Shown: in pieces, positions 1 through 64,000 of the stretch
Position numbering within the stretch: position 1 is the stretch's first letter
Layout of the letters: each line of letters opens with the position of its first letter
NCBI GenBank assembly: GCA_021777055.1
Contig: JAIQZO010000056.1
Coordinates: 1-64,000, forward strand
DNA length: 64,000 bases
Direction of reading: 5' to 3'
Source of the DNA: Candidatus Anammoxibacter sp.
GTDB lineage: Bacteria; Planctomycetota; Brocadiia; Brocadiales; Anammoxibacteraceae
The notes under the pieces: model-generated
Seen by the model: the letters and a program-made list of their open reading frames with translations, nothing else
Told to the model about the DNA's origin: nothing
Database searches by the model: none
Translations under genes and position numbers: made by a program

Positions 1-49
1 TATTCACTTTTTCTTCAGTACTTATCCTTTTACGCTTCTTCTTAGACAT
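1..49 (-). CDS. Probable transposase, N-terminus only (cut by window edge)
   Basis: An ATG at 49-47 opens a reading frame running off the left edge. An AGAGGAG ribosome-binding site (56-62) sits about six bases upstream. The visible start, MSKKKRKRISTEEKV, is a basic run followed by an S/T-x-E-E-K-V helix, as at the start of many transposase helix-turn-helix domains (IS3/IS66-like orfA proteins). Only 16 codons are visible, so the family is a guess. The strong ribosome-binding site makes a real gene start likely. Confidence 0.45.
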   Translation of the reverse strand, partial: MSKKKRKRISTEEKVN

Positions 50-368
50 TTCTTTCTCCTCTAAATTACTATTATTTCTTAATTCATATTATAGCTTATT
101 TAGATTTGAGAAAATTTTGATTCCGTCTGAAGCAGAACAGTTCATTCAAACTCCATTTCTAATTTAACTTATTTAATAGCTCAATTTTCATTAGTTCGTT
201 GTAACTTTCTCGTGTTTCCCATGGAATAATGTTAATTGGGGCTCATATAGCACCAGTGGCAATAGATATTATGCTATATATAGCTTATGATATTGGCTAA
301 TTTCAATCGGACCATACTGGACTTTTATTTTAGTACAAGTTCATTTTTGAAAACCGTTCGGTCCTCCA
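50..368. other. Intergenic, AT-rich
   Basis: No gene is visible. An imperfect palindrome around 267-296 (ATAT, ATGCTATATATAGC, ATAT) is the only local structure; its function is unknown. Confidence 0.5.
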
Positions 369-1364
369 TCATTCTGCAATATGTTCATCACCTTTGCGGG
401 TAGCTGAAGTACTCTGCCTTTCGTTGGTGAGGGATTTAAGTTGTCTGGGACTTAGCCATTCTAAAGCTCTAGACTTGTCAAATGGAACGATTGCGTTAAT
501 TTTAGTTAGTTGCATTGCAGTTAGACCGGATAGTCCTTGAAGAACTTTCCACTCCTGAATCTGTTTCTTCTGATCCGACGCTCTAGCTTTACGATATCTA
601 AAAGCATCTAATCTTTCGGTTGGAATCCCATCCGGGGCAATAATTACCTTGCTATCACTGTATACTTTCTGACCACATTTAGCACGGACTGCCTTTCTAG
701 CAAGGACATCGAAGGAAATTAAATCTTCATTGTATTTAACTAGCGTTACCTCACTGTGACCTAGCCAACCTGCTTCAGTAGAAATAACCCCTTCAATCTT
801 CCCGAGTTCTACTTCCCCGGTCCAGAAACAAGACATTGCAAATGCTGCCACAGGATAATTTTCTGAATTGCTTTCTTCGGCCAAGGCTATTAGGTATTTA
901 GGAACTGAACGTTTTAAGACTTTCAGGACATCTATCATACGGGAAGCAACACCACCTGTAGTCCAGATGCGGTCCTTTCGTGGAACAATATCGTCGCCTT
1001 CGGCACTTAAAAATCTAATAACTTGATAGTTCCACGCCGGTTCTTGAAACCTTTTAAGAAGTTCCTCGTCCTTCCCTCCATCCCTATTGTTGTAAACAAG
1101 TACAGGATAAAATTCATCCTCAATTGCCTCTACGAGTAAAGGGTTTGTCAATACGTCACCTCCGAATTTCTTACAACCTGAACAACCCGGGACTTCCTGA
1201 AAAAGGACTAACACTGGTTTGCCGGTTTTAGAACTCTTCTCAAGAGCGGTATCAAGATCACGACCCCACTGTACGGAACCGATTTCAATAGGATTTTTTC
1301 CTGCTCCCGCACTGTACTCTACAAGACCTATAACCAAAAATATCAATATTACAACTACTTTCAT
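369..1364 (-). CDS. Exported thioredoxin-fold / MsrA-like hybrid protein
   Basis: The 331-residue protein starts with a hydrophobic signal segment (residues 1-20). A thioredoxin-like domain follows (about 30-160) with a CSGC redox motif at Cys61/Cys64. The second half (about 170-240) looks like a degenerate peptide methionine sulfoxide reductase A: SCFWTGE with Cys178 corresponds to the GCFWxxE active site, followed by the usual spacing to a GxxxSEVTLVKYN stretch. The double glycine and several substrate-binding residues are changed, so reductase activity is uncertain. The C-terminal SPRQ-containing tail has no recognised function. A likely role is periplasmic thiol/disulfide or methionine-oxidation chemistry. 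A complete MsrA-MsrB fusion lies at 15835-16911. The gene is monocistronic. Confidence 0.65.
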   Translation of the reverse strand: MKVVVILIFLVIGLVEYSAGAGKNPIEIGSVQWGRDLDTALEKSSKTGKPVLVLFQEVPGCSGCKKFGGDVLTNPLLVEAIEDEFYPVLVYNNRDGGKDEELLKRFQEPAWNYQVIRFLSAEGDDIVPRKDRIWTTGGVASRMIDVLKVLKRSVPKYLIALAEESNSENYPVAAFAMSCFWTGEVELGKIEGVISTEAGWLGHSEVTLVKYNEDLISFDVLARKAVRAKCGQKVYSDSKVIIAPDGIPTERLDAFRYRKARASDQKKQIQEWKVLQGLSGLTAMQLTKINAIVPFDKSRALEWLSPRQLKSLTNERQSTSATRKGDEHIAE

Positions 1365-1965
1365 TTCTTATATTCCTCAAAAAAGGTTCAAACATTACCA
1401 TAGGCATTAATCTTTCCCTTTGCTTTTATTGATGTCAGTTTTTCTGATTTATTCTCTAACAGAGTGTGTAAAATCTTATTTTCTAATCGTTTGCGAATTT
1501 ATACTTTATTATCCTTATGGCATATCCGTTATTAGCAAAAGATTCTAAGGCTGCAGAGAGAACAGCTACTTTTACAGAACCATCTTTATCAAGCAAAAAA
1601 GCACCGTGGTTAAATGAAGTAAGTATATTGGCATAACTTTAAGTAAAGTGGCATAAAATCTGACGCAGTTTCAACTTTAATTTTCTCACTATTATAAAGA
1701 TCATAATCATTAAAAATGCTACGTTCTTGTTCCAAAGCTTCTTCTGGATTGAAACCGCAGTCTTATTTGCTAATTTTGAAATACTACGTAAACTTTCTCC
1801 AATAAAGTCTGCAATCTTATCTTGAGAGTAATCTCCAATGGAACGAAGATCAAAAACCATCTAAGGTACCATTCCACTCTTCCACTTAGATGCAAAAAGA
1901 ATAGAAATCCCCTGTTGTGTCTTTCTATGGTAGCTAAAATTTGAAATACAGTTTTGCGTGTATAC
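1365..1965. other. Intergenic with unassigned coding-like fragments
   Basis: On the minus strand about 50 codons read openly from about 1633 to a TAG at 1485-1483 (containing HGAFLLDKDGSVKVAVLSA), and about 73 codons from 1860 (containing GDYSQDKIADFIGE). Neither has a clear start signal or a recognised family. They may be pieces of decayed genes. Confidence 0.3.
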
Positions 1966-4149
1966 TTAACCATCTTCTAACAAATCGTCAGGTATATCAA
2001 AACTTTCTATTACGTTTCTTAAGTTTCTAGAATTAGATCGCGGTGCGACAGCATCAACCCCCATACCTCTTTTGGCAAAACCTTTCCATATTTCAGGAAG
2101 ATCTTCAGGGTTTAAAGCTGTTACAGCACTAACGATTGCGTCGCGTGCCTCAATATAAGTTGGGCTAGAAGGAGTAATTTTTAGCCCACCAATAACGTAT
2201 GTAAGCATCCGTCGTTCAGCTTCTGCATGTTCATGTTTATTAACAAGATTAACAAATACTTCCCATAACGCAGAGCACCACACTTCACCTGCATTGTGAA
2301 CTTCGTTGTTGCTACGGCGACCAGATAACGCATCTGGATTACGAGGAACTTCGCTTGTTCTTGGTAAAGCAACACCTCTGCTTATATGCTTGAAAGTAAG
2401 AGGATTCTTTGACATATCTGTTGTGTAAGGATAACGCCTGATTGAGAAATAGTAATTATCTATAGCCCTTTCAGATAAAAGGAAATCAGGCCATCCACCT
2501 GCTGCGTATACTCCATTTTCAAAGTCATCTGAACTCTGCGATGCCATACTTAAGGCAAAGAAATCTCCCCAACCCTCACCCATTGCCCCCCCTTGATTGT
2601 TAAACAATCCGGATCCATCACCCACAAGGCGATTGGTAATATAATGTCCCATCTCATGAAAGGTAATAATGGCTTCATGGTTACTTGTGCGGCTCGGTAC
2701 ATCGGGGAACTCTACGCTACGAAATTCAAACATATGCATTAAAGGGCTTCCACCATCTGCACCTGTCGACATAAATGCATTATTTACCCCTCTAAAATCA
2801 TTTCCTAACGCAATAATTGGATCACCACCTAGTCCACCACGCCCATAATTATCCTCTTGTGCATTTCCTGACGCCTCGTCAAAGCCAGCCTCATACCATC
2901 TGTCATGAAGCCAATTAACATGAAAAAACATCCCTACTACGCTACTTTGTAGATTTACCGGATCATCGGAATTTTTACTATGGTCATAAACATAGTCAAA
3001 AGCACCAGGCTCACTGATTTCGCCCATAACATCACCGCGAGAAGGATTAAATCTATCAAATCTTTTTAGATTAGCAAAGGCAAAACAGTTGTTCCCACTC
3101 GTAGTTTCCGCATCTGGAGGAAGCCAAGGATCGCCATCGAGAAGGCTTTCTATTTCTATAAGTTTTTCTTGAATTGTTGGCGCCTGAAAACCATCTGTCT
3201 CCCCTGTAGGGTGCGGTGTACCAGGTGCGGGGCCATCCTCTGGTCGAAATATTTCGTCGCCAGTGTTGTATACTCTGTATTTAAACGCTTCTGAAGCAGT
3301 AAGATTTTTCCTAAATAGTAGTTGGGCTTTTTCATTTGATTCTCTGATATAGCTAAACGCGGGATAATTATCAAACCATAATTCCATGTAATACCCTGGA
3401 ATGAAAACCTCTCCACCTAATGGAAATATTACGTCTTTAACCCTAATCAAACGTTGAAATTGCAGACTTTCTTTTTTAGACCAGGATTTGAATTTATAAA
3501 ATCGATACTGCCCCTCGGTTTTTATATAATGAAAATCAGAGGCTTTTAAAGAAATATTTGTCAGGTCAAATATAGATTTTACTATAGCCCTTTCTGTAAA
3601 AGTACTGTTAACAACTGGGTTTAAACCTGAAAAAGAATCGGTCCCACAAAAAAATTGTCCGGATAAAGAAACTACTCGTCTATCTTTATTAAAAGCAATA
3701 GAAGTTTCAGAGCCAAACACATCTACGCCATTTATACGTTGAATCAAACGGGTCACATTTAGTCCTTTACTGCTAACTGATTTCACTTTGATATTTTCCA
3801 TATCTGTGTCTGACAAATCCCATAGTCCCTTAAGTTCTTTAATGAGGCGAATGCCGTCTTCACGGGGCAAATCAATTGATGGAAGATCTAATCTCACGTC
3901 TGCTTTTTGAATCGATATTAAACGAGGACGCAAGGTTGCAATATCTAAGTGCACTTTTATCCACTTTTCATCCATACGAGGATCTAACTTTTTTGCGATT
4001 GCTCTCTGAATATTGTAAGAATTTCTAAAATTTTGATTATAACGAGCATGAAAATTCGCAGGAATCTCCTGTCTATCTCCCACTATTTGCGCATTTGCAA
4101 TGCTACTAAAAAGTAAAATAAGGATTGTTAAAAGAAAACCATTCTTCAT
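1966..4149 (-). CDS. Exported M36-family (fungalysin-like) zinc metalloprotease
   Basis: The 727-residue protein has a clean signal peptide (cut expected near residue 20, SIANA). An FTP-like propeptide region (about 60-230) precedes the catalytic part. The zinc site is HEMGH at 498-502, followed by the M36 signature GAMGEGWGDF, whose Glu525 would be the third zinc ligand. This spacing matches fungalysin and bacterial M36 peptidases. The likely role is a secreted, self-activated endopeptidase. The ATG is preceded by a GGGGAAAG ribosome-binding site. No C-terminal sorting domain is visible. The gene shares strand and exported character with the YVTN and oxidase genes, but the gap to the next gene argues for its own transcript. 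Confidence 0.85.
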   Translation of the reverse strand: MKNGFLLTILILLFSSIANAQIVGDRQEIPANFHARYNQNFRNSYNIQRAIAKKLDPRMDEKWIKVHLDIATLRPRLISIQKADVRLDLPSIDLPREDGIRLIKELKGLWDLSDTDMENIKVKSVSSKGLNVTRLIQRINGVDVFGSETSIAFNKDRRVVSLSGQFFCGTDSFSGLNPVVNSTFTERAIVKSIFDLTNISLKASDFHYIKTEGQYRFYKFKSWSKKESLQFQRLIRVKDVIFPLGGEVFIPGYYMELWFDNYPAFSYIRESNEKAQLLFRKNLTASEAFKYRVYNTGDEIFRPEDGPAPGTPHPTGETDGFQAPTIQEKLIEIESLLDGDPWLPPDAETTSGNNCFAFANLKRFDRFNPSRGDVMGEISEPGAFDYVYDHSKNSDDPVNLQSSVVGMFFHVNWLHDRWYEAGFDEASGNAQEDNYGRGGLGGDPIIALGNDFRGVNNAFMSTGADGGSPLMHMFEFRSVEFPDVPSRTSNHEAIITFHEMGHYITNRLVGDGSGLFNNQGGAMGEGWGDFFALSMASQSSDDFENGVYAAGGWPDFLLSERAIDNYYFSIRRYPYTTDMSKNPLTFKHISRGVALPRTSEVPRNPDALSGRRSNNEVHNAGEVWCSALWEVFVNLVNKHEHAEAERRMLTYVIGGLKITPSSPTYIEARDAIVSAVTALNPEDLPEIWKGFAKRGMGVDAVAPRSNSRNLRNVIESFDIPDDLLEDG

Positions 4150-4279
4150 AATCTTTCCCCTGTACAGTCAAAATAAAAAAAATATCAGTGATTTCAATAA
4201 TATAACTAGCTTATTGTTTTTCAACAAGTATTTTGAATACTATATCAATAATTAGATTGCCCACATACACATTTTACAC

Positions 4280-6250
4280 TTACTTAATATCCGTCTTCCT
4301 CTTACCTCTTCCGCCAGAACGCGCATCTCTAATTACAGTAACATCATTGGACCCTTTATTTACAACATAAATAATACCTAGTCTGGAATTAATTCCTATA
4401 GCAGAAGGTTTCTGCCCAGTTTTTAATTTAGTAAAAATTGTATCTGTAGAACCGTTTATGACCGTCACATCATTACTATCAGCGTTAGCAACATAAATCC
4501 GGTTGCTTGACAGACTAACGACAATTCCTACAGGGGCTTTACCTACCACTATCTCTTTAATAACCTCATTTGTTTCAGAATCAATAACTGTTACATAGTC
4601 TGAGTTCCGGTTAGCCACATACACTTTTTTTGTTTCAGGGTTTACCGCAATTCCACCTGGGCGCATACCAACGGGAACATCTGCAACAACGTTACCCTTG
4701 TCATTCAAAACACTAACGTCATTACTACTACCGTTAGTAACATAGATAAAGTTAGTACTGTTATCAATGACTATCTGCTCCGGATTACTACCCACGACAA
4801 TTGTGTTTTCCACCTCATTGTTTGATCCATTTATCACCATAATTTCATTACCTATTCTATTGGCAACATAAATCTTATTATTCTCTTTATTAACTGCAAT
4901 ACCATCTGGAGCACCTCCAACGTTTATAGTTGATATCAATTGTTTAGATTCCTCATCATAAACAGCAACCGTACCACTAGAAAAATTAGCGACATAAATC
5001 CGATTTGTTTCAGAATTTAACGCCAGATTTATGGGACCATTACCAAGTTCAACTGTTCCGCTTACAGCATTATCGTTGCCATCAATCACATGCATTTTGT
5101 CGCTCAAGATACTAACGACAAAAAGATCATTAGTATCTTCATTTACAGCAACACCTTGTGGGCCATGGTTTAACCGTATAGTTTCTACTATACCAGCTAG
5201 ATCACCATCAATAACGTCAAGACTGTCATTATCCCTGTTTGCCGTATAAACCATATTTGTTTCAGCATTAACCACTATTCCAGTCACACCGCTACCAGAT
5301 GGCACAATAGCAGCGATTGATATATTTGTATCGCCATCAACAACATCAATTCTATTGACAAAGGGATTGGTTATATAAACAAGGTTTTTCTCTTCGTTTA
5401 CCACTGTAAAGAAAGAATGATCTTCAATAGTTATGAAATCAACCACCTTATTTGTTGCGCCGTCAATAACCGATACATTATCATTTACTTCAGCCGGGTT
5501 GCATACGTAAATGGTATTCGTAACAGAATTCACAGCAACACCCATACAATCAAGACCAACATTAACCTTTTCCACTTCCGTATTGGTATCTCCTGAAATC
5601 ACACTCAATGTACTTTCCATCATGTTTGTTACGTACACCATGTTTGTTACCGTATTAACTGCAACCGCTACAGGCCCCATTCCCACTGGAACCCTTCCAA
5701 TAATCCTATCACGTCTGCCATCTATTACCGCAACATCACCACTACGAAGATTTGTCACATATATCCTATTTGTCAAGGGATTAACCTCAACTCCAGATGG
5801 CCTTTCCCCAACAAGCCTAATCTTTTTGATAACCCTATTTATTCGAGTATCAATTACCGAAACATAATTGCTTAGCAGATTTGTAACATACAGCCTTTTT
5901 GTCGTAGGATTAAATGCCGCATTTTGCGGTTCGTCACCAACATTAACCTCAGTAATGACCTTATTTGTATTACAATCTATAACTGTAACACTATCACTTT
6001 TCTCATTAACCGTATATAAAACATTTTTTTCAAAATCCATTGCAAGACCAAAAGGAAACCTTCCTCCTCCGCCTCCTGGAATTAATTTTATCGTTGACGT
6101 TACAAACGAACGAATTCCAAATAGATTTGACCTCTCAATTTGAACATTAAGTTGATCCGAAACAACAGGCCCTGCACCAACCAGGAATAAAAGCAAAAGA
6201 GAAGAGATAACCAGTGAGAATTTATAACGCAAATGTTTAATTTTAAACAT
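4280..6250 (-). CDS. Exported YVTN-family beta-propeller protein
   Basis: The 656-residue protein has an N-terminal hydrophobic export segment (about 10-30). It then consists almost entirely of repeats of about 42 residues of the form xYVTNxxSNxVTVIDxxTN, about fourteen units. This is the YVTN/SMP-30-like beta-propeller pattern. Such proteins act as extracellular or surface scaffolds, and some relatives take part in metal or nitrite chemistry; no catalytic residues can be assigned here. AGGAG lies five bases before the ATG. It lies downstream of the giant multicopper oxidase on the same strand but is separated from it by two terminators, so co-transcription is unlikely. Confidence 0.85.
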   Translation of the reverse strand: MFKIKHLRYKFSLVISSLLLLFLVGAGPVVSDQLNVQIERSNLFGIRSFVTSTIKLIPGGGGGRFPFGLAMDFEKNVLYTVNEKSDSVTVIDCNTNKVITEVNVGDEPQNAAFNPTTKRLYVTNLLSNYVSVIDTRINRVIKKIRLVGERPSGVEVNPLTNRIYVTNLRSGDVAVIDGRRDRIIGRVPVGMGPVAVAVNTVTNMVYVTNMMESTLSVISGDTNTEVEKVNVGLDCMGVAVNSVTNTIYVCNPAEVNDNVSVIDGATNKVVDFITIEDHSFFTVVNEEKNLVYITNPFVNRIDVVDGDTNISIAAIVPSGSGVTGIVVNAETNMVYTANRDNDSLDVIDGDLAGIVETIRLNHGPQGVAVNEDTNDLFVVSILSDKMHVIDGNDNAVSGTVELGNGPINLALNSETNRIYVANFSSGTVAVYDEESKQLISTINVGGAPDGIAVNKENNKIYVANRIGNEIMVINGSNNEVENTIVVGSNPEQIVIDNSTNFIYVTNGSSNDVSVLNDKGNVVADVPVGMRPGGIAVNPETKKVYVANRNSDYVTVIDSETNEVIKEIVVGKAPVGIVVSLSSNRIYVANADSNDVTVINGSTDTIFTKLKTGQKPSAIGINSRLGIIYVVNKGSNDVTVIRDARSGGRGKRKTDIK

Positions 6251-6420
6251 GTTTTCTCCTATTTACCAAACTTACTATTTCGTACTCTATACTAACTATT
6301 TAGATTTAAATTCTTAGTAGAAATGGGAAAAAATTTATAAATTAGTACTAATCTACTTTGAATCAACCACATACAATTTATATTAAGAGATGAGAATTCC
6401 GAAATAGAATGTATTTAATT

Positions 6421-6457
6421 AAAAAAATTCTGCTTTGAAAATATTTTCAAAGCAGAA
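6421..6457. terminator. Perfect 30-bp palindrome with A-run, probable terminator
   Basis: TTCTGCTTTGAAAAT is followed directly by its reverse complement (6428-6457), with a run of A on the left that becomes a U tract on minus-strand transcripts. It lies just downstream of the decayed oxidase copy and was probably its terminator. Confidence 0.7.
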
Positions 6458-6489
6458 CTAAAAAATAGAAGTAGAAGGGGATATAAAGA

Positions 6490-6665
6490 TTACTCAACCC
6501 TTATTACACCCAACTGTCCGGCCATTGCACTACGATGTGGGAAACGCCCAAGAAGTAATCTCTCGGCAAGGTACTTACTCCTGGATCAGCCTTTCTGCCT
6601 CCGTTAGAATCATTACCTTCAATCTCAATGTTAAACTTCATGCAGACATTCATAGAAATAACGTT
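6490..6665 (-). pseudogene. Decayed 3' fragment of a second multicopper-oxidase gene
   Basis: The minus strand encodes VISMNVCMKFNIEIEGND and DYFLGVS followed, after a one-base frame change, by HRSAMAGQLGVIRV. This is a near copy of residues about 2005-2055 of the adjacent 2161-residue oxidase (VISMNVGMRYDIELEGND, then EHRSAMAGQWGVIRV). The frame is broken at the HRS motif and nothing is recognisable further upstream. It is the remnant of a tandem duplicate whose terminator at 6421-6457 survives. Confidence 0.8.
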
Positions 6666-6761
6666 AAAGAGGGTTTTTATACTTTAATTCAATAACATTG
6701 CTTGTCTAAGGGGAACAATGATTTCGCAACTTATCGAACAGTTAAGTAAATTAAAAAAAAA

Positions 6762-6792
6762 CACCTGTCCTAGCAATAATGCCAAGACAGGT
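6762..6792 (-). terminator. Intrinsic terminator of the giant oxidase gene
   Basis: On the minus strand ACCTGTC pairs with GACAGGT (arms 6786-6792 and 6773-6779), with an inner GCA/TGC stem and a loop between. A run of T follows (A-run 6763-6771 on the plus strand). It sits about 35 bases after the stop codon of the oxidase. Confidence 0.75.
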
Positions 6793-6827
6793 ATTTTAAT
6801 AAATCTACTAATAATATTTACATTGTA

Positions 6828-9800
6828 TTAATTTGTAGCGGCAAATGGAAAAGTGGCATCTTGAACAAGTATTGCAGTAGAACCATCATCAGTTCTAAAT
6901 GTAATCATACCGTTCACAGAATCCAAACCAAACTTAAATTTAAAAAGTGCTTGTCCTAATGCATTAGTGGTTTTTGATACTGGTTCCACTATAACAGTCC
7001 CTGATCCACTAACAATAGCGTTAACATTTACACCTGAAGCAGGTAGTCCGTTTGGATTTCTAACTGATACAAGAACGCTCTGCAAGAAGATAGACTTTCT
7101 AAACATTTGTGGGACAGTGTTTACAGTAACGCTTTCAGGTTCTTCACCAACTCGAATAACTCCCCATTGCCCAGCCATTGCGCTACGATGTTCTGATACA
7201 CCTAAAAAATAGTCACCTGGAAATATGCTAACACCGGGATCTGCCTTACCATCACCATTAGTATCATTACCTTCCAGCTCAATGTCATAACGCATCCCAA
7301 CATTCATTGAAATAACACTTACACTCCTTGTGCCTACAGTGTCTGATTCTACACCCCAACGATGTCCGTTAACTGTGAAAGTACGGTCCTCAGAACCGTT
7401 AGCGTATATCAAACGAATTCTCGTTGGTGTTCCAGGTTCTGCATGAAAAACCAATCCTTCATTAACGTCTACAAACGGCGGACCATCTCCTGAAATACGG
7501 TAATTAATTCCTCCCAGGAAATTTTTCTGAGGTCTAAGACTTGATTGAAATAAAATTGACGCCTCATGCATAATTATTACAAATTCTCTAAATTTACCAT
7601 CCGGTGTTGTTATATCAGCAACCACATCACCCATAATACCACCTTCAGATATCCAGCTAGCGCCCTCCGGTTCTACAACAATTGCCCCGAAAAGACCTTC
7701 ATTCAGATCATTAACCGGATCAACAAGACTAGAAAGATAAACCGTACCAAGTTCTTTTTCCTGTGTTCCTGAAGCAGTTCCAGCCCAGCCTATGACACCA
7801 CCAGAAGTCCCTGCATCAGGATGAGCCAGATCATAAATAGTCTGTTTTGATGCTAACCATCGATATGTTACTGATCCAGTAGGATCTTTTGAAAACGATC
7901 CAACTGTCTGGTCACTACCTCCGTTATCCAGGTTTTTACCAACATTTACACCATAATTGATTTTAGGATCTCCTACTAACAGACCAGCAGTTAATCCAAC
8001 CCTTCTATCTACATTATCAAGTTTATGGGGATGCAATGTAACTTCTATACATTCTCCAGAAACAACACGCAAAACTAATGGCTGCGCTGTTTCTACTACA
8101 CCCGGTAACGGTTTACCAGAAGCATCAGTTCTTACAAATATACTTTTAGTTAACGGGGTAACCTTAGGATCGCTTATACTTACAGCAGTTACATCAAAAC
8201 TGTTAACAGTTTTTCCTTCACACGGATCACCACCAACTATCAGATCCTGCTTATCATCCAGAGGTTGAAGCGAACCTGAACTATCTGCAGCATTCTGATC
8301 AACCCTGAGAAGCCCCCAGCCACCAGCAGCAAAATCAGTAGCAGTTACTGGTAGATAGTAGAGATAATCACCGGAAAGATTATGTTGTTTACCTCCGTCG
8401 TCAATAAAACTGGAACCTGCTCCTCCCATCAACTCATAGGTATTAAAATAAGCAATACTATTCTGAAACGTATCTATTGGATTTGACGTTGCGCTTGATC
8501 GCTCATTTGCAAACCGCTGTCCCAAAAACCTAAAAGCGTGCATATCGTTAGTACCACCACCAAAAGCTCGTACAAGATACCTGTCGCCTGGATGCGCAAG
8601 CATTAGAGGCGTTGAAGGATCCCCACTGGCATCTCCCACATTAGAATTACTGGTAAACACCTTGTGCTGTTTTAAACCTCCAAGGCTAACCCTTCTATCA
8701 AGTGGCTCATTACGTAGTGTTATAGCACTTACACCGCTTGTTGCCGCAACTCTGTTGTTAAACGGTTCGGCATTTGTACCTTCCCCAAGCATCAAATAAA
8801 TATCATCTAACCACCAGAACACCGTCTCGCGGAAACTTGGTTCGATCTTTTTGCCAAGATCGGTATCTGAGGTTGTTACAATATCAACACTTTCCGTATT
8901 ACCGCTATCTTCAAGACGCTGAAAGCTGTTAGGATCAACATCATATAGAGAATTTGTTCTATTAAAGATCCTGTTTGTATTAAGAGTACCGTTTTTATTC
9001 GCGGTAAGCACACTTGATGAGGCCCCCATACCGGAATCATCGGTAACCAGATCACCAGATGAATCACCAGTACAATCGCCGTTAGTATGTTTTAAAAATA
9101 CCTCTGGGTTGAGCGTAACTGTAGACGGATCAGCTCCGTTAACAAGAATTTCAACTACACCACGTATGTTTTCAGCATTAGTAATACCACCACAATCGTC
9201 CGCCTCAAGGCCCGAAGGTCCCCCTCTGAAATCAACCTTACCAAACAGTGGTATGTCTTCACCTGTTTGAGGTCTTCTGTTGTTCAAAGCAGCAGTTACA
9301 TTTATCATCTTCGTTTGCTCTTCAAAATCTAACATACCAAGCGCCCATCCAAGTACAGGGTTTCCACCAAAATCAGAAACAATCCCTGCATCCTCTATAA
9401 GTGGAAAACCTTCCGGTGTTCCTGAAATAGGAAACTTACTACTATCATTTCGCAATCCATCACCAAGGTTTAAACTTACAAACAATGGATTTTGAATAAC
9501 CTTATTAGTATCAGTATACTTCTCCTGACCGGTAATCCTATCACGGTACACAGAGCCTTTAGGTTCTACAATGGTACCATCTGTGGTGCCGAGAGGAAAT
9601 GAAATAAAACCGCCTATATGAGGATGCCAAAATGCCATCATCTGTATATCAGCATACCATCTATAGTGAACGTATTCCCACGGTCTTCCACCCCATGCTA
9701 ACGCATTCTCCAAACGCTCAATGCCAATGGGATCAACACCTGCTGCATTTGCAACACCATCTATTGCATCTGGAACTAGAACATTATGAGTTGGCCCTTC

Positions 9801-12800
9801 TCCAGAGCCAAGAGCAGGAGGCCCTTCACTCTGATATTGCATCTCTTTAGCAAGGCCAAGAGCAGATTCTCCAAAGACATCCTTTGTCGCGGAAACAGCA
9901 TCTACTACCTGACCTATGTCAGTACAAGGTCTGACAGATTGTTCCCAGTTATATCCAACAATTACGCCATCCGACCCAGTGGGATCGAAATGAATCATGT
10001 GCGTGTGCATATTAAGCTTAGAAAAGTTATCCTGTATAGGGCTAAAATCAGTTGCATGGGAACGGAACTGAATATCTACACAATCACCCACATTACAACG
10101 AATAGCAAGTTGTTCAGGAGATCTTTTATGAGCAAGAATATCCACCTCATCATTTCTAAGGGAATGTACAACAGCATTAGGATCTGTGTCGCCAAACCTG
10201 TTATAGATTACACCTCTGATACCCTGATCTGAACGGCCGGAGATATCCATGGCAATAGTCGCAACAATATCATAGCTACGAACAGGGGCATTCGGAGGAC
10301 AGAGGCCATCGGGATATTTCCCTAAATCCTTCTTATTTGCAGAAAGGATAGTATCTACAGCTTGCTTTCGAGTCGCATCCGGCGTAATTCCTACAATAGT
10401 ACTCTTTTCACCCACTGTAGGTGCACCTGAATGGTTATTAGGAGGAAAAGGTGGTCTCATACCACGAAGGGCACGTAAAGACGGAAACTCCAGACGGCCA
10501 TTTAATGGGTTAAACAACATTTCTGCCCTATATCCCGGACGCGGGCCAATCAATCCACCATTTTCAGCTAATGAGGCAACTCCATCTTCCAGCTTATACA
10601 TTTTAACATCTCTATATCTCGCCCAGCGACCTTGAGGGTCTCCTATACCTTCTACAAAATTCTGAAATAGAGGCCCGTCCGGCTGATTAAGGACAAGAGG
10701 GCCGTTAATAGTATTAACAATCTTCCAATCTAAGTGGTCCCCATCGTAACCATTTATCATGCAGGATAATGCCCTTAAACCTTCAATGCTCATCTGTCCA
10801 AAAGCAGAATTAGGATCGTAAGTTCCATCCAGAGATTCACAAGGGGGATTAATCACCCAGTCAGCAGGATCGCCACCATCAGCACATGTGTCAACAGCAT
10901 TTCCATCGCGATTAACCACACCACTGTTTACATCACCCTCAACAGCAAAGGAGAGCCGCTCATCCTCATCTCCTGTACATGTATTATCGCCATCAATATC
11001 CTGGGCAACTCCGTTACGATTAGCATCAAATGGATCATAAAATGGATTTCTCCATTCAGCATCTACCATACCTCTTTCAGGTTCAAGTTTTATATCAGGA
11101 GCACCTTCTCTCTGCACACCTCTAGATGGTAACAAGTGCTTTACCCATGGTTCTATAGCTACTAGATTTTCATCCTCCACAAAATCTACACTTGGACAAG
11201 ACTTTATATTTTGCGGATCACTCTCTGCTAACATGGTTGAGCAAAACTTTTTACCATCTAGAGTTTCCCCACTTTCAAGCAACTCTTGAGAATTGACAGC
11301 TTCGACTGGCCTAGGGCGGCCAGGTAAAGCTGCAATGTTTGATTGTTTAGTGTCATAAACACGCATAAGTCGCCACATACCAATAACATAATGATCCGCT
11401 ACATGGCAATGCTCAACCCAGTCAGCAGGCCCACCATGACACGATCCGGCTCCACACTCTAATTCAAGGTCAAAAACCTCCTGTGGTGCAAGCATGGTCA
11501 CATCAACCAGATTGGTAACCGTTGTCCTGGTGTCCATTCTGTGCTTTAATAAAGCAGCATTAAGAGTGAGAGACTCCGCTAGGTTACCACTCTCACCACC
11601 TGTAGCCAACATCCCTCGCAGATATGAACGAGATCCATTTACGGGATTACCGTTCGCATCTTTCAAAATCTCGCCGGTAAGTGGATCAGCAACCATCTCA
11701 GCATAAGGCTGTTCTGCCCATCGGGTAAAACCATGTATATGAAGGACATGATGCTCTTCTCCACCACCGTGTACAATTCGCCAAACCATGGGATCGCCCA
11801 AATAAGCCTGCGGGCAAATTGTTGAAGGTTCTCCGAATGTGTAACTACTATAGGATTGAGACTCATCCTCATCAATAGCTTTCATGTATGAAAACGGATC
11901 AGAACGATAATTATATCCTTTTCCAAAATTTGTTTGGTGTTCTGAAGTACTTTCATCATCAGGATCTACACCAAGAAAACTATCCTGGTTCCAACTGGTA
12001 TTATTATTCTGCTCCTGATTCGGATCAACAGGATCAGGCGGTCCCATCATAGGCCAACCCCTTGTGCCCAGCACACCCGCAGGAGTTGAAAAAGCAAATC
12101 GCTGTCCCCAAATACTACCACCATCAGAGGAAGATTTGGCACCAGTAAATGCCCACTCGCCACTATCAAGATTCTCACCCTTTACAGGCAGAATTATGGC
12201 GCCTTGTTCCAATGCCAAAGGATCACCATGAAATTCCCTCTTTATCTCAGGGTCTCGAACTGGAAATGTCATCTTTTTTCCTGGATTATTCAATCTTCCG
12301 CCCGACATAAATATGCCGTCGTGAAAAAATGAGACAGCTTCACGAAATGAACCCTGTGGGTTATCCGTTGGAGCACTACCCATGGCAATCTTTCCATTTT
12401 TTAAACCGTTATTAAACGCGCCTGGTGAATTCAAGTAACGATCACAAGAAGGACTATCTCCCAATGTGATCCCTTCACAAGGCACTATAATAGCCTCCCA
12501 ATCACTCCATGTCAGCGGTGTTTCGCTAGTAACAAAAGACGCACCATCCACTAATGTTCCACCTGAAGCTTTCCAAGGATTTAAACTGGCAAGATACCTT
12601 GAACCTTTTGGTTCTGCAATAAGTGCACCCCAAAGTCCACTATATGAGAGGTCTATAAAGGATTCAGACATGACGCCAATATGGTATGCACCCATATTTT
12701 CAGCTTTATCTTCAATAAAGAACGTATAAGTTCGCGACTCTCCCTTTTCCAGAGATCCAGGAGTAGTATTATTGCCTACTAAGTTTCCCTCAGCATCCAG

Positions 12801-13313
12801 AACATCATACTGTGCCCTCTTAATCATTACAGATGCTTTAGGAAGGTCTTTGTTTGTCAAATTTATCTTAATACAATCTCCCACATTACATCTTATGACA
12901 AGCGGCTGTACCTCATATGAAGGTGTGTCAGTATTAATCGCCGCAGCGGCCTTGATCTTATCTGAACTATTATAAGGATTCTCTGCTGTAGGTCCCGACG
13001 GCCCAGTATAAGACTGTTTTTCCAATGCAAAAATTTTACCACCTGGAGTTTTATTACCAGATCCTGGAACCCCTGTTGCAGCATCAGAATCACCCCAGTT
13101 ATTAAATACGATATTTACAGCAATAGCAGAGATATCAAATGTTCGAACTGGCGCATCTGAAGGACAGGGATTAGCAAATACCAAACTGTCCTTAAAGCTA
13201 GTAGCAGTAAGAAACATAGAGCAGATAACCAAAACAGCAAACAACCTGTCCACCTTACTTCTCACCATAATTAATTTTCTAAACAATTTACGAATTTCAT
13301 AATTTTTCCTCAT
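6828..13313 (-). CDS. Giant exported multicopper oxidase, MnxG/MofA-like (putative metal oxidase)
   Basis: The 2161-residue protein begins with a basic stretch and hydrophobic export segment (about 22-46). Four copper motifs are visible: HHVLHIHGF (521-529), HCHVADHYVIGM (635-646), HTHMIHF (1103-1109) and WHPH (His1230/His1232). Together they form a complete type 1 plus trinuclear set. The pair normally found at the C-terminus precedes the pair normally N-terminal. Three homologous modules start at Cys50, Cys1005 and Cys1698 (C-x5-RxFDI type, then a RCNVGDCI-like strand); only the middle one keeps the copper histidines of its type. Asp/Asn-rich loops near 745-810 and 2015-2025 resemble calcium sites. 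The last ~85 residues look like a Big-1 (bacterial Ig) domain. Length and motif order recall MofA and MnxG, putative Mn(II) oxidases. The substrate here is inferred only. GGTGG lies before the ATG. Confidence 0.85.
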   Translation of the reverse strand: MRKNYEIRKLFRKLIMVRSKVDRLFAVLVICSMFLTATSFKDSLVFANPCPSDAPVRTFDISAIAVNIVFNNWGDSDAATGVPGSGNKTPGGKIFALEKQSYTGPSGPTAENPYNSSDKIKAAAAINTDTPSYEVQPLVIRCNVGDCIKINLTNKDLPKASVMIKRAQYDVLDAEGNLVGNNTTPGSLEKGESRTYTFFIEDKAENMGAYHIGVMSESFIDLSYSGLWGALIAEPKGSRYLASLNPWKASGGTLVDGASFVTSETPLTWSDWEAIIVPCEGITLGDSPSCDRYLNSPGAFNNGLKNGKIAMGSAPTDNPQGSFREAVSFFHDGIFMSGGRLNNPGKKMTFPVRDPEIKREFHGDPLALEQGAIILPVKGENLDSGEWAFTGAKSSSDGGSIWGQRFAFSTPAGVLGTRGWPMMGPPDPVDPNQEQNNNTSWNQDSFLGVDPDDESTSEHQTNFGKGYNYRSDPFSYMKAIDEDESQSYSSYTFGEPSTICPQAYLGDPMVWRIVHGGGEEHHVLHIHGFTRWAEQPYAEMVADPLTGEILKDANGNPVNGSRSYLRGMLATGGESGNLAESLTLNAALLKHRMDTRTTVTNLVDVTMLAPQEVFDLELECGAGSCHGGPADWVEHCHVADHYVIGMWRLMRVYDTKQSNIAALPGRPRPVEAVNSQELLESGETLDGKKFCSTMLAESDPQNIKSCPSVDFVEDENLVAIEPWVKHLLPSRGVQREGAPDIKLEPERGMVDAEWRNPFYDPFDANRNGVAQDIDGDNTCTGDEDERLSFAVEGDVNSGVVNRDGNAVDTCADGGDPADWVINPPCESLDGTYDPNSAFGQMSIEGLRALSCMINGYDGDHLDWKIVNTINGPLVLNQPDGPLFQNFVEGIGDPQGRWARYRDVKMYKLEDGVASLAENGGLIGPRPGYRAEMLFNPLNGRLEFPSLRALRGMRPPFPPNNHSGAPTVGEKSTIVGITPDATRKQAVDTILSANKKDLGKYPDGLCPPNAPVRSYDIVATIAMDISGRSDQGIRGVIYNRFGDTDPNAVVHSLRNDEVDILAHKRSPEQLAIRCNVGDCVDIQFRSHATDFSPIQDNFSKLNMHTHMIHFDPTGSDGVIVGYNWEQSVRPCTDIGQVVDAVSATKDVFGESALGLAKEMQYQSEGPPALGSGEGPTHNVLVPDAIDGVANAAGVDPIGIERLENALAWGGRPWEYVHYRWYADIQMMAFWHPHIGGFISFPLGTTDGTIVEPKGSVYRDRITGQEKYTDTNKVIQNPLFVSLNLGDGLRNDSSKFPISGTPEGFPLIEDAGIVSDFGGNPVLGWALGMLDFEEQTKMINVTAALNNRRPQTGEDIPLFGKVDFRGGPSGLEADDCGGITNAENIRGVVEILVNGADPSTVTLNPEVFLKHTNGDCTGDSSGDLVTDDSGMGASSSVLTANKNGTLNTNRIFNRTNSLYDVDPNSFQRLEDSGNTESVDIVTTSDTDLGKKIEPSFRETVFWWLDDIYLMLGEGTNAEPFNNRVAATSGVSAITLRNEPLDRRVSLGGLKQHKVFTSNSNVGDASGDPSTPLMLAHPGDRYLVRAFGGGTNDMHAFRFLGQRFANERSSATSNPIDTFQNSIAYFNTYELMGGAGSSFIDDGGKQHNLSGDYLYYLPVTATDFAAGGWGLLRVDQNAADSSGSLQPLDDKQDLIVGGDPCEGKTVNSFDVTAVSISDPKVTPLTKSIFVRTDASGKPLPGVVETAQPLVLRVVSGECIEVTLHPHKLDNVDRRVGLTAGLLVGDPKINYGVNVGKNLDNGGSDQTVGSFSKDPTGSVTYRWLASKQTIYDLAHPDAGTSGGVIGWAGTASGTQEKELGTVYLSSLVDPVNDLNEGLFGAIVVEPEGASWISEGGIMGDVVADITTPDGKFREFVIIMHEASILFQSSLRPQKNFLGGINYRISGDGPPFVDVNEGLVFHAEPGTPTRIRLIYANGSEDRTFTVNGHRWGVESDTVGTRSVSVISMNVGMRYDIELEGNDTNGDGKADPGVSIFPGDYFLGVSEHRSAMAGQWGVIRVGEEPESVTVNTVPQMFRKSIFLQSVLVSVRNPNGLPASGVNVNAIVSGSGTVIVEPVSKTTNALGQALFKFKFGLDSVNGMITFRTDDGSTAILVQDATFPFAATN

Positions 13314-13585
13314 TTATTACACCACCTTCCTCAAATATAATTGATTCATTCACGATAAATTAAAAACAAAGTAACCTTCACCAAAAAAACATAAAAAATA
13401 GTAAATATATAGTCAAATAATCGAATCAGAACTCTTTTTTTTAATATAGGTAGTTCCTCCCTTAAAAACTTTCGTCTGTCAATATAAGGCCTATCCAAAT
13501 ACATTTATAATCTTATAAAGTTATGCTATATTGTTTGATTGTATATTTATCAATGGACAAATTTCGCAGTTGACCCAGGAAAAAG
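13314..13585. other. Divergent upstream region of the oxidase gene
   Basis: AT-rich region holding the ribosome-binding site and presumably the promoter of the oxidase. No promoter can be assigned by eye. Confidence 0.4.
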
Positions 13586-13759
13586 ATGTTGCAAATGCTA
13601 TGGCCCTATAAAGAGACGTATAGAATACAACGTCCAGTGATTCAAATATTGGTAAGATTTGGAAGTTATGATTGTGTTATTCCAGAGATGTTACCTAATC
13701 TAGATCGTGAAAATCACTATTTAATAACATTCAAAGCTAACCGAAAATTTAATCGCTAA
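13586..13759 (+). pseudogene. Possible transposase remnant
   Basis: A 57-codon frame contains ETYRIQRPVIQILVRFGS and ends RENHYLITFKANRKFNR. The second part resembles the 'hYLIRLKANRKL'-type strand of DDE transposases that read their substrate through the catalytic core. It has no upstream domain and no good ribosome-binding site, so it would be a decayed fragment. The family is not certain. Confidence 0.3.
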
Positions 13760-13889
13760 ATTTTACATTTCTTGATACTTAAAGTAGAAAAGATTTGCCA
13801 AAGCCCTTTACTTTGATCAAATTTACTAATAAAATATCTAAATCTATAAATAGCTCAAATATCTTAATAGAAATTAAAGATACAACTAA

Positions 13890-13938
13890 TTTTCTTACAC
13901 CCTCCATTTTTTTAGATTTTCATGATGATGTAAGAAAA
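13890..13938. repeat. Inverted repeat upstream of the sigma gene
   Basis: TTTTCTTACA (13890-13899) is perfectly repeated in inverse at 13929-13938, about 125 bases before the sigma-factor start. It could be a regulatory site or an old terminator; no U tract follows. Confidence 0.35.
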
Positions 13939-14063
13939 CAAGAACATATAACATCAATATATTCTTAGTCGAAGTAATCAAGAAAACCTTACATAAATTA
14001 AAAAAAATTATATGTTCAGTAACTTTATTTAGAGAAATATGCGGTGCTATATTTTCTTAGCTC

Positions 14064-14663
14064 ATGAGCAATTCAACAAAAAAAAGAAATACCAAGCCTA
14101 AGAAGCCCGATCTTTTGAATCCTGATGAATGGGTTGATAAGCACGGAGACTATCTCTTTAGTCTTGCACTAAGTCAATTACGTAACCATGCAGATGCAGA
14201 AAATGTTGTACAAGAAACATTCCTATCGGCACTTCAATCGCACGCAAACTTTTTAGGAAAATCAAATGAAAGAACATGGCTCACCGGAATACTAAAATAT
14301 AAAATCATTGATTGTATCCGTAACTCATATAATGAAGTACCTATAACATGTGTACAAGAAGATGCAGAAAAAGAAATTAATTCTTTTTTCGCAAAAGATA
14401 ATCACCATAAAAAACAACCATCAGATTGGCCAGCTCAAGCACACGAACTAATTGAAAACCAGGAATTCCGGGAAGTCTTACGTGATTGCATGGGAAACCT
14501 TACAAGGTCAGCATATGACGCTTTTCATTTACGAGAGATTAATAATTTAAAGAGCGATGAGGTTTGTAAAATATTAAACATTAGTAAAGGCAATTTCTGG
14601 GTATTGCTTCATAGAGCACGGCTACGACTTCAAAAATGTCTAGAGATTAACTGGTTTGATTAA
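14064..14663 (+). CDS. ECF-type RNA polymerase sigma factor
   Basis: The 199-residue protein has the sigma-70 region 2 pattern (about 25-95: DYLFSLALSQLRNHADAENV, then VQETF and a WLTGILKYKIID helix). Region 4 lies at about 135-190 and ends in a helix-turn-helix (SDEVCKILNISKGNFWVLLHRAR). The insert between regions 2 and 4 is long and polar. It is followed 65 bases later by a small HxxxCxxC protein, the usual sigma/anti-sigma arrangement. It is divergent from the multicopper oxidase, about 750 bases away, so it may control that gene, itself or distant genes; no target promoter can be read by eye. Confidence 0.9.
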   Translation: MSNSTKKRNTKPKKPDLLNPDEWVDKHGDYLFSLALSQLRNHADAENVVQETFLSALQSHANFLGKSNERTWLTGILKYKIIDCIRNSYNEVPITCVQEDAEKEINSFFAKDNHHKKQPSDWPAQAHELIENQEFREVLRDCMGNLTRSAYDAFHLREINNLKSDEVCKILNISKGNFWVLLHRARLRLQKCLEINWFD

Positions 14664-14728
14664 CAAGATGCAGGAAGTAAAAGATTAGCAAGAGAGAGAA
14701 CTGCAAAATTGATAAAGATAATTTTAAA

Positions 14729-15037
14729 ATGAATATACGTAAACTATATACTAAAATCGTCAATAAGCATGGAATACATTGCAAAGACGCTGCACAGATT
14801 ATGTCAGATATGACAGAAAGGCATATTTCTCTTAAAGAAAGAGTTCTACTTTGCATCCATCTTTCCATATGTAATCCCTGTATTAATTATAAAAAACAAT
14901 TAAAAATATTAAGAAATATATTTGAGCTTTATAGAAAAGACGAAAAAATGCCAGCCTATTCTTTAACAAAAACACGCTTATCAATCGAGGCGCAACAACG
15001 AATAAAAGAGCTTTTAAAAAAGCAAAGCAGAAAATAA
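14729..15037 (+). CDS. Small ZAS-like putative anti-sigma factor
   Basis: The 102-residue protein carries an H-x3-C-x2-C motif (HLSICNPC, about residues 48-55) preceded by a helical region, as in zinc-binding anti-sigma (ZAS) domains. The gene directly follows the ECF sigma factor on the same strand. No membrane segment is visible, so it would be a soluble regulator. The C-terminal third is basic. The call rests on the motif and position. Confidence 0.6.
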   Translation: MNIRKLYTKIVNKHGIHCKDAAQIMSDMTERHISLKERVLLCIHLSICNPCINYKKQLKILRNIFELYRKDEKMPAYSLTKTRLSIEAQQRIKELLKKQSRK

Positions 15038-15421
15038 CTAAAGTAAAGGTACTTCGCGATTCCCTAGCAAAACAAAGAAATCAGATTAACAAACCCATCT
15101 ACAAATTTGTAAACTTCTTATCATTTTCAATATTAGACATTATTTCTTATTTAACTTTTGGGAAATTTCATTTCATATTCTTCCATATATAAAACACAAA
15201 ATTCTCACACGTCTTACACTTATTTATCACAAAATTATCACGGCAGGAAAAAGAACTAATAGAGGATCTATAAATTACAATTGAACTAGAGCCCAAAGTG
15301 GTGTAACAAAATAAAGAAATAAATGGACCGTAATATAAATATAAACATTAATGTCAGAAAATGAAATTTATGGACAATAAATATGGAGGATTACGACAAC
15401 TAAAAAGGGGTAGGTTTAATT
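15038..15421. other. Intergenic, no gene seen
   Basis: AT-rich stretch with no convincing frame. It ends in an AGGGG ribosome-binding-like site in front of the transposase remnant. Confidence 0.5.
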
Positions 15422-15500
15422 ATGAGAAGAAGACCTAAGTTGTAGGTAAAAGGGAATGATGCCATATATCATATAATTCAAAGCACAGCCAGAGACATGC
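15422..15500 (+). pseudogene. Remnant of an IS200-like / RAYT (Y1) transposase N-terminus
   Basis: After ATG the frame reads MRRRPKL, a TAG stop, then VKGNDAIYHIIQSTARDM. This matches the start of Y1-type REP-associated transposases (basic start, G-x5-YHI-x-x-x-x-R). Nothing of the HUH core or catalytic tyrosine remains. An inverted repeat (GCACAGC at 15483-15489, GCTGTGC at 15519-15525) overlaps its end. Confidence 0.5.
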
Positions 15501-15525
15501 TAATAAAAAACAACTCTAGCTGTGC
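15483..15525. repeat. Hairpin at the end of the transposase remnant
   Basis: GCACAGC and GCTGTGC are perfect inverted arms, extended by GAG/CTC inside after two mismatches. It may be a REP-like palindrome left with the RAYT remnant, or a terminator of the minus-strand genes. Confidence 0.45.
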
Positions 15526-15531
15526 CGAGTT

Positions 15532-15815
15532 TTAAAGGTCTGAAGAAGGTGCTTCATTTTTAATTTTATTCCATTGTTGATTTGCTTTTCTAATCATTTC
15601 CGGAATATCATTGTTCTACATGCCTTGAATCTTATTATCTAAGTTTAAGCAGAGTTTCCCATCAACAATTTTCCAAACGTCCGGGCCGCCAACAAATTTT
15701 TTACCAACTAAAATTCGAAATGCATAATACCTTCCATAAGCTGGAATCTATTTGGTAGGATTTTCTTTGAAACTTTTAAGGTTTTCGCATTTTGTTTTCT
15801 TTTTCAGTACCGCAC
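15532..15815 (-). pseudogene. YHS-domain protein pseudogene with two in-frame TAG codons
   Basis: The minus strand reads LKSFKENPTK, TAG (15750-15748), IPAYGRYYAFRILVGKKF, then PDVWKIVDGKLCLNLDNKI, TAG (15618-15616) and NNDIPEMIRKANQQW. It matches the YHS-domain family pattern in which a Tyr follows ENPxK and a Trp precedes the DIP motif. Both stops fall at those aromatic positions and no frameshift occurs. The N-terminal GYDPVAYF-type part is missing. It directly follows the MsrAB gene. It is probably a young pseudogene, or two sequencing errors. Confidence 0.75.
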
Positions 15816-15834
15816 GTTCTTTTTTTCTTTCTAT

Positions 15835-16911
15835 TTATTCAAAAAGCTCTCTGTATTTTGAATATCCGGTTTTGTACAAATTTTTTTTAGGAATAAAACG
15901 TAAAGCCGCAGAATTTATACAATAGCGTAGTCCTGTCGGAGCAGGGCCATCATTAAAAACATGCCCCAGATGGGAATCCGCATGTTTGCTTCTAACCTCA
16001 ATGACTTTCCAAAAAAGCCCCTTCTCTACCTTTTCAATAATATTCTCAGGTTCTAAAGGTTTAGTAAAGCTTGGCCATCCGGTTCCTGATTTAAACTTAT
16101 CTTGAGACGAAAACAATGGTTCACCCGACACAATATCCACATAAATACCTTCTCTTTTGTTATCCCAGTATTCATTATCAAACTGGGCTTCTGTACCATT
16201 TTCTTGTGTTACATGAAATTGTATGGGCGTTAAATCCTGTTTCAATTCTTCTCTACTTTTTTTTGTCCATTCCATTTTTTCATTGTTGTCTTCTTTTCTC
16301 GGGGGTTTATCTCCCCATATTTTTTTTAAATAAGATTTTCGACCGGATGCAGAATAATATATTTCATAATCAAGTGTTCTTTTTTTGTAATAATCTTGAT
16401 GATTCTCCTCTGCTTTGTAAAAAGGGCCAGAAGGAACAATTTCAGTTACAATCATCTTTTTAAATTTTCCTGATTGGCCAATTGAGACTTTAGATTGGAC
16501 AGCAATTTCTTTTTGCCTTTCGTCATGGTAAAAAATAACTGATCTATACTGCTTTCCTATGTCTGCAAATTGACCATTTTTCTGTGTAGGGTTAATGTTT
16601 CGCCAAAATATTTCTAACAACTTAGAGTAACTGATTCTTGCAGGATTAAATAGCACCTCTATAGCCTCGGCATGTTCTGTCATTCCTGACGCAACCTCTA
16701 TATATGTTGGATCAGTTTTCTTTCCACCCGTATATCCGGATATTACAGAATTAACACCTTCTAATTCTTGAAACGGTTTTTCCATACACCAGAAACAGCC
16801 TCCCGCAAAGGTTGCTTTCTCAAGACCGCTACCCATAAGATCCCTTTTTGAAGCATGTACAAATGTTGTCAATATCATTAATCCCGCAAAAACTATTAAT
16901 ATTTTTTTCAT
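15835..16911 (-). CDS. msrAB: Exported peptide methionine sulfoxide reductase MsrA-MsrB fusion
   Basis: The 358-residue protein has a signal peptide (residues 1-20), then MsrA (about 30-190) with GGCFWCME (catalytic Cys39), then MsrB (about 215-350) ending in [11 protein letters not shown] (catalytic Cys331). It reduces both epimers of methionine sulfoxide in proteins outside the cytoplasm. The MsrB half lacks the two CxxC zinc motifs (VSGEPLFSS in place of a CxxC form, SGTGWPSF in place of SGCGWPSF), so it is the zinc-free type. The stop codon is close to the YHS pseudogene. An electron donor is not adjacent; the exported Trx/MsrA-like hybrid at 369-1364 is a possible partner by function. 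Confidence 0.92.
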
Positions 16912-18258
16912 AATAAACCCGCCTTTCTAATATTTTCTTAATCTTTTCCTCTCTATTTTCTTTAACAATTAAAATCTCCTTCTCTGTATAATCTTTATCT
17001 AACCTTATACTTATATTCTTACACATATTAATCACAAAATCATCACAGTAGGTGTAATGATTATTAAAATTTACTTCCTACAATGCCACTGCATTAAGAC
17101 GGACTTAATCTTATTTAGCATAATCATTAAAAAGGATTCTCTACTGGGCGTAAACATGATAGACTCAAATATTGTTACCACTGAGGCTGTGGGATAGAGG
17201 AGTGACAAGATGTCGTCACCCTACCTCAGGATAACAATATTGAGCATGAAATTACTTTTCAGGCAAACGTAAGCTGAAATAGTAGACTAGGCTTTATTAC
17301 TTAGTCGAAGATAGCGTTAAAACATTACAGATAAAAAAAATTTTATTTTTAAGATCAAAGGCAGACTAATGCGTTTACATTGAAGACAATTAAACCAATG
17401 GCATTAAAGATAGTGCGTTATTGTTGCTAGATTAAAAATCTTGCTTTGGTAATAGGGGTAAGTAAGGTAATAAAAAATAGGCCGGCATAGATATATTTAA
17501 GTTACTTTGTAAAAACTTTTGTAATTATTCAGAATACTGTAGTCAAGATCCAAAATTCAGAATATAACACCAGTTTTCAGATTAATTTCTCGTTGTCTGA
17601 TGCTTCGCTGCAACAAATGCGGGGTTAAAGAGCGCTCAATTTTTAGAAATATTTCTTTAACTGTAAGGCCCGGCAACAATCGGCTTGAGACAAGTGTCGT
17701 TAGGGCACGTCCCTCAACCTGGTAATATTTAAACAGTGCAATGACAAACAGGACTTTTGCCTACTAATAAAATGGTCTCAATTTTGGTTACAAATTGGTA
17801 GTACAACATGATAGAACATCAATAGGAGTGCAAAATTTATTTGTTAGGGTTTCAGTTGTACAAGGGAAAGATACTAGATTCAAATCAACTGTTTCAGTAC
17901 AGTAGGGATTCAATCGTTTTCTAAAGATTTAGAGGGAAATGGAAAACAGGAAATGATTAATCTTAGTAGAAAACCTATTTTTAAGATTATATAATTATCT
18001 TATTTTCGCAAAATAAATATTGCACTTCGTATATTTTGGCAATACCCTTACTTTGAAATAATTTCTTCTTTAAATTTGAGAATTAGAAGATCTGTTCAAA
18101 TCATATGATGAGAAGAACCTGACATGGCGATGCAAATATACAATGGAGTAAGGTGTTTCTCTCTGTTTACCCGTTACCGAAAGTAAAGCAGCTTCGACAT
18201 ATGGCTCTCTATTTTGCAGTTTGTATCCGATTATATGTTAAGACTTTCTCTAACATTG
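16912..18258. other. Long intergenic region with fragments only
   Basis: No intact gene is seen. On the minus strand about 65 codons read openly between about 17760 and 17565 (containing VEGRALTTLVSSRLLPGLT), without a start or recognised family; this may be a decayed gene. A structured inverted repeat lies at 17164-17244. Confidence 0.4.
17164..17244. repeat. Long imperfect inverted repeat
   Basis: Arm 17164-17186 (CTCAAATATTGTTACC, ACTGAGG) pairs with arm 17224-17244 (CCTCAGG, ATAACAATATTGAG). The central part contains GTGAC/GTCAC. It resembles a small palindromic mobile element or a structured RNA. Confidence 0.5.
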
Positions 18259-19890
18259 CTAATCTAAATTTGATTCAGGTATCTCACTGCGTTGGGAATG
18301 ATTACTGATGATCCACTTATTAAGGGGGGTGGTACTTGCACCTTGGGTAAAATATTTAAACGTAGTCCAATAGATGTAATACTTGCCTTCGTCCTTTTGG
18401 GCCGTAGCAACAGAAAATTCATCCCATTCATAATGATAAGTGGTTCTTGTCCCTGTTATCGTAACCTCATTGCTCAAGCTCACATCTATTTTGTCATATT
18501 TATCCGTGCTGGTCTCTTTTGACCTATGTTCTTTGTCCTTAATAACCACAAGGTTACGGAACTCTCCAATATAATCATAATTGGCAAATGTCGCATTAGC
18601 GATTTCTTTCAAATCACTATCATTTGTGACAGGATCCGGCATTCTTACCGTCTTCAATGCTGTCTTATAATCTGTTTCATAATTTGCAAGATTACTTTTA
18701 ATTTTCTTAAGCAAATCAACCCGAGATTGATAACTTGGTTGCTTAAGAAGCCGTGCAAATTCAATGGCCTCGTTTACTCTGCCAATTTTATTACTGTAGT
18801 TTATGCGTACATTATCAAGGGTGCCTTTACTAAGGTAATGTAAGACCTGCATATAATCATCTGTCGGATCAAATCGTTCAACTTCACTAGCGAATTTCGC
18901 TTCCATTTGCATAGATTGATCAAGGTCAAAACTTAACTTCTTTATGGATGCCTCCGCCATTTCAGCCTCCCCGGCACCCCAGTTATATAACCTATCGACA
19001 TCCTGTTCATCATATGGTCCACCTTCTTGTACGGTACTTCTGTGAAAAGGCAAATAGGCACGCTGTTTTATTTCAGGTAACGATTTAATAATTTCAAGAT
19101 TCTCTTCGCGAAACTTGGTAACACTACTAAGCCAACGGGCCATAACCCCTTTCCCATAGGGCTCAGTTGGAACAGGCATCACTTTTATCATGCGCAACTG
19201 CGCTTCAATATCACGCAAAGTAGCTTGCACATCCCCTAAAAATGCTAGCTCCTTAGCCGCATGTTCACGGCCAAATTTCATCATTTTATTCATTGTGGAA
19301 AGGCTAGCGCGTGTCTTCTCCACATCCGGATCACCGGCAAATTTGGCGTATTTGTTAAATGATTGCGTATGACGATCTAATAATTTCTGGTATTTAGCTA
19401 CATAATTTGGGTCTTGAAACTGTTTCACTCCATTTGTATCAATACTATCGATATTACTTTCAAGATCCCTGCCCAGTTTGATAACCCGAACACGTTGTTG
19501 CGAAATCATTTGCTCTAGTTGCTGTCTAGAAGCAGATTGATGCGTAGCTACAGGTTTTTGTGTATTCGCGACTTGAGGTGCGGCAACTTGCGGAGGATTG
19601 ATAAACTGATTCAAATAAGCCACAAGCGCGTTATAACGTTTATTCGCATCCACCCAAAAAGACTCAGATTTATTGCCTGAGCTATCTAAGCGCTGTTTAG
19701 TAATCTTCAGTAACTTAAGTGTACGATTGGCGGTTGATTTGGAGACGGAGGTTTGACCAGCAAACTGTTTTTCATATTTTACGATATCAGCAAGTGCCCC
19801 TGCGGTTTCCCGATCAGGAGCAGCATTGACATATGATATTCCAAAACTGAGCATCCAGACCAGAACTAAGGCGAAAAGCTTTTTTCTCAT
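18259..19890 (-). CDS. Exported helical protein of unknown function
   Basis: The 543-residue protein has a signal peptide (about 1-23, ending VNAA). It is mostly charged and helical with heptad-like stretches, and a Pro/Ala/Gln-rich linker near residues 98-120. The last 70 residues are rich in Tyr, Trp and Thr (a likely beta segment, YHYEWDEF and YYIYWTTF). No known domain is recognised. It is flanked by a long empty region on one side and purC on the other. It could be a periplasmic structural or binding protein; no function is assigned. Confidence 0.75.
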   Translation of the reverse strand: MRKKLFALVLVWMLSFGISYVNAAPDRETAGALADIVKYEKQFAGQTSVSKSTANRTLKLLKITKQRLDSSGNKSESFWVDANKRYNALVAYLNQFINPPQVAAPQVANTQKPVATHQSASRQQLEQMISQQRVRVIKLGRDLESNIDSIDTNGVKQFQDPNYVAKYQKLLDRHTQSFNKYAKFAGDPDVEKTRASLSTMNKMMKFGREHAAKELAFLGDVQATLRDIEAQLRMIKVMPVPTEPYGKGVMARWLSSVTKFREENLEIIKSLPEIKQRAYLPFHRSTVQEGGPYDEQDVDRLYNWGAGEAEMAEASIKKLSFDLDQSMQMEAKFASEVERFDPTDDYMQVLHYLSKGTLDNVRINYSNKIGRVNEAIEFARLLKQPSYQSRVDLLKKIKSNLANYETDYKTALKTVRMPDPVTNDSDLKEIANATFANYDYIGEFRNLVVIKDKEHRSKETSTDKYDKIDVSLSNEVTITGTRTTYHYEWDEFSVATAQKDEGKYYIYWTTFKYFTQGASTTPLNKWIISNHSQRSEIPESNLD

Positions 19891-20007
19891 GCCAACCTCT
19901 TCCTTTAATTAATATGTATGTAATAACTTTAGAAAATGGTCAAGATGTTACAGAGGCGTTTGTAAACATAAAAAAAATTACCCATTACATTTTAAATATT
20001 CAAGACA

Positions 20008-20955
20008 TCAACTATTAACTCCTAGTTCTCTGCGCCCCTTTCCTGTTAACGTTTCAAAGGCTTGAATATACTTCTCGCTGGTTTGTGCTATTATATCGTT
20101 TGACAACTCTGGTGGGGGCGGGCATTTATCCCATTCTTGTGTTAAAAGATAGTTCCTGACAATCTGTTTATCAAAACTTGGTTGTGAACACCCTGGTTTA
20201 TAATTCTGTAATGGCCAGAAACGGGATGAATCGGGACTGAGAACTTCGTCAATAAGTATTAGCTCGTCGTTATAAATACCAAATTCAAATTTTGTGTCAG
20301 CAATTATTATCCCTTTCTCTCTGCCAAGCACTGCGGCCCTTTTATAGATTCCGGTACTTATATCTTTAACCTTTTCAGAAACATCATTCCCAACTAAATC
20401 TTTTGCATCTTTAAATGAGATATTAACGTCATGATCACCTTGCTCTGCCTTTGTTGCAGGGGTAAAGATGGGATTATCTAACTTATCAGACTCCTTCAAC
20501 GTAGTGGGCAAATTTACTCCACAAACCTCCACACTGTTTTGGTCCGATAATTTTCCTTCGTCCAGTTTTTGTTTAAATTCGCTCCATAGTGATCCGGAAA
20601 TATAACCTCGTACTACACATTCAATGGGTAAAGGTCGGGCTTTTTTTACAAGCATGCTTCTTCCGTCCAGTATGTTTGCGTATTGATTACACTGTTCCGG
20701 AAAGTCATCTACGTTACATGTTATCATGTGATTAGGGATAAGATCTTCCATAATCTTAAACCAAAACAGAGAAATCTGGTTTAAAACAATTCCTTTATAT
20801 GGTATTCCCTCACTTAAAATTACATCAAAAGCGGATATTCTATCTGTCGTTACGATTAACAGGTTTTCACCAAGGTCGTAAATATCACGCACTTTACCTT
20901 TGCTAAATAACTTTAGATCTGGAAAATTTGTATCTTTAACGATTGCTACTGACAT
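20008..20955 (-). CDS. purC: SAICAR synthase PurC
   Basis: The 315-residue cytoplasmic enzyme catalyses ATP-dependent ligation of aspartate to CAIR in purine synthesis. The N-terminal [10 protein letters not shown] motif, the RISAFDV segment and [10 protein letters not shown] are family signatures. The length is that of the larger, eukaryote/planctomycete-like PurC form rather than the ~240-residue E. coli form. It lies 60 bases downstream of purE, same strand, so the two probably form an operon. Confidence 0.96.
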
Positions 20956-21015
20956 GTTTCTAAAAATAATAATGAGGTGAAAGATAAATTTATAATAAAG
21001 GGTTGGAAAAAGAAC

Positions 21016-21480
21016 TTAAGCAGACAACACTTTTTCTCTCATCTGTTTACGCGTCTCTTTTATTTTTAGTTCCAATTCCGGATATTTAAGAGATAGTACT
21101 TGCGCCGCTAAGTGGGCAGCATTCTCTGCCCCGTTTACGGCAACGGTAGCCACCGGAATACCTCCCGGCATTTGTACCGTAGATAAAAGGGCGTCCAATC
21201 CATCAAGCATACCGGATTTAATTGGTATGCCTATAACAGGAATTGTTGTGTGTGCAGCGATAACACCTGCAAGGTGCGCCGACATCCCTGCCCCTGCAAT
21301 AATAAGGTCAAAACCTCTATCTTTTGCGTTTTCTGCAAAATCTGCAGTCTCCGCCGGAGTTCTATGGGCGGACAAAACCCTTAATTCATAATCTATTGTG
21401 TAACTTGCCAGCACATCTTCACATTTTTTTATTAACGGCAAGTCACTTTTACTTCCTACTAATAATCCGACTTTTGGCAT
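21016..21480 (-). CDS. purE: N5-CAIR mutase PurE
   Basis: The 154-residue protein shows the complete PurE family: LVGSKSDLP at the N-terminus, SAHRTP (catalytic His), GAGMSAHLAGV and MPGGIPVATVAV. It converts N5-CAIR to CAIR. purC follows directly. A terminator at 21506-21539 separates it from the antiporter gene upstream. Confidence 0.97.
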   Translation of the reverse strand: MPKVGLLVGSKSDLPLIKKCEDVLASYTIDYELRVLSAHRTPAETADFAENAKDRGFDLIIAGAGMSAHLAGVIAAHTTIPVIGIPIKSGMLDGLDALLSTVQMPGGIPVATVAVNGAENAAHLAAQVLSLKYPELELKIKETRKQMREKVLSA

Positions 21481-21505
21481 CGCAATAAATTCCAGTAAGT
21501 TTATT

Positions 21506-21539
21506 AAAAAAAAATCAGCAGGCCAATGGCCTGCTGATT
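21506..21539 (-). terminator. Intrinsic terminator of the NhaD-type gene
   Basis: A perfect 12-bp stem (AATCAGCAGGCC and its complement) with a three-base loop is followed on the minus strand by a run of nine T. Confidence 0.9.
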
Positions 21540-21570
21540 GTAAATAATATAATGCAAAGAAATAGCAGGT

Positions 21571-22776
21571 TTATTTATCAATAAGCAAACCGGCTAGAAT
21601 ACTACCGATAACCACCGGCCACATAAACCAACCGCGAACTATCCAATAGAGAAACAAGTTCTTAATACTATCATTCTCGAGCTCTTCTTTAACCTGTTTG
21701 TGGTATCCTTCGATAACAGCAACAGAAGTTGTTGAACCGAAATAGGTAAAACTACCACCAACTCCGACACAAAATGCCAGCAAGGCCCAATGACCCACAT
21801 TCGCCTCAAAGAGCACTTTTGTAACCGGTATATTATCTATAATTGCAGAAATCCAGGCGGTAGAAATAACCATTCCCTGGCTGGTTAAAGTATCATGGGG
21901 AATAACTAATCCCAAATTGATAAAACCGGCCGCAACAATTAAAGGTAGCAGAAAACTAGCAGCAGATCCACCCTCTTTGATAGGTGCCCATTGCCATTCA
22001 AACGCCGTCAACAATATTAAAGGTACTATGCCTAAACAAGGGAAGCCCCATTTAAAGTTACACAGGAAAGCACCTACTATACACATAAGTATTGCAAAGA
22101 AACGCCACCATTCAACATCAATCTTTTCATCAGGAAAGGTTACATGTTTGTGCGGCACTTTTCTCAGCCAGACACCAAATACTAGAGTAAGCAAAAGACA
22201 CATAAATGACGGTAAAAAAGCAGGAACTAATTGAAGCTGTGAAATCCCCTTAATCCATAGAAAAGTTGTGGTTGTGTCTCCCACAACACTATATGCACCT
22301 CCTGCATTTGCAACTATTGTAACCAACAATACTAATCTAAGTCGGAATCCTCCATGGATAATAGACATAAGGCCCATACCCACTAAAGCAGATGCAATAT
22401 TATCACAAAAACCTGAAAGAAGCCAAATCATAGATAGTATCAACGATTCAGCTTTCTTATCATCAAATTTATTTATGATTTTTGATGCAAAAAGCCTGCT
22501 TATCCCGGATGTTTCAAACTGATGGGCGAGACACGCAAATCCTATAAGCAAGCCGCCAAGATTAACTAATTCCCGTATTTCCTCCTTTAGATGGTGAGCT
22601 ACGGGATCCGCAGAGACTGCGGCGCCGAAATCAGGGAATCCATACATGAGAAAAAAGAAATACCCTGTACAGGTTGCCATTACAAGCGCAATGATCTTTC
22701 TCATCTCATGATGTTTTGCTATAAAATATATCCCCGTTAAAAAGACAATTATCTGAATTACAGAAAAAAATTGCAT
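21571..22776 (-). CDS. nhaD: NhaD-type sodium/proton antiporter
   Basis: The 401-residue integral membrane protein has about eleven hydrophobic segments. NhaD/ArsB-superfamily motifs are present: SGFCDNIASALVG, ANAGGAYSVVGDTTTTFLWI, and DNIPVTKV in the second half. It probably exchanges Na+ for H+ across a membrane. It is shorter than the Vibrio NhaD but covers both halves. The symbol is by family resemblance. It is monocistronic, with its own terminator. Confidence 0.8.
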   Translation of the reverse strand: MQFFSVIQIIVFLTGIYFIAKHHEMRKIIALVMATCTGYFFFLMYGFPDFGAAVSADPVAHHLKEEIRELVNLGGLLIGFACLAHQFETSGISRLFASKIINKFDDKKAESLILSMIWLLSGFCDNIASALVGMGLMSIIHGGFRLRLVLLVTIVANAGGAYSVVGDTTTTFLWIKGISQLQLVPAFLPSFMCLLLTLVFGVWLRKVPHKHVTFPDEKIDVEWWRFFAILMCIVGAFLCNFKWGFPCLGIVPLILLTAFEWQWAPIKEGGSAASFLLPLIVAAGFINLGLVIPHDTLTSQGMVISTAWISAIIDNIPVTKVLFEANVGHWALLAFCVGVGGSFTYFGSTTSVAVIEGYHKQVKEELENDSIKNLFLYWIVRGWFMWPVVIGSILAGLLIDK

Positions 22777-22897
22777 CCTTCTCTCCTCTTAAATTAATCG
22801 TTTGTCTAGAATTTCTTTTGATTGTTATACTGAAAACCAGGTGAACGGTGCGTAAAAAACAAATACAGAGTATAATCAGGAAAGTTTTTGACCATTC

Positions 22898-23923
22898 TTA
22901 TTTATGCGGTTCAATAACTACTTTTACGGAATCTTTTGCTTCCGCAACCAAACTAAAGCCCAACCCCGCATCCTCAAGTTTCAATCTATGAGTAATCATT
23001 TTATCAAGATCTATTCTATGTGAGCTGATAAATCCCATGGAATCTGTAATATCACGGGGACTTGCACCGTAGGAAGTGAGCAGTCTTATTCCGTCACGCC
23101 ATATCTTAAATATTGGAAGAGGTAAATTGTAATCGGGCCCGGTTGAACCAAAAAAGATAATAGTACCAGCCCGGTCAACACAATCCAGAGCCTGTTCAAA
23201 AGCAGCAGGAGCACCTGCACAAACGATAACTACATCTGCAAGCCTTCCGCCATTTACTCTCTTTACACTTCCAGGAACATCATCCTTTGCGTTAATAACA
23301 TCATGTGCCCCAAATTTTGATGCCATTTCAAGTCGATAGTCATCTATATCTGTTGCAATAACTGATATTGATCCAAGGGCATTGGCCAATGCTATATGCA
23401 ATAAACCTGACATGCCGCTTCCAAGAACTAGAACACTATCACAAGGTTTTATTTGCGCCATCCTCTGCGCTCTCATAACACATGCCAATGGCTCAATAAA
23501 AGTTCCTTCGCCAAAAGATACATTTTCCGGTAAAACAAAAACACCGCGATCAACATTTATGGCAGGTACCTTGATAAATTCTGCAAACCCGCCAGGGAAA
23601 AAATTTGTTGTTCGCAGCGTATCACAAACCGTATGTTGTCCGTTTAAACAGTACCTGCATGCATTACAAGGAACATGATGGGAGACAAAAACCCTTTGAT
23701 TTAGTTTAAAGTTTTTTACCGAACTTCCTATCTCAACAATCTCACCAGTAATTTCGTGTCCAAGTACCAGTGGTGCTTTTTTCAAACGATACCACTCCAT
23801 TACATCACTTCCACAAATTCCACTGGCAATCACCTTAACTAATAGTTCATCATCCCTGATTTTCAAGTCTGGAATCTCTTCCAAACGAACATCCCTATTA
23901 TTATAATATTTTGCAACCCGCAT
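22898..23923 (-). CDS. Zinc-dependent medium-chain alcohol/polyol dehydrogenase
   Basis: The 341-residue MDR enzyme carries the catalytic zinc ligands GICGSD (Cys37) and GHE (His56/Glu57), the structural zinc lobe CNACRYC-x7-C (Cys86, 89, 92, 100), and a Rossmann motif (GSGMSGLLHIA, about 165). It resembles the threonine/sorbitol dehydrogenase branch. The substrate is unknown. It is about 140 bases downstream of the LsrF-like aldolase on the same strand, which suggests a shared sugar or keto-phosphate pathway, but no co-transcription is proven. Confidence 0.85.
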   Translation of the reverse strand: MRVAKYYNNRDVRLEEIPDLKIRDDELLVKVIASGICGSDVMEWYRLKKAPLVLGHEITGEIVEIGSSVKNFKLNQRVFVSHHVPCNACRYCLNGQHTVCDTLRTTNFFPGGFAEFIKVPAINVDRGVFVLPENVSFGEGTFIEPLACVMRAQRMAQIKPCDSVLVLGSGMSGLLHIALANALGSISVIATDIDDYRLEMASKFGAHDVINAKDDVPGSVKRVNGGRLADVVIVCAGAPAAFEQALDCVDRAGTIIFFGSTGPDYNLPLPIFKIWRDGIRLLTSYGASPRDITDSMGFISSHRIDLDKMITHRLKLEDAGLGFSLVAEAKDSVKVVIEPHK

Positions 23924-24059
23924 ACCTAAACCTTTTCTTATTCCAAATTTGTGTGCAAAAATTTTAGATAGATACCGTTAAACTTTCTATCTATGGAAAA
24001 ATTTTTACTAACTTGCCTAAATAGTATTAATAACGAAACTTTGAAAAAGATAAAGGTCT

Positions 24060-24851
24060 TTATTGATTTTTCGTCTCGATAAAAATATCATTTGCATCAT
24101 CAGCCGTCGCTTTTTCGTGAACGATAGCGTACAATGCCTTAGCCATTGCTACCGGGTGTGGATTTTGCCATATATTTCGTCCCAAATTTATTCCAATAGC
24201 ACCTTTCTGCATTCCATCATAAACAAAGTCAAATACCTCTTTATCACTTCCAACCTTTGGCCCACCGGCCATTACTACTGGCACAGGACAACCGGCAACG
24301 ACCTTATCAAACCCGTCATCACACCAATAAGTCTTTACAACCTTCGCACCTAATTCAGCCGCTATCCTGCAGCATAATCCTAAATAACGGGAACCCCGCT
24401 TTTCCAGCTCTTTACCTACCGCAGTTACTGCCATAACAGGTACCCCATAATCTTCACACACATTTACCAAGTTTGCCAGGTTTGAAAGTGTCTCTTTTTC
24501 GTAATCACTACCAACAAAGATTGATAAACCAACTGCGGTGACATTAAGGCGAAGTGCTTCTGTAATTGACGTAGTAAGTATCTCGTTTGCCAAATCCTTA
24601 CCAACTACGCTAGTTCCTCCTGAAACTCTGAGGATTATGGGTTTTGATCCTTCAGGTTTCACACATGAACGCAAAACCCCTCTGGTAACAAAAAGAGCAT
24701 CACTATATTCGATAATAGGTTTTATTGTTTCCGCCGGTTTTTCCAAATTAGTAGTAGGTCCCTGAAAATATCCATGATCTATCGGCAAAAACATACAGTG
24801 GCCGTCCGGTTTGATCAATTGTGACAACCTATTTTGCATCCCCCAATCCAT
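24060..24851 (-). CDS. LsrF-like class I aldolase/thiolase (DeoC/DhnA family)
   Basis: The 263-residue TIM-barrel protein is close to LsrF over its whole length: DWGMQNRLSQL, IDHGYFQGPTTNLE, FVTRGVLRS, VKTYW with the Schiff-base Lys173, AGCPVPVVMAGG and GRNIWQ. In enteric bacteria LsrF cleaves a phosphorylated AI-2 product. No Lsr transporter or kinase is nearby, so a different substrate, for example an aromatic or sugar precursor, is likely here. The neighbouring dehydrogenase at 22898-23923 may act on the same compound. Confidence 0.85.
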   Translation of the reverse strand: MDWGMQNRLSQLIKPDGHCMFLPIDHGYFQGPTTNLEKPAETIKPIIEYSDALFVTRGVLRSCVKPEGSKPIILRVSGGTSVVGKDLANEILTTSITEALRLNVTAVGLSIFVGSDYEKETLSNLANLVNVCEDYGVPVMAVTAVGKELEKRGSRYLGLCCRIAAELGAKVVKTYWCDDGFDKVVAGCPVPVVMAGGPKVGSDKEVFDFVYDGMQKGAIGINLGRNIWQNPHPVAMAKALYAIVHEKATADDANDIFIETKNQ

Positions 24852-24924
24852 TTAAATCCCCCTTTTCAAAAAATAAGAAATGTTACATTCCGAATTTGTG
24901 ATGACAATAACGTGTTACTAGAAA

Positions 24925-24980
24925 GTTAATAGATTGCATACGCAAAAGCATATATGCGCCCACGTATGCAATCTATTAAC
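24925..24980. repeat. Perfect 18-bp inverted repeat
   Basis: GTTAATAGATTGCATACG (24925-24942) recurs as its exact complement at 24963-24980. The 20-base loop contains the smaller palindrome GCATATATGC. No U tract follows on either strand. It lies between two minus-strand genes, upstream of the LsrF-like gene. Confidence 0.8.
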
Positions 24981-25083
24981 TTATATATCAAACAAGCATT
25001 AATAAAACGTCAATTATTGGCTTTTCAAGGTGTAACTTGCAGCCCTTTCTTGTTCCCAAAGGTTACTTGAATTTACCTTCCGT

Positions 25084-25296
25084 CTAATTTACCGGACGTA
25101 CAAGCAAATAACCTTTATTAATCAACCAGTGATGAAATTCATATGTTGTATGTCTACAATCAGACTGGCAGATCCCTCTAACCCTTTCGTATTCGTCCGT
25201 CCCTTCATTTTGTCTATCCAGATCAAGCTGTACCTCACACTTAATATCTTTGCAGTACTCTCTACGTTGATAATCTATAAATCCATCAAATGACAT
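25084..25296 (-). CDS. Small conserved-looking protein of unknown function
   Basis: The 70-residue protein starts at an ATG with AAGGAGC placed seven bases upstream, in preference to a longer form without such a site. It has three Cys/His clusters (EYCKDIKC, GICQSDCRH) that may bind a metal. No family is recognised. Confidence 0.6.
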   Translation of the reverse strand: MSFDGFIDYQRREYCKDIKCEVQLDLDRQNEGTDEYERVRGICQSDCRHTTYEFHHWLINKGYLLVRPVN

Positions 25297-25535
25297 AAAA
25301 AAGCTCCTTAAATCTGCTGCAAAGAGCAAGATCTAGTTTTATCTTAAATTTACTATCTAATTAACTTTTACTCAAATAAAACAATTATGCTCCGCAAGGC
25401 CTTAAATAAAGCCATTAACGAATTAATATTCATTTTTTAGCCTTACGATGCAATTCAAACACTCATACTTCTAAGAATAAATTGTGCAATTGTCCCTAAG
25501 TCGGGCAATTCCCTAACATAAAAAAATATAACCTG

Positions 25536-25865
25536 CTAAACATATTTATCTACCATACCCTTTATATCTTTTTTTGTTTTAGCACCAACCAACCTGTCTA
25601 CTTCTTTCCCTTCTTTAAACAGAATGATTGTGGGTATAGCAGAGATTCCATAAGTAGCAGGGGACTTTTGGTGGGCATCTGTATCTATTTTGCAAACTTT
25701 TACAGTATCTTTGTATTCCTCTGCAACCTCAGCAATTATTGGACCTATTAATTTACATGGTCCACACCATTCAGCCCAAAAATCGACTAAAACTGGACGG
25801 CCACCAACGTCCAAAACATCCTGATTAAAACTGCTGTCTGTTAAAACACATACATTATCTGCCAT
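25536..25865 (-). CDS. trxA: Thioredoxin
   Basis: The 109-residue cytoplasmic thioredoxin has WCGPC at Cys34/Cys37, the cis-proline segment ISAIPTIILF and the usual FWAEWCGPC core. It follows the ferredoxin-thioredoxin reductase catalytic subunit by about 100 bases on the same strand, so its reductant is probably ferredoxin. Confidence 0.95.
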   Translation of the reverse strand: MADNVCVLTDSSFNQDVLDVGGRPVLVDFWAEWCGPCKLIGPIIAEVAEEYKDTVKVCKIDTDAHQKSPATYGISAIPTIILFKEGKEVDRLVGAKTKKDIKGMVDKYV

Positions 25866-25965
25866 TTTTACCCTCCAATTTTGTTTGGTTTATAAAAAAA
25901 GATTAAAGACCTTATCCTGCTTATACAAATATTACACTATTTGCACAATATTGAGAATAGGGTTT

Positions 25966-26256
25966 TTACGTTGGAGCAATATATAAGTCACAATGACATT
26001 TACCGTCTTTTTTTACCTCTTCCTCATGGTATTCGCATGGGCAAATTATTTTATCATCTTTCTCTTCATCACCAGTAACAATCCTACAAGGACATAACTC
26101 TTTACCATACTTCTTTTTCCTTGCAAGAAGACCTTTTACTACTCTTGATATCACTTTTTCATCAGGATTAAGTATAAAATCTTTGTTTTCGGCATATTTC
26201 GTAATCTTTTCTCTAATTAACCTTTCTTCATTATTATTATCCACATTATTATCCAC
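25966..26256 (-). CDS. ftrB: Ferredoxin-thioredoxin reductase catalytic subunit
   Basis: The protein carries the family's three Cys pairs in order, CPC, CPC and CHC (positions 55-57, 72-74 and 87-89 from the GTG), which hold the 4Fe-4S cluster and the active disulfide. It passes electrons from ferredoxin to thioredoxin. A GTG at 26256 is chosen because GGAG lies six bases before it; an upstream TTG would also fit. Downstream is thioredoxin. No variable (alpha) subunit gene is adjacent, as in many anaerobes. Confidence 0.9.
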   Translation of the reverse strand: MDNNVDNNNEERLIREKITKYAENKDFILNPDEKVISRVVKGLLARKKKYGKELCPCRIVTGDEEKDDKIICPCEYHEEEVKKDGKCHCDLYIAPT

Positions 26257-26615
26257 AATAAACTCCAATATTTTCTCTGAGTTAATAGTATTCTATGCAG
26301 TCGAATATTATACTTTAGAAAAAAAGTAGTGAAAAATCTAATATTGATTTATATAATTTTATAAACTATATAAATTAATTTTCAAGAAAAATATATTTTA
26401 CAGCTTTGTATTTTATGTTTTTCCTATATAGATTCCAAATAAGCATTTCCGAATTCTCTCTCCTGAATTCTATATTCTCTATTTTGGCTGCGATTTCACA
26501 GCACGATGCCACATTAGAAATTAAGTGTTTATTGGCTGTCAATTATATCATTTAAATCTGAATTTCTATAATAGTTTTCAGATTATCTTTATTCTCTCTT
26601 TCTATAAAAACGGTA
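26257..26615. other. Intergenic, divergent from purM
   Basis: AT-rich, with a weak hairpin of the dispersed TGCGGC class near 26486-26502 (GGCTGCG, CAGC). No gene is seen. Confidence 0.45.
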
Positions 26616-27677
26616 ATGGAATCATTAAATTATAAAAATGCAGGCGTTGATATAAACAAAAAGGCAAATTTTGTAACAGATATTTACGGTCCAATGAAAA
26701 GTACATATGGTCCCCGCGTTATTGAAAACCCAAATGGGTTTGCAGGACTGTTCTCTCTAAATTACCAGGCAGATTCGGCGGTAAAAGAGTACAAAAATCC
26801 CGTGCTAGTTACATCTACTGATGGAGTGGGAACTAAATTAAAGATAGCCTTTATGTTGGACAAGCACGACACTGTTGGTATCGATCTTGTTGCAATGTGT
26901 GTTAACGATGCGATTACCCTGGGAGCAGAGATCCTCTTCTTTCTTGATTATCTGGCTAGTAGCAGGATTTTATCTGGCAAATTAAAAGAAGTTGTCAAAG
27001 GAATAACCGCAGGTTGCCATGAATCAGGTTGTGCACTTTTAGGAGGAGAAACACCGGAATTGCCAGGATTTTATAACGATGATGAATACGACCTCGCAGG
27101 TTTTGTAGTAGGTGTTGTGGAGAAAGATGAGATTATAAACGGTAAAGATATAAAACCGGATGATGTCATCATCGGTCTAAAATCAAGTGGTTTGCATAGC
27201 AACGGATATTCGTTGGCCAGAAAGGTAATCTTTGAAAAGGCCGGATTGTCGATAAATCAGTATATTGAAGAACTGAAATGTACGGTTGGAGAAGAGATGT
27301 TAAAGCCTACGAGGATATATGTTAAATCAATTAGAAGTGTACTGGATAACCCCACAACAAAAAATAGTGTTAAAGGGATTGCAAATATTACCGGTGGAGG
27401 ACTGATTGAAAATATACCAAGGATACTACCGGAAGGATGCTCTGCTTACATAAAAAAAGATGCATGGTTGCCACAAAATATATTTCCCGTCATAAAGAGA
27501 TTCGGTAATATCAGCGAAGAAGAGATGTACCGGGTGTTCAATATGGGCATAGGAATGACCTTAATCACCTCTCGGGAAAATGCCGACAATGTCTTAGAAA
27601 ATTTAATTAATTCAGGAGAAGATGCGTTAATTATCGGTAATATAAAAACCGGAGAGAGAAAAACTGTTATAAATTAG
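26616..27677 (+). CDS. purM: AIR synthase PurM
   Basis: The 353-residue enzyme closes the imidazole ring in purine synthesis (FGAM to AIR, ATP-dependent). Family motifs visible include STDGVGTKLK, GIDLVAMCVND, GGETPELPG and the VANITGGGL-like segment near 263 (IANITGGGLIENIPR). Full length. It overlaps the convergent pssA stop by 11 bases. Confidence 0.97.
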   Translation: MESLNYKNAGVDINKKANFVTDIYGPMKSTYGPRVIENPNGFAGLFSLNYQADSAVKEYKNPVLVTSTDGVGTKLKIAFMLDKHDTVGIDLVAMCVNDAITLGAEILFFLDYLASSRILSGKLKEVVKGITAGCHESGCALLGGETPELPGFYNDDEYDLAGFVVGVVEKDEIINGKDIKPDDVIIGLKSSGLHSNGYSLARKVIFEKAGLSINQYIEELKCTVGEEMLKPTRIYVKSIRSVLDNPTTKNSVKGIANITGGGLIENIPRILPEGCSAYIKKDAWLPQNIFPVIKRFGNISEEEMYRVFNMGIGMTLITSRENADNVLENLINSGEDALIIGNIKTGERKTVIN

Positions 27678-28410
27678 ACAAAGTAACGTCCACATGCTCA
27701 ACCGGATTGTCTTTTTTTTTGAGCCCTAATACGCCACAAACTATAACATAAGCCGAAAGACTTATGGATAATGCCAGTCTGGGGTTTATAACAAATAAGA
27801 CAACGGCACCCAGCATCTCTAAACTGAAAGGAAAGACCCCCTGTTTTATACTTATCTTTGACATAATGTTTAAGAATTTCAATCTGCTGACCATGAATAA
27901 ACCTAACACAAATGTAACAGGTAGTATAAACCCCAAAACAGTATTTATGCCAAAATTTATACTCAGATAACTGTGAAGCAGAACAAGGTGTGCCAATGTA
28001 CCACCAGAGATGGTTGAGGGTAAACCTGTAAAATAGCTATTTGGTTTTTCACTACCGGAACTTTCCGTATTAAACTTTGCCAGGCGCATTGCTGTGCATG
28101 AGAGATAGAAAAAACATATGGGCCAAATAATGAATGGATAGGTATCATTACATACTTGGCCAACTAGAATTGCAGGCGCAACACCAAAAACTACAATATC
28201 TATAATTGAATCCAATTGTGTACCAAAATTGCTACTTGTTTTTGTCATGCGTGCCAGTTTGCCATCCAGTGTATCACATATCATCGATATTATGATCAGC
28301 CATGCAGCCATGTCATAATTTCCTCTTATTGCACTTAAAATGCAAACAAAACCACAGCAAAGACTTACCATGCTGGCAGTTACAGGTGCTAAATTTCTGA
28401 TTTTCAACAA
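27667..28410 (-). CDS. pssA: CDP-diacylglycerol-serine O-phosphatidyltransferase
   Basis: The 247-residue membrane enzyme has the CDP-alcohol phosphotransferase motif: CDTLDGKLAR, then FGTQLDSIID. About eight hydrophobic segments follow. It makes phosphatidylserine, the precursor of phosphatidylethanolamine. The other possibility in the family is a phosphatidylglycerophosphate synthase, but the motif spacing and length fit PssA. No decarboxylase is adjacent. Confidence 0.85.
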   Translation of the reverse strand: MLKIRNLAPVTASMVSLCCGFVCILSAIRGNYDMAAWLIIISMICDTLDGKLARMTKTSSNFGTQLDSIIDIVVFGVAPAILVGQVCNDTYPFIIWPICFFYLSCTAMRLAKFNTESSGSEKPNSYFTGLPSTISGGTLAHLVLLHSYLSINFGINTVLGFILPVTFVLGLFMVSRLKFLNIMSKISIKQGVFPFSLEMLGAVVLFVINPRLALSISLSAYVIVCGVLGLKKKDNPVEHVDVTLSNL

Positions 28411-29065
28411 ACACGCTCCATAAAAAAATATACACGCAATTAATGGTACAAATAGTCAATTATAAATATAATTTCCTTGAAGTGCAAGATTAAATATAGA
28501 AGATAAATTTAATGGGCTGAAGTAGCCAAAACTATTGACAGGAAAAAGTTTAATTTACGAGAGTAGGGAAGTAAATTAAATGTGCGGATGATACTTCGTT
28601 AAGGAACGTGCATGTAATAATTTATACATGTAACACTAGCAATTTGAACAAATCTGACGTAAATCTGCGCATTACATGCACAATCTATTACAGGCTCGCA
28701 CCTAAAGGCCTGTTTGCAAAGACTATATACAGGATTTATTTATTGCGGTTAGTCATTAATAGCTTAATGTAGCAGACGTACCAATATATGATACATTCAC
28801 CTCTTCGCTCACGGCCATCAATGTATGTTTTTTTCCTTGACATAAACACCCGCATTTGATACGCTTTTCCTTTGTTTTTTGGTTTCATATGCTTAAATAG
28901 CCAGCATCTTTATTATTAAATACGATGAAAGGAGGTGGCAATAGTTTTTACCATAGATTAAAGTGCCGTTTTGTATGGACTTTGATTAATAGTACAGTAT
29001 GTATGTTATCAATAAATAATAAAGAATTAATTATTAATATGATTTAAAGGTATAGGAGATTTTTT
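28411..29065. other. Intergenic upstream of the aquaporin
   Basis: No gene is seen. GTGCATGTAAT (28608-28618) and its perfect complement (28671-28681) flank 52 bases. A GGAGGTG site near 28931 is not followed by a useful start, and only a 40-codon coincidental frame passes it. Confidence 0.45.
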
Positions 29066-29755
29066 ATGGATGCGTATAGAAGATATGTATCAGAGTTTTT
29101 AGGAACGTTTGCCCTGATATTCATAGGATCGGGTAGTGTATGTGCTGATTATTATTTAACACAGGCAGGATCTCCAGGGTTTGGACTACTTGGTATTGCT
29201 ATTGCTTTTGGTTTTGTTGTTGTTGCCGTAGCGTATTCACTTGGTTATATTTCCGGTGCACATATAAACCCGGCCGTTACCGTTTCAATGGTGGTATCTA
29301 ATAGAATGGATGCACAAACCGGATTTATGTATATTGTTTCACAGTTAAGTGGAGCAGCAGTTGGTGGATACTTGCTTAAGATGTTGTTTCCTGCAGCTAT
29401 GGCTGTAAACCTCGGAACGTGCGATCTTGGTGGTGGTGTATCAATAATGCAGGCGCTTATTATGGAAGCGATCATTACATTTATTCTGGTTTTTGTTGTA
29501 TACGCAACCGTTATAGATAAAAGAGCAACTCCTGCTCTTGCCGGATTAGCAATTGGATTAGTTGTGCTTTTTGGTGTTATGGTTGGTGGAACAATTAGTG
29601 GCGGATCAATGAATCCTGCCCGTGTATTTGGCCCTGCTTTAGCTTCTGGACATTTCATTAATCACTATGTCTGGTGGTTAGGTCCTATTGCTGGTGGTGT
29701 TATGGCCGGATTGGTGTATGAAAACTTTTTTGCAGAAAAAGACAAAAAGAAATAA
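29066..29755 (+). CDS. Aquaporin / MIP-family channel
   Basis: The 229-residue protein has six membrane segments and both NPA boxes: INPAVTVS near residue 71 and MNPARVFGP near 184. It passes water or small neutral solutes. Length and the AxGxFxL-type N-terminus (EFLGTFALIFIGSGS) suit the AqpZ/AqpN branch; the residues do not allow a firm choice between water and glycerol selectivity. TAGGAGA precedes the ATG. A strong terminator follows. Confidence 0.93.
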   Translation: MDAYRRYVSEFLGTFALIFIGSGSVCADYYLTQAGSPGFGLLGIAIAFGFVVVAVAYSLGYISGAHINPAVTVSMVVSNRMDAQTGFMYIVSQLSGAAVGGYLLKMLFPAAMAVNLGTCDLGGGVSIMQALIMEAIITFILVFVVYATVIDKRATPALAGLAIGLVVLFGVMVGGTISGGSMNPARVFGPALASGHFINHYVWWLGPIAGGVMAGLVYENFFAEKDKKK

Positions 29756-29798
29756 CTACGATTATTTGTTTCTTAAGATTTTTATGATGTAAATTATA

Positions 29799-29840
29799 AG
29801 CAGGGTTAACATCAAACAATGTTAACCCTGCTTTTTTTTT
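29799..29840 (+). terminator. Intrinsic terminator after the aquaporin gene
   Basis: A perfect 14-bp stem (AGCAGGGTTAACAT, loop CAAACA) is followed by nine T. It separates the aquaporin gene from obg. Confidence 0.95.
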
Positions 29841-29866
29841 CAATTTTAGGATTTCTTGACTTACTT

Positions 29867-30865
29867 ATGTTTTTAGATGAAGCTGTTATATATGTTAAGG
29901 GTGGTGACGGAGGAAATGGGTGCGTCAGTTTCCGGCGTGAAAAATACATACCCAAAGGTGGACCAAATGGTGGCAAAGGTGGAAATGGCGGGAGCGTAAT
30001 CCTTCGTGTCAGTGAAGAAAAAGACACTCTTATGGATCTGTCATCAAGAATGGAGTATGTGGCAGAGAATGGGAGGCCCGGAAGTGGTGATAATAAAACC
30101 GGCAAAAGTGGGGAAGATCTTGTAATCGATATACCAACCGGAACTATGGTCAAGGACAAAAAGACTGGTTGTATTTTAAAAGATTTTACTATTGATGGCG
30201 ACTCGTTGATTATTGCAAAAGGCGGACGTGGCGGGCATGGAAACAAACATTACGCCACATCAATCAACCGTACCCCTAGAATTGCACAGGATGGAACACC
30301 CGGGGCAGAACGGTTAATAAAACTTGAGTTAAAACTAATTGCGGATGCAGGTCTTGTAGGATTGCCGAATGCAGGAAAATCAACATTACTTTCCAGGATG
30401 TCATCCGTGCATCCCAAAATAGGTAATTATCCGTTTACAACCCGATACCCTCAGCTAGGAGTTGTTGATCTTGACGATTTTTCGCGGTTTGTTGTTGCTG
30501 ATATTCCAGGCTTAATCGAGGGAGCACATAATGGAACCGGTTTAGGCGACGAATTTCTCCGACACATAGAAAGGACAAAGATACTTGTACATTTGCTTGA
30601 TATTGCACCTATTGACAATACAGATCCGATCAATTCATATTTTACCATTAGAAAGGAATTAAACCTTTTTAATCCAAAACTTAGTGAAAAGCCAGAGATT
30701 GTTGTAGTAAATAAGATTGACCTGCTTGATGAAACAACCGGCAAGGAGAGATTAACGGAAATAGAAGAAAGGTTGTCAAAAAAAATATATCCTATCTCTG
30801 CTGTAACTGGCAAAAATATATCACAATTAATAAACGTAATTAAACACTCTCTCTCTGAGATATAA
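29867..30865 (+). CDS. obg: GTPase Obg
   Basis: The 332-residue protein has the glycine-rich Obg fold (about 1-155, GGDGGNGCVSFRREKYIPKG), then a G domain with GLPNAGKSTLLSR, DIPGLIEGA and NKIDL. It is a 50S-linked GTPase used in ribosome maturation. The ATG at 29867 gives the conserved MFLDEAVIYV start; an upstream start inside the terminator is rejected. The C-terminal OCT domain is absent, as in many short Obg proteins. Confidence 0.95.
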   Translation: MFLDEAVIYVKGGDGGNGCVSFRREKYIPKGGPNGGKGGNGGSVILRVSEEKDTLMDLSSRMEYVAENGRPGSGDNKTGKSGEDLVIDIPTGTMVKDKKTGCILKDFTIDGDSLIIAKGGRGGHGNKHYATSINRTPRIAQDGTPGAERLIKLELKLIADAGLVGLPNAGKSTLLSRMSSVHPKIGNYPFTTRYPQLGVVDLDDFSRFVVADIPGLIEGAHNGTGLGDEFLRHIERTKILVHLLDIAPIDNTDPINSYFTIRKELNLFNPKLSEKPEIVVVNKIDLLDETTGKERLTEIEERLSKKIYPISAVTGKNISQLINVIKHSLSEI

Positions 30866-30920
30866 AGAAGCAAAATCTCTCTTTTTCATTTCCGGTACAA
30901 ACCCTTAAAGCTTTACAATA

Positions 30921-31679
30921 GTGACGATCAAGATACTTGCCGTAGATATAGGCAATACAAACATAAGCATAGGACTTTTTGACAACGGAACCATTGTTAA
31001 CCATTCCAGGATTGCAGTTTCCCACTTAAATCAAAAAGAAGATCTGCCAGAAACATGGTGGAAGGATTTAGATTTTACCAGGATAAAAGATGTTGTGACT
31101 GCATCGGTAAACCCTGAAGCAGAATCACTGTTTTCTAATTGGTTGAAGAATAAATACAATAAGAAACCTATTGCGATTGGAATAGATGTACAACCCCATA
31201 TTACCATGAAGGTTGATAACTATGAAACGGTTGGAATAGACCGTATATTAAATGTTATTGCAGGTTACCAACTTATGGGCAGGGGTACAATTGTTATAGA
31301 TTTAGGAACTGCAATCACATTTGATATTGTTTCTGATTCCGGAGACTTTATTGGAGGCGTAATATCTCCTGGAACCAATATGTGTTCCAAGGCATTGAAC
31401 GAACAGACCAGTAAACTACCATATGTGCCCATTAAAAGAGTAGAAAAAGCTTTGGGAAAGGATACACATTCTGCTATTTTGTCTGGTATTTATTGGGGAA
31501 CCATCGGATCTATCAATAAAATAGTTGAGGTGTTATCAAATGAAATCAATTTTAAACCGGCAGTTATTGCTACAGGAGGGGGGGCAGTGCTGTTTGCGGA
31601 GCATATAAAGGGACTAGAAAAGACATTCCCGTTATTAACTCTCGAAGGAATAAAGATAGTGTATGACAAAATTAATTAA
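30921..31679 (+). CDS. coaX: Type III pantothenate kinase CoaX
   Basis: The 252-residue enzyme phosphorylates pantothenate, the first step to coenzyme A. It has the ASKHA phosphate motifs DIGNTNISIGLF, VGIDRILNV and DLGTAITFD. It starts with GTG. It follows obg by 55 bases and may share its transcript. Its stop overlaps the convergent TPR gene by four bases. Confidence 0.94.
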   Translation: MTIKILAVDIGNTNISIGLFDNGTIVNHSRIAVSHLNQKEDLPETWWKDLDFTRIKDVVTASVNPEAESLFSNWLKNKYNKKPIAIGIDVQPHITMKVDNYETVGIDRILNVIAGYQLMGRGTIVIDLGTAITFDIVSDSGDFIGGVISPGTNMCSKALNEQTSKLPYVPIKRVEKALGKDTHSAILSGIYWGTIGSINKIVEVLSNEINFKPAVIATGGGAVLFAEHIKGLEKTFPLLTLEGIKIVYDKIN

Positions 31680-32134
31680 ACAATAATACCCTCACTCTTT
31701 TTTCGTAAAACTTCCATAAGGTCCTTATACCGCTTGTCATCCCTGAGGTTATTTATATCACTATCGCCTTCAATTTGTTCTATATCATCATATCCCAGAT
31801 CTATTGCCTTTTCTAATGCAGAAATTGCCAAACTGATCTCATGGGTTAAAGAATAACTACACGCCAAATTATAAATAATAACAGAGTCTTCAGGCCTTAA
31901 TTTTGCAAGTTTTTTGTCAACCTCAAGCCCTTCCTGGTACATCCCTTTTGTTGTATAAGCGTTTCCTAAGTAGTTGAGGCACTCCACTAAATAAGGATTC
32001 TTTTTTAGAACCCCTTCATAAAAGTCTATGTTGAAATCTTCCCCTTTTTTCTTAAAAACAGGATTACTTATTCTAAATTTATAATTTGGCAGTGAAGCAG
32101 ATATCTCATCGTCCCCATACCTTTTAATCCCCAT
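31676..32134 (-). CDS. Small TPR-repeat protein
   Basis: The 152-residue protein has three tetratricopeptide-like units (about 37-140, containing LNYLGNAYTTKGMYQEGLE, YNLACSYSLTHEISLAI, ALEKAIDLGYDDIEQIE). These act as protein-protein adaptors. It has no export signal. The partner is unknown. It stands alone between two plus-strand genes. Confidence 0.8.
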   Translation of the reverse strand: MGIKRYGDDEISASLPNYKFRISNPVFKKKGEDFNIDFYEGVLKKNPYLVECLNYLGNAYTTKGMYQEGLEVDKKLAKLRPEDSVIIYNLACSYSLTHEISLAISALEKAIDLGYDDIEQIEGDSDINNLRDDKRYKDLMEVLRKKSEGIIV

Positions 32135-32341
32135 TTACACATACCTCCATAATCGGCTGTAATTTAGATATAATTGGCAATTTTACATTTGCAAAATATA
32201 TATGTCAAGCTATATGCTTTTTGGTATAATATTTTTTAAGCAAAAGCATCTATATATCAACAAAATTGTTTGCGAACAAGACCATTTATTCGTCCAAGTA
32301 TGTAAGTACAACAAATTATTAAGATCAGAAAAGGAGAAAAA

Positions 32342-33721
32342 ATGTTAATCTATAACAAAATGAGGAGATCATTGGAACCGGAAGACCACAAATTTGTTTT
32401 CCAGGACGTTAAAGAACCTAACCTTTTTAGAGAAACATTTTCATACGATCAAATCCCAAAAATCCCATTTAACTATAGACAGAATCCCATGGAGATCCCA
32501 GAAGAGATCTGGATCACCGATACCACATTTCGTGATGGACAACAATCAAGACCCCCTTATACTGTTCAGCAAATTGTTGATCTTTATGAAATGATGCATA
32601 AGCTAAGCGGACAACTGGGAATAATAAGGCAGTCTGAATTCTTTTTATACACGGATAAGGACAAAGAAGCCCTTAGAAAGTGTATGGAGAAGGGGTATAA
32701 ATATCCGGAAATCACAGGATGGATAAGAGCGATTAAAAAAGATTTTAAATTAGTTAAAGATATGGGTTTAAAGGAGACCGGTATCTTAACGTCAGTTTCA
32801 GACTACCATATATTCCTTAAACTAAAAAAGACACGGAAACAAGCATTGGAAGGATATTTGGACATTGTTAAGGCTGCACTTGATGAAGGTATTATTCCAC
32901 GGTGCCACTTTGAAGATATTACACGCGCAGATATCTACGGATTTGTAATTCCATTTGCACAGGAACTGATGAAGCTGTCCCTAGAGTATAAAATCCCCAT
33001 AAAGATAAGAGCATGTGATACAATGGGAGTCGCGGTTAGTTATCCGGGTGCCGCCCTGCCTAGAAGTGTTTCAGGTATTATCTACGGATTAACACATTTT
33101 GCAGCTGTACCGCCGGAATGGCTGGAGTGGCACGGCCATAATGATTTTTACAAAGCTGTTAGTAATGCCACCACAGCCTGGTTATATGGAAGCTGTGTGG
33201 TGAACGGAACACTTTTGGGACTTGGTGAACGGACAGGGAATACACCCATTGAAGCCCTTGTTATAGAATATATTGCGTTAAGGGGCAACGATGAACTACT
33301 GGATACTACCGTTATTACAGATATTGGGAACTATTACAGGGAGAAGATAGGATACACTATACCAAATAATCAACCGTTTCTTGGTACGGACTTTAATGTA
33401 ACCAGGGCAGGTATTCATGCAGACGGGATATTAAAGAATGAAGAGATTTATAATATTTTTAATACTGACAAACTGCTGAAACGGCCCATGGGCGTTGCAA
33501 TTACAGATAAATCGGGTATTGCGGGAATTGCACAATGGGTAAATGGGCATTATAACCTTAGCAAAGATAAACAACTTGGAAAAGGACATCCCGGAATTTT
33601 AAAGATAAAAGAGTGGGTAGATAAAGAGTACGAAAACGACAGGACCACATCCATTTCAGATACAGAGCTGGAGAAACAGGCAAGGATTCACCTCTCTGAG
33701 CTTTTTTGGAAAACTGATTGA
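32342..33721 (+). CDS. Re-citrate-synthase-like enzyme (isopropylmalate/homocitrate synthase family)
   Basis: The 459-residue protein has the DRE-TIM family motifs DTTFRDGQQ (60-68) and HGHND (264-268), a manganese/zinc-dependent acyl-CoA aldol site. It lacks the C-terminal regulatory domain of leucine-pathway LeuA. Its N-terminal extension and the segments ITGWIRAIKKDF, ILTSVSDYHIF and GNTPIEALVIEY resemble the Re-stereospecific citrate synthases of clostridia and Syntrophus, which are often annotated as isopropylmalate synthase. The next genes are sucC, sucD and 2-oxoacid oxidoreductase subunits, so a role at the citrate step of the TCA pathway is likely. GGAG lies before the ATG. Homocitrate synthase is the alternative. 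Confidence 0.72.
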   Translation: MLIYNKMRRSLEPEDHKFVFQDVKEPNLFRETFSYDQIPKIPFNYRQNPMEIPEEIWITDTTFRDGQQSRPPYTVQQIVDLYEMMHKLSGQLGIIRQSEFFLYTDKDKEALRKCMEKGYKYPEITGWIRAIKKDFKLVKDMGLKETGILTSVSDYHIFLKLKKTRKQALEGYLDIVKAALDEGIIPRCHFEDITRADIYGFVIPFAQELMKLSLEYKIPIKIRACDTMGVAVSYPGAALPRSVSGIIYGLTHFAAVPPEWLEWHGHNDFYKAVSNATTAWLYGSCVVNGTLLGLGERTGNTPIEALVIEYIALRGNDELLDTTVITDIGNYYREKIGYTIPNNQPFLGTDFNVTRAGIHADGILKNEEIYNIFNTDKLLKRPMGVAITDKSGIAGIAQWVNGHYNLSKDKQLGKGHPGILKIKEWVDKEYENDRTTSISDTELEKQARIHLSELFWKTD

Positions 33722-33729
33722 TAAATTAG

Positions 33730-33749
33730 CGCCTACGGCGGACTTTTTT
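33730..33749 (+). terminator. Weak intrinsic terminator after the synthase gene
   Basis: CGCC-TAC-GGCG is followed by GAC and six T. The stem is short, so read-through into the palindromic region is possible. Confidence 0.45.
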
Positions 33750-33840
33750 GCTTTTAAAATCTTAATCCAAATTCATAATTTTAATTTTAATCCAGACATA
33801 ACGATTACGATTATGAGCATAGCTCGTTCTTTGGCTCTTA

Positions 33841-34035
33841 AATGGGCTGATATACCAGCCCAGGGCAGCGCCCCTTTGGACAAGAATAAAAAAAATATTG
33901 CCCTGTAAGGGCATAACATAACATTAACTATGCATCTGTAAAATAAGTTGCCCCATCAGGAAGCAACTTAATGGTTACCGTGTGCCTGCCCAGGGCTCTA
34001 CCCTGGGCAGGCATGTGTAACCCCGTCAGGGTACT
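33841..34035. repeat. Palindrome-rich intergenic element
   Basis: Several hairpins stand in a row: GGCTG/CAGCC (33845-33859), GGGC-AGC-GCCC, GCCCT-GTA-AGGGC (33900-33912), GTTGC/GCAAC, a perfect 13-bp stem TGCCTGCCCAGGG/CCCTGGGCAGGCA (33983-33995 and 34001-34013) and ACCC/GGGT. GC-rich against AT-rich surroundings. It looks like a REP-type or structured mobile intergenic element. Confidence 0.65.
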
Positions 34036-34164
34036 TTGCATACCTTTTAATTTTTCTATTTTTAGTTAACTGTAAATTTATAATCTTAATCCACACACTG
34101 CGATTAGGATTAAGACTATAGTAGTTTCTGGTGGACAATGCCAACCCTACATTATTAATAAAAA

Positions 34165-35331
34165 GTGAAAATAAGTGAATATCAGGCAAAGACTATCTTG
34201 TCAAAGTACGGTATACCTGTTCCGCAAGGAAACATTGCCCGTTCTCAGGATGAAGCAGTAAAAGTGTTTCACCATATAGGAAGGAAACCCTGTGTTGTAA
34301 AAGCACAAATTCTAACGGGCGGAAGAGGCAAAGGCGGAGGTATCAAGTTCGCGAGGAGTGAGCAAGAGGTGCAGGATGCATCTTCTCAACTGTTGGGATC
34401 AACAATCTCAACCTCTCAATCCGGCATGGCAGGTATGGAAGTTCGTAAGCTCCTGGTAGAAGAAGCAATTAATATAGACAGGGAGATTTACCTGGCTATA
34501 ATTTTAGATCGCCGTTCGGAATCTCCCATGCTGATCATCTCTACTGAAGGCGGTATGGAGATCGAAGAGATCTCTGCAAAGTTCCCGGAAAAGATATTAA
34601 AAGAGAGGATAGAACCCCTTTTTGGGATACATAAGTTCCAAATCCGCCGTATTGCACAAGCATTGAATATAGACCATGCCATGCTTTCCGCTTTTAGTTC
34701 CCTTTTGTCTGGATTGTTTAATGCCTTTTCTGAGAATGATTGCTTATTACTTGAAATAAATCCTTTGATAATAACAGGAAATAGAGAATTTTGTGCAGTT
34801 GATGCAAAAATAAATATTGACGATAACGCCCTCTATCGTCACGAAGAGATTGCGAAATGGCGGGAATTTGAAAAACATGAAGAGCTGGAAGCAAAAGCAT
34901 CTGAGTTTGGATTTAGTTATATAAGCCTTGACGGTAATATTGGTTGTATGGTAAACGGTGCAGGGTTGGCAATGGCAACGATGGATATAATAAAATTGTA
35001 CGGAATGACGCCAGCCAATTTTCTTGATGTGGGAGGTAATGCCACGGTTGAAAAGGTCAAGCACGCATTTAATTTAATTCTTTCTGACCCAAAAGTTAAG
35101 GGTGTCCTTGTAAATATTTTTGGTGGTATTATGAAATGTGATACTATTGCAACTGGAATAACAGAGGCCGTGAGCAACATAAATATTGATATTCCGCTCG
35201 TTGTTCGATTAGAAGGTACAAATAAGGATTTGGCAAAGAAAATTCTAGATGATTCAGGTTTAGAGATAATTTCTGCCGACGGGATGCAGGATGCTGCAGA
35301 AAAAATTGTTATGGAAGTCAAAAAACAGTAA
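34165..35331 (+). CDS. sucC: Succinyl-CoA synthetase beta subunit
   Basis: The 388-residue ATP-grasp subunit starts with [17 protein letters not shown], has the grasp segment [15 protein letters not shown], and in the C-terminal half [14 protein letters not shown] and FLDVGGNAT. With SucD it interconverts succinyl-CoA and succinate with nucleotide phosphorylation. GTG start. The alpha gene begins two bases after its stop. Confidence 0.96.
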
Positions 35332-35332
35332 C

Positions 35333-36217
35333 GTGGGAATATTAATAGATAAAAATTCACGGGTAGTATGCCAGGGAATCACCGGTAGTGCAGGCAGTTT
35401 TCACACCAGGCTCATGATCGAGTACGGGACAAATATTGTTGCCGGGGTAACACCTGGCAAGAAATGCGATACACATCAAAATGTTCCTCTCTTTACCTCT
35501 GTTTCTGAAGCGGAAAGGAATACCGGTGCGAACATTTCAATAATCTTTGTTCCAGCCGTCTCAGCAAAAGATGCTGTATTTGAAGCGGCAGAAGCAGGAA
35601 TAGAGTTAATTGTCTGTATAACAGAAGGAATGCCTGTTTCAGACCTGGTAAAGATAAAAAAATATTTTGCCTTACTGTCTGCGGCAACAGGAAAGGCAAC
35701 GAAATTAATAGGCCCCAACTGCCCGGGGATAATAACACCCGAAGAGTCAAAGGTTGGTATTATGCCTGGCTATATACATAAAAAGGGAAACATCGGCATC
35801 GTATCACGAAGCGGCACCCTCACGTACGAAGCAGTACATCAGCTTACGAATAACAATTTAGGGCAGTCAACATGCATTGGAATAGGTGGTGACCAGATCA
35901 TTGGTACATCATTTACCGATGTACTTAAATTGTTTGAAGATGATAATGATACCGATCTGGTTGTCCTTATTGGAGAAATCGGCGGATCGGCAGAAGAAGA
36001 GGCCGCAGAGTTTATAAAAAACAGTATGACAAAACCGGTTGTAGGGTTTATTGCTGGACGAACAGCACCTAAAGAGAAAAGGATGGGACATGCAGGTGCG
36101 ATTATTTCAGATAACAAAGGTACAGCAAAAGGCAAAATAGACGCATTAAAAGAAGCAGGGGTAATCATGGTTGAAAATCCCGCCAATATAGGCAAAACAG
36201 TACTGAAGATCGTGTAA
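35333..36217 (+). CDS. sucD: Succinyl-CoA synthetase alpha subunit
   Basis: The 294-residue subunit has the CoA-binding start [26 protein letters not shown], and the phosphorylated histidine segment GHAGAI near 240. The GTG at 35333 gives the family's usual N-terminus (GILIDKNSR). Translation is probably coupled to sucC. Downstream are the ferredoxin and KorA-like genes. Confidence 0.95.
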
Positions 36218-36329
36218 TTTCTAATCACATTGAGTATAGTTAAGGACAAACAAGCTTGTCCATATCATTTTCTTTTCGATTTATATCGTAAATTTTAAAT
36301 CTTAAATTTGGCCGCGACCTCGTCGCAAT

Positions 36330-36536
36330 ATGAATCGTTTGTCAAAAAAAAAGGCTCGTGTGCAAATTAACCATAAGTTTTGTAAGCTTTGCGGGATCTG
36401 TGTTGATTTCTGTCCGGTAAAAAATCTATTAATAACGGACCACAAACTTATAGACTTTGCAAAGTGCACAGGTTGTGGTACATGCGAAAAACGCTGTCCC
36501 GATTTTGCTATAACTATAATAACTTCCAATGAATAA
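36330..36536 (+). CDS. korD: Two-cluster ferredoxin subunit of a 2-oxoacid oxidoreductase
   Basis: The 68-residue protein has two 4Fe-4S motifs, CKLCGICVDFCP and CTGCGTCEKRCP. It is the delta-type subunit that wires 2-oxoacid:ferredoxin oxidoreductases to ferredoxin. Its stop overlaps the korA start by eight bases, so the two are translationally coupled. Confidence 0.88.
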   Translation: MNRLSKKKARVQINHKFCKLCGICVDFCPVKNLLITDHKLIDFAKCTGCGTCEKRCPDFAITIITSNE

Positions 36537-37530
36537 AGATCTGTTACAAGGCAACCAGGCTATTATTCGCGGAGCAGTTGACGCAGGCGTTAATTTCTTT
36601 GCCGGCTATCCAATAACTCCAGCATCAGACATTCTTCATGAATTTATAGAACGCGGAGATATAAAAACTGTACAGATGGAAGACGAAATAGCATCTATAA
36701 ATGCCATTATAGGCGCTTCTCTGGCAGGGGCAAAGGCAATGACCGCAACATCAGGTCCAGGCTTCTCACTAATGCAGGAGAGTATTGGCCTTGCTCATAT
36801 GATGGAGGTGCCTTTTGTCATAGTCAACGTACAAAGGGTTGGTCCCAGCACTGGAATGCCCACAATGCCGGCACAGGGAGATATTTTACAGTGCCGATAC
36901 GGCAGTCACGGAGACTACTTCCCCATTGTTTTTTATCCCAATTCAGTTGAAGAGTTTTATAAATACACAATAAGCGCTTTTAACGCAGCAGAAGAGTCAT
37001 TAAGTCCAGTAATTATTCTTAGCGATGAATACGTTGCACATCTTTACGAAACTGTTTCAGTAAATGATGATTTTGAAATAATTAATAGATTACGACCTCC
37101 ACTGGGAGAATCAAACAGACATTTCACAGGACTGGCACATAGAGGATCTCTTCCTGCAACATCAGATACTACAACTTACAAAGAACTGATTCATCATCTT
37201 TACCTGAAGCAGAAAGAGGTCGCAGCGAAGTATAACTTCTATGAGTATATACAAAACATAGAAAGCGATACGCTGTTGATCTCATACGGAGCATTATCAA
37301 GAGCTACTATTTTATTAAAAACAAAGGTTTCATTGTTTAGACCCATAAGAATGTTTCCCATCATTGACGAGCTAAAACCAATTGCAGCTAAATACAAAAA
37401 TATTATTGTAATGGAAATGAATTGTGGTCAGTACGTTAAAGAGATAGAGTCATTACTGGAAAGAAAGGTAAAATTTGTACCAATACTTGGCGGTAATATT
37501 GATATTGACGAGATAGAATCCTATGTGTAG
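36529..37530 (+). CDS. korA: 2-oxoacid:ferredoxin oxidoreductase alpha subunit
   Basis: The 333-residue subunit begins with GNQAIIRGAVDAGVNFFAGY and PITPASD, followed by MEDEIASINAIIGASLAGAK and TSGPGFSLMQES, the PFOR-family alpha pattern. With the thiamine-binding beta and gamma subunits it would interconvert 2-oxoglutarate and succinyl-CoA. SucCD next door favours 2-oxoglutarate over pyruvate. No beta or gamma gene follows here. Its last codons are copied in the downstream duplication. Confidence 0.88.
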   Translation: MNKDLLQGNQAIIRGAVDAGVNFFAGYPITPASDILHEFIERGDIKTVQMEDEIASINAIIGASLAGAKAMTATSGPGFSLMQESIGLAHMMEVPFVIVNVQRVGPSTGMPTMPAQGDILQCRYGSHGDYFPIVFYPNSVEEFYKYTISAFNAAEESLSPVIILSDEYVAHLYETVSVNDDFEIINRLRPPLGESNRHFTGLAHRGSLPATSDTTTYKELIHHLYLKQKEVAAKYNFYEYIQNIESDTLLISYGALSRATILLKTKVSLFRPIRMFPIIDELKPIAAKYKNIIVMEMNCGQYVKEIESLLERKVKFVPILGGNIDIDEIESYV

Positions 37531-38281
37531 GATAGGTTTACCAGTCCTGTTTTAAAGAAGGGGCTTGTAATAAATTAATAGTTATTTTATTAAATTATTT
37601 CACGAATTTTTTTGGTATAGAAAATGAAAAATCTTTTTTTTGGTATTATCTGTTTTATTACCCTATGTACACTCTTAACCAATACATCATCAGCTAGATC
37701 AAATCAGGGCAAAACCCTTTTTAAAAAGAATTGTATCCGATGCCACTCTCTGAGTAAAAGTATGAACAAGTGGAAAACAATGGATTCCTGGAAAAAGGTT
37801 GTGGAACGTATGCGGCGAAAAAAACCTAAATTGTATACAAAAGATGAAGGAGATGAGATCGCCAAATATCTATACAGCGTTAGGGGAAAAAATTGACGAG
37901 ATAGAATTCAGAGTGTAGTATAGGTTTTCTGGGCCTGTTTTAAGAAAGGGGCTTGTAATAAATTAATAGTTATTTGATAGAATTATTTCACGAATCTTTT
38001 TTTGGTATAGAAAATGAGAAATTTTTTTTTTGGTATTATTTGTTTTATTACCCTTTGCACACTCTTAACCAATACATCATCCGCTAGATCAAATCAGGGC
38101 AAAGCCCTTTTTGAAAAGAATTGTATCCCCTGCCACTCTTTGGCCAAAAGTATGAACAAAATTAAAACAATGGATTCCTGGAAAAAGGTTGTGGAACGTA
38201 TGCGACGAAAAAACACTAAATTGTATTCAAAAGAAGAAGGAGATGAGATCGCCGAATATCTATACAGCGTTAGGGGAAAAA
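37504..38281 (+). repeat. Tandem duplication of about 388 bp
   Basis: The block from the end of korA (ATTGACGAGATAG at 37504) to codon ~90 of the cytochrome gene is repeated from 37892. The intergenic parts (GGGGCTTGTAATAAATTAAT, then TTTCACGAAT and GGTATAGAAAATGA) are nearly identical. At the junction the first cytochrome copy runs into the copied korA tail and ends at the TGA in AATTGACGAG. Confidence 0.9.
37624..37896 (+). CDS. Short exported monoheme cytochrome c (truncated duplicate)
   Basis: The 90-residue protein has a signal peptide (about 1-24) and one heme site, CIRCH at Cys37. It is about 85% identical by eye to the first 90 residues of the next gene. Its stop codon comes from the duplicated end of korA, so it arose by truncation. 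The domain is complete enough to fold as a small class I cytochrome, so it may be functional. Confidence 0.75.
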   Translation: MKNLFFGIICFITLCTLLTNTSSARSNQGKTLFKKNCIRCHSLSKSMNKWKTMDSWKKVVERMRRKKPKLYTKDEGDEIAKYLYSVRGKN

Positions 38282-39690
38282 AAGGAAAGAAAAAAAAAGT
38301 AGGAAAGATCACTCCTAAGAAAAAAAGTCATTCTGGTGTATCCAAAGGACCTAGTTACACGCAAAAAAAATTATCTGTAACAAAGAATGGGAACGGGCAC
38401 TTTAATTTTAAGAAATTGGATATTCACCAATTTATAGAACCGGATCAGTGTGCCGGTTGTCATGATGAAATCTTCAAACAGTGGACTGGCTCCATGCATA
38501 ACAATTCATTTAATGATCCGTTCTGGAAAGCAACAACAAAGCTTTTTGCTGAAGAAGCGAAGACCAAAGGTGAGATCGTTGAGATCAAAATGTGTATAAA
38601 ATGCCATGCACCGTTGGGGTTTAGATCAGACACTATTACGTCCCCTAAAGATGACTTTAATAATGTACCAGGAATTATCAAGCAAGGTCTATTCTGTAAC
38701 TGGTGCCACAATATTTCTGAGGCGAAGAGCATAGAAAACGCAGACTATGAATTAGCTCCGGGAAACGGGGAAGATGATCCCTCTACCATGCTTGGACCAT
38801 TTGATGACTCTATATCCGATTTTCACCCTAGTAAGTTTTCAAAACTTCACACAAAATCCGAATTTTGCGGGTTATGCCATAATGTGTCCCACGGTCATAA
38901 TCTAACTCCCATTGAAAGCACCTATGAGGAGTGGAAAAAGGGGCCGTATAATACCGGTGATCCAAAAACCACTGTTCATTGTCAGGACTGCCATATGAGA
39001 CAAACACCATCGGTTGCATCGACCGGAAAGACAGAACGGCCAGATAATCCTGGGTTTGCATGCATCACCGGTCCTAAAAGAGCACATATACCAACTCATT
39101 ACTTTGTAGGCGGCAACACGATTCCGGGAGAAGGATTTGGTAATAAACTGCATCAGACAATGGCAACACATCGCCTTAAAAATGCGGCAGATTTGGAAAT
39201 AATTGAATCCGGCAATTACCGAAAAAGTAGTATGGCAGTTATTAAGGTAAAAGTAATAAACTCAGGAGCAGGACACTATTTACCAACTGGAATGTCAGAG
39301 ATTCGACAAATGTGGCTTGATATTAAGGTCAAAGACGGCGCAAACAGGGTTATTTTTTCATCTGGTTCCGTTGATAAGGACGGAAAGGTGGACCCCGAAG
39401 CAGTGATGTATAATACTGTCTTGGGAAACAGTAAAGGTGAACCCATTATAAATATTGCCCTTGCAGACAGGGTACTAAAAGACTACAGAATTCCACCAAA
39501 AGGATATGTTATGGAAAATTACTCATTTTTTATTCCGGGTTACATCCACGGTTCATTAACCGTGGAAGCAACGTTACGATACAGGAGCAGTTCGCAGGCA
39601 CTCGTAAACAGGGCACTTAAAGATAAAGCCCCGAAGCTTCCCATTATAGATATGGCAAAGGCAAGCGTTTCCATTGATATAAATAGTTAG
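38014..39690 (+). CDS. Exported six-heme cytochrome c (c554-like)
   Basis: The 558-residue protein has a signal peptide, then a monoheme module (CIPCH, Cys37), a Lys-rich linker (about 90-125), and five more CxxCH sites at Cys146, 194, 228, 285 and 323 in a cytochrome c554-like region. The last ~170 residues form a heme-free beta-rich domain (NSGAGHYLPTGMSE, IRQMWLDI), known from multiheme families. It would carry electrons in the periplasm or anammoxosome. The redox partner is not known. The same upstream sequence as the short copy precedes it. Confidence 0.88.
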   Translation: MRNFFFGIICFITLCTLLTNTSSARSNQGKALFEKNCIPCHSLAKSMNKIKTMDSWKKVVERMRRKNTKLYSKEEGDEIAEYLYSVRGKKGKKKKVGKITPKKKSHSGVSKGPSYTQKKLSVTKNGNGHFNFKKLDIHQFIEPDQCAGCHDEIFKQWTGSMHNNSFNDPFWKATTKLFAEEAKTKGEIVEIKMCIKCHAPLGFRSDTITSPKDDFNNVPGIIKQGLFCNWCHNISEAKSIENADYELAPGNGEDDPSTMLGPFDDSISDFHPSKFSKLHTKSEFCGLCHNVSHGHNLTPIESTYEEWKKGPYNTGDPKTTVHCQDCHMRQTPSVASTGKTERPDNPGFACITGPKRAHIPTHYFVGGNTIPGEGFGNKLHQTMATHRLKNAADLEIIESGNYRKSSMAVIKVKVINSGAGHYLPTGMSEIRQMWLDIKVKDGANRVIFSSGSVDKDGKVDPEAVMYNTVLGNSKGEPIINIALADRVLKDYRIPPKGYVMENYSFFIPGYIHGSLTVEATLRYRSSSQALVNRALKDKAPKLPIIDMAKASVSIDINS

Positions 39691-39784
39691 TTTACTTTTA
39701 CCTATAATGTTGACGTGATACAACATTAATCTAAATGAAATATTAAAGTAAGGTAGACATTATTTCCCATTAGAAACAATGCTG

Positions 39785-40210
39785 TCAAGTTTTCTTGCAG
39801 ATAATTTCCATTATTTCATTACGGGTGTAAAGCTTTCCCTTTCCCACTCCTGGGCAATGGGATTTTAATGTCTCCCACTCTTCACAGGTCTCAATGTTTG
39901 CCAGCCAAAAAGGAAACGTTCTGCATTGGTAAGGCCTTACCGAATATATGCTACATCCGTTTTCATACATTACACAATCATAATTACTACGTTCCACCAA
40001 ACTGAACCGATCCAAAATCTGTCGAACAAACTTTTTTTTAAATATTTCTACAGATATTTTCAAGTAGGCTGCGATAGCGTTAATCTCGTCCTCACTTACC
40101 CAAACCGCTCCGGGCCCATCCCCCCTGCAACAGATACCACATTGATTACACTCAAAACGCAATCCATCTTTATACCATGCGTTCTTTATCTTTTCACGTA
40201 TCTTTTCCAT
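39785..40210 (-). CDS. YkgJ-family cysteine-cluster protein
   Basis: The 141-residue protein has the CNQCGICC cluster near residues 20-27, and CSIYSVRPYQCRTFPF in the middle, the pattern of the YkgJ/UPF0153 metal-binding family. It is probably an iron-sulfur or zinc protein; function unknown. It has no export signal. It follows the plus-strand cytochrome, convergently. Confidence 0.85.
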   Translation of the reverse strand: MEKIREKIKNAWYKDGLRFECNQCGICCRGDGPGAVWVSEDEINAIAAYLKISVEIFKKKFVRQILDRFSLVERSNYDCVMYENGCSIYSVRPYQCRTFPFWLANIETCEEWETLKSHCPGVGKGKLYTRNEIMEIICKKT

Positions 40211-40277
40211 AAGTCTACTATTGTAGAAATATCACATAGCCCATAGCTCACACATTCCACTTCCCGAAATCGCCAAA

Positions 40278-40772
40278 CTATGTCTTTAACTTTTGCATCT
40301 CTGTATCAATAACCTTCATGATTAACAATTTATTCTCTTTAAAACATTTCGCAGCATTCACTGCAGAAAATATACATGCACATACGGTACACCAAGCAAC
40401 AATACCATGGATGTATGGCAGCAAGACACCAGTATGTACTGCACCACCCATCGCAGTGGTTGCAATAGCTAATAATATAGCAAACATCGCAAATGGAAAC
40501 GCCTTTTTCTTAAACCGTCCCGTCTCTTTAAAGACATCAACGCCAAAATCAATCTTTTTCTCCCTTGCAGACTCTTTGATAGACGCGCCTGTCGCAATAA
40601 GGTAAAAAAAGATAGCAACCTGTGCAAGTATTACAATTGAGGCCGCAATCAGCGCCATATAAATATGGGTCACAAAATATTTAACGTCGTATGCGGAGCT
40701 GTAACCAAAATAGATCGTAGATCCAATTAGAACGCTTCCGATTAGATTTAATACGATAATCATCTTATCCAT
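40278..40772 (-). CDS. Four-helix integral membrane protein of unknown function
   Basis: The 164-residue protein has hydrophobic stretches near 5-27, 35-60, 90-112 and 115-140, with a charged loop (ESAREKKIDFG). Conserved His residues lie at the ends of helices (GAVHTGVLLPYIHGI). No domain is recognised. Its start overlaps the histidine-phosphatase stop by 13 bases. Confidence 0.65.
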   Translation of the reverse strand: MDKMIIVLNLIGSVLIGSTIYFGYSSAYDVKYFVTHIYMALIAASIVILAQVAIFFYLIATGASIKESAREKKIDFGVDVFKETGRFKKKAFPFAMFAILLAIATTAMGGAVHTGVLLPYIHGIVAWCTVCACIFSAVNAAKCFKENKLLIMKVIDTEMQKLKT

Positions 40773-41329
40773 CTGTATTTTACTCCCTTTTCATAAAAGC
40801 AAAGCTGAACTACTGCGTTCCTGCTGTCATCAGTTCTACTGTAATCGCGTTTTGCATAATGTCGTAAAATTGTTTCCAATACACCAAAATGTGTAACAAT
40901 AAAAAAATTTTTGCTATCACTGCCTAATATACGCTCTTCCATAAAGTTTAATACCCTGCGTTTAAACATATCACCACTTTCACCACTAAGGTATGGCAAA
41001 TTACTATTTTGTTTGTGATGAATGATTATATCCTCAACTTCACTAAAAGATTTCTTGGTTAACGTACCAAAATCAAGCTCTTTTATATCATCAACATATT
41101 CTACCGTCGTTTTCAAATCAATCTCCCTTGCAACTATTTCTAATGAACGCCTTGCCCTTCCAAGGGGGCTGCAATATACAGCACTAAACACTTTATCTTT
41201 CACTGTTTTGGCCATATTTTGCACAGAAGCAATCCCACGTCCAGTTAATGGAGAATCCTCTTGACCCTGGATTATTCCATTTTGATTATCTACAGTTTCA
41301 CCATGCCGCATCATATAGACATATATCAT
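40760..41329 (-). CDS. Histidine phosphatase family protein
   Basis: The catalytic motif MMRHGETVD lies at the N-terminus; the second catalytic His is in IVTHFGVLETILRHY. It is a phosphoglycerate-mutase-like phosphatase. The ATG at 41329 is chosen; a TTG 24 bases upstream is possible, and neither has a good ribosome-binding site. It overlaps the next gene, a likely two-gene operon. Substrate unknown. Confidence 0.8.
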   Translation of the reverse strand: MIYVYMMRHGETVDNQNGIIQGQEDSPLTGRGIASVQNMAKTVKDKVFSAVYCSPLGRARRSLEIVAREIDLKTTVEYVDDIKELDFGTLTKKSFSEVEDIIIHHKQNSNLPYLSGESGDMFKRRVLNFMEERILGSDSKNFFIVTHFGVLETILRHYAKRDYSRTDDSRNAVVQLCFYEKGVKYRWIR

Positions 41330-41353
41330 AGTGCTGTTAAAGGCTGTAACCAA

Positions 41354-41712
41354 AAGGTAAAGTAACGGAGTAATGCATTGTTTCTAATTACGCCATTTCT
41401 AACAATTACTTACACCAATTACGAAAGAAAATCTAGGGAATTTTTCTAAAAACAAGTTTTTAAAAGAGAATACTATAACAATTTATAGTTTTTAAAATTG
41501 AATAAACCCATTATGTCTGTTTAACTATTTGCATATTCTCAATTTTATATACTAACACAAGACTGTTTTCGGGAAAAATAAAAAATAGAAAGAAGAGAAG
41601 ATCGCAATTTTTATAATCTCAAAATAATCAAGCCTATAATAGGAAAACACGTTATAATAATATTGATGCTATAAAATCAAGCTAGGCAAATACTATTATG
41701 AAGAGGGAAATT
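41354..41712. other. Intergenic, no gene seen
   Basis: AT-rich divergent region between the phosphatase and the FecR-type gene. No clear motif beyond the ribosome-binding site of the right-hand gene. Confidence 0.5.
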
Positions 41713-43419
41713 ATGAGACATCTGTTCAAGTTTTTTACAATTTTCACGTTTTGCTGCATCCAGGGGAGTGTTTATTCTATGAATACCTCTGTAGAAAAAG
41801 CTTATATAAGTTTTCTTAAAGGAGAGGCTTATGCAAGATCTTCCACTAATGAGGAATTTGGGGTTCTTCAAACTAATGTACCTATTGAGCATGGTGACGA
41901 GCTCATCACAGCAGAAAACTCTTATTTAGAGACCATGTTTCCTAATGGAATTATCATCTGGGCAGACTCAGAAACATTAATTAAAGTCGATGAAAAAGTA
42001 CTTGAGCCTAGTTTTGAGCTTTTAAATGGTTCAATTTTGATACGGAATAATTCCGCCGCCACGAAGAACCTTCTCTCTTCAGTAGGAACACCATCAGCCA
42101 CAATACAAAGCCAACACAATAGTCTTATAAAAGTAGGATTAGACGAAGTTGGCGAGGTAACAGTAGAAGTGTGGGAAGGTAACGCAGATGTTTATTTTGA
42201 AAATGGAAGAGTTCTTATTGAAGAAGGCAAAAGGGCCTCTATCGGCGCTGGCGGAAAGTCCTTCATCTCAATGTCTTTGGAACAAAAATCATCATTGGAA
42301 TTCATGACGTGGGCACTGGAAAGGGACAAAAAACTTCAGGAGAACATGAGTTTAGCATACCTTGAAGAAGAGATTGTTGGTTCATCTTATTTAGGTGATT
42401 ATGGAGAATGGTCTTACGATAGTAATATTTCATCATATGTGTGGATTCCCCAAGTAAGCTACACATGGCGGCCATATCAAGATGGTCGCTGGCTTTATCA
42501 TCCTGGGGGCTATTACTGGGTTTCTCATGAACCATGGGGATGGGCGCCATACCATTATGGAAGCTGGATAAGAAATGAGTATGGTAAGTGGTGTTGGGCT
42601 CCAGATTATCATTTCTCACCCGCACGGGTAGTATTCATCTCTTATGGCAGATACTATGGTTGGGCACCAATTGGTTACGGTTATTATCCTGATTATTACT
42701 ATTCCCATCCGGGAGCCATAAATAATTACACATATTCGTTTATTAATGGATGCAAAGCTTTTACGTTTGTCCATAAAGAGTGCTTACATTCTCCACACGG
42801 GTGTGACGACAATAGCAATGTGGACTTTAAACCACTTACAGAAGATGACATTGATCAACACGAAGAGATTATTCAAGTCTCTCAACCCATAGAGCCTATC
42901 GACAAAGACGACACAAGATTCTGGATTCCCGAGGTTAAAGAAAATTTTCCAGGAACAGCAATCAAGAGCATTGCAGAGAAATTTCGTAATAATTTGAATA
43001 TCGCAGAAAGATTTCGTAATAATATGCCTGAGCAAGGAGTACAAAATATAAGAGATAGAGAGCCATTACGTACTTTTCTTTCAGGTAGAAATTGGATTGG
43101 AAGATTTCCGGTAGAGAGAAAGATAATTAATCCCTTAAAACAGATCAATAGGTTTCCCAAAAAAAAATTAACGAAGAAAGTTTTGAAGGAGAGGAATTTA
43201 AATGATAAGGTTTTGTCAAATAAGAAATTTGTGGACAGCAGAAAAGCAAGGAGGGGGAACCATACTCTTATAAAACGTCATGAAGATAGAAATATGGGAA
43301 AAAGATTTACTTCCTCTGAAATAAGAAAGAAGAGACCTGTTCGAACTCACAGCTCTCAGCCAAAAGTAGCGCCAATAAAGATGGTCAGGAGGGGCGCAAT
43401 GCAGATAAAGCCACAATAG
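41713..43419 (+). CDS. Exported FecR/DUF6600-type protein with basic tail
   Basis: The protein has a signal peptide, a FecR-like domain (about 25-180, LNGSILIRNNSAATKN, GNADVYFENGRV) and a Trp/Tyr-rich region (about 220-330, SYTWRPYQDGRWLYHPGGYY, EPWGWAPYHYGSW) typical of DUF6600. The C-terminal ~120 residues are strongly Lys/Arg-rich and likely disordered. The second ATG (41713) is chosen because AGAGGG lies six bases before it. The role is unknown; family members sit at the cell envelope. Confidence 0.8.
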   Translation: MRHLFKFFTIFTFCCIQGSVYSMNTSVEKAYISFLKGEAYARSSTNEEFGVLQTNVPIEHGDELITAENSYLETMFPNGIIIWADSETLIKVDEKVLEPSFELLNGSILIRNNSAATKNLLSSVGTPSATIQSQHNSLIKVGLDEVGEVTVEVWEGNADVYFENGRVLIEEGKRASIGAGGKSFISMSLEQKSSLEFMTWALERDKKLQENMSLAYLEEEIVGSSYLGDYGEWSYDSNISSYVWIPQVSYTWRPYQDGRWLYHPGGYYWVSHEPWGWAPYHYGSWIRNEYGKWCWAPDYHFSPARVVFISYGRYYGWAPIGYGYYPDYYYSHPGAINNYTYSFINGCKAFTFVHKECLHSPHGCDDNSNVDFKPLTEDDIDQHEEIIQVSQPIEPIDKDDTRFWIPEVKENFPGTAIKSIAEKFRNNLNIAERFRNNMPEQGVQNIRDREPLRTFLSGRNWIGRFPVERKIINPLKQINRFPKKKLTKKVLKERNLNDKVLSNKKFVDSRKARRGNHTLIKRHEDRNMGKRFTSSEIRKKRPVRTHSSQPKVAPIKMVRRGAMQIKPQ

Positions 43420-43827
43420 TCAACGTACAAATAAGCTACGGTGCAATTTGCAGAAAACAAATATGATAATTAGATGGCAAGCTCTACACCTAAGAAGCTT
43501 ACCATTTGTTAAAGGAATTAGTTAGAAAATTATCGCTCCCAATTCTTAATAGACAATGGTAATTTGATCTGTAATGCTTATATTTGTCAAATTATCTTGC
43601 ATAAATTAACGTATTAATACCATGTCTCTACCTCATATCCCATAGAAGAAATAGAGTCTTGTACAGCTTTCCCTTTAATCAATAAAGAATCTGCATATAA
43701 AAAAAGGTTTCCTGATTATAGGTTTTTCTGTTAAGGTGTAAGTAAGCTTAAAAAGCCGCTTCATTCAATTCTATCTGGCCTTTTTTAATAGAGACCTAGA
43801 GATCGACATTTAAAAGGACCATTCACT
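43420..43827. other. Intergenic, no gene seen
   Basis: No convincing frame or structured repeat is visible. Confidence 0.5.
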
Positions 43828-45375
43828 ATGCGCGTTACAGTTATATTACCTAAACCTTCTGCCTATTTTCCGGATATTACGACCACTGGTTTGCGAATTC
43901 CTCGCGCCAGCGCCCTAACCATTGCTACTGTAATTAAGAATTTAGGGCATGAAGTAAAACTCTATATTGAGCAGATCGATGATCGTATTAATTGGGATTG
44001 GGTCTATCAATCGGATGTAGTCTGTTTTTCATTATTGACTCTGATTGCCAACCGAGGCTATCAACTGGCCTCAAGAGTGAGGGAGAATTCAAATGCAGTA
44101 ATCATTATGGGAGGAAGTCATCCTTCCGCCGAAGCAGAGGATTGCTTAAACTATTGCGACTATGTGGTGAGAAATGAGGGAGATGGAACCATTACCGAGC
44201 TTCTCAAAGCAATAGAGACAAAAAGTCCGGTGGATGATATTTCTGGCATCTCATATAAAAAACCAGGTAAAGTTGTTCATAACAAAAACCGGGAGTATTT
44301 ACCACAGTTTAATGTAGCTTTTGATCATCGCTTGATAGAGGGGTTCAAAGTGGGCCTTGTCGCCCGTATAAGTGATTTTCTCCGTACCAGGAGGATCAGG
44401 AATCCTTGCATGGTTATGACCATAACCCGTGGATGTCCCTTTAACTGTAGTTTCTGCTATTCCATCCGGCTGTTGGGGAGAAAACATCGCAAGCGTGAAA
44501 TCTCGTCTGTATTTAATGAGATAACATCTAATCTCCGATATTTCTCTACCCGGCGTTATTTAATTACTGATAATAATTTCTTCGCTAACCTGAATTATAG
44601 TAAAGAATTTATGAGGAGGTTAATAAAATTAAACCTTCATTTAAAAATAACGGCCTTCGGCCGGTTAGAGATTGGAAAAGATGAGGAACTACTCTCTTTG
44701 ATGAAAGCTTCCGGCATCACGAGAGTTTTTTGTGGAATTGAATCGGTAAATCAAAACACCTTAAACAGTTTTAACAAGAAATTACAGGTAGAGGAGATCA
44801 GAGAATACATTCGTAATTTCCACAAACATGGGATCGCGATTATGGGGAGCTTTATTGTGGGAGCAGACACGGACGAACGAAATTGTGTACAGGAGATCGT
44901 CGACTTTGCCATCGAAAATCATTTAGAATATTTGTGCATGTTTACACTTCACGATTTCCCTTATCAAGAAAAGCAATTCCACATTGAACAATTGATACCG
45001 GACCACAGGATTTTGTCCCGTAACTGGAATCATTTCTCTGGTACAAATGTTGTTATCTATCCTAAAAAGATAAAACCCAGCACACTTCAGAAAGAGGTCA
45101 TGGACGGCTATAAGAGATTCTATTCCTCCAAACGCCTTATTAATACTCTTTTTACCAACGGATGGCGCAACTTTTCTGAATCTGTCTGCGGTAGATATTC
45201 GGTAATGCCTGCCGTAAGATCAATGGAGAAACATATATCCTTTCTGAAAAAAATGGAAGAAGGACTATATGATAACAAAGAGGTTCTGCTAGAAGAGAAG
45301 TTGTTATCCAAATACACTAGATCAAAGGAAACCCGGCATAAAGACAAGCCAGCTCAAAGTGTACGTAACAGGTGA
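43828..45375 (+). CDS. B12-binding-domain radical SAM protein
   Basis: The 515-residue protein has an N-terminal cobalamin-binding-like region (about 1-150, IIMGGSHPSAEAEDCLNY), then a radical SAM core with GCPFNCSFCYS (Cys203, 207, 210). Such enzymes carry out methylations and ring or backbone rearrangements in lipids, hopanoids and cofactors. The substrate is unknown, and neighbours give no clue. A 17-bp palindromic terminator lies after it. Confidence 0.9.
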   Translation: MRVTVILPKPSAYFPDITTTGLRIPRASALTIATVIKNLGHEVKLYIEQIDDRINWDWVYQSDVVCFSLLTLIANRGYQLASRVRENSNAVIIMGGSHPSAEAEDCLNYCDYVVRNEGDGTITELLKAIETKSPVDDISGISYKKPGKVVHNKNREYLPQFNVAFDHRLIEGFKVGLVARISDFLRTRRIRNPCMVMTITRGCPFNCSFCYSIRLLGRKHRKREISSVFNEITSNLRYFSTRRYLITDNNFFANLNYSKEFMRRLIKLNLHLKITAFGRLEIGKDEELLSLMKASGITRVFCGIESVNQNTLNSFNKKLQVEEIREYIRNFHKHGIAIMGSFIVGADTDERNCVQEIVDFAIENHLEYLCMFTLHDFPYQEKQFHIEQLIPDHRILSRNWNHFSGTNVVIYPKKIKPSTLQKEVMDGYKRFYSSKRLINTLFTNGWRNFSESVCGRYSVMPAVRSMEKHISFLKKMEEGLYDNKEVLLEEKLLSKYTRSKETRHKDKPAQSVRNR

Positions 45376-45436
45376 AAATAAAACAATATTTCTTTACTAC
45401 TTTAATCTTTGCAAGTTTAAATTGTTTAAGACAAAA

Positions 45437-45478
45437 CACTAGTTCCATACAAGGCCCTGATCTTGTATGGAACTAGTG
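45437..45478. terminator. Perfect 17-bp hairpin between convergent genes
   Basis: CACTAGTTCCATACAAG (45437-45453) and its exact complement (45462-45478) with an eight-base loop lie between the radical SAM and smc genes. There is no U tract, so it may act as a bidirectional terminator through stem strength or as a 3' protecting hairpin. Confidence 0.7.
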
Positions 45479-45540
45479 GGTTACAAAAAATGTCCTACTG
45501 TTAAAAAGGAATGTCTTTAAAGCTAGCTAAAATTTACAAT

Positions 45541-48500
45541 CTATTCATAATTATCAAACTTGACAGATACCTTTTTAGACACTCCGGGCTCTTCCATTGT
45601 CACACCATAGATAACATCCGCTATTCTCATTGTCTTTTTATTATGGCTTATAATTACAAACTGGGTGTTTTCTGCAAATTCAGTTAATACAGAGGTAAAT
45701 CTGCCTATGTTGCTTTCGTCCAGCGCGGCATCTACTTCATCCATAAGGCAAAAAGGTGTGGGTTTTGATTTCAGGATTGCGAACAAGAGGGCAACGGTGA
45801 TCATCACCTTCTCTCCACCGGAAAACAGGGCGATGGATTTAAACTCTTTATTAGGGGGTTGAATTATTATCTCTATGCCAGCATCTAATATATCAACGCC
45901 TTCTTCTAAGACAATATTTGCCCTTCCGCCACCAAAAAGTTTTCTGAAAAATGTGTAGAAATGCTCTTTTATACTGTTAAATGTCTCTTCAAAAAGTTCC
46001 CGGCTGGTGTGATTAAGTTTCTCAATAATATCATGCAGTATCTTTTCCGATTTGCCAAGGTCTTCACGTTCGGTTGTTAAGAATTGGAAGCGTGCTTCAA
46101 ACTCTTCCAACTCTTGAATTGCATCAACATTTACACTCCCTATTTTTCGAATCTTTTCTGTAAGTTCCTCTACTTCCAACTTTACTCCATTCCAGTCAGT
46201 ATCCTTATTTTCTATCAGTGTCATTGTTCCGTTATCGTTATCGTTCTCGTCACCATTCTGGTTTGCAGTGCCCAGTTGATCAACGGCATTAGTAGGTGCT
46301 TCCATGTTACTATTCTCATCGTTTTCAGCATAGTCATTGTTGTCTAAAGAGTTATCATCCTCTGTATTTTTCTTTGAATCAAGCTCAGAAAGGCTTATTT
46401 CATATTCCTCAAATATCCGCTCTTCCAGATCCGATGTTCGGACCTGATATTCATTCTCTTTCAAACGAAGTTCGTTCAACTGCTTTTCCATCTCCAGCTG
46501 ATTTGCCTTATGCTCGGCGGCTTCTGTTTTCTTTTCTCCCAGAAGGTTGGATATCCTTTCACGATCAGCAGAGAACCGGGATAATAACTCTTCTGTCTCA
46601 GATTTCTTGTTGGTTATACTATCAATGCTACCATTCAACTCTTCAAGCTCTGCAACTGCGTTTACTTTTCTATCTTTACAATCATCAATTCCTGAAGACC
46701 TTGCATTAAGTTGTGCATTTAGTTCCTTATCATTTTGTTCTCCATGTCGAATCGCCTGCATAAGAGCCTCTTTCTTTTCACTGTTCTGCGCAATGGTTAT
46801 CTTGATTTCCGTTATCTCTTCTTGAACAGAGGCCTTTAACTCTTCCAACTCCACCATCTCTTCGGATATTATGTTAATTTCATGTTCCAGCTCCTGGTGC
46901 TTTGCTGCCAATTTGCGCTCTTCATCTTTGAGCTCTTTTTCTCGCAGATCTATACTTTGCATGTTCTGCTCAATCTCTATTAATTCACTTGAGGTAACAT
47001 CTCTTTCCTCTTTGAGACTCTCACACTTCCGGTCTTCCTGCTTCTGTTCATTTTCATTGTTAAGAATAACGATTTTCAGCTCTTCTATTTCACCGGTTAC
47101 CATATCCAGAGATTCTCTGGTGCTGTTCAGTGTCTCTATGCTTAATTTTCTCTCTTCATGCAGGGCCTTAACTTTCTCCTCAATCTCAATCAATTCCACC
47201 CGGATACTCTCAATTTCACTCTTTCGCAAGATTAAACCCGGTTTTTCACGGGCCGAGCCGCCTTTAATAACACCCGCAGTTTCTATTAAAGCACCGTCAA
47301 GGGTAACTATTCGATCAATGGTTCCATACTTTGATCTTATTAATTTTACGCCAGAACCGTCTCGGTAAATAGTGTCGATAACTAGAGATGCTTTTGTGAA
47401 ATCTTCAACCACTAATGTGGTATCCAGTAGATGGTCAAACACAGATTTAAACTCTTTATCATATGTAACAAGATCTGATGCTTTTCCTATAATGCCACTG
47501 CAGATTCTCTCTATACTAACATCTGCCTGTTCCAGCATCTCTTGATTAACGTTTTCTTGTCCATCCGTAAGTCTGAGGGATAAACGGTGATCATTTATCT
47601 TATCCAGTAATAAAAAGGTTGCATTGCCTGAATCGGACTCTCTTAGAAAATTAATGGCATTAATAGAGTCCTCATAACTATTTGCAATAATGCTTTGCGC
47701 CAACTCACCTAGAGTCGTCTCTATGGCACAAGCGTAAGGCAGATCAACTTTTATAATATCCGCCACCAGTCCCAGAATACCTGTAAATCCGTCCGTTTTA
47801 TTTGTTACTTCTGTCAGGATAGCCTTTACGCCCGAATCAACCCCTTCTGATTTCAGTTCATAATCCTCGAGAACTTCCAACCTTGACTGTTTGCGGCTTC
47901 GAATATTTTCGTGAATGCCAATCTGTTCATCACAAAGCCTGGCCTTTTCGGTCAAATCGGATAGTGTAATCTTTAGAGCTGACTGCTTGGCTGAATGGTT
48001 TTCCTGTTCAGATGAGTGGCGCAGATGTAAAGCTTCCAAATCGCGCAAACTCTGTACGGATGTATCAATTTGTGTAGAGATATCAGACAAGGTTGTTTCA
48101 ATCCTGTTTTTTCTGTTTAGCAGTGTTTCTTTAATTGTAGCCTGGTTTCCCAGTTCGTTTTGTGTCTTGGACTGAGCATGGTATATATCCATTATTGCCG
48201 ATTTTTTTTCCTCTATACTTTCGGAAAGCAAATCGGCATCCATCAGGACCTCTTTAAATTTTTCCTCTCTTGAAACAAGGTTTTCAGAAACAGAGCCGGT
48301 ACTCTCATCCATCTCATCCAGCGCCTTTCTTGTATTTATCAATTGTTCCCTGTTTTCCCCAATTTTCTCCTTGATCACCTTTAGGTCTTCATTGTAATTG
48401 TCTCCCTGCTGTTCCAGATCCTTTATTTTTTCATTATTAAAGCGTATTCTATCTTTTGCATTGGTGATCTTTGCATCAATACTGATGATCTCCGCGTTGG

Positions 48501-49356
48501 TTTCCGATGCTTTCTGATCAATGGAACTTAACTGGCTCTCAAAATCAAGGACCTCCACATCCATTGAATCTATAACAGACTGCACTTCTTCACTCTCTTT
48601 TAAGATCTGACTTATTTTACTGCTAACATCACCCTTATTTGTCATTAAATCGCGATAATTCTTTAAGGATAAATTCAGTTTAAGTTCTCGCAGTCTTTCA
48701 CAATACTCCTTGAACTTTCTTGCCTTTGTTGCTTGTATCTTTATGGACCGTAATTGCCTCTCTACTTCTCTGATGATATCATTAATTCTGAGCAAATTTT
48801 GTTGCGTCTTTTCCAGTTTAACCAATGTTTCCCTTTTCTTGGCCTTAAACTTACTGATCCCGGCAGCTTCTTCAAATACCGCTCGCCTCTCATTTGCATT
48901 TGCCTGCAGCAAGGCCTCTACTTTACCCTGTTCAATGATTGAGTAACTATTAACACCAACACCTGTGCCAAGAAAGATCTCTCTAATATCCTTTAGCCGG
49001 CAGGCATTCTTATTTACTAAATACTCTGACTCGCCAGATGAATAGAGACGTCTTGTAATAACGACCTCTTTATATTCAACGGGTAAAATACCCTCTTCGT
49101 TTGATATGGTAAGGGATGCTTCTGCCAAAGCAACTGCAGGCCTTGCGGAGCTGCCGCCAAATATGACATCAGACATCTCCTTGCCACGCAATGATTTTGC
49201 GCTTTGCTCCCCTAAGATCCATTTCATCGCATCCATCACATTGCTTTTCCCGCATCCATTTGGGCCTACAATTGCAGTTATACCGGATTCAAAGATAAAA
49301 TCTTCCTTGTCTGCAAAGGATTTAAAGCCAACGATTTCAAGTTTCTGTAGTTTCAT
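45541..49356 (-). CDS. smc: Chromosome segregation ATPase SMC
   Basis: The 1271-residue protein has the N-terminal head with GPNGCGKSNVMDAMKWILGE, long coiled coils, a hinge in the middle (about 520-680), and a C-terminal head with LFSGGEKVMITV and CLMDEVDAALDESNIGRF. It compacts and separates chromosomes with ScpAB. A run of about 50 acidic, Asn/Asp-rich residues (about 995-1047) is inserted in the second coiled coil just before the C-terminal head, unusual for the family. Longer than the ~1190 residues usual. Confidence 0.96.
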   Translation of the reverse strand: MKLQKLEIVGFKSFADKEDFIFESGITAIVGPNGCGKSNVMDAMKWILGEQSAKSLRGKEMSDVIFGGSSARPAVALAEASLTISNEEGILPVEYKEVVITRRLYSSGESEYLVNKNACRLKDIREIFLGTGVGVNSYSIIEQGKVEALLQANANERRAVFEEAAGISKFKAKKRETLVKLEKTQQNLLRINDIIREVERQLRSIKIQATKARKFKEYCERLRELKLNLSLKNYRDLMTNKGDVSSKISQILKESEEVQSVIDSMDVEVLDFESQLSSIDQKASETNAEIISIDAKITNAKDRIRFNNEKIKDLEQQGDNYNEDLKVIKEKIGENREQLINTRKALDEMDESTGSVSENLVSREEKFKEVLMDADLLSESIEEKKSAIMDIYHAQSKTQNELGNQATIKETLLNRKNRIETTLSDISTQIDTSVQSLRDLEALHLRHSSEQENHSAKQSALKITLSDLTEKARLCDEQIGIHENIRSRKQSRLEVLEDYELKSEGVDSGVKAILTEVTNKTDGFTGILGLVADIIKVDLPYACAIETTLGELAQSIIANSYEDSINAINFLRESDSGNATFLLLDKINDHRLSLRLTDGQENVNQEMLEQADVSIERICSGIIGKASDLVTYDKEFKSVFDHLLDTTLVVEDFTKASLVIDTIYRDGSGVKLIRSKYGTIDRIVTLDGALIETAGVIKGGSAREKPGLILRKSEIESIRVELIEIEEKVKALHEERKLSIETLNSTRESLDMVTGEIEELKIVILNNENEQKQEDRKCESLKEERDVTSSELIEIEQNMQSIDLREKELKDEERKLAAKHQELEHEINIISEEMVELEELKASVQEEITEIKITIAQNSEKKEALMQAIRHGEQNDKELNAQLNARSSGIDDCKDRKVNAVAELEELNGSIDSITNKKSETEELLSRFSADRERISNLLGEKKTEAAEHKANQLEMEKQLNELRLKENEYQVRTSDLEERIFEEYEISLSELDSKKNTEDDNSLDNNDYAENDENSNMEAPTNAVDQLGTANQNGDENDNDNGTMTLIENKDTDWNGVKLEVEELTEKIRKIGSVNVDAIQELEEFEARFQFLTTEREDLGKSEKILHDIIEKLNHTSRELFEETFNSIKEHFYTFFRKLFGGGRANIVLEEGVDILDAGIEIIIQPPNKEFKSIALFSGGEKVMITVALLFAILKSKPTPFCLMDEVDAALDESNIGRFTSVLTEFAENTQFVIISHNKKTMRIADVIYGVTMEEPGVSKKVSVKFDNYE

Positions 49357-49850
49357 ATTACTTTTTTATACAGATTAAGTGCTACGGAAAAGGGTTAAAA
49401 TCCACCATACATAAGGTATTGTAAAAAACCACGCTTTTTGCTATCATATTTCTAATTATACTTATATGCTGCAAGAAAAATCCCTACTGAAAATCAGGCA
49501 ATGATCGCCCTAGTTGATTCTTCATTCGGACACTTTATTCTTTCGTCATGATGTATTTACTCATATAATTATATACTTAATTTACACAATTATATACATA
49601 ATGCGGCAAAGCCGCAACCAAATTGGGAATAGAGAAATTCAAGAGACAAAGTTTAGAATAAACCATAGATTTATAGTTATTTTACCATGTTATTAATCGT
49701 AAAATTGTATCTATTCTTTAACTCCTACTTTTTGTTATTCAGTCTCCTGCATTCTTTTTCCCAAAAAAGCTACAAAATCTCTTTAAGATGGTAATGTAAA
49801 TAGTTAAAAAAGAAGATTTAGAAAATATACAAAGCTTTAATGTAAAGATA
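49357..49850. other. Intergenic with dispersed hairpin repeat
   Basis: TGCGGC-AAA-GCCGCA (49602-49616) and the following ~90 bases are an inverted copy of 52654-52745. No gene is seen. Confidence 0.5.
49601..49695 (+). repeat. Dispersed TGCGGC-hairpin repeat, copy 1
   Basis: A hairpin TGCGGC-AAA-GCCGCA is followed by ACCAA, a variable stretch with AGAGACA, and TAGATTTATAGTTATTTT then CATGTTATTAAT. The reverse complement of 52654-52745 matches it in this order with a few indels. Confidence 0.7.
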
Positions 49851-50579
49851 ATGAATAAAAGTTTCTTGCTTGCCCTTCCGGCTTTTAACCAGAGTGATGA
49901 TATTCTTGGCGTCATCCACGAGGCCCAGATGCACGATGTTGATATTCTAGTAATAGATGACGGGTCAACAGATGACACGAAACAGAAGATCGCAGACGTT
50001 AAAGACGTATACAAGATGTTTCATAAGAAAAATCTAGGATACGGACAAACTTTAATAAATTCATTTCAATACGCCATAAATAATAAGTATGACTTTATTA
50101 TAACTATGGATACTGACGGACAACACATGCCAGCGGAAATACCGTTTTTTATTAAAGAAGCTCCAAATTATGATATTGTGTCCGGATCCCGGTATTTGAA
50201 CCAGAGAAGTCTGCGGGAGGATGTCCCTCCCGATAGATATTGTATCAATAAAGAGATAACGTCAATACTAAACAATATTACGGGTTTTAATTTAACAGAC
50301 TCTTTTTGCGGATTCAAAGCGTACTCGGTTGAATCATTAAAGAAATTTGCACTATCTGTGCCCGGATACGGTATGCCACTACAAGTATGGGTACAGGCAT
50401 GGAAGTATCAACTAAAGATAAAAGAGATTCAGGTACAGCTTATATATAAAGATTTTGATAAACAGTTTAGCAACGGATTGCATAACCCGGATACCAGATT
50501 ACTATATTATAAATCAATTATTGATAATGAAACCGAAATCTGTGAAAATAAAATTGAAAAAGAAAACCACCGGTTTTAA
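49851..50579 (+). CDS. Family-2 glycosyltransferase
   Basis: The 242-residue GT-A enzyme begins LLALPAFNQSDDILGVI, has VIDDGSTDDTK, DFIITMDTDGQH (the DxD metal site) and GSRY. This is the dolichol-phosphate-mannose-synthase-like branch without membrane segments. It would transfer a sugar from a nucleotide sugar to an unknown acceptor. hemW starts 23 bases after its stop, so both may be transcribed together. Confidence 0.85.
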   Translation: MNKSFLLALPAFNQSDDILGVIHEAQMHDVDILVIDDGSTDDTKQKIADVKDVYKMFHKKNLGYGQTLINSFQYAINNKYDFIITMDTDGQHMPAEIPFFIKEAPNYDIVSGSRYLNQRSLREDVPPDRYCINKEITSILNNITGFNLTDSFCGFKAYSVESLKKFALSVPGYGMPLQVWVQAWKYQLKIKEIQVQLIYKDFDKQFSNGLHNPDTRLLYYKSIIDNETEICENKIEKENHRF

Positions 50580-50602
50580 TAGCAGTTCTTAATTTGCAAG
50601 CC

Positions 50603-51742
50603 ATGGATAACGTTACCTCTCTTTCTGCTCTATATTTGCACATACCGTTCTGCGTAAAAAAGTGTGGATATTGCTGTTTTAATTCTATACAGTATGACCA
50701 CTCTACAGTAGATGCGTATATTGATGTTATTGAAAAAGAGATTACATTAATCAAGAATAAGTATGTCTTTAACTCCATTTACATTGGTGGTGGCACTCCT
50801 ACTGTATTAGACAAAAATCAGCTAAAAAGGTTGTTGCAGGCAATAAAGGTTTCCATTAATCAAGATAGTTTAATGGAATTTACCGTTGAAGCCAATCCCG
50901 GAACAGTTTGTGAAGAAAAGATTAACATATTAAGAGAAAACCTTGTAAACAGGGTGAGCCTGGGAGCCCAATCTTTTAACCCTACAGGCCTTAAGACTCT
51001 TGGCAGGATTCACACTCGTGAACAAACAGTTCAGACATATTCATTGTTAAGGAGTAACGGTTTTACAAATATCAGTTTAGATCTTATTTTTGGTCTTCCG
51101 TCACAAAGTTCCAGAGATTGGGAAGATGACCTATTGTTTACAATATCATTAGGCCCGGAACATGTTTCAACCTATTCCCTTACATATGAAGACGGCACAA
51201 CTTTTAGTAAGAATCTTGCAAACGGTATATTTAAAAAGATTTCCGGCGAAGATGAATTGAATATGTATAAATTAGCTATTGATCTGTTAAAGGGTTCAGG
51301 ATATAAGCATTATGAGATCTCTAATTTCGCCAAAAAAGGAAAAGATTCCAGACACAACAAGGTATATTGGGAGAATCGGGAGTATCTGGGTATTGGTGCC
51401 GGTGCCCACTCTTTTATTAACGGAAAACGGTCCGCAAACGAATGTAACGTTCCAATGTATATAAAGAACGCAAGAGCAAATAAAAGCAATACGATATTTT
51501 TCGAACGTTTAAATGCAAAAGATTATGCGGCGGAAACTATTATAATGGGATTACGGGTACTTTCAGGACTACCAAAGGATAGATTTCAGAGGCAGACAGG
51601 TTACTCATACGCAAAGCTTTTTAAAGACGAAATAGCAACACTTAAAGATAATGGATATATCCATTTAGATAATAACCGTCTCGCTTTAACGGAAAAAGGA
51701 CTTTATATTGCGGATTCTGTAATGATGGAGTTTCTAAACTGA
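50603..51742 (+). CDS. hemW: HemW, radical SAM heme chaperone (HemN-like)
   Basis: The 379-residue protein has LHIPFCVKKCGYCCFNS, the CxxxCxxC cluster near its N-terminus, then YIGGGTPTVL and a C-terminal HemN-type domain. The lack of the extra N-terminal HemN sequence points to HemW, which inserts heme into proteins. The ATG at 50603 gives the usual short start; a TTG nine bases upstream is possible. Fits a cell making many cytochromes. Confidence 0.88.
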   Translation: MDNVTSLSALYLHIPFCVKKCGYCCFNSIQYDHSTVDAYIDVIEKEITLIKNKYVFNSIYIGGGTPTVLDKNQLKRLLQAIKVSINQDSLMEFTVEANPGTVCEEKINILRENLVNRVSLGAQSFNPTGLKTLGRIHTREQTVQTYSLLRSNGFTNISLDLIFGLPSQSSRDWEDDLLFTISLGPEHVSTYSLTYEDGTTFSKNLANGIFKKISGEDELNMYKLAIDLLKGSGYKHYEISNFAKKGKDSRHNKVYWENREYLGIGAGAHSFINGKRSANECNVPMYIKNARANKSNTIFFERLNAKDYAAETIIMGLRVLSGLPKDRFQRQTGYSYAKLFKDEIATLKDNGYIHLDNNRLALTEKGLYIADSVMMEFLN

Positions 51743-51767
51743 GGTGTTTATCCTGATGAACTAAGTG

Positions 51768-51922
51768 ACACACCCCTAAATCCACTCTTTTTAGAGGGGA
51801 CTTATAAGTAAAAAATCACATGCTTTTTAGTTTGGAGTATGGGCTAAATAAATTATAACCGTACGGCTATTTAATTAATACCCCTTTAGAAAGAGGGATG
51901 GCTGAGTAGCAGGCGGGTGTGT
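51768..51922. mobile_element. MITE-like element with ACACACCC terminal inverted repeats
   Basis: ACACACCC (51768-51775) and GGGTGTGT (51915-51922) bound about 155 bases. Inside, each arm carries a further hairpin (CTC-TTTTTA-GAG, CCCCTTT-AGA-AAGAGGG). No coding frame is inside. Target-site copies cannot be confirmed by eye. Confidence 0.6.
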
Positions 51923-51992
51923 AATTTCACACTATACAGACATAAATTAAGTATTAATTTTAATTAGCGGTAAATTAATCGGAGGTTTTGTT

Positions 51993-52550
51993 TTGATAAA
52001 TGCAACAGAGGTGCGAAAAGGTCTTATTATAAAAGTAGACGGTGAACTTTATTCCGTATCTAACTTTGATCATGTTACTCCTGGAAAGGGCAGGGCCCAT
52101 GTACAGGTATATATGAAAAGTCTTAAACAGGGCAATGTGATCCAGAAACGATTCAGATCTATGGATAAAATTGACGACGTATTTCTGGATCACCGTGAGA
52201 TGGAGTATCTTTATCAGGATGGTGAAGACTACTGTTTTATGGATACGGGAAGTTATGAGCAGATGTCACTCTCTAAAGAGATAGCAGGCGACGCTATTAA
52301 GTTTATACCGCTTAACATGAAGATTGAGGTCTCGTTTTATGAGGACACACCGGTAAGCCTATCGTTACCCGCATCAGTGGTTCTGAAAATAGTAGAGACA
52401 GACCCGGGAGTTAAGGGCAACACCGTAACAAATGTATTTAAACCAGCAACAATGGAAACGGGACTAGTAACAAAAGTACCTCTTTTTGTAAACAACGAAG
52501 AGTCCGTTAAGATTGATACCAGAACAGGTGAATTTATAGGACGGGCTTAG
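51993..52550 (+). CDS. efp: Elongation factor P
   Basis: The 185-residue protein helps the ribosome through proline runs. It has the KOW-like domain with TPGKGRAHVQ (the modified-residue loop with the conserved Gly-Lys-Gly) and two OB folds. The TTG start is chosen because GGAGG lies eight bases before it. A MITE-like element lies just upstream. The modifying enzyme is not adjacent. Confidence 0.95.
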   Translation: MINATEVRKGLIIKVDGELYSVSNFDHVTPGKGRAHVQVYMKSLKQGNVIQKRFRSMDKIDDVFLDHREMEYLYQDGEDYCFMDTGSYEQMSLSKEIAGDAIKFIPLNMKIEVSFYEDTPVSLSLPASVVLKIVETDPGVKGNTVTNVFKPATMETGLVTKVPLFVNNEESVKIDTRTGEFIGRA

Positions 52551-52653
52551 ATCTTTTTTTGATATTAAGTTTTTTATAGAATTCAGGAGCCGGGAGCCAG
52601 TAAAACAAAAAGCAAGGGTTGACAAACAGATATAATTTGTATCTATTTCCATT

Positions 52654-52745
52654 AATTAACATAGCGAAATAACTACAAATCTATTCTGACTTCTGACTTC
52701 TGTCTCCTGCATTCTGTATTGTTGGTTGCGGCTTCGCCGCATTAT
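52654..52745 (-). repeat. Dispersed TGCGGC-hairpin repeat, copy 2 (inverted)
   Basis: TGCGGC-TTC-GCCGCA at 52727-52741, with flanks matching the copy at 49601-49695 in opposite direction. It lies between efp and the polyprenyl synthase gene. Confidence 0.7.
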
Positions 52746-52803
52746 GGATTTATTTTGATGTTTAAACGGCCGATGATCGAAACTAAAACCAGAGGAAAGT
52801 ATA

Positions 52804-53787
52804 TTGAAAATTGAAGATAAAATAAAGGCATATGGTGAGAAAATTGATACCCTGCTCAGGGAAACTATACCTTCCAACAAAGATGATTATCTTAGCGAAC
52901 CTATATGGCACCATTTGAGTACTGGAGGGAAGAGGATAAGACCTGCTATATGCTTGTTAACCTGCGAAGCTCTGGGTGGTAACACGGAAAATGCAATACC
53001 TTTTGCGCTGGCCGTAGAAATATTGCACAACATGCTCTTAATGCATGATGATATTGAAGATGGTGATACTGTAAGGCGTGACAAACCAACAGTTTGGGTT
53101 AAGTATGGATTAGCAAATGCTGTAAATGCCGGAGATTATATGCTGGCAATCGCATATCGCAGTATTATCTCCAGTGTGATGGACATAGAGAGGAAGATGA
53201 AGCTTCTAGATATATTTACTCTTACATATACGAAAACTGTAGAGGGTCAGGCTCTGGACATAAATGCCAGGGCTGCAAAAGATTTTAATGTAGAGAAGTA
53301 TATGAAGATCGTTGAATTGAAAACGGGATACTACCTGGCATTTGGTCTTGTGGGTGGGGTTGTATTGTCTATAAACGACGACAGATGTTTGGAAACAATA
53401 TGGAAACTGGGGAAAAATATGGGACCTGCGTTTCAGATTAAAGACGATCTGATTGATCTCACCGCCGGTAAAGGACGCGGGGGGGTTATAGGATCGGACA
53501 TTTGTGAAGGAAAAGCGAGCTTTCCCTACGCATATACCCTGGAAGTTGCATCGGAAAAAGAAAAAGGCGACCTAAGGGAAATTATGCTGAAAGAACGCCG
53601 CGTAACAACGGATTCGGACATCAAATGGGTGCTTGATTTGTATAAAAAATACGAATCACTAACTTACTCACAAAACTATGCGGAAAAGTTAATTGAAGAC
53701 GCTTACAAGACAATTGACAGCTTGAATATAAATGACAATGCGGTTTTTAAAGAGATTGCAGACTTTATGGTGCAGCGAAGTACATAA
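52804..53787 (+). CDS. Polyprenyl (farnesyl/geranylgeranyl) diphosphate synthase
   Basis: The 327-residue trans-prenyl transferase has LSTGGKRIRPAI, the first Asp-rich motif DDIED (Asp82, 83, 86) and the second DDLID near 215. It lengthens isoprenoid chains with IPP. Two hydrophobic residues before DDIED (LLM) suggest a medium-long product, but chain length cannot be set from sequence alone. TTG start with AGAGGAAAG upstream. Confidence 0.88.
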   Translation: MKIEDKIKAYGEKIDTLLRETIPSNKDDYLSEPIWHHLSTGGKRIRPAICLLTCEALGGNTENAIPFALAVEILHNMLLMHDDIEDGDTVRRDKPTVWVKYGLANAVNAGDYMLAIAYRSIISSVMDIERKMKLLDIFTLTYTKTVEGQALDINARAAKDFNVEKYMKIVELKTGYYLAFGLVGGVVLSINDDRCLETIWKLGKNMGPAFQIKDDLIDLTAGKGRGGVIGSDICEGKASFPYAYTLEVASEKEKGDLREIMLKERRVTTDSDIKWVLDLYKKYESLTYSQNYAEKLIEDAYKTIDSLNINDNAVFKEIADFMVQRST

Positions 53788-53798
53788 ATACTATTTTA

Positions 53799-53832
53799 AA
53801 CATGGGTAATATTAGAATTACCCATGTTTTTT
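53799..53832 (+). terminator. Intrinsic terminator of the polyprenyl synthase gene
   Basis: AACATGGGTAAT and its complement (53799-53810, 53817-53828) with a six-base loop are followed by four T. Confidence 0.85.
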
Positions 53833-53859
53833 GAAATGCATTAAACAGGTTAAATGAAT

Positions 53860-54420
53860 TTATACATTTAAGAAAGCACCTGGTTTTTCCCACTCATTTC
53901 TCTCACCTCTGAAAGCAACACCTTTGTCAACCAATATCTGTCCATCATCGGCGACTGATACCTTAAATCTCTGAAGAGGTCTTGGTGCCGGCCCCTCAAC
54001 ATTAACACCATCACGGGTAAATCCACTACCGTGGCATGGACATTTAAACTTTCCTTCTGATTCAAGCCAGTTAGGAGTACATCCCAAGTGAGTACACTTC
54101 GCCTCAATTACATATATTTTATTTGGTTCACGAACAATCCAGAGCCTAAACTGTGTTTTGAATCGTTCACTAATAGTCCCTATAGGATAATCATTAGGAT
54201 ATCCTATCTTAAACGTAGTAGGAGGTTCAAATAAGAGCCTTGGATAAAAAAATCTGGCAATTGTAATACCAAAAACGGCTAAAAACGAATATATACCTGC
54301 CCACCCAAGCCAACGTAAAGCTACACGTCTACTACAGTTACAAACAGAAGGCGGCTCTGATGAAAACGGCTCTTTTTTTGCTACCGTTTTTTTCTCTGTT
54401 GTTTCATCTTTTATTTCCAT
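53860..54420 (-). CDS. Membrane-anchored Rieske 2Fe-2S protein
   Basis: The 186-residue protein has one N-terminal membrane segment (about 40-60) after a charged, Cys-containing head. The Rieske ligands are C109-T-H111-L-G-C114 and C127-P-C129-H130-GSGF, with Cys114/Cys129 as the expected disulfide. It would work in a cytochrome bc-type complex, but no cytochrome b gene is beside it, so it stands alone or works with a complex encoded elsewhere. Confidence 0.92.
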   Translation of the reverse strand: MEIKDETTEKKTVAKKEPFSSEPPSVCNCSRRVALRWLGWAGIYSFLAVFGITIARFFYPRLLFEPPTTFKIGYPNDYPIGTISERFKTQFRLWIVREPNKIYVIEAKCTHLGCTPNWLESEGKFKCPCHGSGFTRDGVNVEGPAPRPLQRFKVSVADDGQILVDKGVAFRGERNEWEKPGAFLNV

Positions 54421-55455
54421 CTAAGAAAATCCTCCATCGCAATTATATATAACTTTTGTACTTTAAGATATAAAACAAAAAGCTGAGGGATTATAGCATA
54501 GACATATTGTTTAGTCAAGATCAGTAATGAGAAGATTAATAATTGTCATAAGAATATCTCCACCGTTCACACTCTAATTATTTTTCAAATGTTTGCATTT
54601 CCAGAAAATATTAAGAGGCAACAGACAAACAATCTAAAATAAACGGGATTAAATTCCCTTATTATACACGAATTAACATCATTATGGATATTTATTAAAG
54701 TGAGCCATTCTGTGCTTGATTAGTATTGTCCATACAAAATATTGTATATTCAAAAATATTAAGTTATTTAATACTGCATCTTATATCATAAAATACGGTT
54801 TTCACCAGTTATATGAAACCGGCGAGGCGTCATTTTTTTGATCAAGAGATACCCTACACGTATATCGCATAAATAGTGCAAAAAATTTGAAAAATCTAAA
54901 CAGAAAAATTTTTTATTCTGCAAAAATATTTTAAAGAATAGCAGTGATTATACTAAAGTAATGAGAAATTTGTCATATATTCATAGCGCGGCAAAGCTGC
55001 AATCAAAATACGAGATGCCAGATACTGGATTCTGGATACTGGCAATTAGTTCAATTTCTATCTTTCTTGTCAAGATGCAACATAGAAAGAGGCGAATTTA
55101 ATCTAAGATATAACGTTTTAAGGCGTTTAAATAAATTATCAAGCATCTAGTATCAAGTAACCAGTAGCTATGTTGCGGCAAAGAACTTAACAATGCGCGT
55201 TAAAAGCGCGTTAAAAATTTTTTTCTAAAAAAAGATATTTTTACAGGGTAATACTAGGGTAATACTATATATAGTGATTCCGATTTTGGTTAGATTACAA
55301 TGTTATAATTGAGTGCTTCCACAGGAGTAACCTTTGCTACCTAAAGGAATGCACATATGAATAACATTCAATGATTGCCTAAAGATGAATCGCTATATAT
55401 CAAATTCCTGATAACTTTAAGTATGGTTCCGATGTTTGCAACATCCTGTTATCTA
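54421..55455. other. Long intergenic region with repeats
   Basis: No gene is seen. A TGCGGC-class hairpin (GCGGC-AAA-GCTGC, 54988-55000) is followed by CCAGATACTGG-type repeats. GCGCGTTAAAA occurs twice in tandem at 55195-55216. A second GCGGCAAAG lies near 55175. Confidence 0.5.
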
Positions 55456-55644
55456 TTACTTATTTTTATAATCATTTTGATAAAATCCTGCCCCCTTGAA
55501 TATAACTCCTCCGCCAGCGCCTATTAGACGCGTTAAACTCTCTTTTCCACATTCAGGGCAGCGTTTTTCATGATTGTCAGTTATTTTCTGGAACAATTCA
55601 ATTACAGAATTACAGGAAGAACATTCATAGTCGTATGTTGGCAT
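55456..55644 (-). CDS. FmdB-family zinc-ribbon protein
   Basis: The 62-residue protein reads MPTYDYECSSCNSVIE, then CPECGK, the FmdB/CxxC-CxxC ribbon, and a Gly-rich tail ending FKGAGFYQNDY. Families like this are putative regulators; the role is unknown. Divergent from the DUF5063-like gene. Confidence 0.9.
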   Translation of the reverse strand: MPTYDYECSSCNSVIELFQKITDNHEKRCPECGKESLTRLIGAGGGVIFKGAGFYQNDYKNK

Positions 55645-55731
55645 CTTATTTACTCCTAAATGATAAAAAAGCTACAATATTGTATACTTATAAAATTATA
55701 AGAAAGAAATATAACACCTATCAATAAAAAA

Positions 55732-56193
55732 ATGTATACCAACATAAAAAATACTATACTTAATTTCAAGAACCTTATCTATAAAGGTTACGGTTCACCT
55801 GAAACCAATGAAGAAAAATTAGTAGAGCTCCTAGATACACTTGCCTATGCTGCACATATTATAGAGTATGCATTTGACAAAACGGAATATAGTGATTTGT
55901 CAAACACCGATTACGAAGATTTATACAACGCTGTAAAACATAGATTTCCTAACTATGGTCATTATAATATAGTAGAGGATATAGAGAAAAAATTAGGTGA
56001 TACAAAAACAAACATTGCCGACGCCATAGATGACATTGCCGATATAGTTTTTGATTTGGAAAACGTTATCTGGAGAGGGGAAAATACAAGTGAACCTGAT
56101 GCGTTATGGAAATTCGAGACTAGTTTTAAAACGCATTGGTGCTATCACCTACGACGATTGCAGTATTATTTAGTAGAAAGACGAAGACATTAA
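55732..56193 (+). CDS. DUF5063-like protein
   Basis: The 153-residue protein is helical and acidic. The segment DYEDLYNAVKHRFPNYGHYN, then IADAIDDIADI and WRGENTSEPDALWKFE, followed by THWCYHLRRLQYYL, resembles the DUF5063 family. Soluble, function unknown. Confidence 0.75.
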   Translation: MYTNIKNTILNFKNLIYKGYGSPETNEEKLVELLDTLAYAAHIIEYAFDKTEYSDLSNTDYEDLYNAVKHRFPNYGHYNIVEDIEKKLGDTKTNIADAIDDIADIVFDLENVIWRGENTSEPDALWKFETSFKTHWCYHLRRLQYYLVERRRH

Positions 56194-56601
56194 TCAAAAT
56201 AAGAGCCAACCATTTTCAGCTATAGTTACAGATTAATATTTTTGTTGAAGTCTTATGGCATATATTATTATCGAGACCGCATTAGCAGGTTAGGTAAAGC
56301 GGGAAAGATGCAGAAGTATAAAAACGTTCATGATTCACCATTCTTTGTTCGATATTCGATAATTAACCACACATTTACCGCAAAATAATCTCTTAACGTC
56401 ACGTCAGTAGGACAAAGTCATAGCTTGGTATATTACAGTATTTTAGACTTAAACTGGAAGAACATCTTTTTTGGTAGTTGGGCCAACTCAATAAGTTTTT
56501 TTATTAGTTCAAACTGATTTCAGAAAGAATAGTTTTTCAGAAATTACCCCACAAGGAAAAATGGATGTTTGCCCAAACGTAAGTCCCAGAAATAAAATAA
56601 A

Positions 56602-56645
56602 AACATAATATGTGCCCCTTCAGAACTCATATTATGTTTTTTTTT
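56602..56645 (+). terminator. Intrinsic terminator in a gene-free stretch
   Basis: AACATAATATG (56602-56612) pairs with CATATTATGTT (56628-56638), followed by a long T run. It lies 400 bases past the DUF5063-like gene, so an unannotated transcript may end here. Confidence 0.8.
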
Positions 56646-57190
56646 CAGGAGCTTAAACTCCAGACAATACCCTATCTTGCCCCTATAGGGAGGGCGCATT
56701 CACTGAAAACGAATAATGCTATTACGCTTACTTTTCCTTTGATTATGACTTGATTTTCTGAAATCAGTTCGAACCTAGCGTTTTTTTGTAAACTTGAAAG
56801 GTTCGGAACATATACCCTTACTGGAAATAGTTATGCCGGTAAAATTAAATAGAACAAACATATGTTTGCAATTGTAAAAAACAATGTTAATAAACCTGTC
56901 ATAAAATATTGATTTATCATTTTTCTCATATATAAACCCCTTTCGAAGCAAAACAAAAAAAAATTTTATAATAAAAGAAAAGAATAGCAAAATGTAACAC
57001 TAAAACTTATTGTCGTAAGTTTTATTATTTTTTTTAACTACCATCAATACATAACTCAGCTTTATTCTCAAAGATCGCAAATTTTGTACCACATATATAA
57101 AAAAAGTCATATATCAGGCGGAACGTCAATTGCTGTAATAGGTTGGGGGAAATATTGCGCAGGGTAATCCTAAAATCAGATTATCAAGAA

Positions 57191-57210
57191 AATGTTAGAA
57201 TTCTAACATT
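57191..57210. promoter_or_regulatory. Perfect 20-bp palindrome
   Basis: AATGTTAGAA is followed at once by its complement TTCTAACATT. It lies about 530 bases upstream of the UPF0182 gene. A loop-free palindrome of this kind suits a dimeric regulator site; no regulator is known. Confidence 0.5.
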
Positions 57211-57743
57211 ACTGTATAATTACCGTATAGTGATGGGGAATATAATCTCGAGGAATTACGAAAATTACATCTTAATTGTTAAGTATTCGTTTCATTAATT
57301 TCTCGCTGAAGGATTCTTGCAGATTGCCCCAAAACGTTTAAAAACCATTTGTGTTTCGTTATTTACTATGTATTTTGCACAACCAATAAACATGTAGAGC
57401 ACTCTTCAAAACTGCTCCAGCAAGAGAAATTATTGAGAAACCTGATTTATCGGGAAATAATATCAGTAACCTATAACTGGATACCAAGCCTGGGAATTAA
57501 TTTGTCGTTTTATCTTGACGGGAGCTAATCATTAACGTTACCCTAACCCTGTCATAAAACCCCTTGACTTTAGATATCATCATATTAGAATAGTAGAGCA
57601 TTGCTGAAAAAGGGGCAAAGAAGTTGACTCCGATAAACGTTTAAAATAAAAGCTAAACCGTTCAAGCTATTGGCCTTAAACTTCACAGAAATACAACCCT
57701 ATTTTTGAAAACCAAATATTAAGCTTAAAGGAGAAGCAATAAA

Positions 57744-60593
57744 ATGCGAAACTGGAAACGCACTATTTTGTTATTAGGGGTAGGTGTAGTCAGTCTACTT
57801 ATAATTTATGCCATATTCCAAATAGTATTTTTAGACTTCTTCGTCGAACTCTGGTGGTTCCAGTCCCTCCAATATGGAGGCTACTTCTTGCTTCGGCAAT
57901 TTTACCGATTTATTATTGGTGGCGGATTGACGTTAGTCTTATTCCTGCTTTTTTTCTTTCATTTCTGGATAGCGTCGAGCTATTTGGGGTTCAATAGGGA
58001 ATCCATCCTGAAACCTAGATTGAAAAGAACACTTCGTTTTTTTCAAAGCAAATCGCTTAAATTTTACACACCTTTAGCATTGATTTTCGCGGTCGTTGTC
58101 GCTCTTCCTCTTTATCGAAAATGGGAATTAACGTTGATGTTCCTATTCGGCTCACGTTCCGGCATAAAGGATCAGGCATACGGCCACGATATCAGCTTTT
58201 ATTTGTTTGATTACCCTATCTACCAGCTCATCCAGCGCGAACTTCTCGTAACAGCGATCTTATTATTTGCCTTTATTGCCGTACTCTATTTTGTGGAACA
58301 CCGTCTGTTGCCGACTGAAACTCGCAAATACCCGCTGGGCGCCAAGATCCATCTGGCAGTTCTGTGGGGTTTCGTTGTGTTGTTTGTAGTATTAGGATTT
58401 ATGTTGGACCGCTTCAGCCTCCTTTATGAAAATCGACACGAACCGGTTTTTTTTGGTCCTGGGTTTATAGAAATGCGTTATCATCTTCCGCTAATTTGGA
58501 TCTCGATTTTCGCATTCCTGAGTACCGCCGTTTCAGCTCTGATCCTGGTATCTCGACAAAAGAAAGTTCATCACCCGATATTACTCCCTAATACAATGGA
58601 TGACTCTCAACAAAACAATGCTACCAACTCGCCATGTGATACGATGCAATCCCATGATTTAATGGTTGTGCCTCGACAAAAGAAAGTTACCCATTCGGTA
58701 TATGATACGATACGCCCCTCTCATGTACTGGAGATATTGCGACGAAACAAAATTACCATCTTGGAATGGATCAGGACGCAAGCCTCTCATATACTGGAGA
58801 GGTTGCGACGAAACAAAATTACCATCTCGATTTTGATTATTTCAATGATTCTCCTGACCGGAGCGATTGTACTACGAGATATAACGTTTATTCCTAATCT
58901 AGTTACGCGGATTTTCGTTAAACCGAACCCGGTCGACGCGGAAAAACCGTTTATTAGAAATAATATCGAGGCCACATTGCATGCATATGGGCTCGATGAA
59001 ATTGAAACCGTGGATTTTAAAGTTACATTGACTCCTGAATCCGATCTTGAACAGTGGACTAATGAAGAGCATCTACAAAATATTCCAGTTTGGGATCGAC
59101 TGTTACTGAAGGACGCCTATGAGCAACTTCAGGGAATTCGAACTTATTACAGCATCCCCAGTGTCGATGAAGACCGCTATTTAATAGGTGGCAAAGAAAT
59201 GCAAGTCAATATAGCTGCACGTGAATTAAACATTACCAAGCTCCCGATGGGTGCAAAAAAATGGGAAAACCAATATTTGCGTTATACCCACGGTTACGGA
59301 GCTGTGATAACTCCAGCCTCCCAATCTGGCGAAAAAGCATTCGATTGGTATATTCGTGATCTCAACATGCACACAACTGTCGGTTTGACGACGAAACAAC
59401 CTGATATATATTATGGTCTGGAAAAATTGGAACGCGCTATTGTACCGAATAAACTAACTGTTGTCGGGCTTCCCGGAACCCGTTTCGAACTTGAGAAAGA
59501 GTATGACGGAAACGGCGGTGTACCTATTTCATCACTTTTTAGAAAATGGCTGCTTTCCGTTTACTTCAAGGATGAAAAAATCTTTTTTTCTGGTAATATC
59601 AACAAACAAAGCAAAATCCTTTTCCGTCGCAATATCAAAGAACGGATCTCCACTTTGGCGCCCTATTTGTTGTTGGACAGCGATCCATATCTGGTATTAA
59701 CTTCCAGCAGATTGTACTGGGTGCAAGACGCTTATACCCTTTCCGATCAGTATCCCGTGTCTAAGCGTACTAATTATAATTTCAATGGTGATCCAGATGC
59801 CAATTCAGAACTTCGTTTTAACTATATCCGTAACTCCGTTAAGGTGATCGTCGACGCATACAATGGAGACACAACTTTTTATATCGCAGACCCTGGTGAT
59901 CCCATTATTCAAGCTTATAAGAGCGCTTACCCGGGCGTATTTAAAGATTTGGATGAGATGCCGCATGAACTCCAGACCCATTTGCGTTATCCGAGAGATC
60001 TTTTTTATATTCAGATGCAAATATATGCCAAATATCATCAGACCAAACCGGAGTTATTTTATCAACAGGCGGATACATGGCAAATTCCTTCAGACGGGAA
60101 GGAGGAATTGAAACCATATTATTTAAACATTGAACTGCAAGGACTTTGGAGGATGGGAAATTTCGTAATCATCAGTCCGATGACCCCGATTAGAGTGAAT
60201 AATTTGAGCGCTATTGTTATCGGAGGACAGTGGTCACGCAAAAACCTCGAAGAAAAGTACGCGCAAAGAATTGCCGTTTACGAACTCGAAACAGATGTCC
60301 AGGTAAACGGTCCATCACAGGTCAGTGCTCTAGTGTCCCAAAACCCAGAGATATCGGAGCAGTTTGCGCTTTGGGACATGCGTGGATCAAAAGTCATCAC
60401 TGGAAGGATGGTCATATTACCGGTCGAAAATTCCATCCTTAATGTTGTACCTGTTTATCTCATATCAACGAAGATGAAGATTCCAGAACTGATTCGTATC
60501 ATCGTATCTGTGGGGGACGAGACAGTGATGGAAAAATCGTTGAAAGAATGTTTTGAAAAACTTGAGGGAAAACTTAAAGCCATTCATCAATAG
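57744..60593 (+). CDS. UPF0182 (COG1615) large membrane protein
   Basis: The 949-residue protein has about seven N-terminal membrane helices (residues ~8-400) and a large extracytoplasmic region (about 400-949), the UPF0182 layout. The N-terminal ELWWFQSLQYGGYF and FGFSRSG-like LFGSRSGIKDQAYG stretches match the family. Function unknown. The loop before the last helix (about 268-360) contains two nested repeats: SRQKK/PRQKK (120 nt apart) and a 45-nt unit encoding HVLEILRRNKITI/HILERLRRNKITI. AAAGGAG precedes the ATG. Confidence 0.88.
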   Translation: MRNWKRTILLLGVGVVSLLIIYAIFQIVFLDFFVELWWFQSLQYGGYFLLRQFYRFIIGGGLTLVLFLLFFFHFWIASSYLGFNRESILKPRLKRTLRFFQSKSLKFYTPLALIFAVVVALPLYRKWELTLMFLFGSRSGIKDQAYGHDISFYLFDYPIYQLIQRELLVTAILLFAFIAVLYFVEHRLLPTETRKYPLGAKIHLAVLWGFVVLFVVLGFMLDRFSLLYENRHEPVFFGPGFIEMRYHLPLIWISIFAFLSTAVSALILVSRQKKVHHPILLPNTMDDSQQNNATNSPCDTMQSHDLMVVPRQKKVTHSVYDTIRPSHVLEILRRNKITILEWIRTQASHILERLRRNKITISILIISMILLTGAIVLRDITFIPNLVTRIFVKPNPVDAEKPFIRNNIEATLHAYGLDEIETVDFKVTLTPESDLEQWTNEEHLQNIPVWDRLLLKDAYEQLQGIRTYYSIPSVDEDRYLIGGKEMQVNIAARELNITKLPMGAKKWENQYLRYTHGYGAVITPASQSGEKAFDWYIRDLNMHTTVGLTTKQPDIYYGLEKLERAIVPNKLTVVGLPGTRFELEKEYDGNGGVPISSLFRKWLLSVYFKDEKIFFSGNINKQSKILFRRNIKERISTLAPYLLLDSDPYLVLTSSRLYWVQDAYTLSDQYPVSKRTNYNFNGDPDANSELRFNYIRNSVKVIVDAYNGDTTFYIADPGDPIIQAYKSAYPGVFKDLDEMPHELQTHLRYPRDLFYIQMQIYAKYHQTKPELFYQQADTWQIPSDGKEELKPYYLNIELQGLWRMGNFVIISPMTPIRVNNLSAIVIGGQWSRKNLEEKYAQRIAVYELETDVQVNGPSQVSALVSQNPEISEQFALWDMRGSKVITGRMVILPVENSILNVVPVYLISTKMKIPELIRIIVSVGDETVMEKSLKECFEKLEGKLKAIHQ
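58552..58827 (+). repeat. Internal repeats in the UPF0182 gene
   Basis: A 17-bp unit (CTCGACAAAAGAAAGTT) stands at 58552 and 58672. A 45-bp unit stands at 58717-58761 and 58783-58827 with few changes. All lie in frame in one loop. Confidence 0.8.
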
Positions 60594-61107
60594 TACAGTC
60601 AAAGACATGGCAAGGAAACCGTCCGAGCCTAGCGGTTTTAGCGATGACAAACCTTATTGGGGATAATAGACCAATCAAGGAAAACCAGGGGACGCGCCAA
60701 AACTGTCCCGCACGGAATTCGATCTACTTATAGAGCTTACGCATAAACTCAAAAACTTGTCTACAAAGAGTATGAGACCTTCTATCTTTTCGCTAAAATC
60801 CACTAAATGTTGTTGTAGAATTAAGAAGAGCTGGTTATCTACAAACAAAAAAAAGAAAATAGCCAAGATTTTGGCAGTCCTTTTCCCCTTGGCATTATAT
60901 TCTTACGATTAATCTATACTTTTAAATTAGCACCCGCGGCAAACTCTTTACCATAGACTAACTTTGAACACTATCGTTGTTAGTTCAAGTCAGAGACTTG
61001 AACCAACTGCGCAAATCGTGCTAACGCATGGCAAATGCATCGGTTACAACTAAACACTGCAAAAATCATATTTGGTCGAAAATGAAAATTCCTATACTAT
61101 CAAATTA
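60594..61107. other. Intergenic with short hairpin
   Basis: No gene is seen. GTTCAAGTC-AGA-GACTTGAAC (60983-61003) is a perfect hairpin. It is not part of a complete tRNA. Confidence 0.5.
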
Positions 61108-61476
61108 TTACTTTGGCCCGTTCCGACCGCTTTTAAGTTCGTGTTTGTGCAGATCATATTTATCCCTCAGTTCGTCTACCACAGTTCCTTCCCACATAGG
61201 AATGTCTAGAAAGTAAGCTGCTCTTGCAATCATGTGGCAGGCAATGGGAGCGGTCAGGTAGATAAATGATATTACCAAGATTACCTCCAAAATTACCCTT
61301 ACATTACCAAAATAAACGCCTACAGCAATTAACATTAAAACGACTCCGAACGATGTACCTTTAGTGGCTGCATGCATCCGGGTAAACAGATCAGGCAAGC
61401 GTACAATTCCTATCGCCGCTATCAGTATGAAGAGCGACCCTATTATTAATAAAGAAGCAACTATTATCTCTCTCAT
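61108..61476 (-). CDS. mrpG: Mrp-type Na+/H+ antiporter subunit G
   Basis: The 122-residue protein has three membrane helices and the MrpG pattern AAIGIVRLPDLFTRMHAATKGTSFGVVLML, shortened here as RLPDLFTRMHAATK. It belongs to the multisubunit cation/proton antiporter. It lies 370 bases downstream of a MrpD-like gene on the same strand. Confidence 0.88.
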   Translation of the reverse strand: MREIIVASLLIIGSLFILIAAIGIVRLPDLFTRMHAATKGTSFGVVLMLIAVGVYFGNVRVILEVILVISFIYLTAPIACHMIARAAYFLDIPMWEGTVVDELRDKYDLHKHELKSGRNGPK

Positions 61477-61848
61477 TGTAAATCTCCATTTTCAAAATAA
61501 CCCGGTAAAGCGCAATGTTGTCCGATTCGTTATTTGCTTCACGCATATATGTACTAACATTCAGTGCCTAAAGTGCCTAAAATGATCGCGCCAGAACCAA
61601 ACAGGATCTAATAAATTACAATGTCTCAATGACCAAAACCAGTTTGTTTGGCATTTGTTTTTTGGTGCTTATCAGATATCATGCAAAACCCAACAAATAA
61701 ATATCTTACCGAAAATTGTCAAAACATTATTGCTAAGATACTAAAAATATAAAATATTTTTACACGGCAAAAAGCTAACCGGACAATGTTGGGTAAAACC
61801 ATACTGTTCTCGGAAAACTTTTCTGTCCTATCCAACTTAAAGACTGTT
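61477..61848. other. Intergenic between antiporter genes
   Basis: No gene is seen; mrpE and mrpF, which usually stand before mrpG, are not here. Confidence 0.5.
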
Positions 61849-63678
61849 TTAAGGAATCGTAAGCAAAAAGAAAAATATTATAACCAAAATAATAATCAAC
61901 ATGCCAGCATTGCTTAGGCAAATAAATTGCATTTCAACTTTTCCTACAAATGTACTTACCTGTTTAAATATAAAACAGTTTAAGGCGCTGTGCCATCTTT
62001 TCATCCACTCCATCTTCTCTTTGTGAACGAAATTGTTTCCTTTGGACCCCAATCTTCCAGCAAGAACATTTTGCGGCCAAGAAAATACCAAGCCTATGTT
62101 CGTTTTCCAATCACCTCGTAACCGTTGGACAATGGGTTCAAAAAAAACCAGCAAGTCACCTGACGGTATCTGTGGAATCTTATTAATCACTGACATTTTA
62201 TTGCCCCATTGAAGCACCGCCCAAACCAGAAAAGTGCCAGTTGCTACGGGCCATAAGGCGTTTAGTGAAACGGTTTTCATTAACAAACTTAGCCTCTTGT
62301 CCGGGACATAGAGCCAGGTTACAAAGATTACGCATATCAACAACAGCGTCCACGGCAACCAGAGCCCAAACCTTGGACTGGATTTTGTTTTACCAGCATT
62401 CTTCCACATGAGGTATAGAAATCGTCCCATTATAAGAGTTGTACCTACTGACGCTAACGAAATAAATACCGCAAGCCATGGCATGGTGGTAGTATATAAC
62501 AAATTTTTTAATGTTAGTTTTGCCAATGCTCCACTCGTAAGCGGGGCGCAGGAAAGTGATAGGGCAGGAAACAGCAAACCTGCAAAAAGTAATAGACGCT
62601 GAAATCCCGTACCACCAGCATCTTTTAGAACCCCTACACCGAGGAACAGTGCTCCCTTAGCCAAAGAATGGTGTATGGCATAGAACATAATTGCTGTCAT
62701 AACCAACGGCACTGCATCCGGCACTGCAAGACCAACACCTATTGCTACCGTCATAAATCCCATCTGACTAATACTGGAATAAGCCAAGACTGTCTTAGGA
62801 TTTCTTTGCACTAACCCCACAAATACGCCATAGAATGCTGCGGCCAAACCTATGATAACACAAAGAATACCCCACCAAGGCAAGGCTATTTCACCCAAAG
62901 GTAAAAAACGCATCCATCCAATCAGACCAGCCTTTATCATTGCACCGCTCAAAACAGCACTTGCCGGCGTCGGGGCCACCGGATGCGCTACTGGCAGCCA
63001 AATATGTAATGGTAAAACCCCGGCTTTGACACCAAAGCCAGCGAATAGAAGACCTATAATAATATTGCAGTTCGGAGATGCCACTATTCCCGAACGGACA
63101 TCATTAAACGCAAAACTTTCAACGTTTCCTGCTATTAGCAGTATCCCTGCGACCATTAATACCTCACCCACAACAACCAGTGCAATATACACTTTTCCTG
63201 CACGTCTGGCCTTAGAGCTGGCATCATGTATTATGAGACCAAAAGCAGCAAAGCTCATAGTGGTAAAGAACAGATAGAAACTAACCATTTCCTGTGCAAG
63301 GATTAGACCAAAGTTTCCAGCCATAGCTACCAGAAAAAACGCAAAAAAACGATTAATATCTTTATCGCTAAACAGATAACACCTGGCATATACCCCTGAA
63401 ACAGTCCATAAAATAGATGTAAACAATAAAAATGCTCCGCTGGTTTCATCAATTCCAAACCTCATGCCAAGCAGTAGCCATGAAATATATACTTCAAGAC
63501 CCGGAGCTGCACATATGGACAAAATGAACGAAGGGGCAGCGGCAATTGGTACAATCAGTACCCCAAATGAGCCTAGCCGGACCTTCAAGACTATAGGAAC
63601 CATTATTAACGGCATCGCTATGGCCATTAACCATGTAACATCATGCCCTGCTACAATATTCATAAAATCTGTATTCAT
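61849..63678 (-). CDS. Proton-pumping NADH dehydrogenase/Mrp antiporter subunit (MrpD/NuoL-like)
   Basis: The 609-residue protein has about fourteen membrane helices. The proton_antipo_M core is clear: VKAGVLPLHIWLPVAHPVA, TPASAVLSGAMIKAGL and AYSSISQMGFM. It would move protons or Na+ with its partners. The C-terminal part has an amphipathic stretch and a last helix, as in NuoL/HyfB-like proteins. Its ATG overlaps the stop of the upstream gene (ATGA), so the two are translationally coupled. Confidence 0.85.
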   Translation of the reverse strand: MNTDFMNIVAGHDVTWLMAIAMPLIMVPIVLKVRLGSFGVLIVPIAAAPSFILSICAAPGLEVYISWLLLGMRFGIDETSGAFLLFTSILWTVSGVYARCYLFSDKDINRFFAFFLVAMAGNFGLILAQEMVSFYLFFTTMSFAAFGLIIHDASSKARRAGKVYIALVVVGEVLMVAGILLIAGNVESFAFNDVRSGIVASPNCNIIIGLLFAGFGVKAGVLPLHIWLPVAHPVAPTPASAVLSGAMIKAGLIGWMRFLPLGEIALPWWGILCVIIGLAAAFYGVFVGLVQRNPKTVLAYSSISQMGFMTVAIGVGLAVPDAVPLVMTAIMFYAIHHSLAKGALFLGVGVLKDAGGTGFQRLLLFAGLLFPALSLSCAPLTSGALAKLTLKNLLYTTTMPWLAVFISLASVGTTLIMGRFLYLMWKNAGKTKSSPRFGLWLPWTLLLICVIFVTWLYVPDKRLSLLMKTVSLNALWPVATGTFLVWAVLQWGNKMSVINKIPQIPSGDLLVFFEPIVQRLRGDWKTNIGLVFSWPQNVLAGRLGSKGNNFVHKEKMEWMKRWHSALNCFIFKQVSTFVGKVEMQFICLSNAGMLIIILVIIFFFLLTIP

Positions 63679-64000
63679 GGCAGATATTCCCGTCTAACAA
63701 TAAGTTTCGCCCATCCGAGAGGGCTTAGGTTAGATGCGGCAAGGAGACCGGCGGCCAACGAAAGAAATGCCGTTATCAATGGAGGTAAGAGTAACGTCCA
63801 TCTTGTTTCTAATTTTCCAGAAATATGTTCTTCCGGTTGATTCTCTTCATATTTTTTGAACCAGGAAACATATATTATTGGTAAGAAATAGATAGCGTTA
63901 AGCAGGCTACTTACTGCAAGTACAGCAATGACCCACTGCTGGTTAGCCTGCACAGCACCAATACCCAAATACCATTTTGTAACAAAACCAGCCAAAGGGG
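63675..64000 (-). CDS. MrpD-like antiporter subunit, C-terminus (cut by window edge)
   Basis: The frame runs in from the right edge and ends in TGA overlapping the next ATG. LAGFVTKWYLGIGA and NAIYFLPIIYVSWF are typical of the C-terminal helices of MrpD/NuoN-type subunits. The start is outside the window. Confidence 0.8.
   Translation of the reverse strand, partial: PLAGFVTKWYLGIGAVQANQQWVIAVLAVSSLLNAIYFLPIIYVSWFKKYEENQPEEHISGKLETRWTLLLPPLITAFLSLAAGLLAASNLSPLGWAKLIVRREYLP

Follow-up and report, generated by a model that had tools for sequence, protein, structure and literature searches.

Does the very large multicopper oxidase (MCO) encoded in this DNA belong with the bacterial enzymes that oxidise manganese and, if so, what might such an enzyme do in an anammox bacterium? 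The window (the whole 64,000-nucleotide stretch that was analysed) was the subject of a preliminary description, in which a 2161-residue protein with copper motifs in reversed order was likened to MnxG and MofA. In the reading preferred here, to which a probability of about 0.6 is given, the protein is predicted to be an exported, catalytically competent MCO of MnxG/MofA architecture, with one active inter-module cleft and with Mn(II) as its most likely substrate.

The gene and its product

The protein lies where it had been placed: the ORF reading of the window gives a single open frame of 2161 aa at 6828..13313 on the minus strand, and the plus strand over the same interval has stops throughout. 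Residues 1–47 (13173..13313, minus strand) were read by eye as a likely Sec signal peptide (LVFA/N), suggesting that the protein is likely to be exported. A C-terminal extension (6831..7142, minus strand) gives a weak Big_1-like match of 17.8 bits, which is under the cut-off; it is missing in the paralogue on contig C14, which ends upstream of that region. Directly 3′ of the gene is a strong intrinsic terminator (hairpin; 6758..6797, minus strand), and comparable hairpins are also found 3′ of the paralogues and of the orthologue in Ca. Anammoxibacter OFTM214. Beyond it lies what is left of a further MCO copy, a decayed 3′ stub (6503..6662, minus strand), 73–74% identical in nucleotides to the codons around residues 2000–2053.

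Domain architecture

Profile comparison with hhalign resolves the protein into three fused modules of two cupredoxin domains each, in which D1, D3 and D5 resemble one another, as do D2, D4 and D6 (probabilities 99.4–99.8%). D1 (residues 50–262; 12528..13166; minus strand throughout) matches D3 and D5 at 99.5–99.8%, and D2 (residues 263–670; 11304..12527), which holds copper sites III and IV, matches D4 and D6 at 99.4–99.5%. An Asp-rich linker (residues 671–1003; 10305..11303), with no similarity to the other domains, leads to D3 (residues 1004–1290; 9444..10304), which holds sites I and II. D4 (residues 1470–1692; 8238..8906), D5 (residues 1696–1886; 7656..8228) and D6 (residues 1887–2057; 7143..7655) are without the copper set. 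D6 is the only region matched by the Pfam Cu-oxidase model PF00394, and that match is marginal (21.2 bits against a gathering score of 21). Three homologous modules had been described before, and this part of the description stands; the accompanying claim that only the middle module keeps its copper histidines is wrong, because sites III and IV lie in D2 (module 1) and sites I and II in D3 (module 2). These two modules share the copper set across their junction. Three fused two-domain modules, with III/IV ahead of I/II, make up the six-cupredoxin architecture of the MnxG/MofA type.

Copper ligands

The four copper motifs were found at the residues given in the preliminary description. All 12 canonical MCO ligands are present, in the site order III, IV, I, II, and the motifs supply the ten His and the single Cys by which the superfamily is defined, as ligands of type 1, 2 and 3 copper. 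Site III (11733..11750, minus strand for all four sites) lies in H521-H522-V-L-H525-I-H527-G-F, with H522 as a type 1 and H525 and H527 as type 2/3 ligands, and aligns with HVFHYH of MnxG. Site IV (11376..11411) reads H635-C-H637-V-A-D-H641-Y-V-I-G-M646 and contributes H635 and H637, the type 1 ligands C636 and H641, and the axial M646. Site I (9999..10007; H1103, H1105) belongs to H1103-T-H1105-M-I-H1108-F and site II (9618..9626; H1230, H1232) to W1229-H1230-P-H1232; both rest on the motif and on the homologue alignment. None of the 12 ligands varies in the homologue alignment (84/84), a figure which for H641 and M646 is partly conditioned, one of the two homologue search patterns having contained both. 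The four motifs are also colinear with those of Bacillus MnxG (PDB 9bxa), where H641 aligns with residue 340; 9bxa was deposited as the H340A mutant. Because the ligands are invariant in the homologues and colinear with MnxG, the motifs are not a product of chance.

Two AlphaFold models, made from residues 112–1300 and 445–1290 with 69–70 homologues and with the genome's paralogues left out, were too poor to judge whether the copper sites meet (pLDDT 50; pTM 0.54 and 0.48), and the four copper motifs were not seen converging in them. The top Foldseek match of both models was 9bxa.

Relationship to known oxidases

Bacillus MnxG 9bxa is the best solved match both by sequence (E = 5.5e-55) and by profile (E = 6.3e-66), and MnxG is the only strong NCBIfam match (E = 4.5e-23). 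NCBIfam, sequence, profile and Foldseek comparisons all place MnxG ahead of the laccase, CueO and ceruloplasmin families. The link to MnxG/MofA proposed at the outset proves right in the best solved match, the NCBIfam family and the motif order. A plain laccase or CueO is ruled out by motif order and best matches. Membership of the MnxG equivalog is ruled out by score, as the giant MCO reaches 80.2 bits against NF041487, whose curated cut-off is 3100 and whose positive control, Pseudomonas MnxG, scores 3919.9 bits. In a tree from which Bacillus MnxG was left out, the giant MCO falls into a separate deep clade, apart from MofA, Pseudomonas MnxG and the Jettenia homologues. Its members so far are only the host's paralogues, Ca. 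Anammoxibacter OFTM214 and one Nitrospirales MAG, and its stem measures 1.6–4 changes per site. Since this shortfall in score and this stem set the clade very far from every tested Mn oxidase, its substrate may have changed from Mn(II).

Partner genes

Downstream of the MCO gene, at 4280..6250 on the minus strand, a YNCE/lactonase-type beta-propeller of 656 aa is encoded. Homologues adjoin the MCO elsewhere (52% for C48 and 50% for OFTM214), and the partnership is conserved: a beta-propeller lies downstream of the MCO in 49/73 relatives, and propeller matches within 3 kb of the MCO number 47 downstream against 1 upstream among 80 relatives. In 35 of the 60 loci with room for it, the downstream genes include a fusion of a cytochrome c domain with a periplasmic binding protein. 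The mnxG operon of P. putida GB-1 consists of mnxG, a YVTN beta-propeller, two SCO1 genes, an ABC-type binding protein with cytochrome c, and SurA (PMC11409713). The present comparison makes that operon one instance of a cassette found across many phyla. In OFTM214 the locus reads MCO, propeller, CusF/cytochrome c/Peripla_BP, propeller, SCO1, and the mnxG-type set of beta-propeller, SCO1 and cytochrome c/binding protein is complete; in the Nitrospirales relative it reads MCO, CusF/cytochrome c/binding protein, propeller. The window has the propeller only, separated from the MCO by the terminator, and the host's SCO1 and cytochrome/binding-protein partner genes are on another contig (C42). Also near the MCO, at 15835–16911, is an MsrAB with a signal-like start.

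A gene neighbourhood of the mnxG type suggests a metal oxidase function. Because the protein is related to bacterial manganese oxidases and its partner genes resemble those that known manganese oxidisers carry, it counts as a new branch within the MnxG-type enzymes, a kind already known, and not as a novel type of system; what is unexpected is the host.

Host and paralogues

The anammox-like host supposed at the outset is borne out by hydrazine synthase in the genome (Ca. Anammoxibacteraceae): HZS_alpha and one MCO paralogue share contig C14. This contig, together with the orthologue in OFTM214, rules out contamination. The genome holds four intact giant MCO paralogues, 62–93% identical, with a dN/dS of 0.11–0.13 (about 0.12) among the three closest. 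The intact paralogues are under purifying selection, and open frames together with this ratio rule out pseudogenes. That such an enzyme would be unexpected in an anaerobe has to be softened, given relatives in Jettenia, Methanoperedens, Geobacter, Pelobacter and Desulfobacterales and a cytochrome bd in the host (cydA with a cydB-sized neighbour). No COX1-family (heme-copper oxidase) match was obtained in this genome or in OFTM214, whereas 57/57 other genomes searched in the order were matched, some weakly.

Proposed mechanism and substrate

The three fused two-domain modules would amount to a trimeric two-domain laccase made covalent, with one of the three inter-module clefts still active. Type 1 copper in D2 (H522, C636, H641, M646) is predicted to take single electrons from the substrate and to pass them to a trinuclear cluster common to D2 (H525, H527, H635, H637) and D3 (H1103, H1105, H1230, H1232), where O2 would be reduced to water. 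Copper may be loaded by the SCO1/CusF-type partners, and the enzyme probably works at the cell surface in a microoxic niche. Mn(II) oxidation appears the likeliest activity, perhaps with Fe(II) as a further substrate, and the benefit could be oxide formation, O2 removal or both.

A serious alternative, clearly less probable than the preferred reading, keeps the same architecture but takes Cu(I), Fe(II) or an organic reductant as the physiological substrate, the copies serving surface copper or iron detoxification or nutrition. It is consistent with the promiscuity of MCOs, as stated in regard to the tunnel MAGs (PMC11995701), with copper-handling CusF and SCO1 domains in the neighbourhood and with how far the clade has diverged from proven Mn oxidases. 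However, the Pseudomonas mnxG operon has this very set of propeller, SCO1 and cytochrome c/binding protein, and six domains with III/IV first point to MnxG/MofA rather than to the CueO type.

It is improbable that the MCO is mainly an extracytoplasmic O2 sink, with the metal as a mere electron shuttle, shielding an O2-sensitive anammox cell at oxic–anoxic interfaces. The COX1 result, cytochrome bd, the nearby MsrAB and four MCO copies per genome would fit this role, although sequence can hardly separate it from Mn oxidation, with which it overlaps. Far less probable still is an MCO that works without O2 and hands its type 1 copper electrons on to its cytochrome c/binding-protein partner or else to a nitrogen oxide: the frequent downstream fusion and the relatives in anaerobe lineages speak for it, but conservation of the trinuclear O2 site is complete, and aerobes, Pseudomonas among them, carry the cassette as well. 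It is hardly credible that the protein is a structural component of the surface or matrix (S-layer or biofilm) with vestigial copper sites, since, for all the giant size, likely signal peptide, weak Big_1-like C-terminal match, several copies and strong terminators that suggest it, 12/12 ligands are kept in the four paralogues, the OFTM214 orthologue and the Nitrospirales relative, although these have diverged deeply, and sliding dN against C93 is among the lowest at codons 450–600 (site III, 0.006) and 1050–1200 (site I, 0.003).

If Mn(II) is indeed oxidised by the giant MCO, anammox bacteria would be producers as well as users of Mn oxide, and a single organism would link the nitrogen cycle with that of manganese. 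OFTM214 comes from a subsea tunnel biofilm bearing Mn oxide, and in this biofilm, with its Mn oxide minerals, an earlier 16S survey found no canonical heterotrophic Mn oxidiser (PMC11442690). A tentative extension is that the whole family Ca. Anammoxibacteraceae has a multiplied MnxG-like branch to itself and uses it to oxidise Mn(II), which would tie anammox to Mn oxide formation at oxic–anoxic interfaces, possibly with electrons also passing into cytochrome c. The deep branch, with its full copper sites, adds to the MnxG-type oxidases and could help to trace the determinants of metal specificity.

Comparison with known systems

Bacillus MnxG (9bxa, the Mnx complex) shares the copper order III, IV, I, II, is colinear over D1–D3 and is the top sequence and fold match. 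It has 1227 residues against 2161 and low identity; the long Asp-rich D2–D3 linker and the C-terminal extension belong to the window protein. Pseudomonas MnxG (NF041487; L116) has the same copper order and ligands and the same beta-propeller, SCO1 and cytochrome c/binding-protein neighbours, but the window protein is far under the equivalog cut-off and in a separate deep clade. Order and ligands are also shared with the Leptothrix MofA-type MCOs (L066, L068), so named by organism and length rather than by a curated model. Propeller and cytochrome/binding-protein genes adjoin the MCO in L066; the Leptothrix enzymes differ in their separate clade and in the divergent orientation of their partner genes. 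Ca. Jettenia (G024, G035, G047) is likewise an anammox host, with a cassette of giant MCO, propeller, SCO1 and cytochrome c/binding protein, yet its MCO scores 1482 bits against NF041487, falls within the main MnxG/MofA clade and, at about 28% identity to the window protein, represents a separate lineage. The two-domain small laccases (SLAC/Ssl1), which rank next after 9bxa among the Foldseek matches, are built from the same D1 + D2 module. These assemble as homotrimers from separate chains, each of about 270 residues, whereas the window protein joins three modules in a single chain and retains only one copper cleft.

Oxidase gene and copper ligands

The giant six-cupredoxin multicopper oxidase (MCO) is encoded on the minus strand by an open frame of 2161 residues (6828–13313), across which the plus strand is closed. 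All four copper motifs lie at the residues claimed for them in the preliminary description. Site III comprises H522, H525 and H527, and site IV comprises H635, C636, H637, H641 and M646; sites I and II are formed by H1103 and H1105 and by H1230 and H1232, respectively. Together these ligands make up a complete set for a single type 1 copper plus a trinuclear cluster. Alignment of 84 relatives, drawn from about ten phyla, shows all 12 ligand positions to be invariant. The conservation of H641 and M646 is partly conditioned, because both residues were written into one of the two search patterns; that of the other positions is not. MCO is very probably (roughly 95%) a competent oxidase of MnxG-like architecture.

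Domain architecture

Profile–profile comparison of segments places the cupredoxin domains in two alternating classes (D1, D3 and D5; D2, D4 and D6), with probabilities of 99.4–99.8%. MCO therefore consists of three fused two-cupredoxin modules, which bears out the earlier view of three homologous modules. The accompanying claim that only the middle module keeps its copper histidines does not hold: sites III and IV lie in D2 and sites I and II in D3, the copper set straddling modules 1 and 2. The reversed motif order is explicable without any intra-domain rearrangement: where three two-domain modules are fused into a trimer, any of the three interfaces can retain the active cleft. In MCO the cleft is probably the D2/D3 interface, as in Bacillus MnxG, judging from linear alignment with the solved Bacillus structure 9bxa; H641 aligns with 9bxa residue 340, and the title of that entry states H340A. 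Two AlphaFold runs gave a pLDDT of 50 and pTM values of 0.54 and 0.48, with domain placement unreliable in both, and neither model shows the four copper motifs coming together. For both models Foldseek nevertheless returned 9bxa first and two-domain laccases next.

The protein also has an Asp-rich linker (671–1003), and its C-terminal extension matches Big_1 below threshold. This Big_1-like segment recurs in about ten other frames on several contigs of the host genome, of which it is possibly a shared surface module.

Host genome and MCO copies

The host genome (5.94 Mb) belongs to the order containing anammox bacteria. Hydrazine synthase alpha is encoded on contig C14 (726–1040), which also carries an MCO paralog (25807–31803). 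The host is a member of Ca. Anammoxibacteraceae, as is Ca. Anammoxibacter OFTM214 (PMC12998229), the sole other family member among the genomes searched. No COX1-family match was found in either genome, unlike all others of the 59 searched, where some matches were weak. The host does encode a true cydA, next to a gene of cydB size, and therefore a route to O2 exists.

Four intact MCO genes are present in the host: that of the window (contig C66) and those of C93 (93%), C48 (84%) and C14 (62–66%); OFTM214 has one (66–68%). Among the three closest copies dN/dS is 0.11–0.13, dS being saturated for the rest. Each host gene and the OFTM214 ortholog is followed by a strong hairpin and T run. Between the MCO terminator and the beta-propeller gene lies the decayed 3' end of a further copy (6503–6662, minus strand), which suggests that the present MCO was placed next to what was left of an earlier one. 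Small MCO fragments also occur on contigs C105 and C111.

Relatives and phylogeny

A genome scan yielded at least 442 related stretches, and 80 loci from among these were retained. In a tree of 84 sequences, which does not include Bacillus MnxG, the anammoxibacterial MCOs and a Nitrospirales MAG form one clade (SH-aLRT 100, stem 1.57) outside the group of Leptothrix MofA-type genes, Pseudomonas MnxG, Methanoperedens and Jettenia. A mixture-model tree of copper-core columns recovers the same clade (100/100, stem 4.07); the exact root is unsafe owing to long branches. The NCBIfam MnxG model scores 80 bits on MCO against a cut-off of 3100, compared with 3920 for the Pseudomonas control and 1482 for Jettenia. 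A 392-genome sample of the phylum, which covers the family only partly, contained no other close homolog beyond those of the host. Ca. Jettenia (L032, L033, L034 and L119) has a second giant MCO of MnxG type, which belongs to a different clade and is accompanied by the gene cassette described below; at L119, in genome G047, the cytochrome/binding-protein gene looks split (frames of 309 and 245 aa).

Gene neighbourhood

The published mnxG operon of P. putida GB-1 comprises, in order, mnxG, a YVTN beta-propeller, two SCO1 genes, a binding protein with cytochrome c, and SurA (PMC11409713; also PMC8218464). Pfam recovers this set at the Pseudomonas locus L116, and its core in Jettenia and one acidobacterium. 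The order in OFTM214 is MCO, propeller, CusF/cytochrome c/Peripla_BP, propeller and SCO1; on the Nitrospirales contig it is MCO, CusF/cytochrome c/binding protein (41% over 892 aa) and propeller. In the window, the propeller (4280–6250) is the only cassette partner still adjoining MCO; a propeller with 52% identity also accompanies the C48 copy, and the cytochrome/binding-protein, propeller and SCO1 genes of the host lie on C42. Across all loci, 49 of the 73 with room have a propeller immediately downstream and in the same orientation, and 35 of 60 have a cytochrome/binding-protein gene there. Within fixed distances, propellers number 47 downstream versus 1 upstream, and cytochrome/binding-protein genes 37 versus 4. 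In many phyla, giant MCOs are followed by the cassette of propeller and cytochrome c/Peripla_BP_6 (L043–L122), a spread which exceeds the published Pseudomonas operon.

Several other genes were observed, in the window and in other genomes. An MsrA–MsrB fusion with a signal-like N-terminus (15835–16911, minus strand) and a thioredoxin-like protein that matches MsrA in part (369–1364, minus strand) flank the MCO region. Upstream of MCO and divergent from it lies an ECF-type sigma factor gene (14064–14663, plus strand), a possible regulator. Exported-looking proteins of 777 and 797 aa, 59% identical and with no Pfam match, adjoin MCO in two genomes (L030:5359–7689, plus; L031:3520–5910, minus). 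In an anammox genome of the same order, an encapsulin-type shell gene adjoins a fused Cu-oxidase/multihaem protein (L035:2546–6307, plus); encapsulins of anammox bacteria have already been described (PMC6934571).

Proposed function and comparison with known oxidases

The neighbourhood is the best functional evidence, because a deep anammox clade keeps the gene partners that accompany an established Mn oxidase. Mn(II) is about as likely as not, or slightly more so, to be a main substrate. MCO would be exported, as its signal-like N-terminus (read by eye) suggests, and may be loaded with copper via SCO1/CusF-type proteins. The type 1 copper would then oxidise the substrate by one electron, Mn(II) being the putative electron donor, and the D2/D3 cluster would reduce O2. 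Set beside known systems, MCO is a deep-branching form of an already known enzyme type, in an unexpected host.
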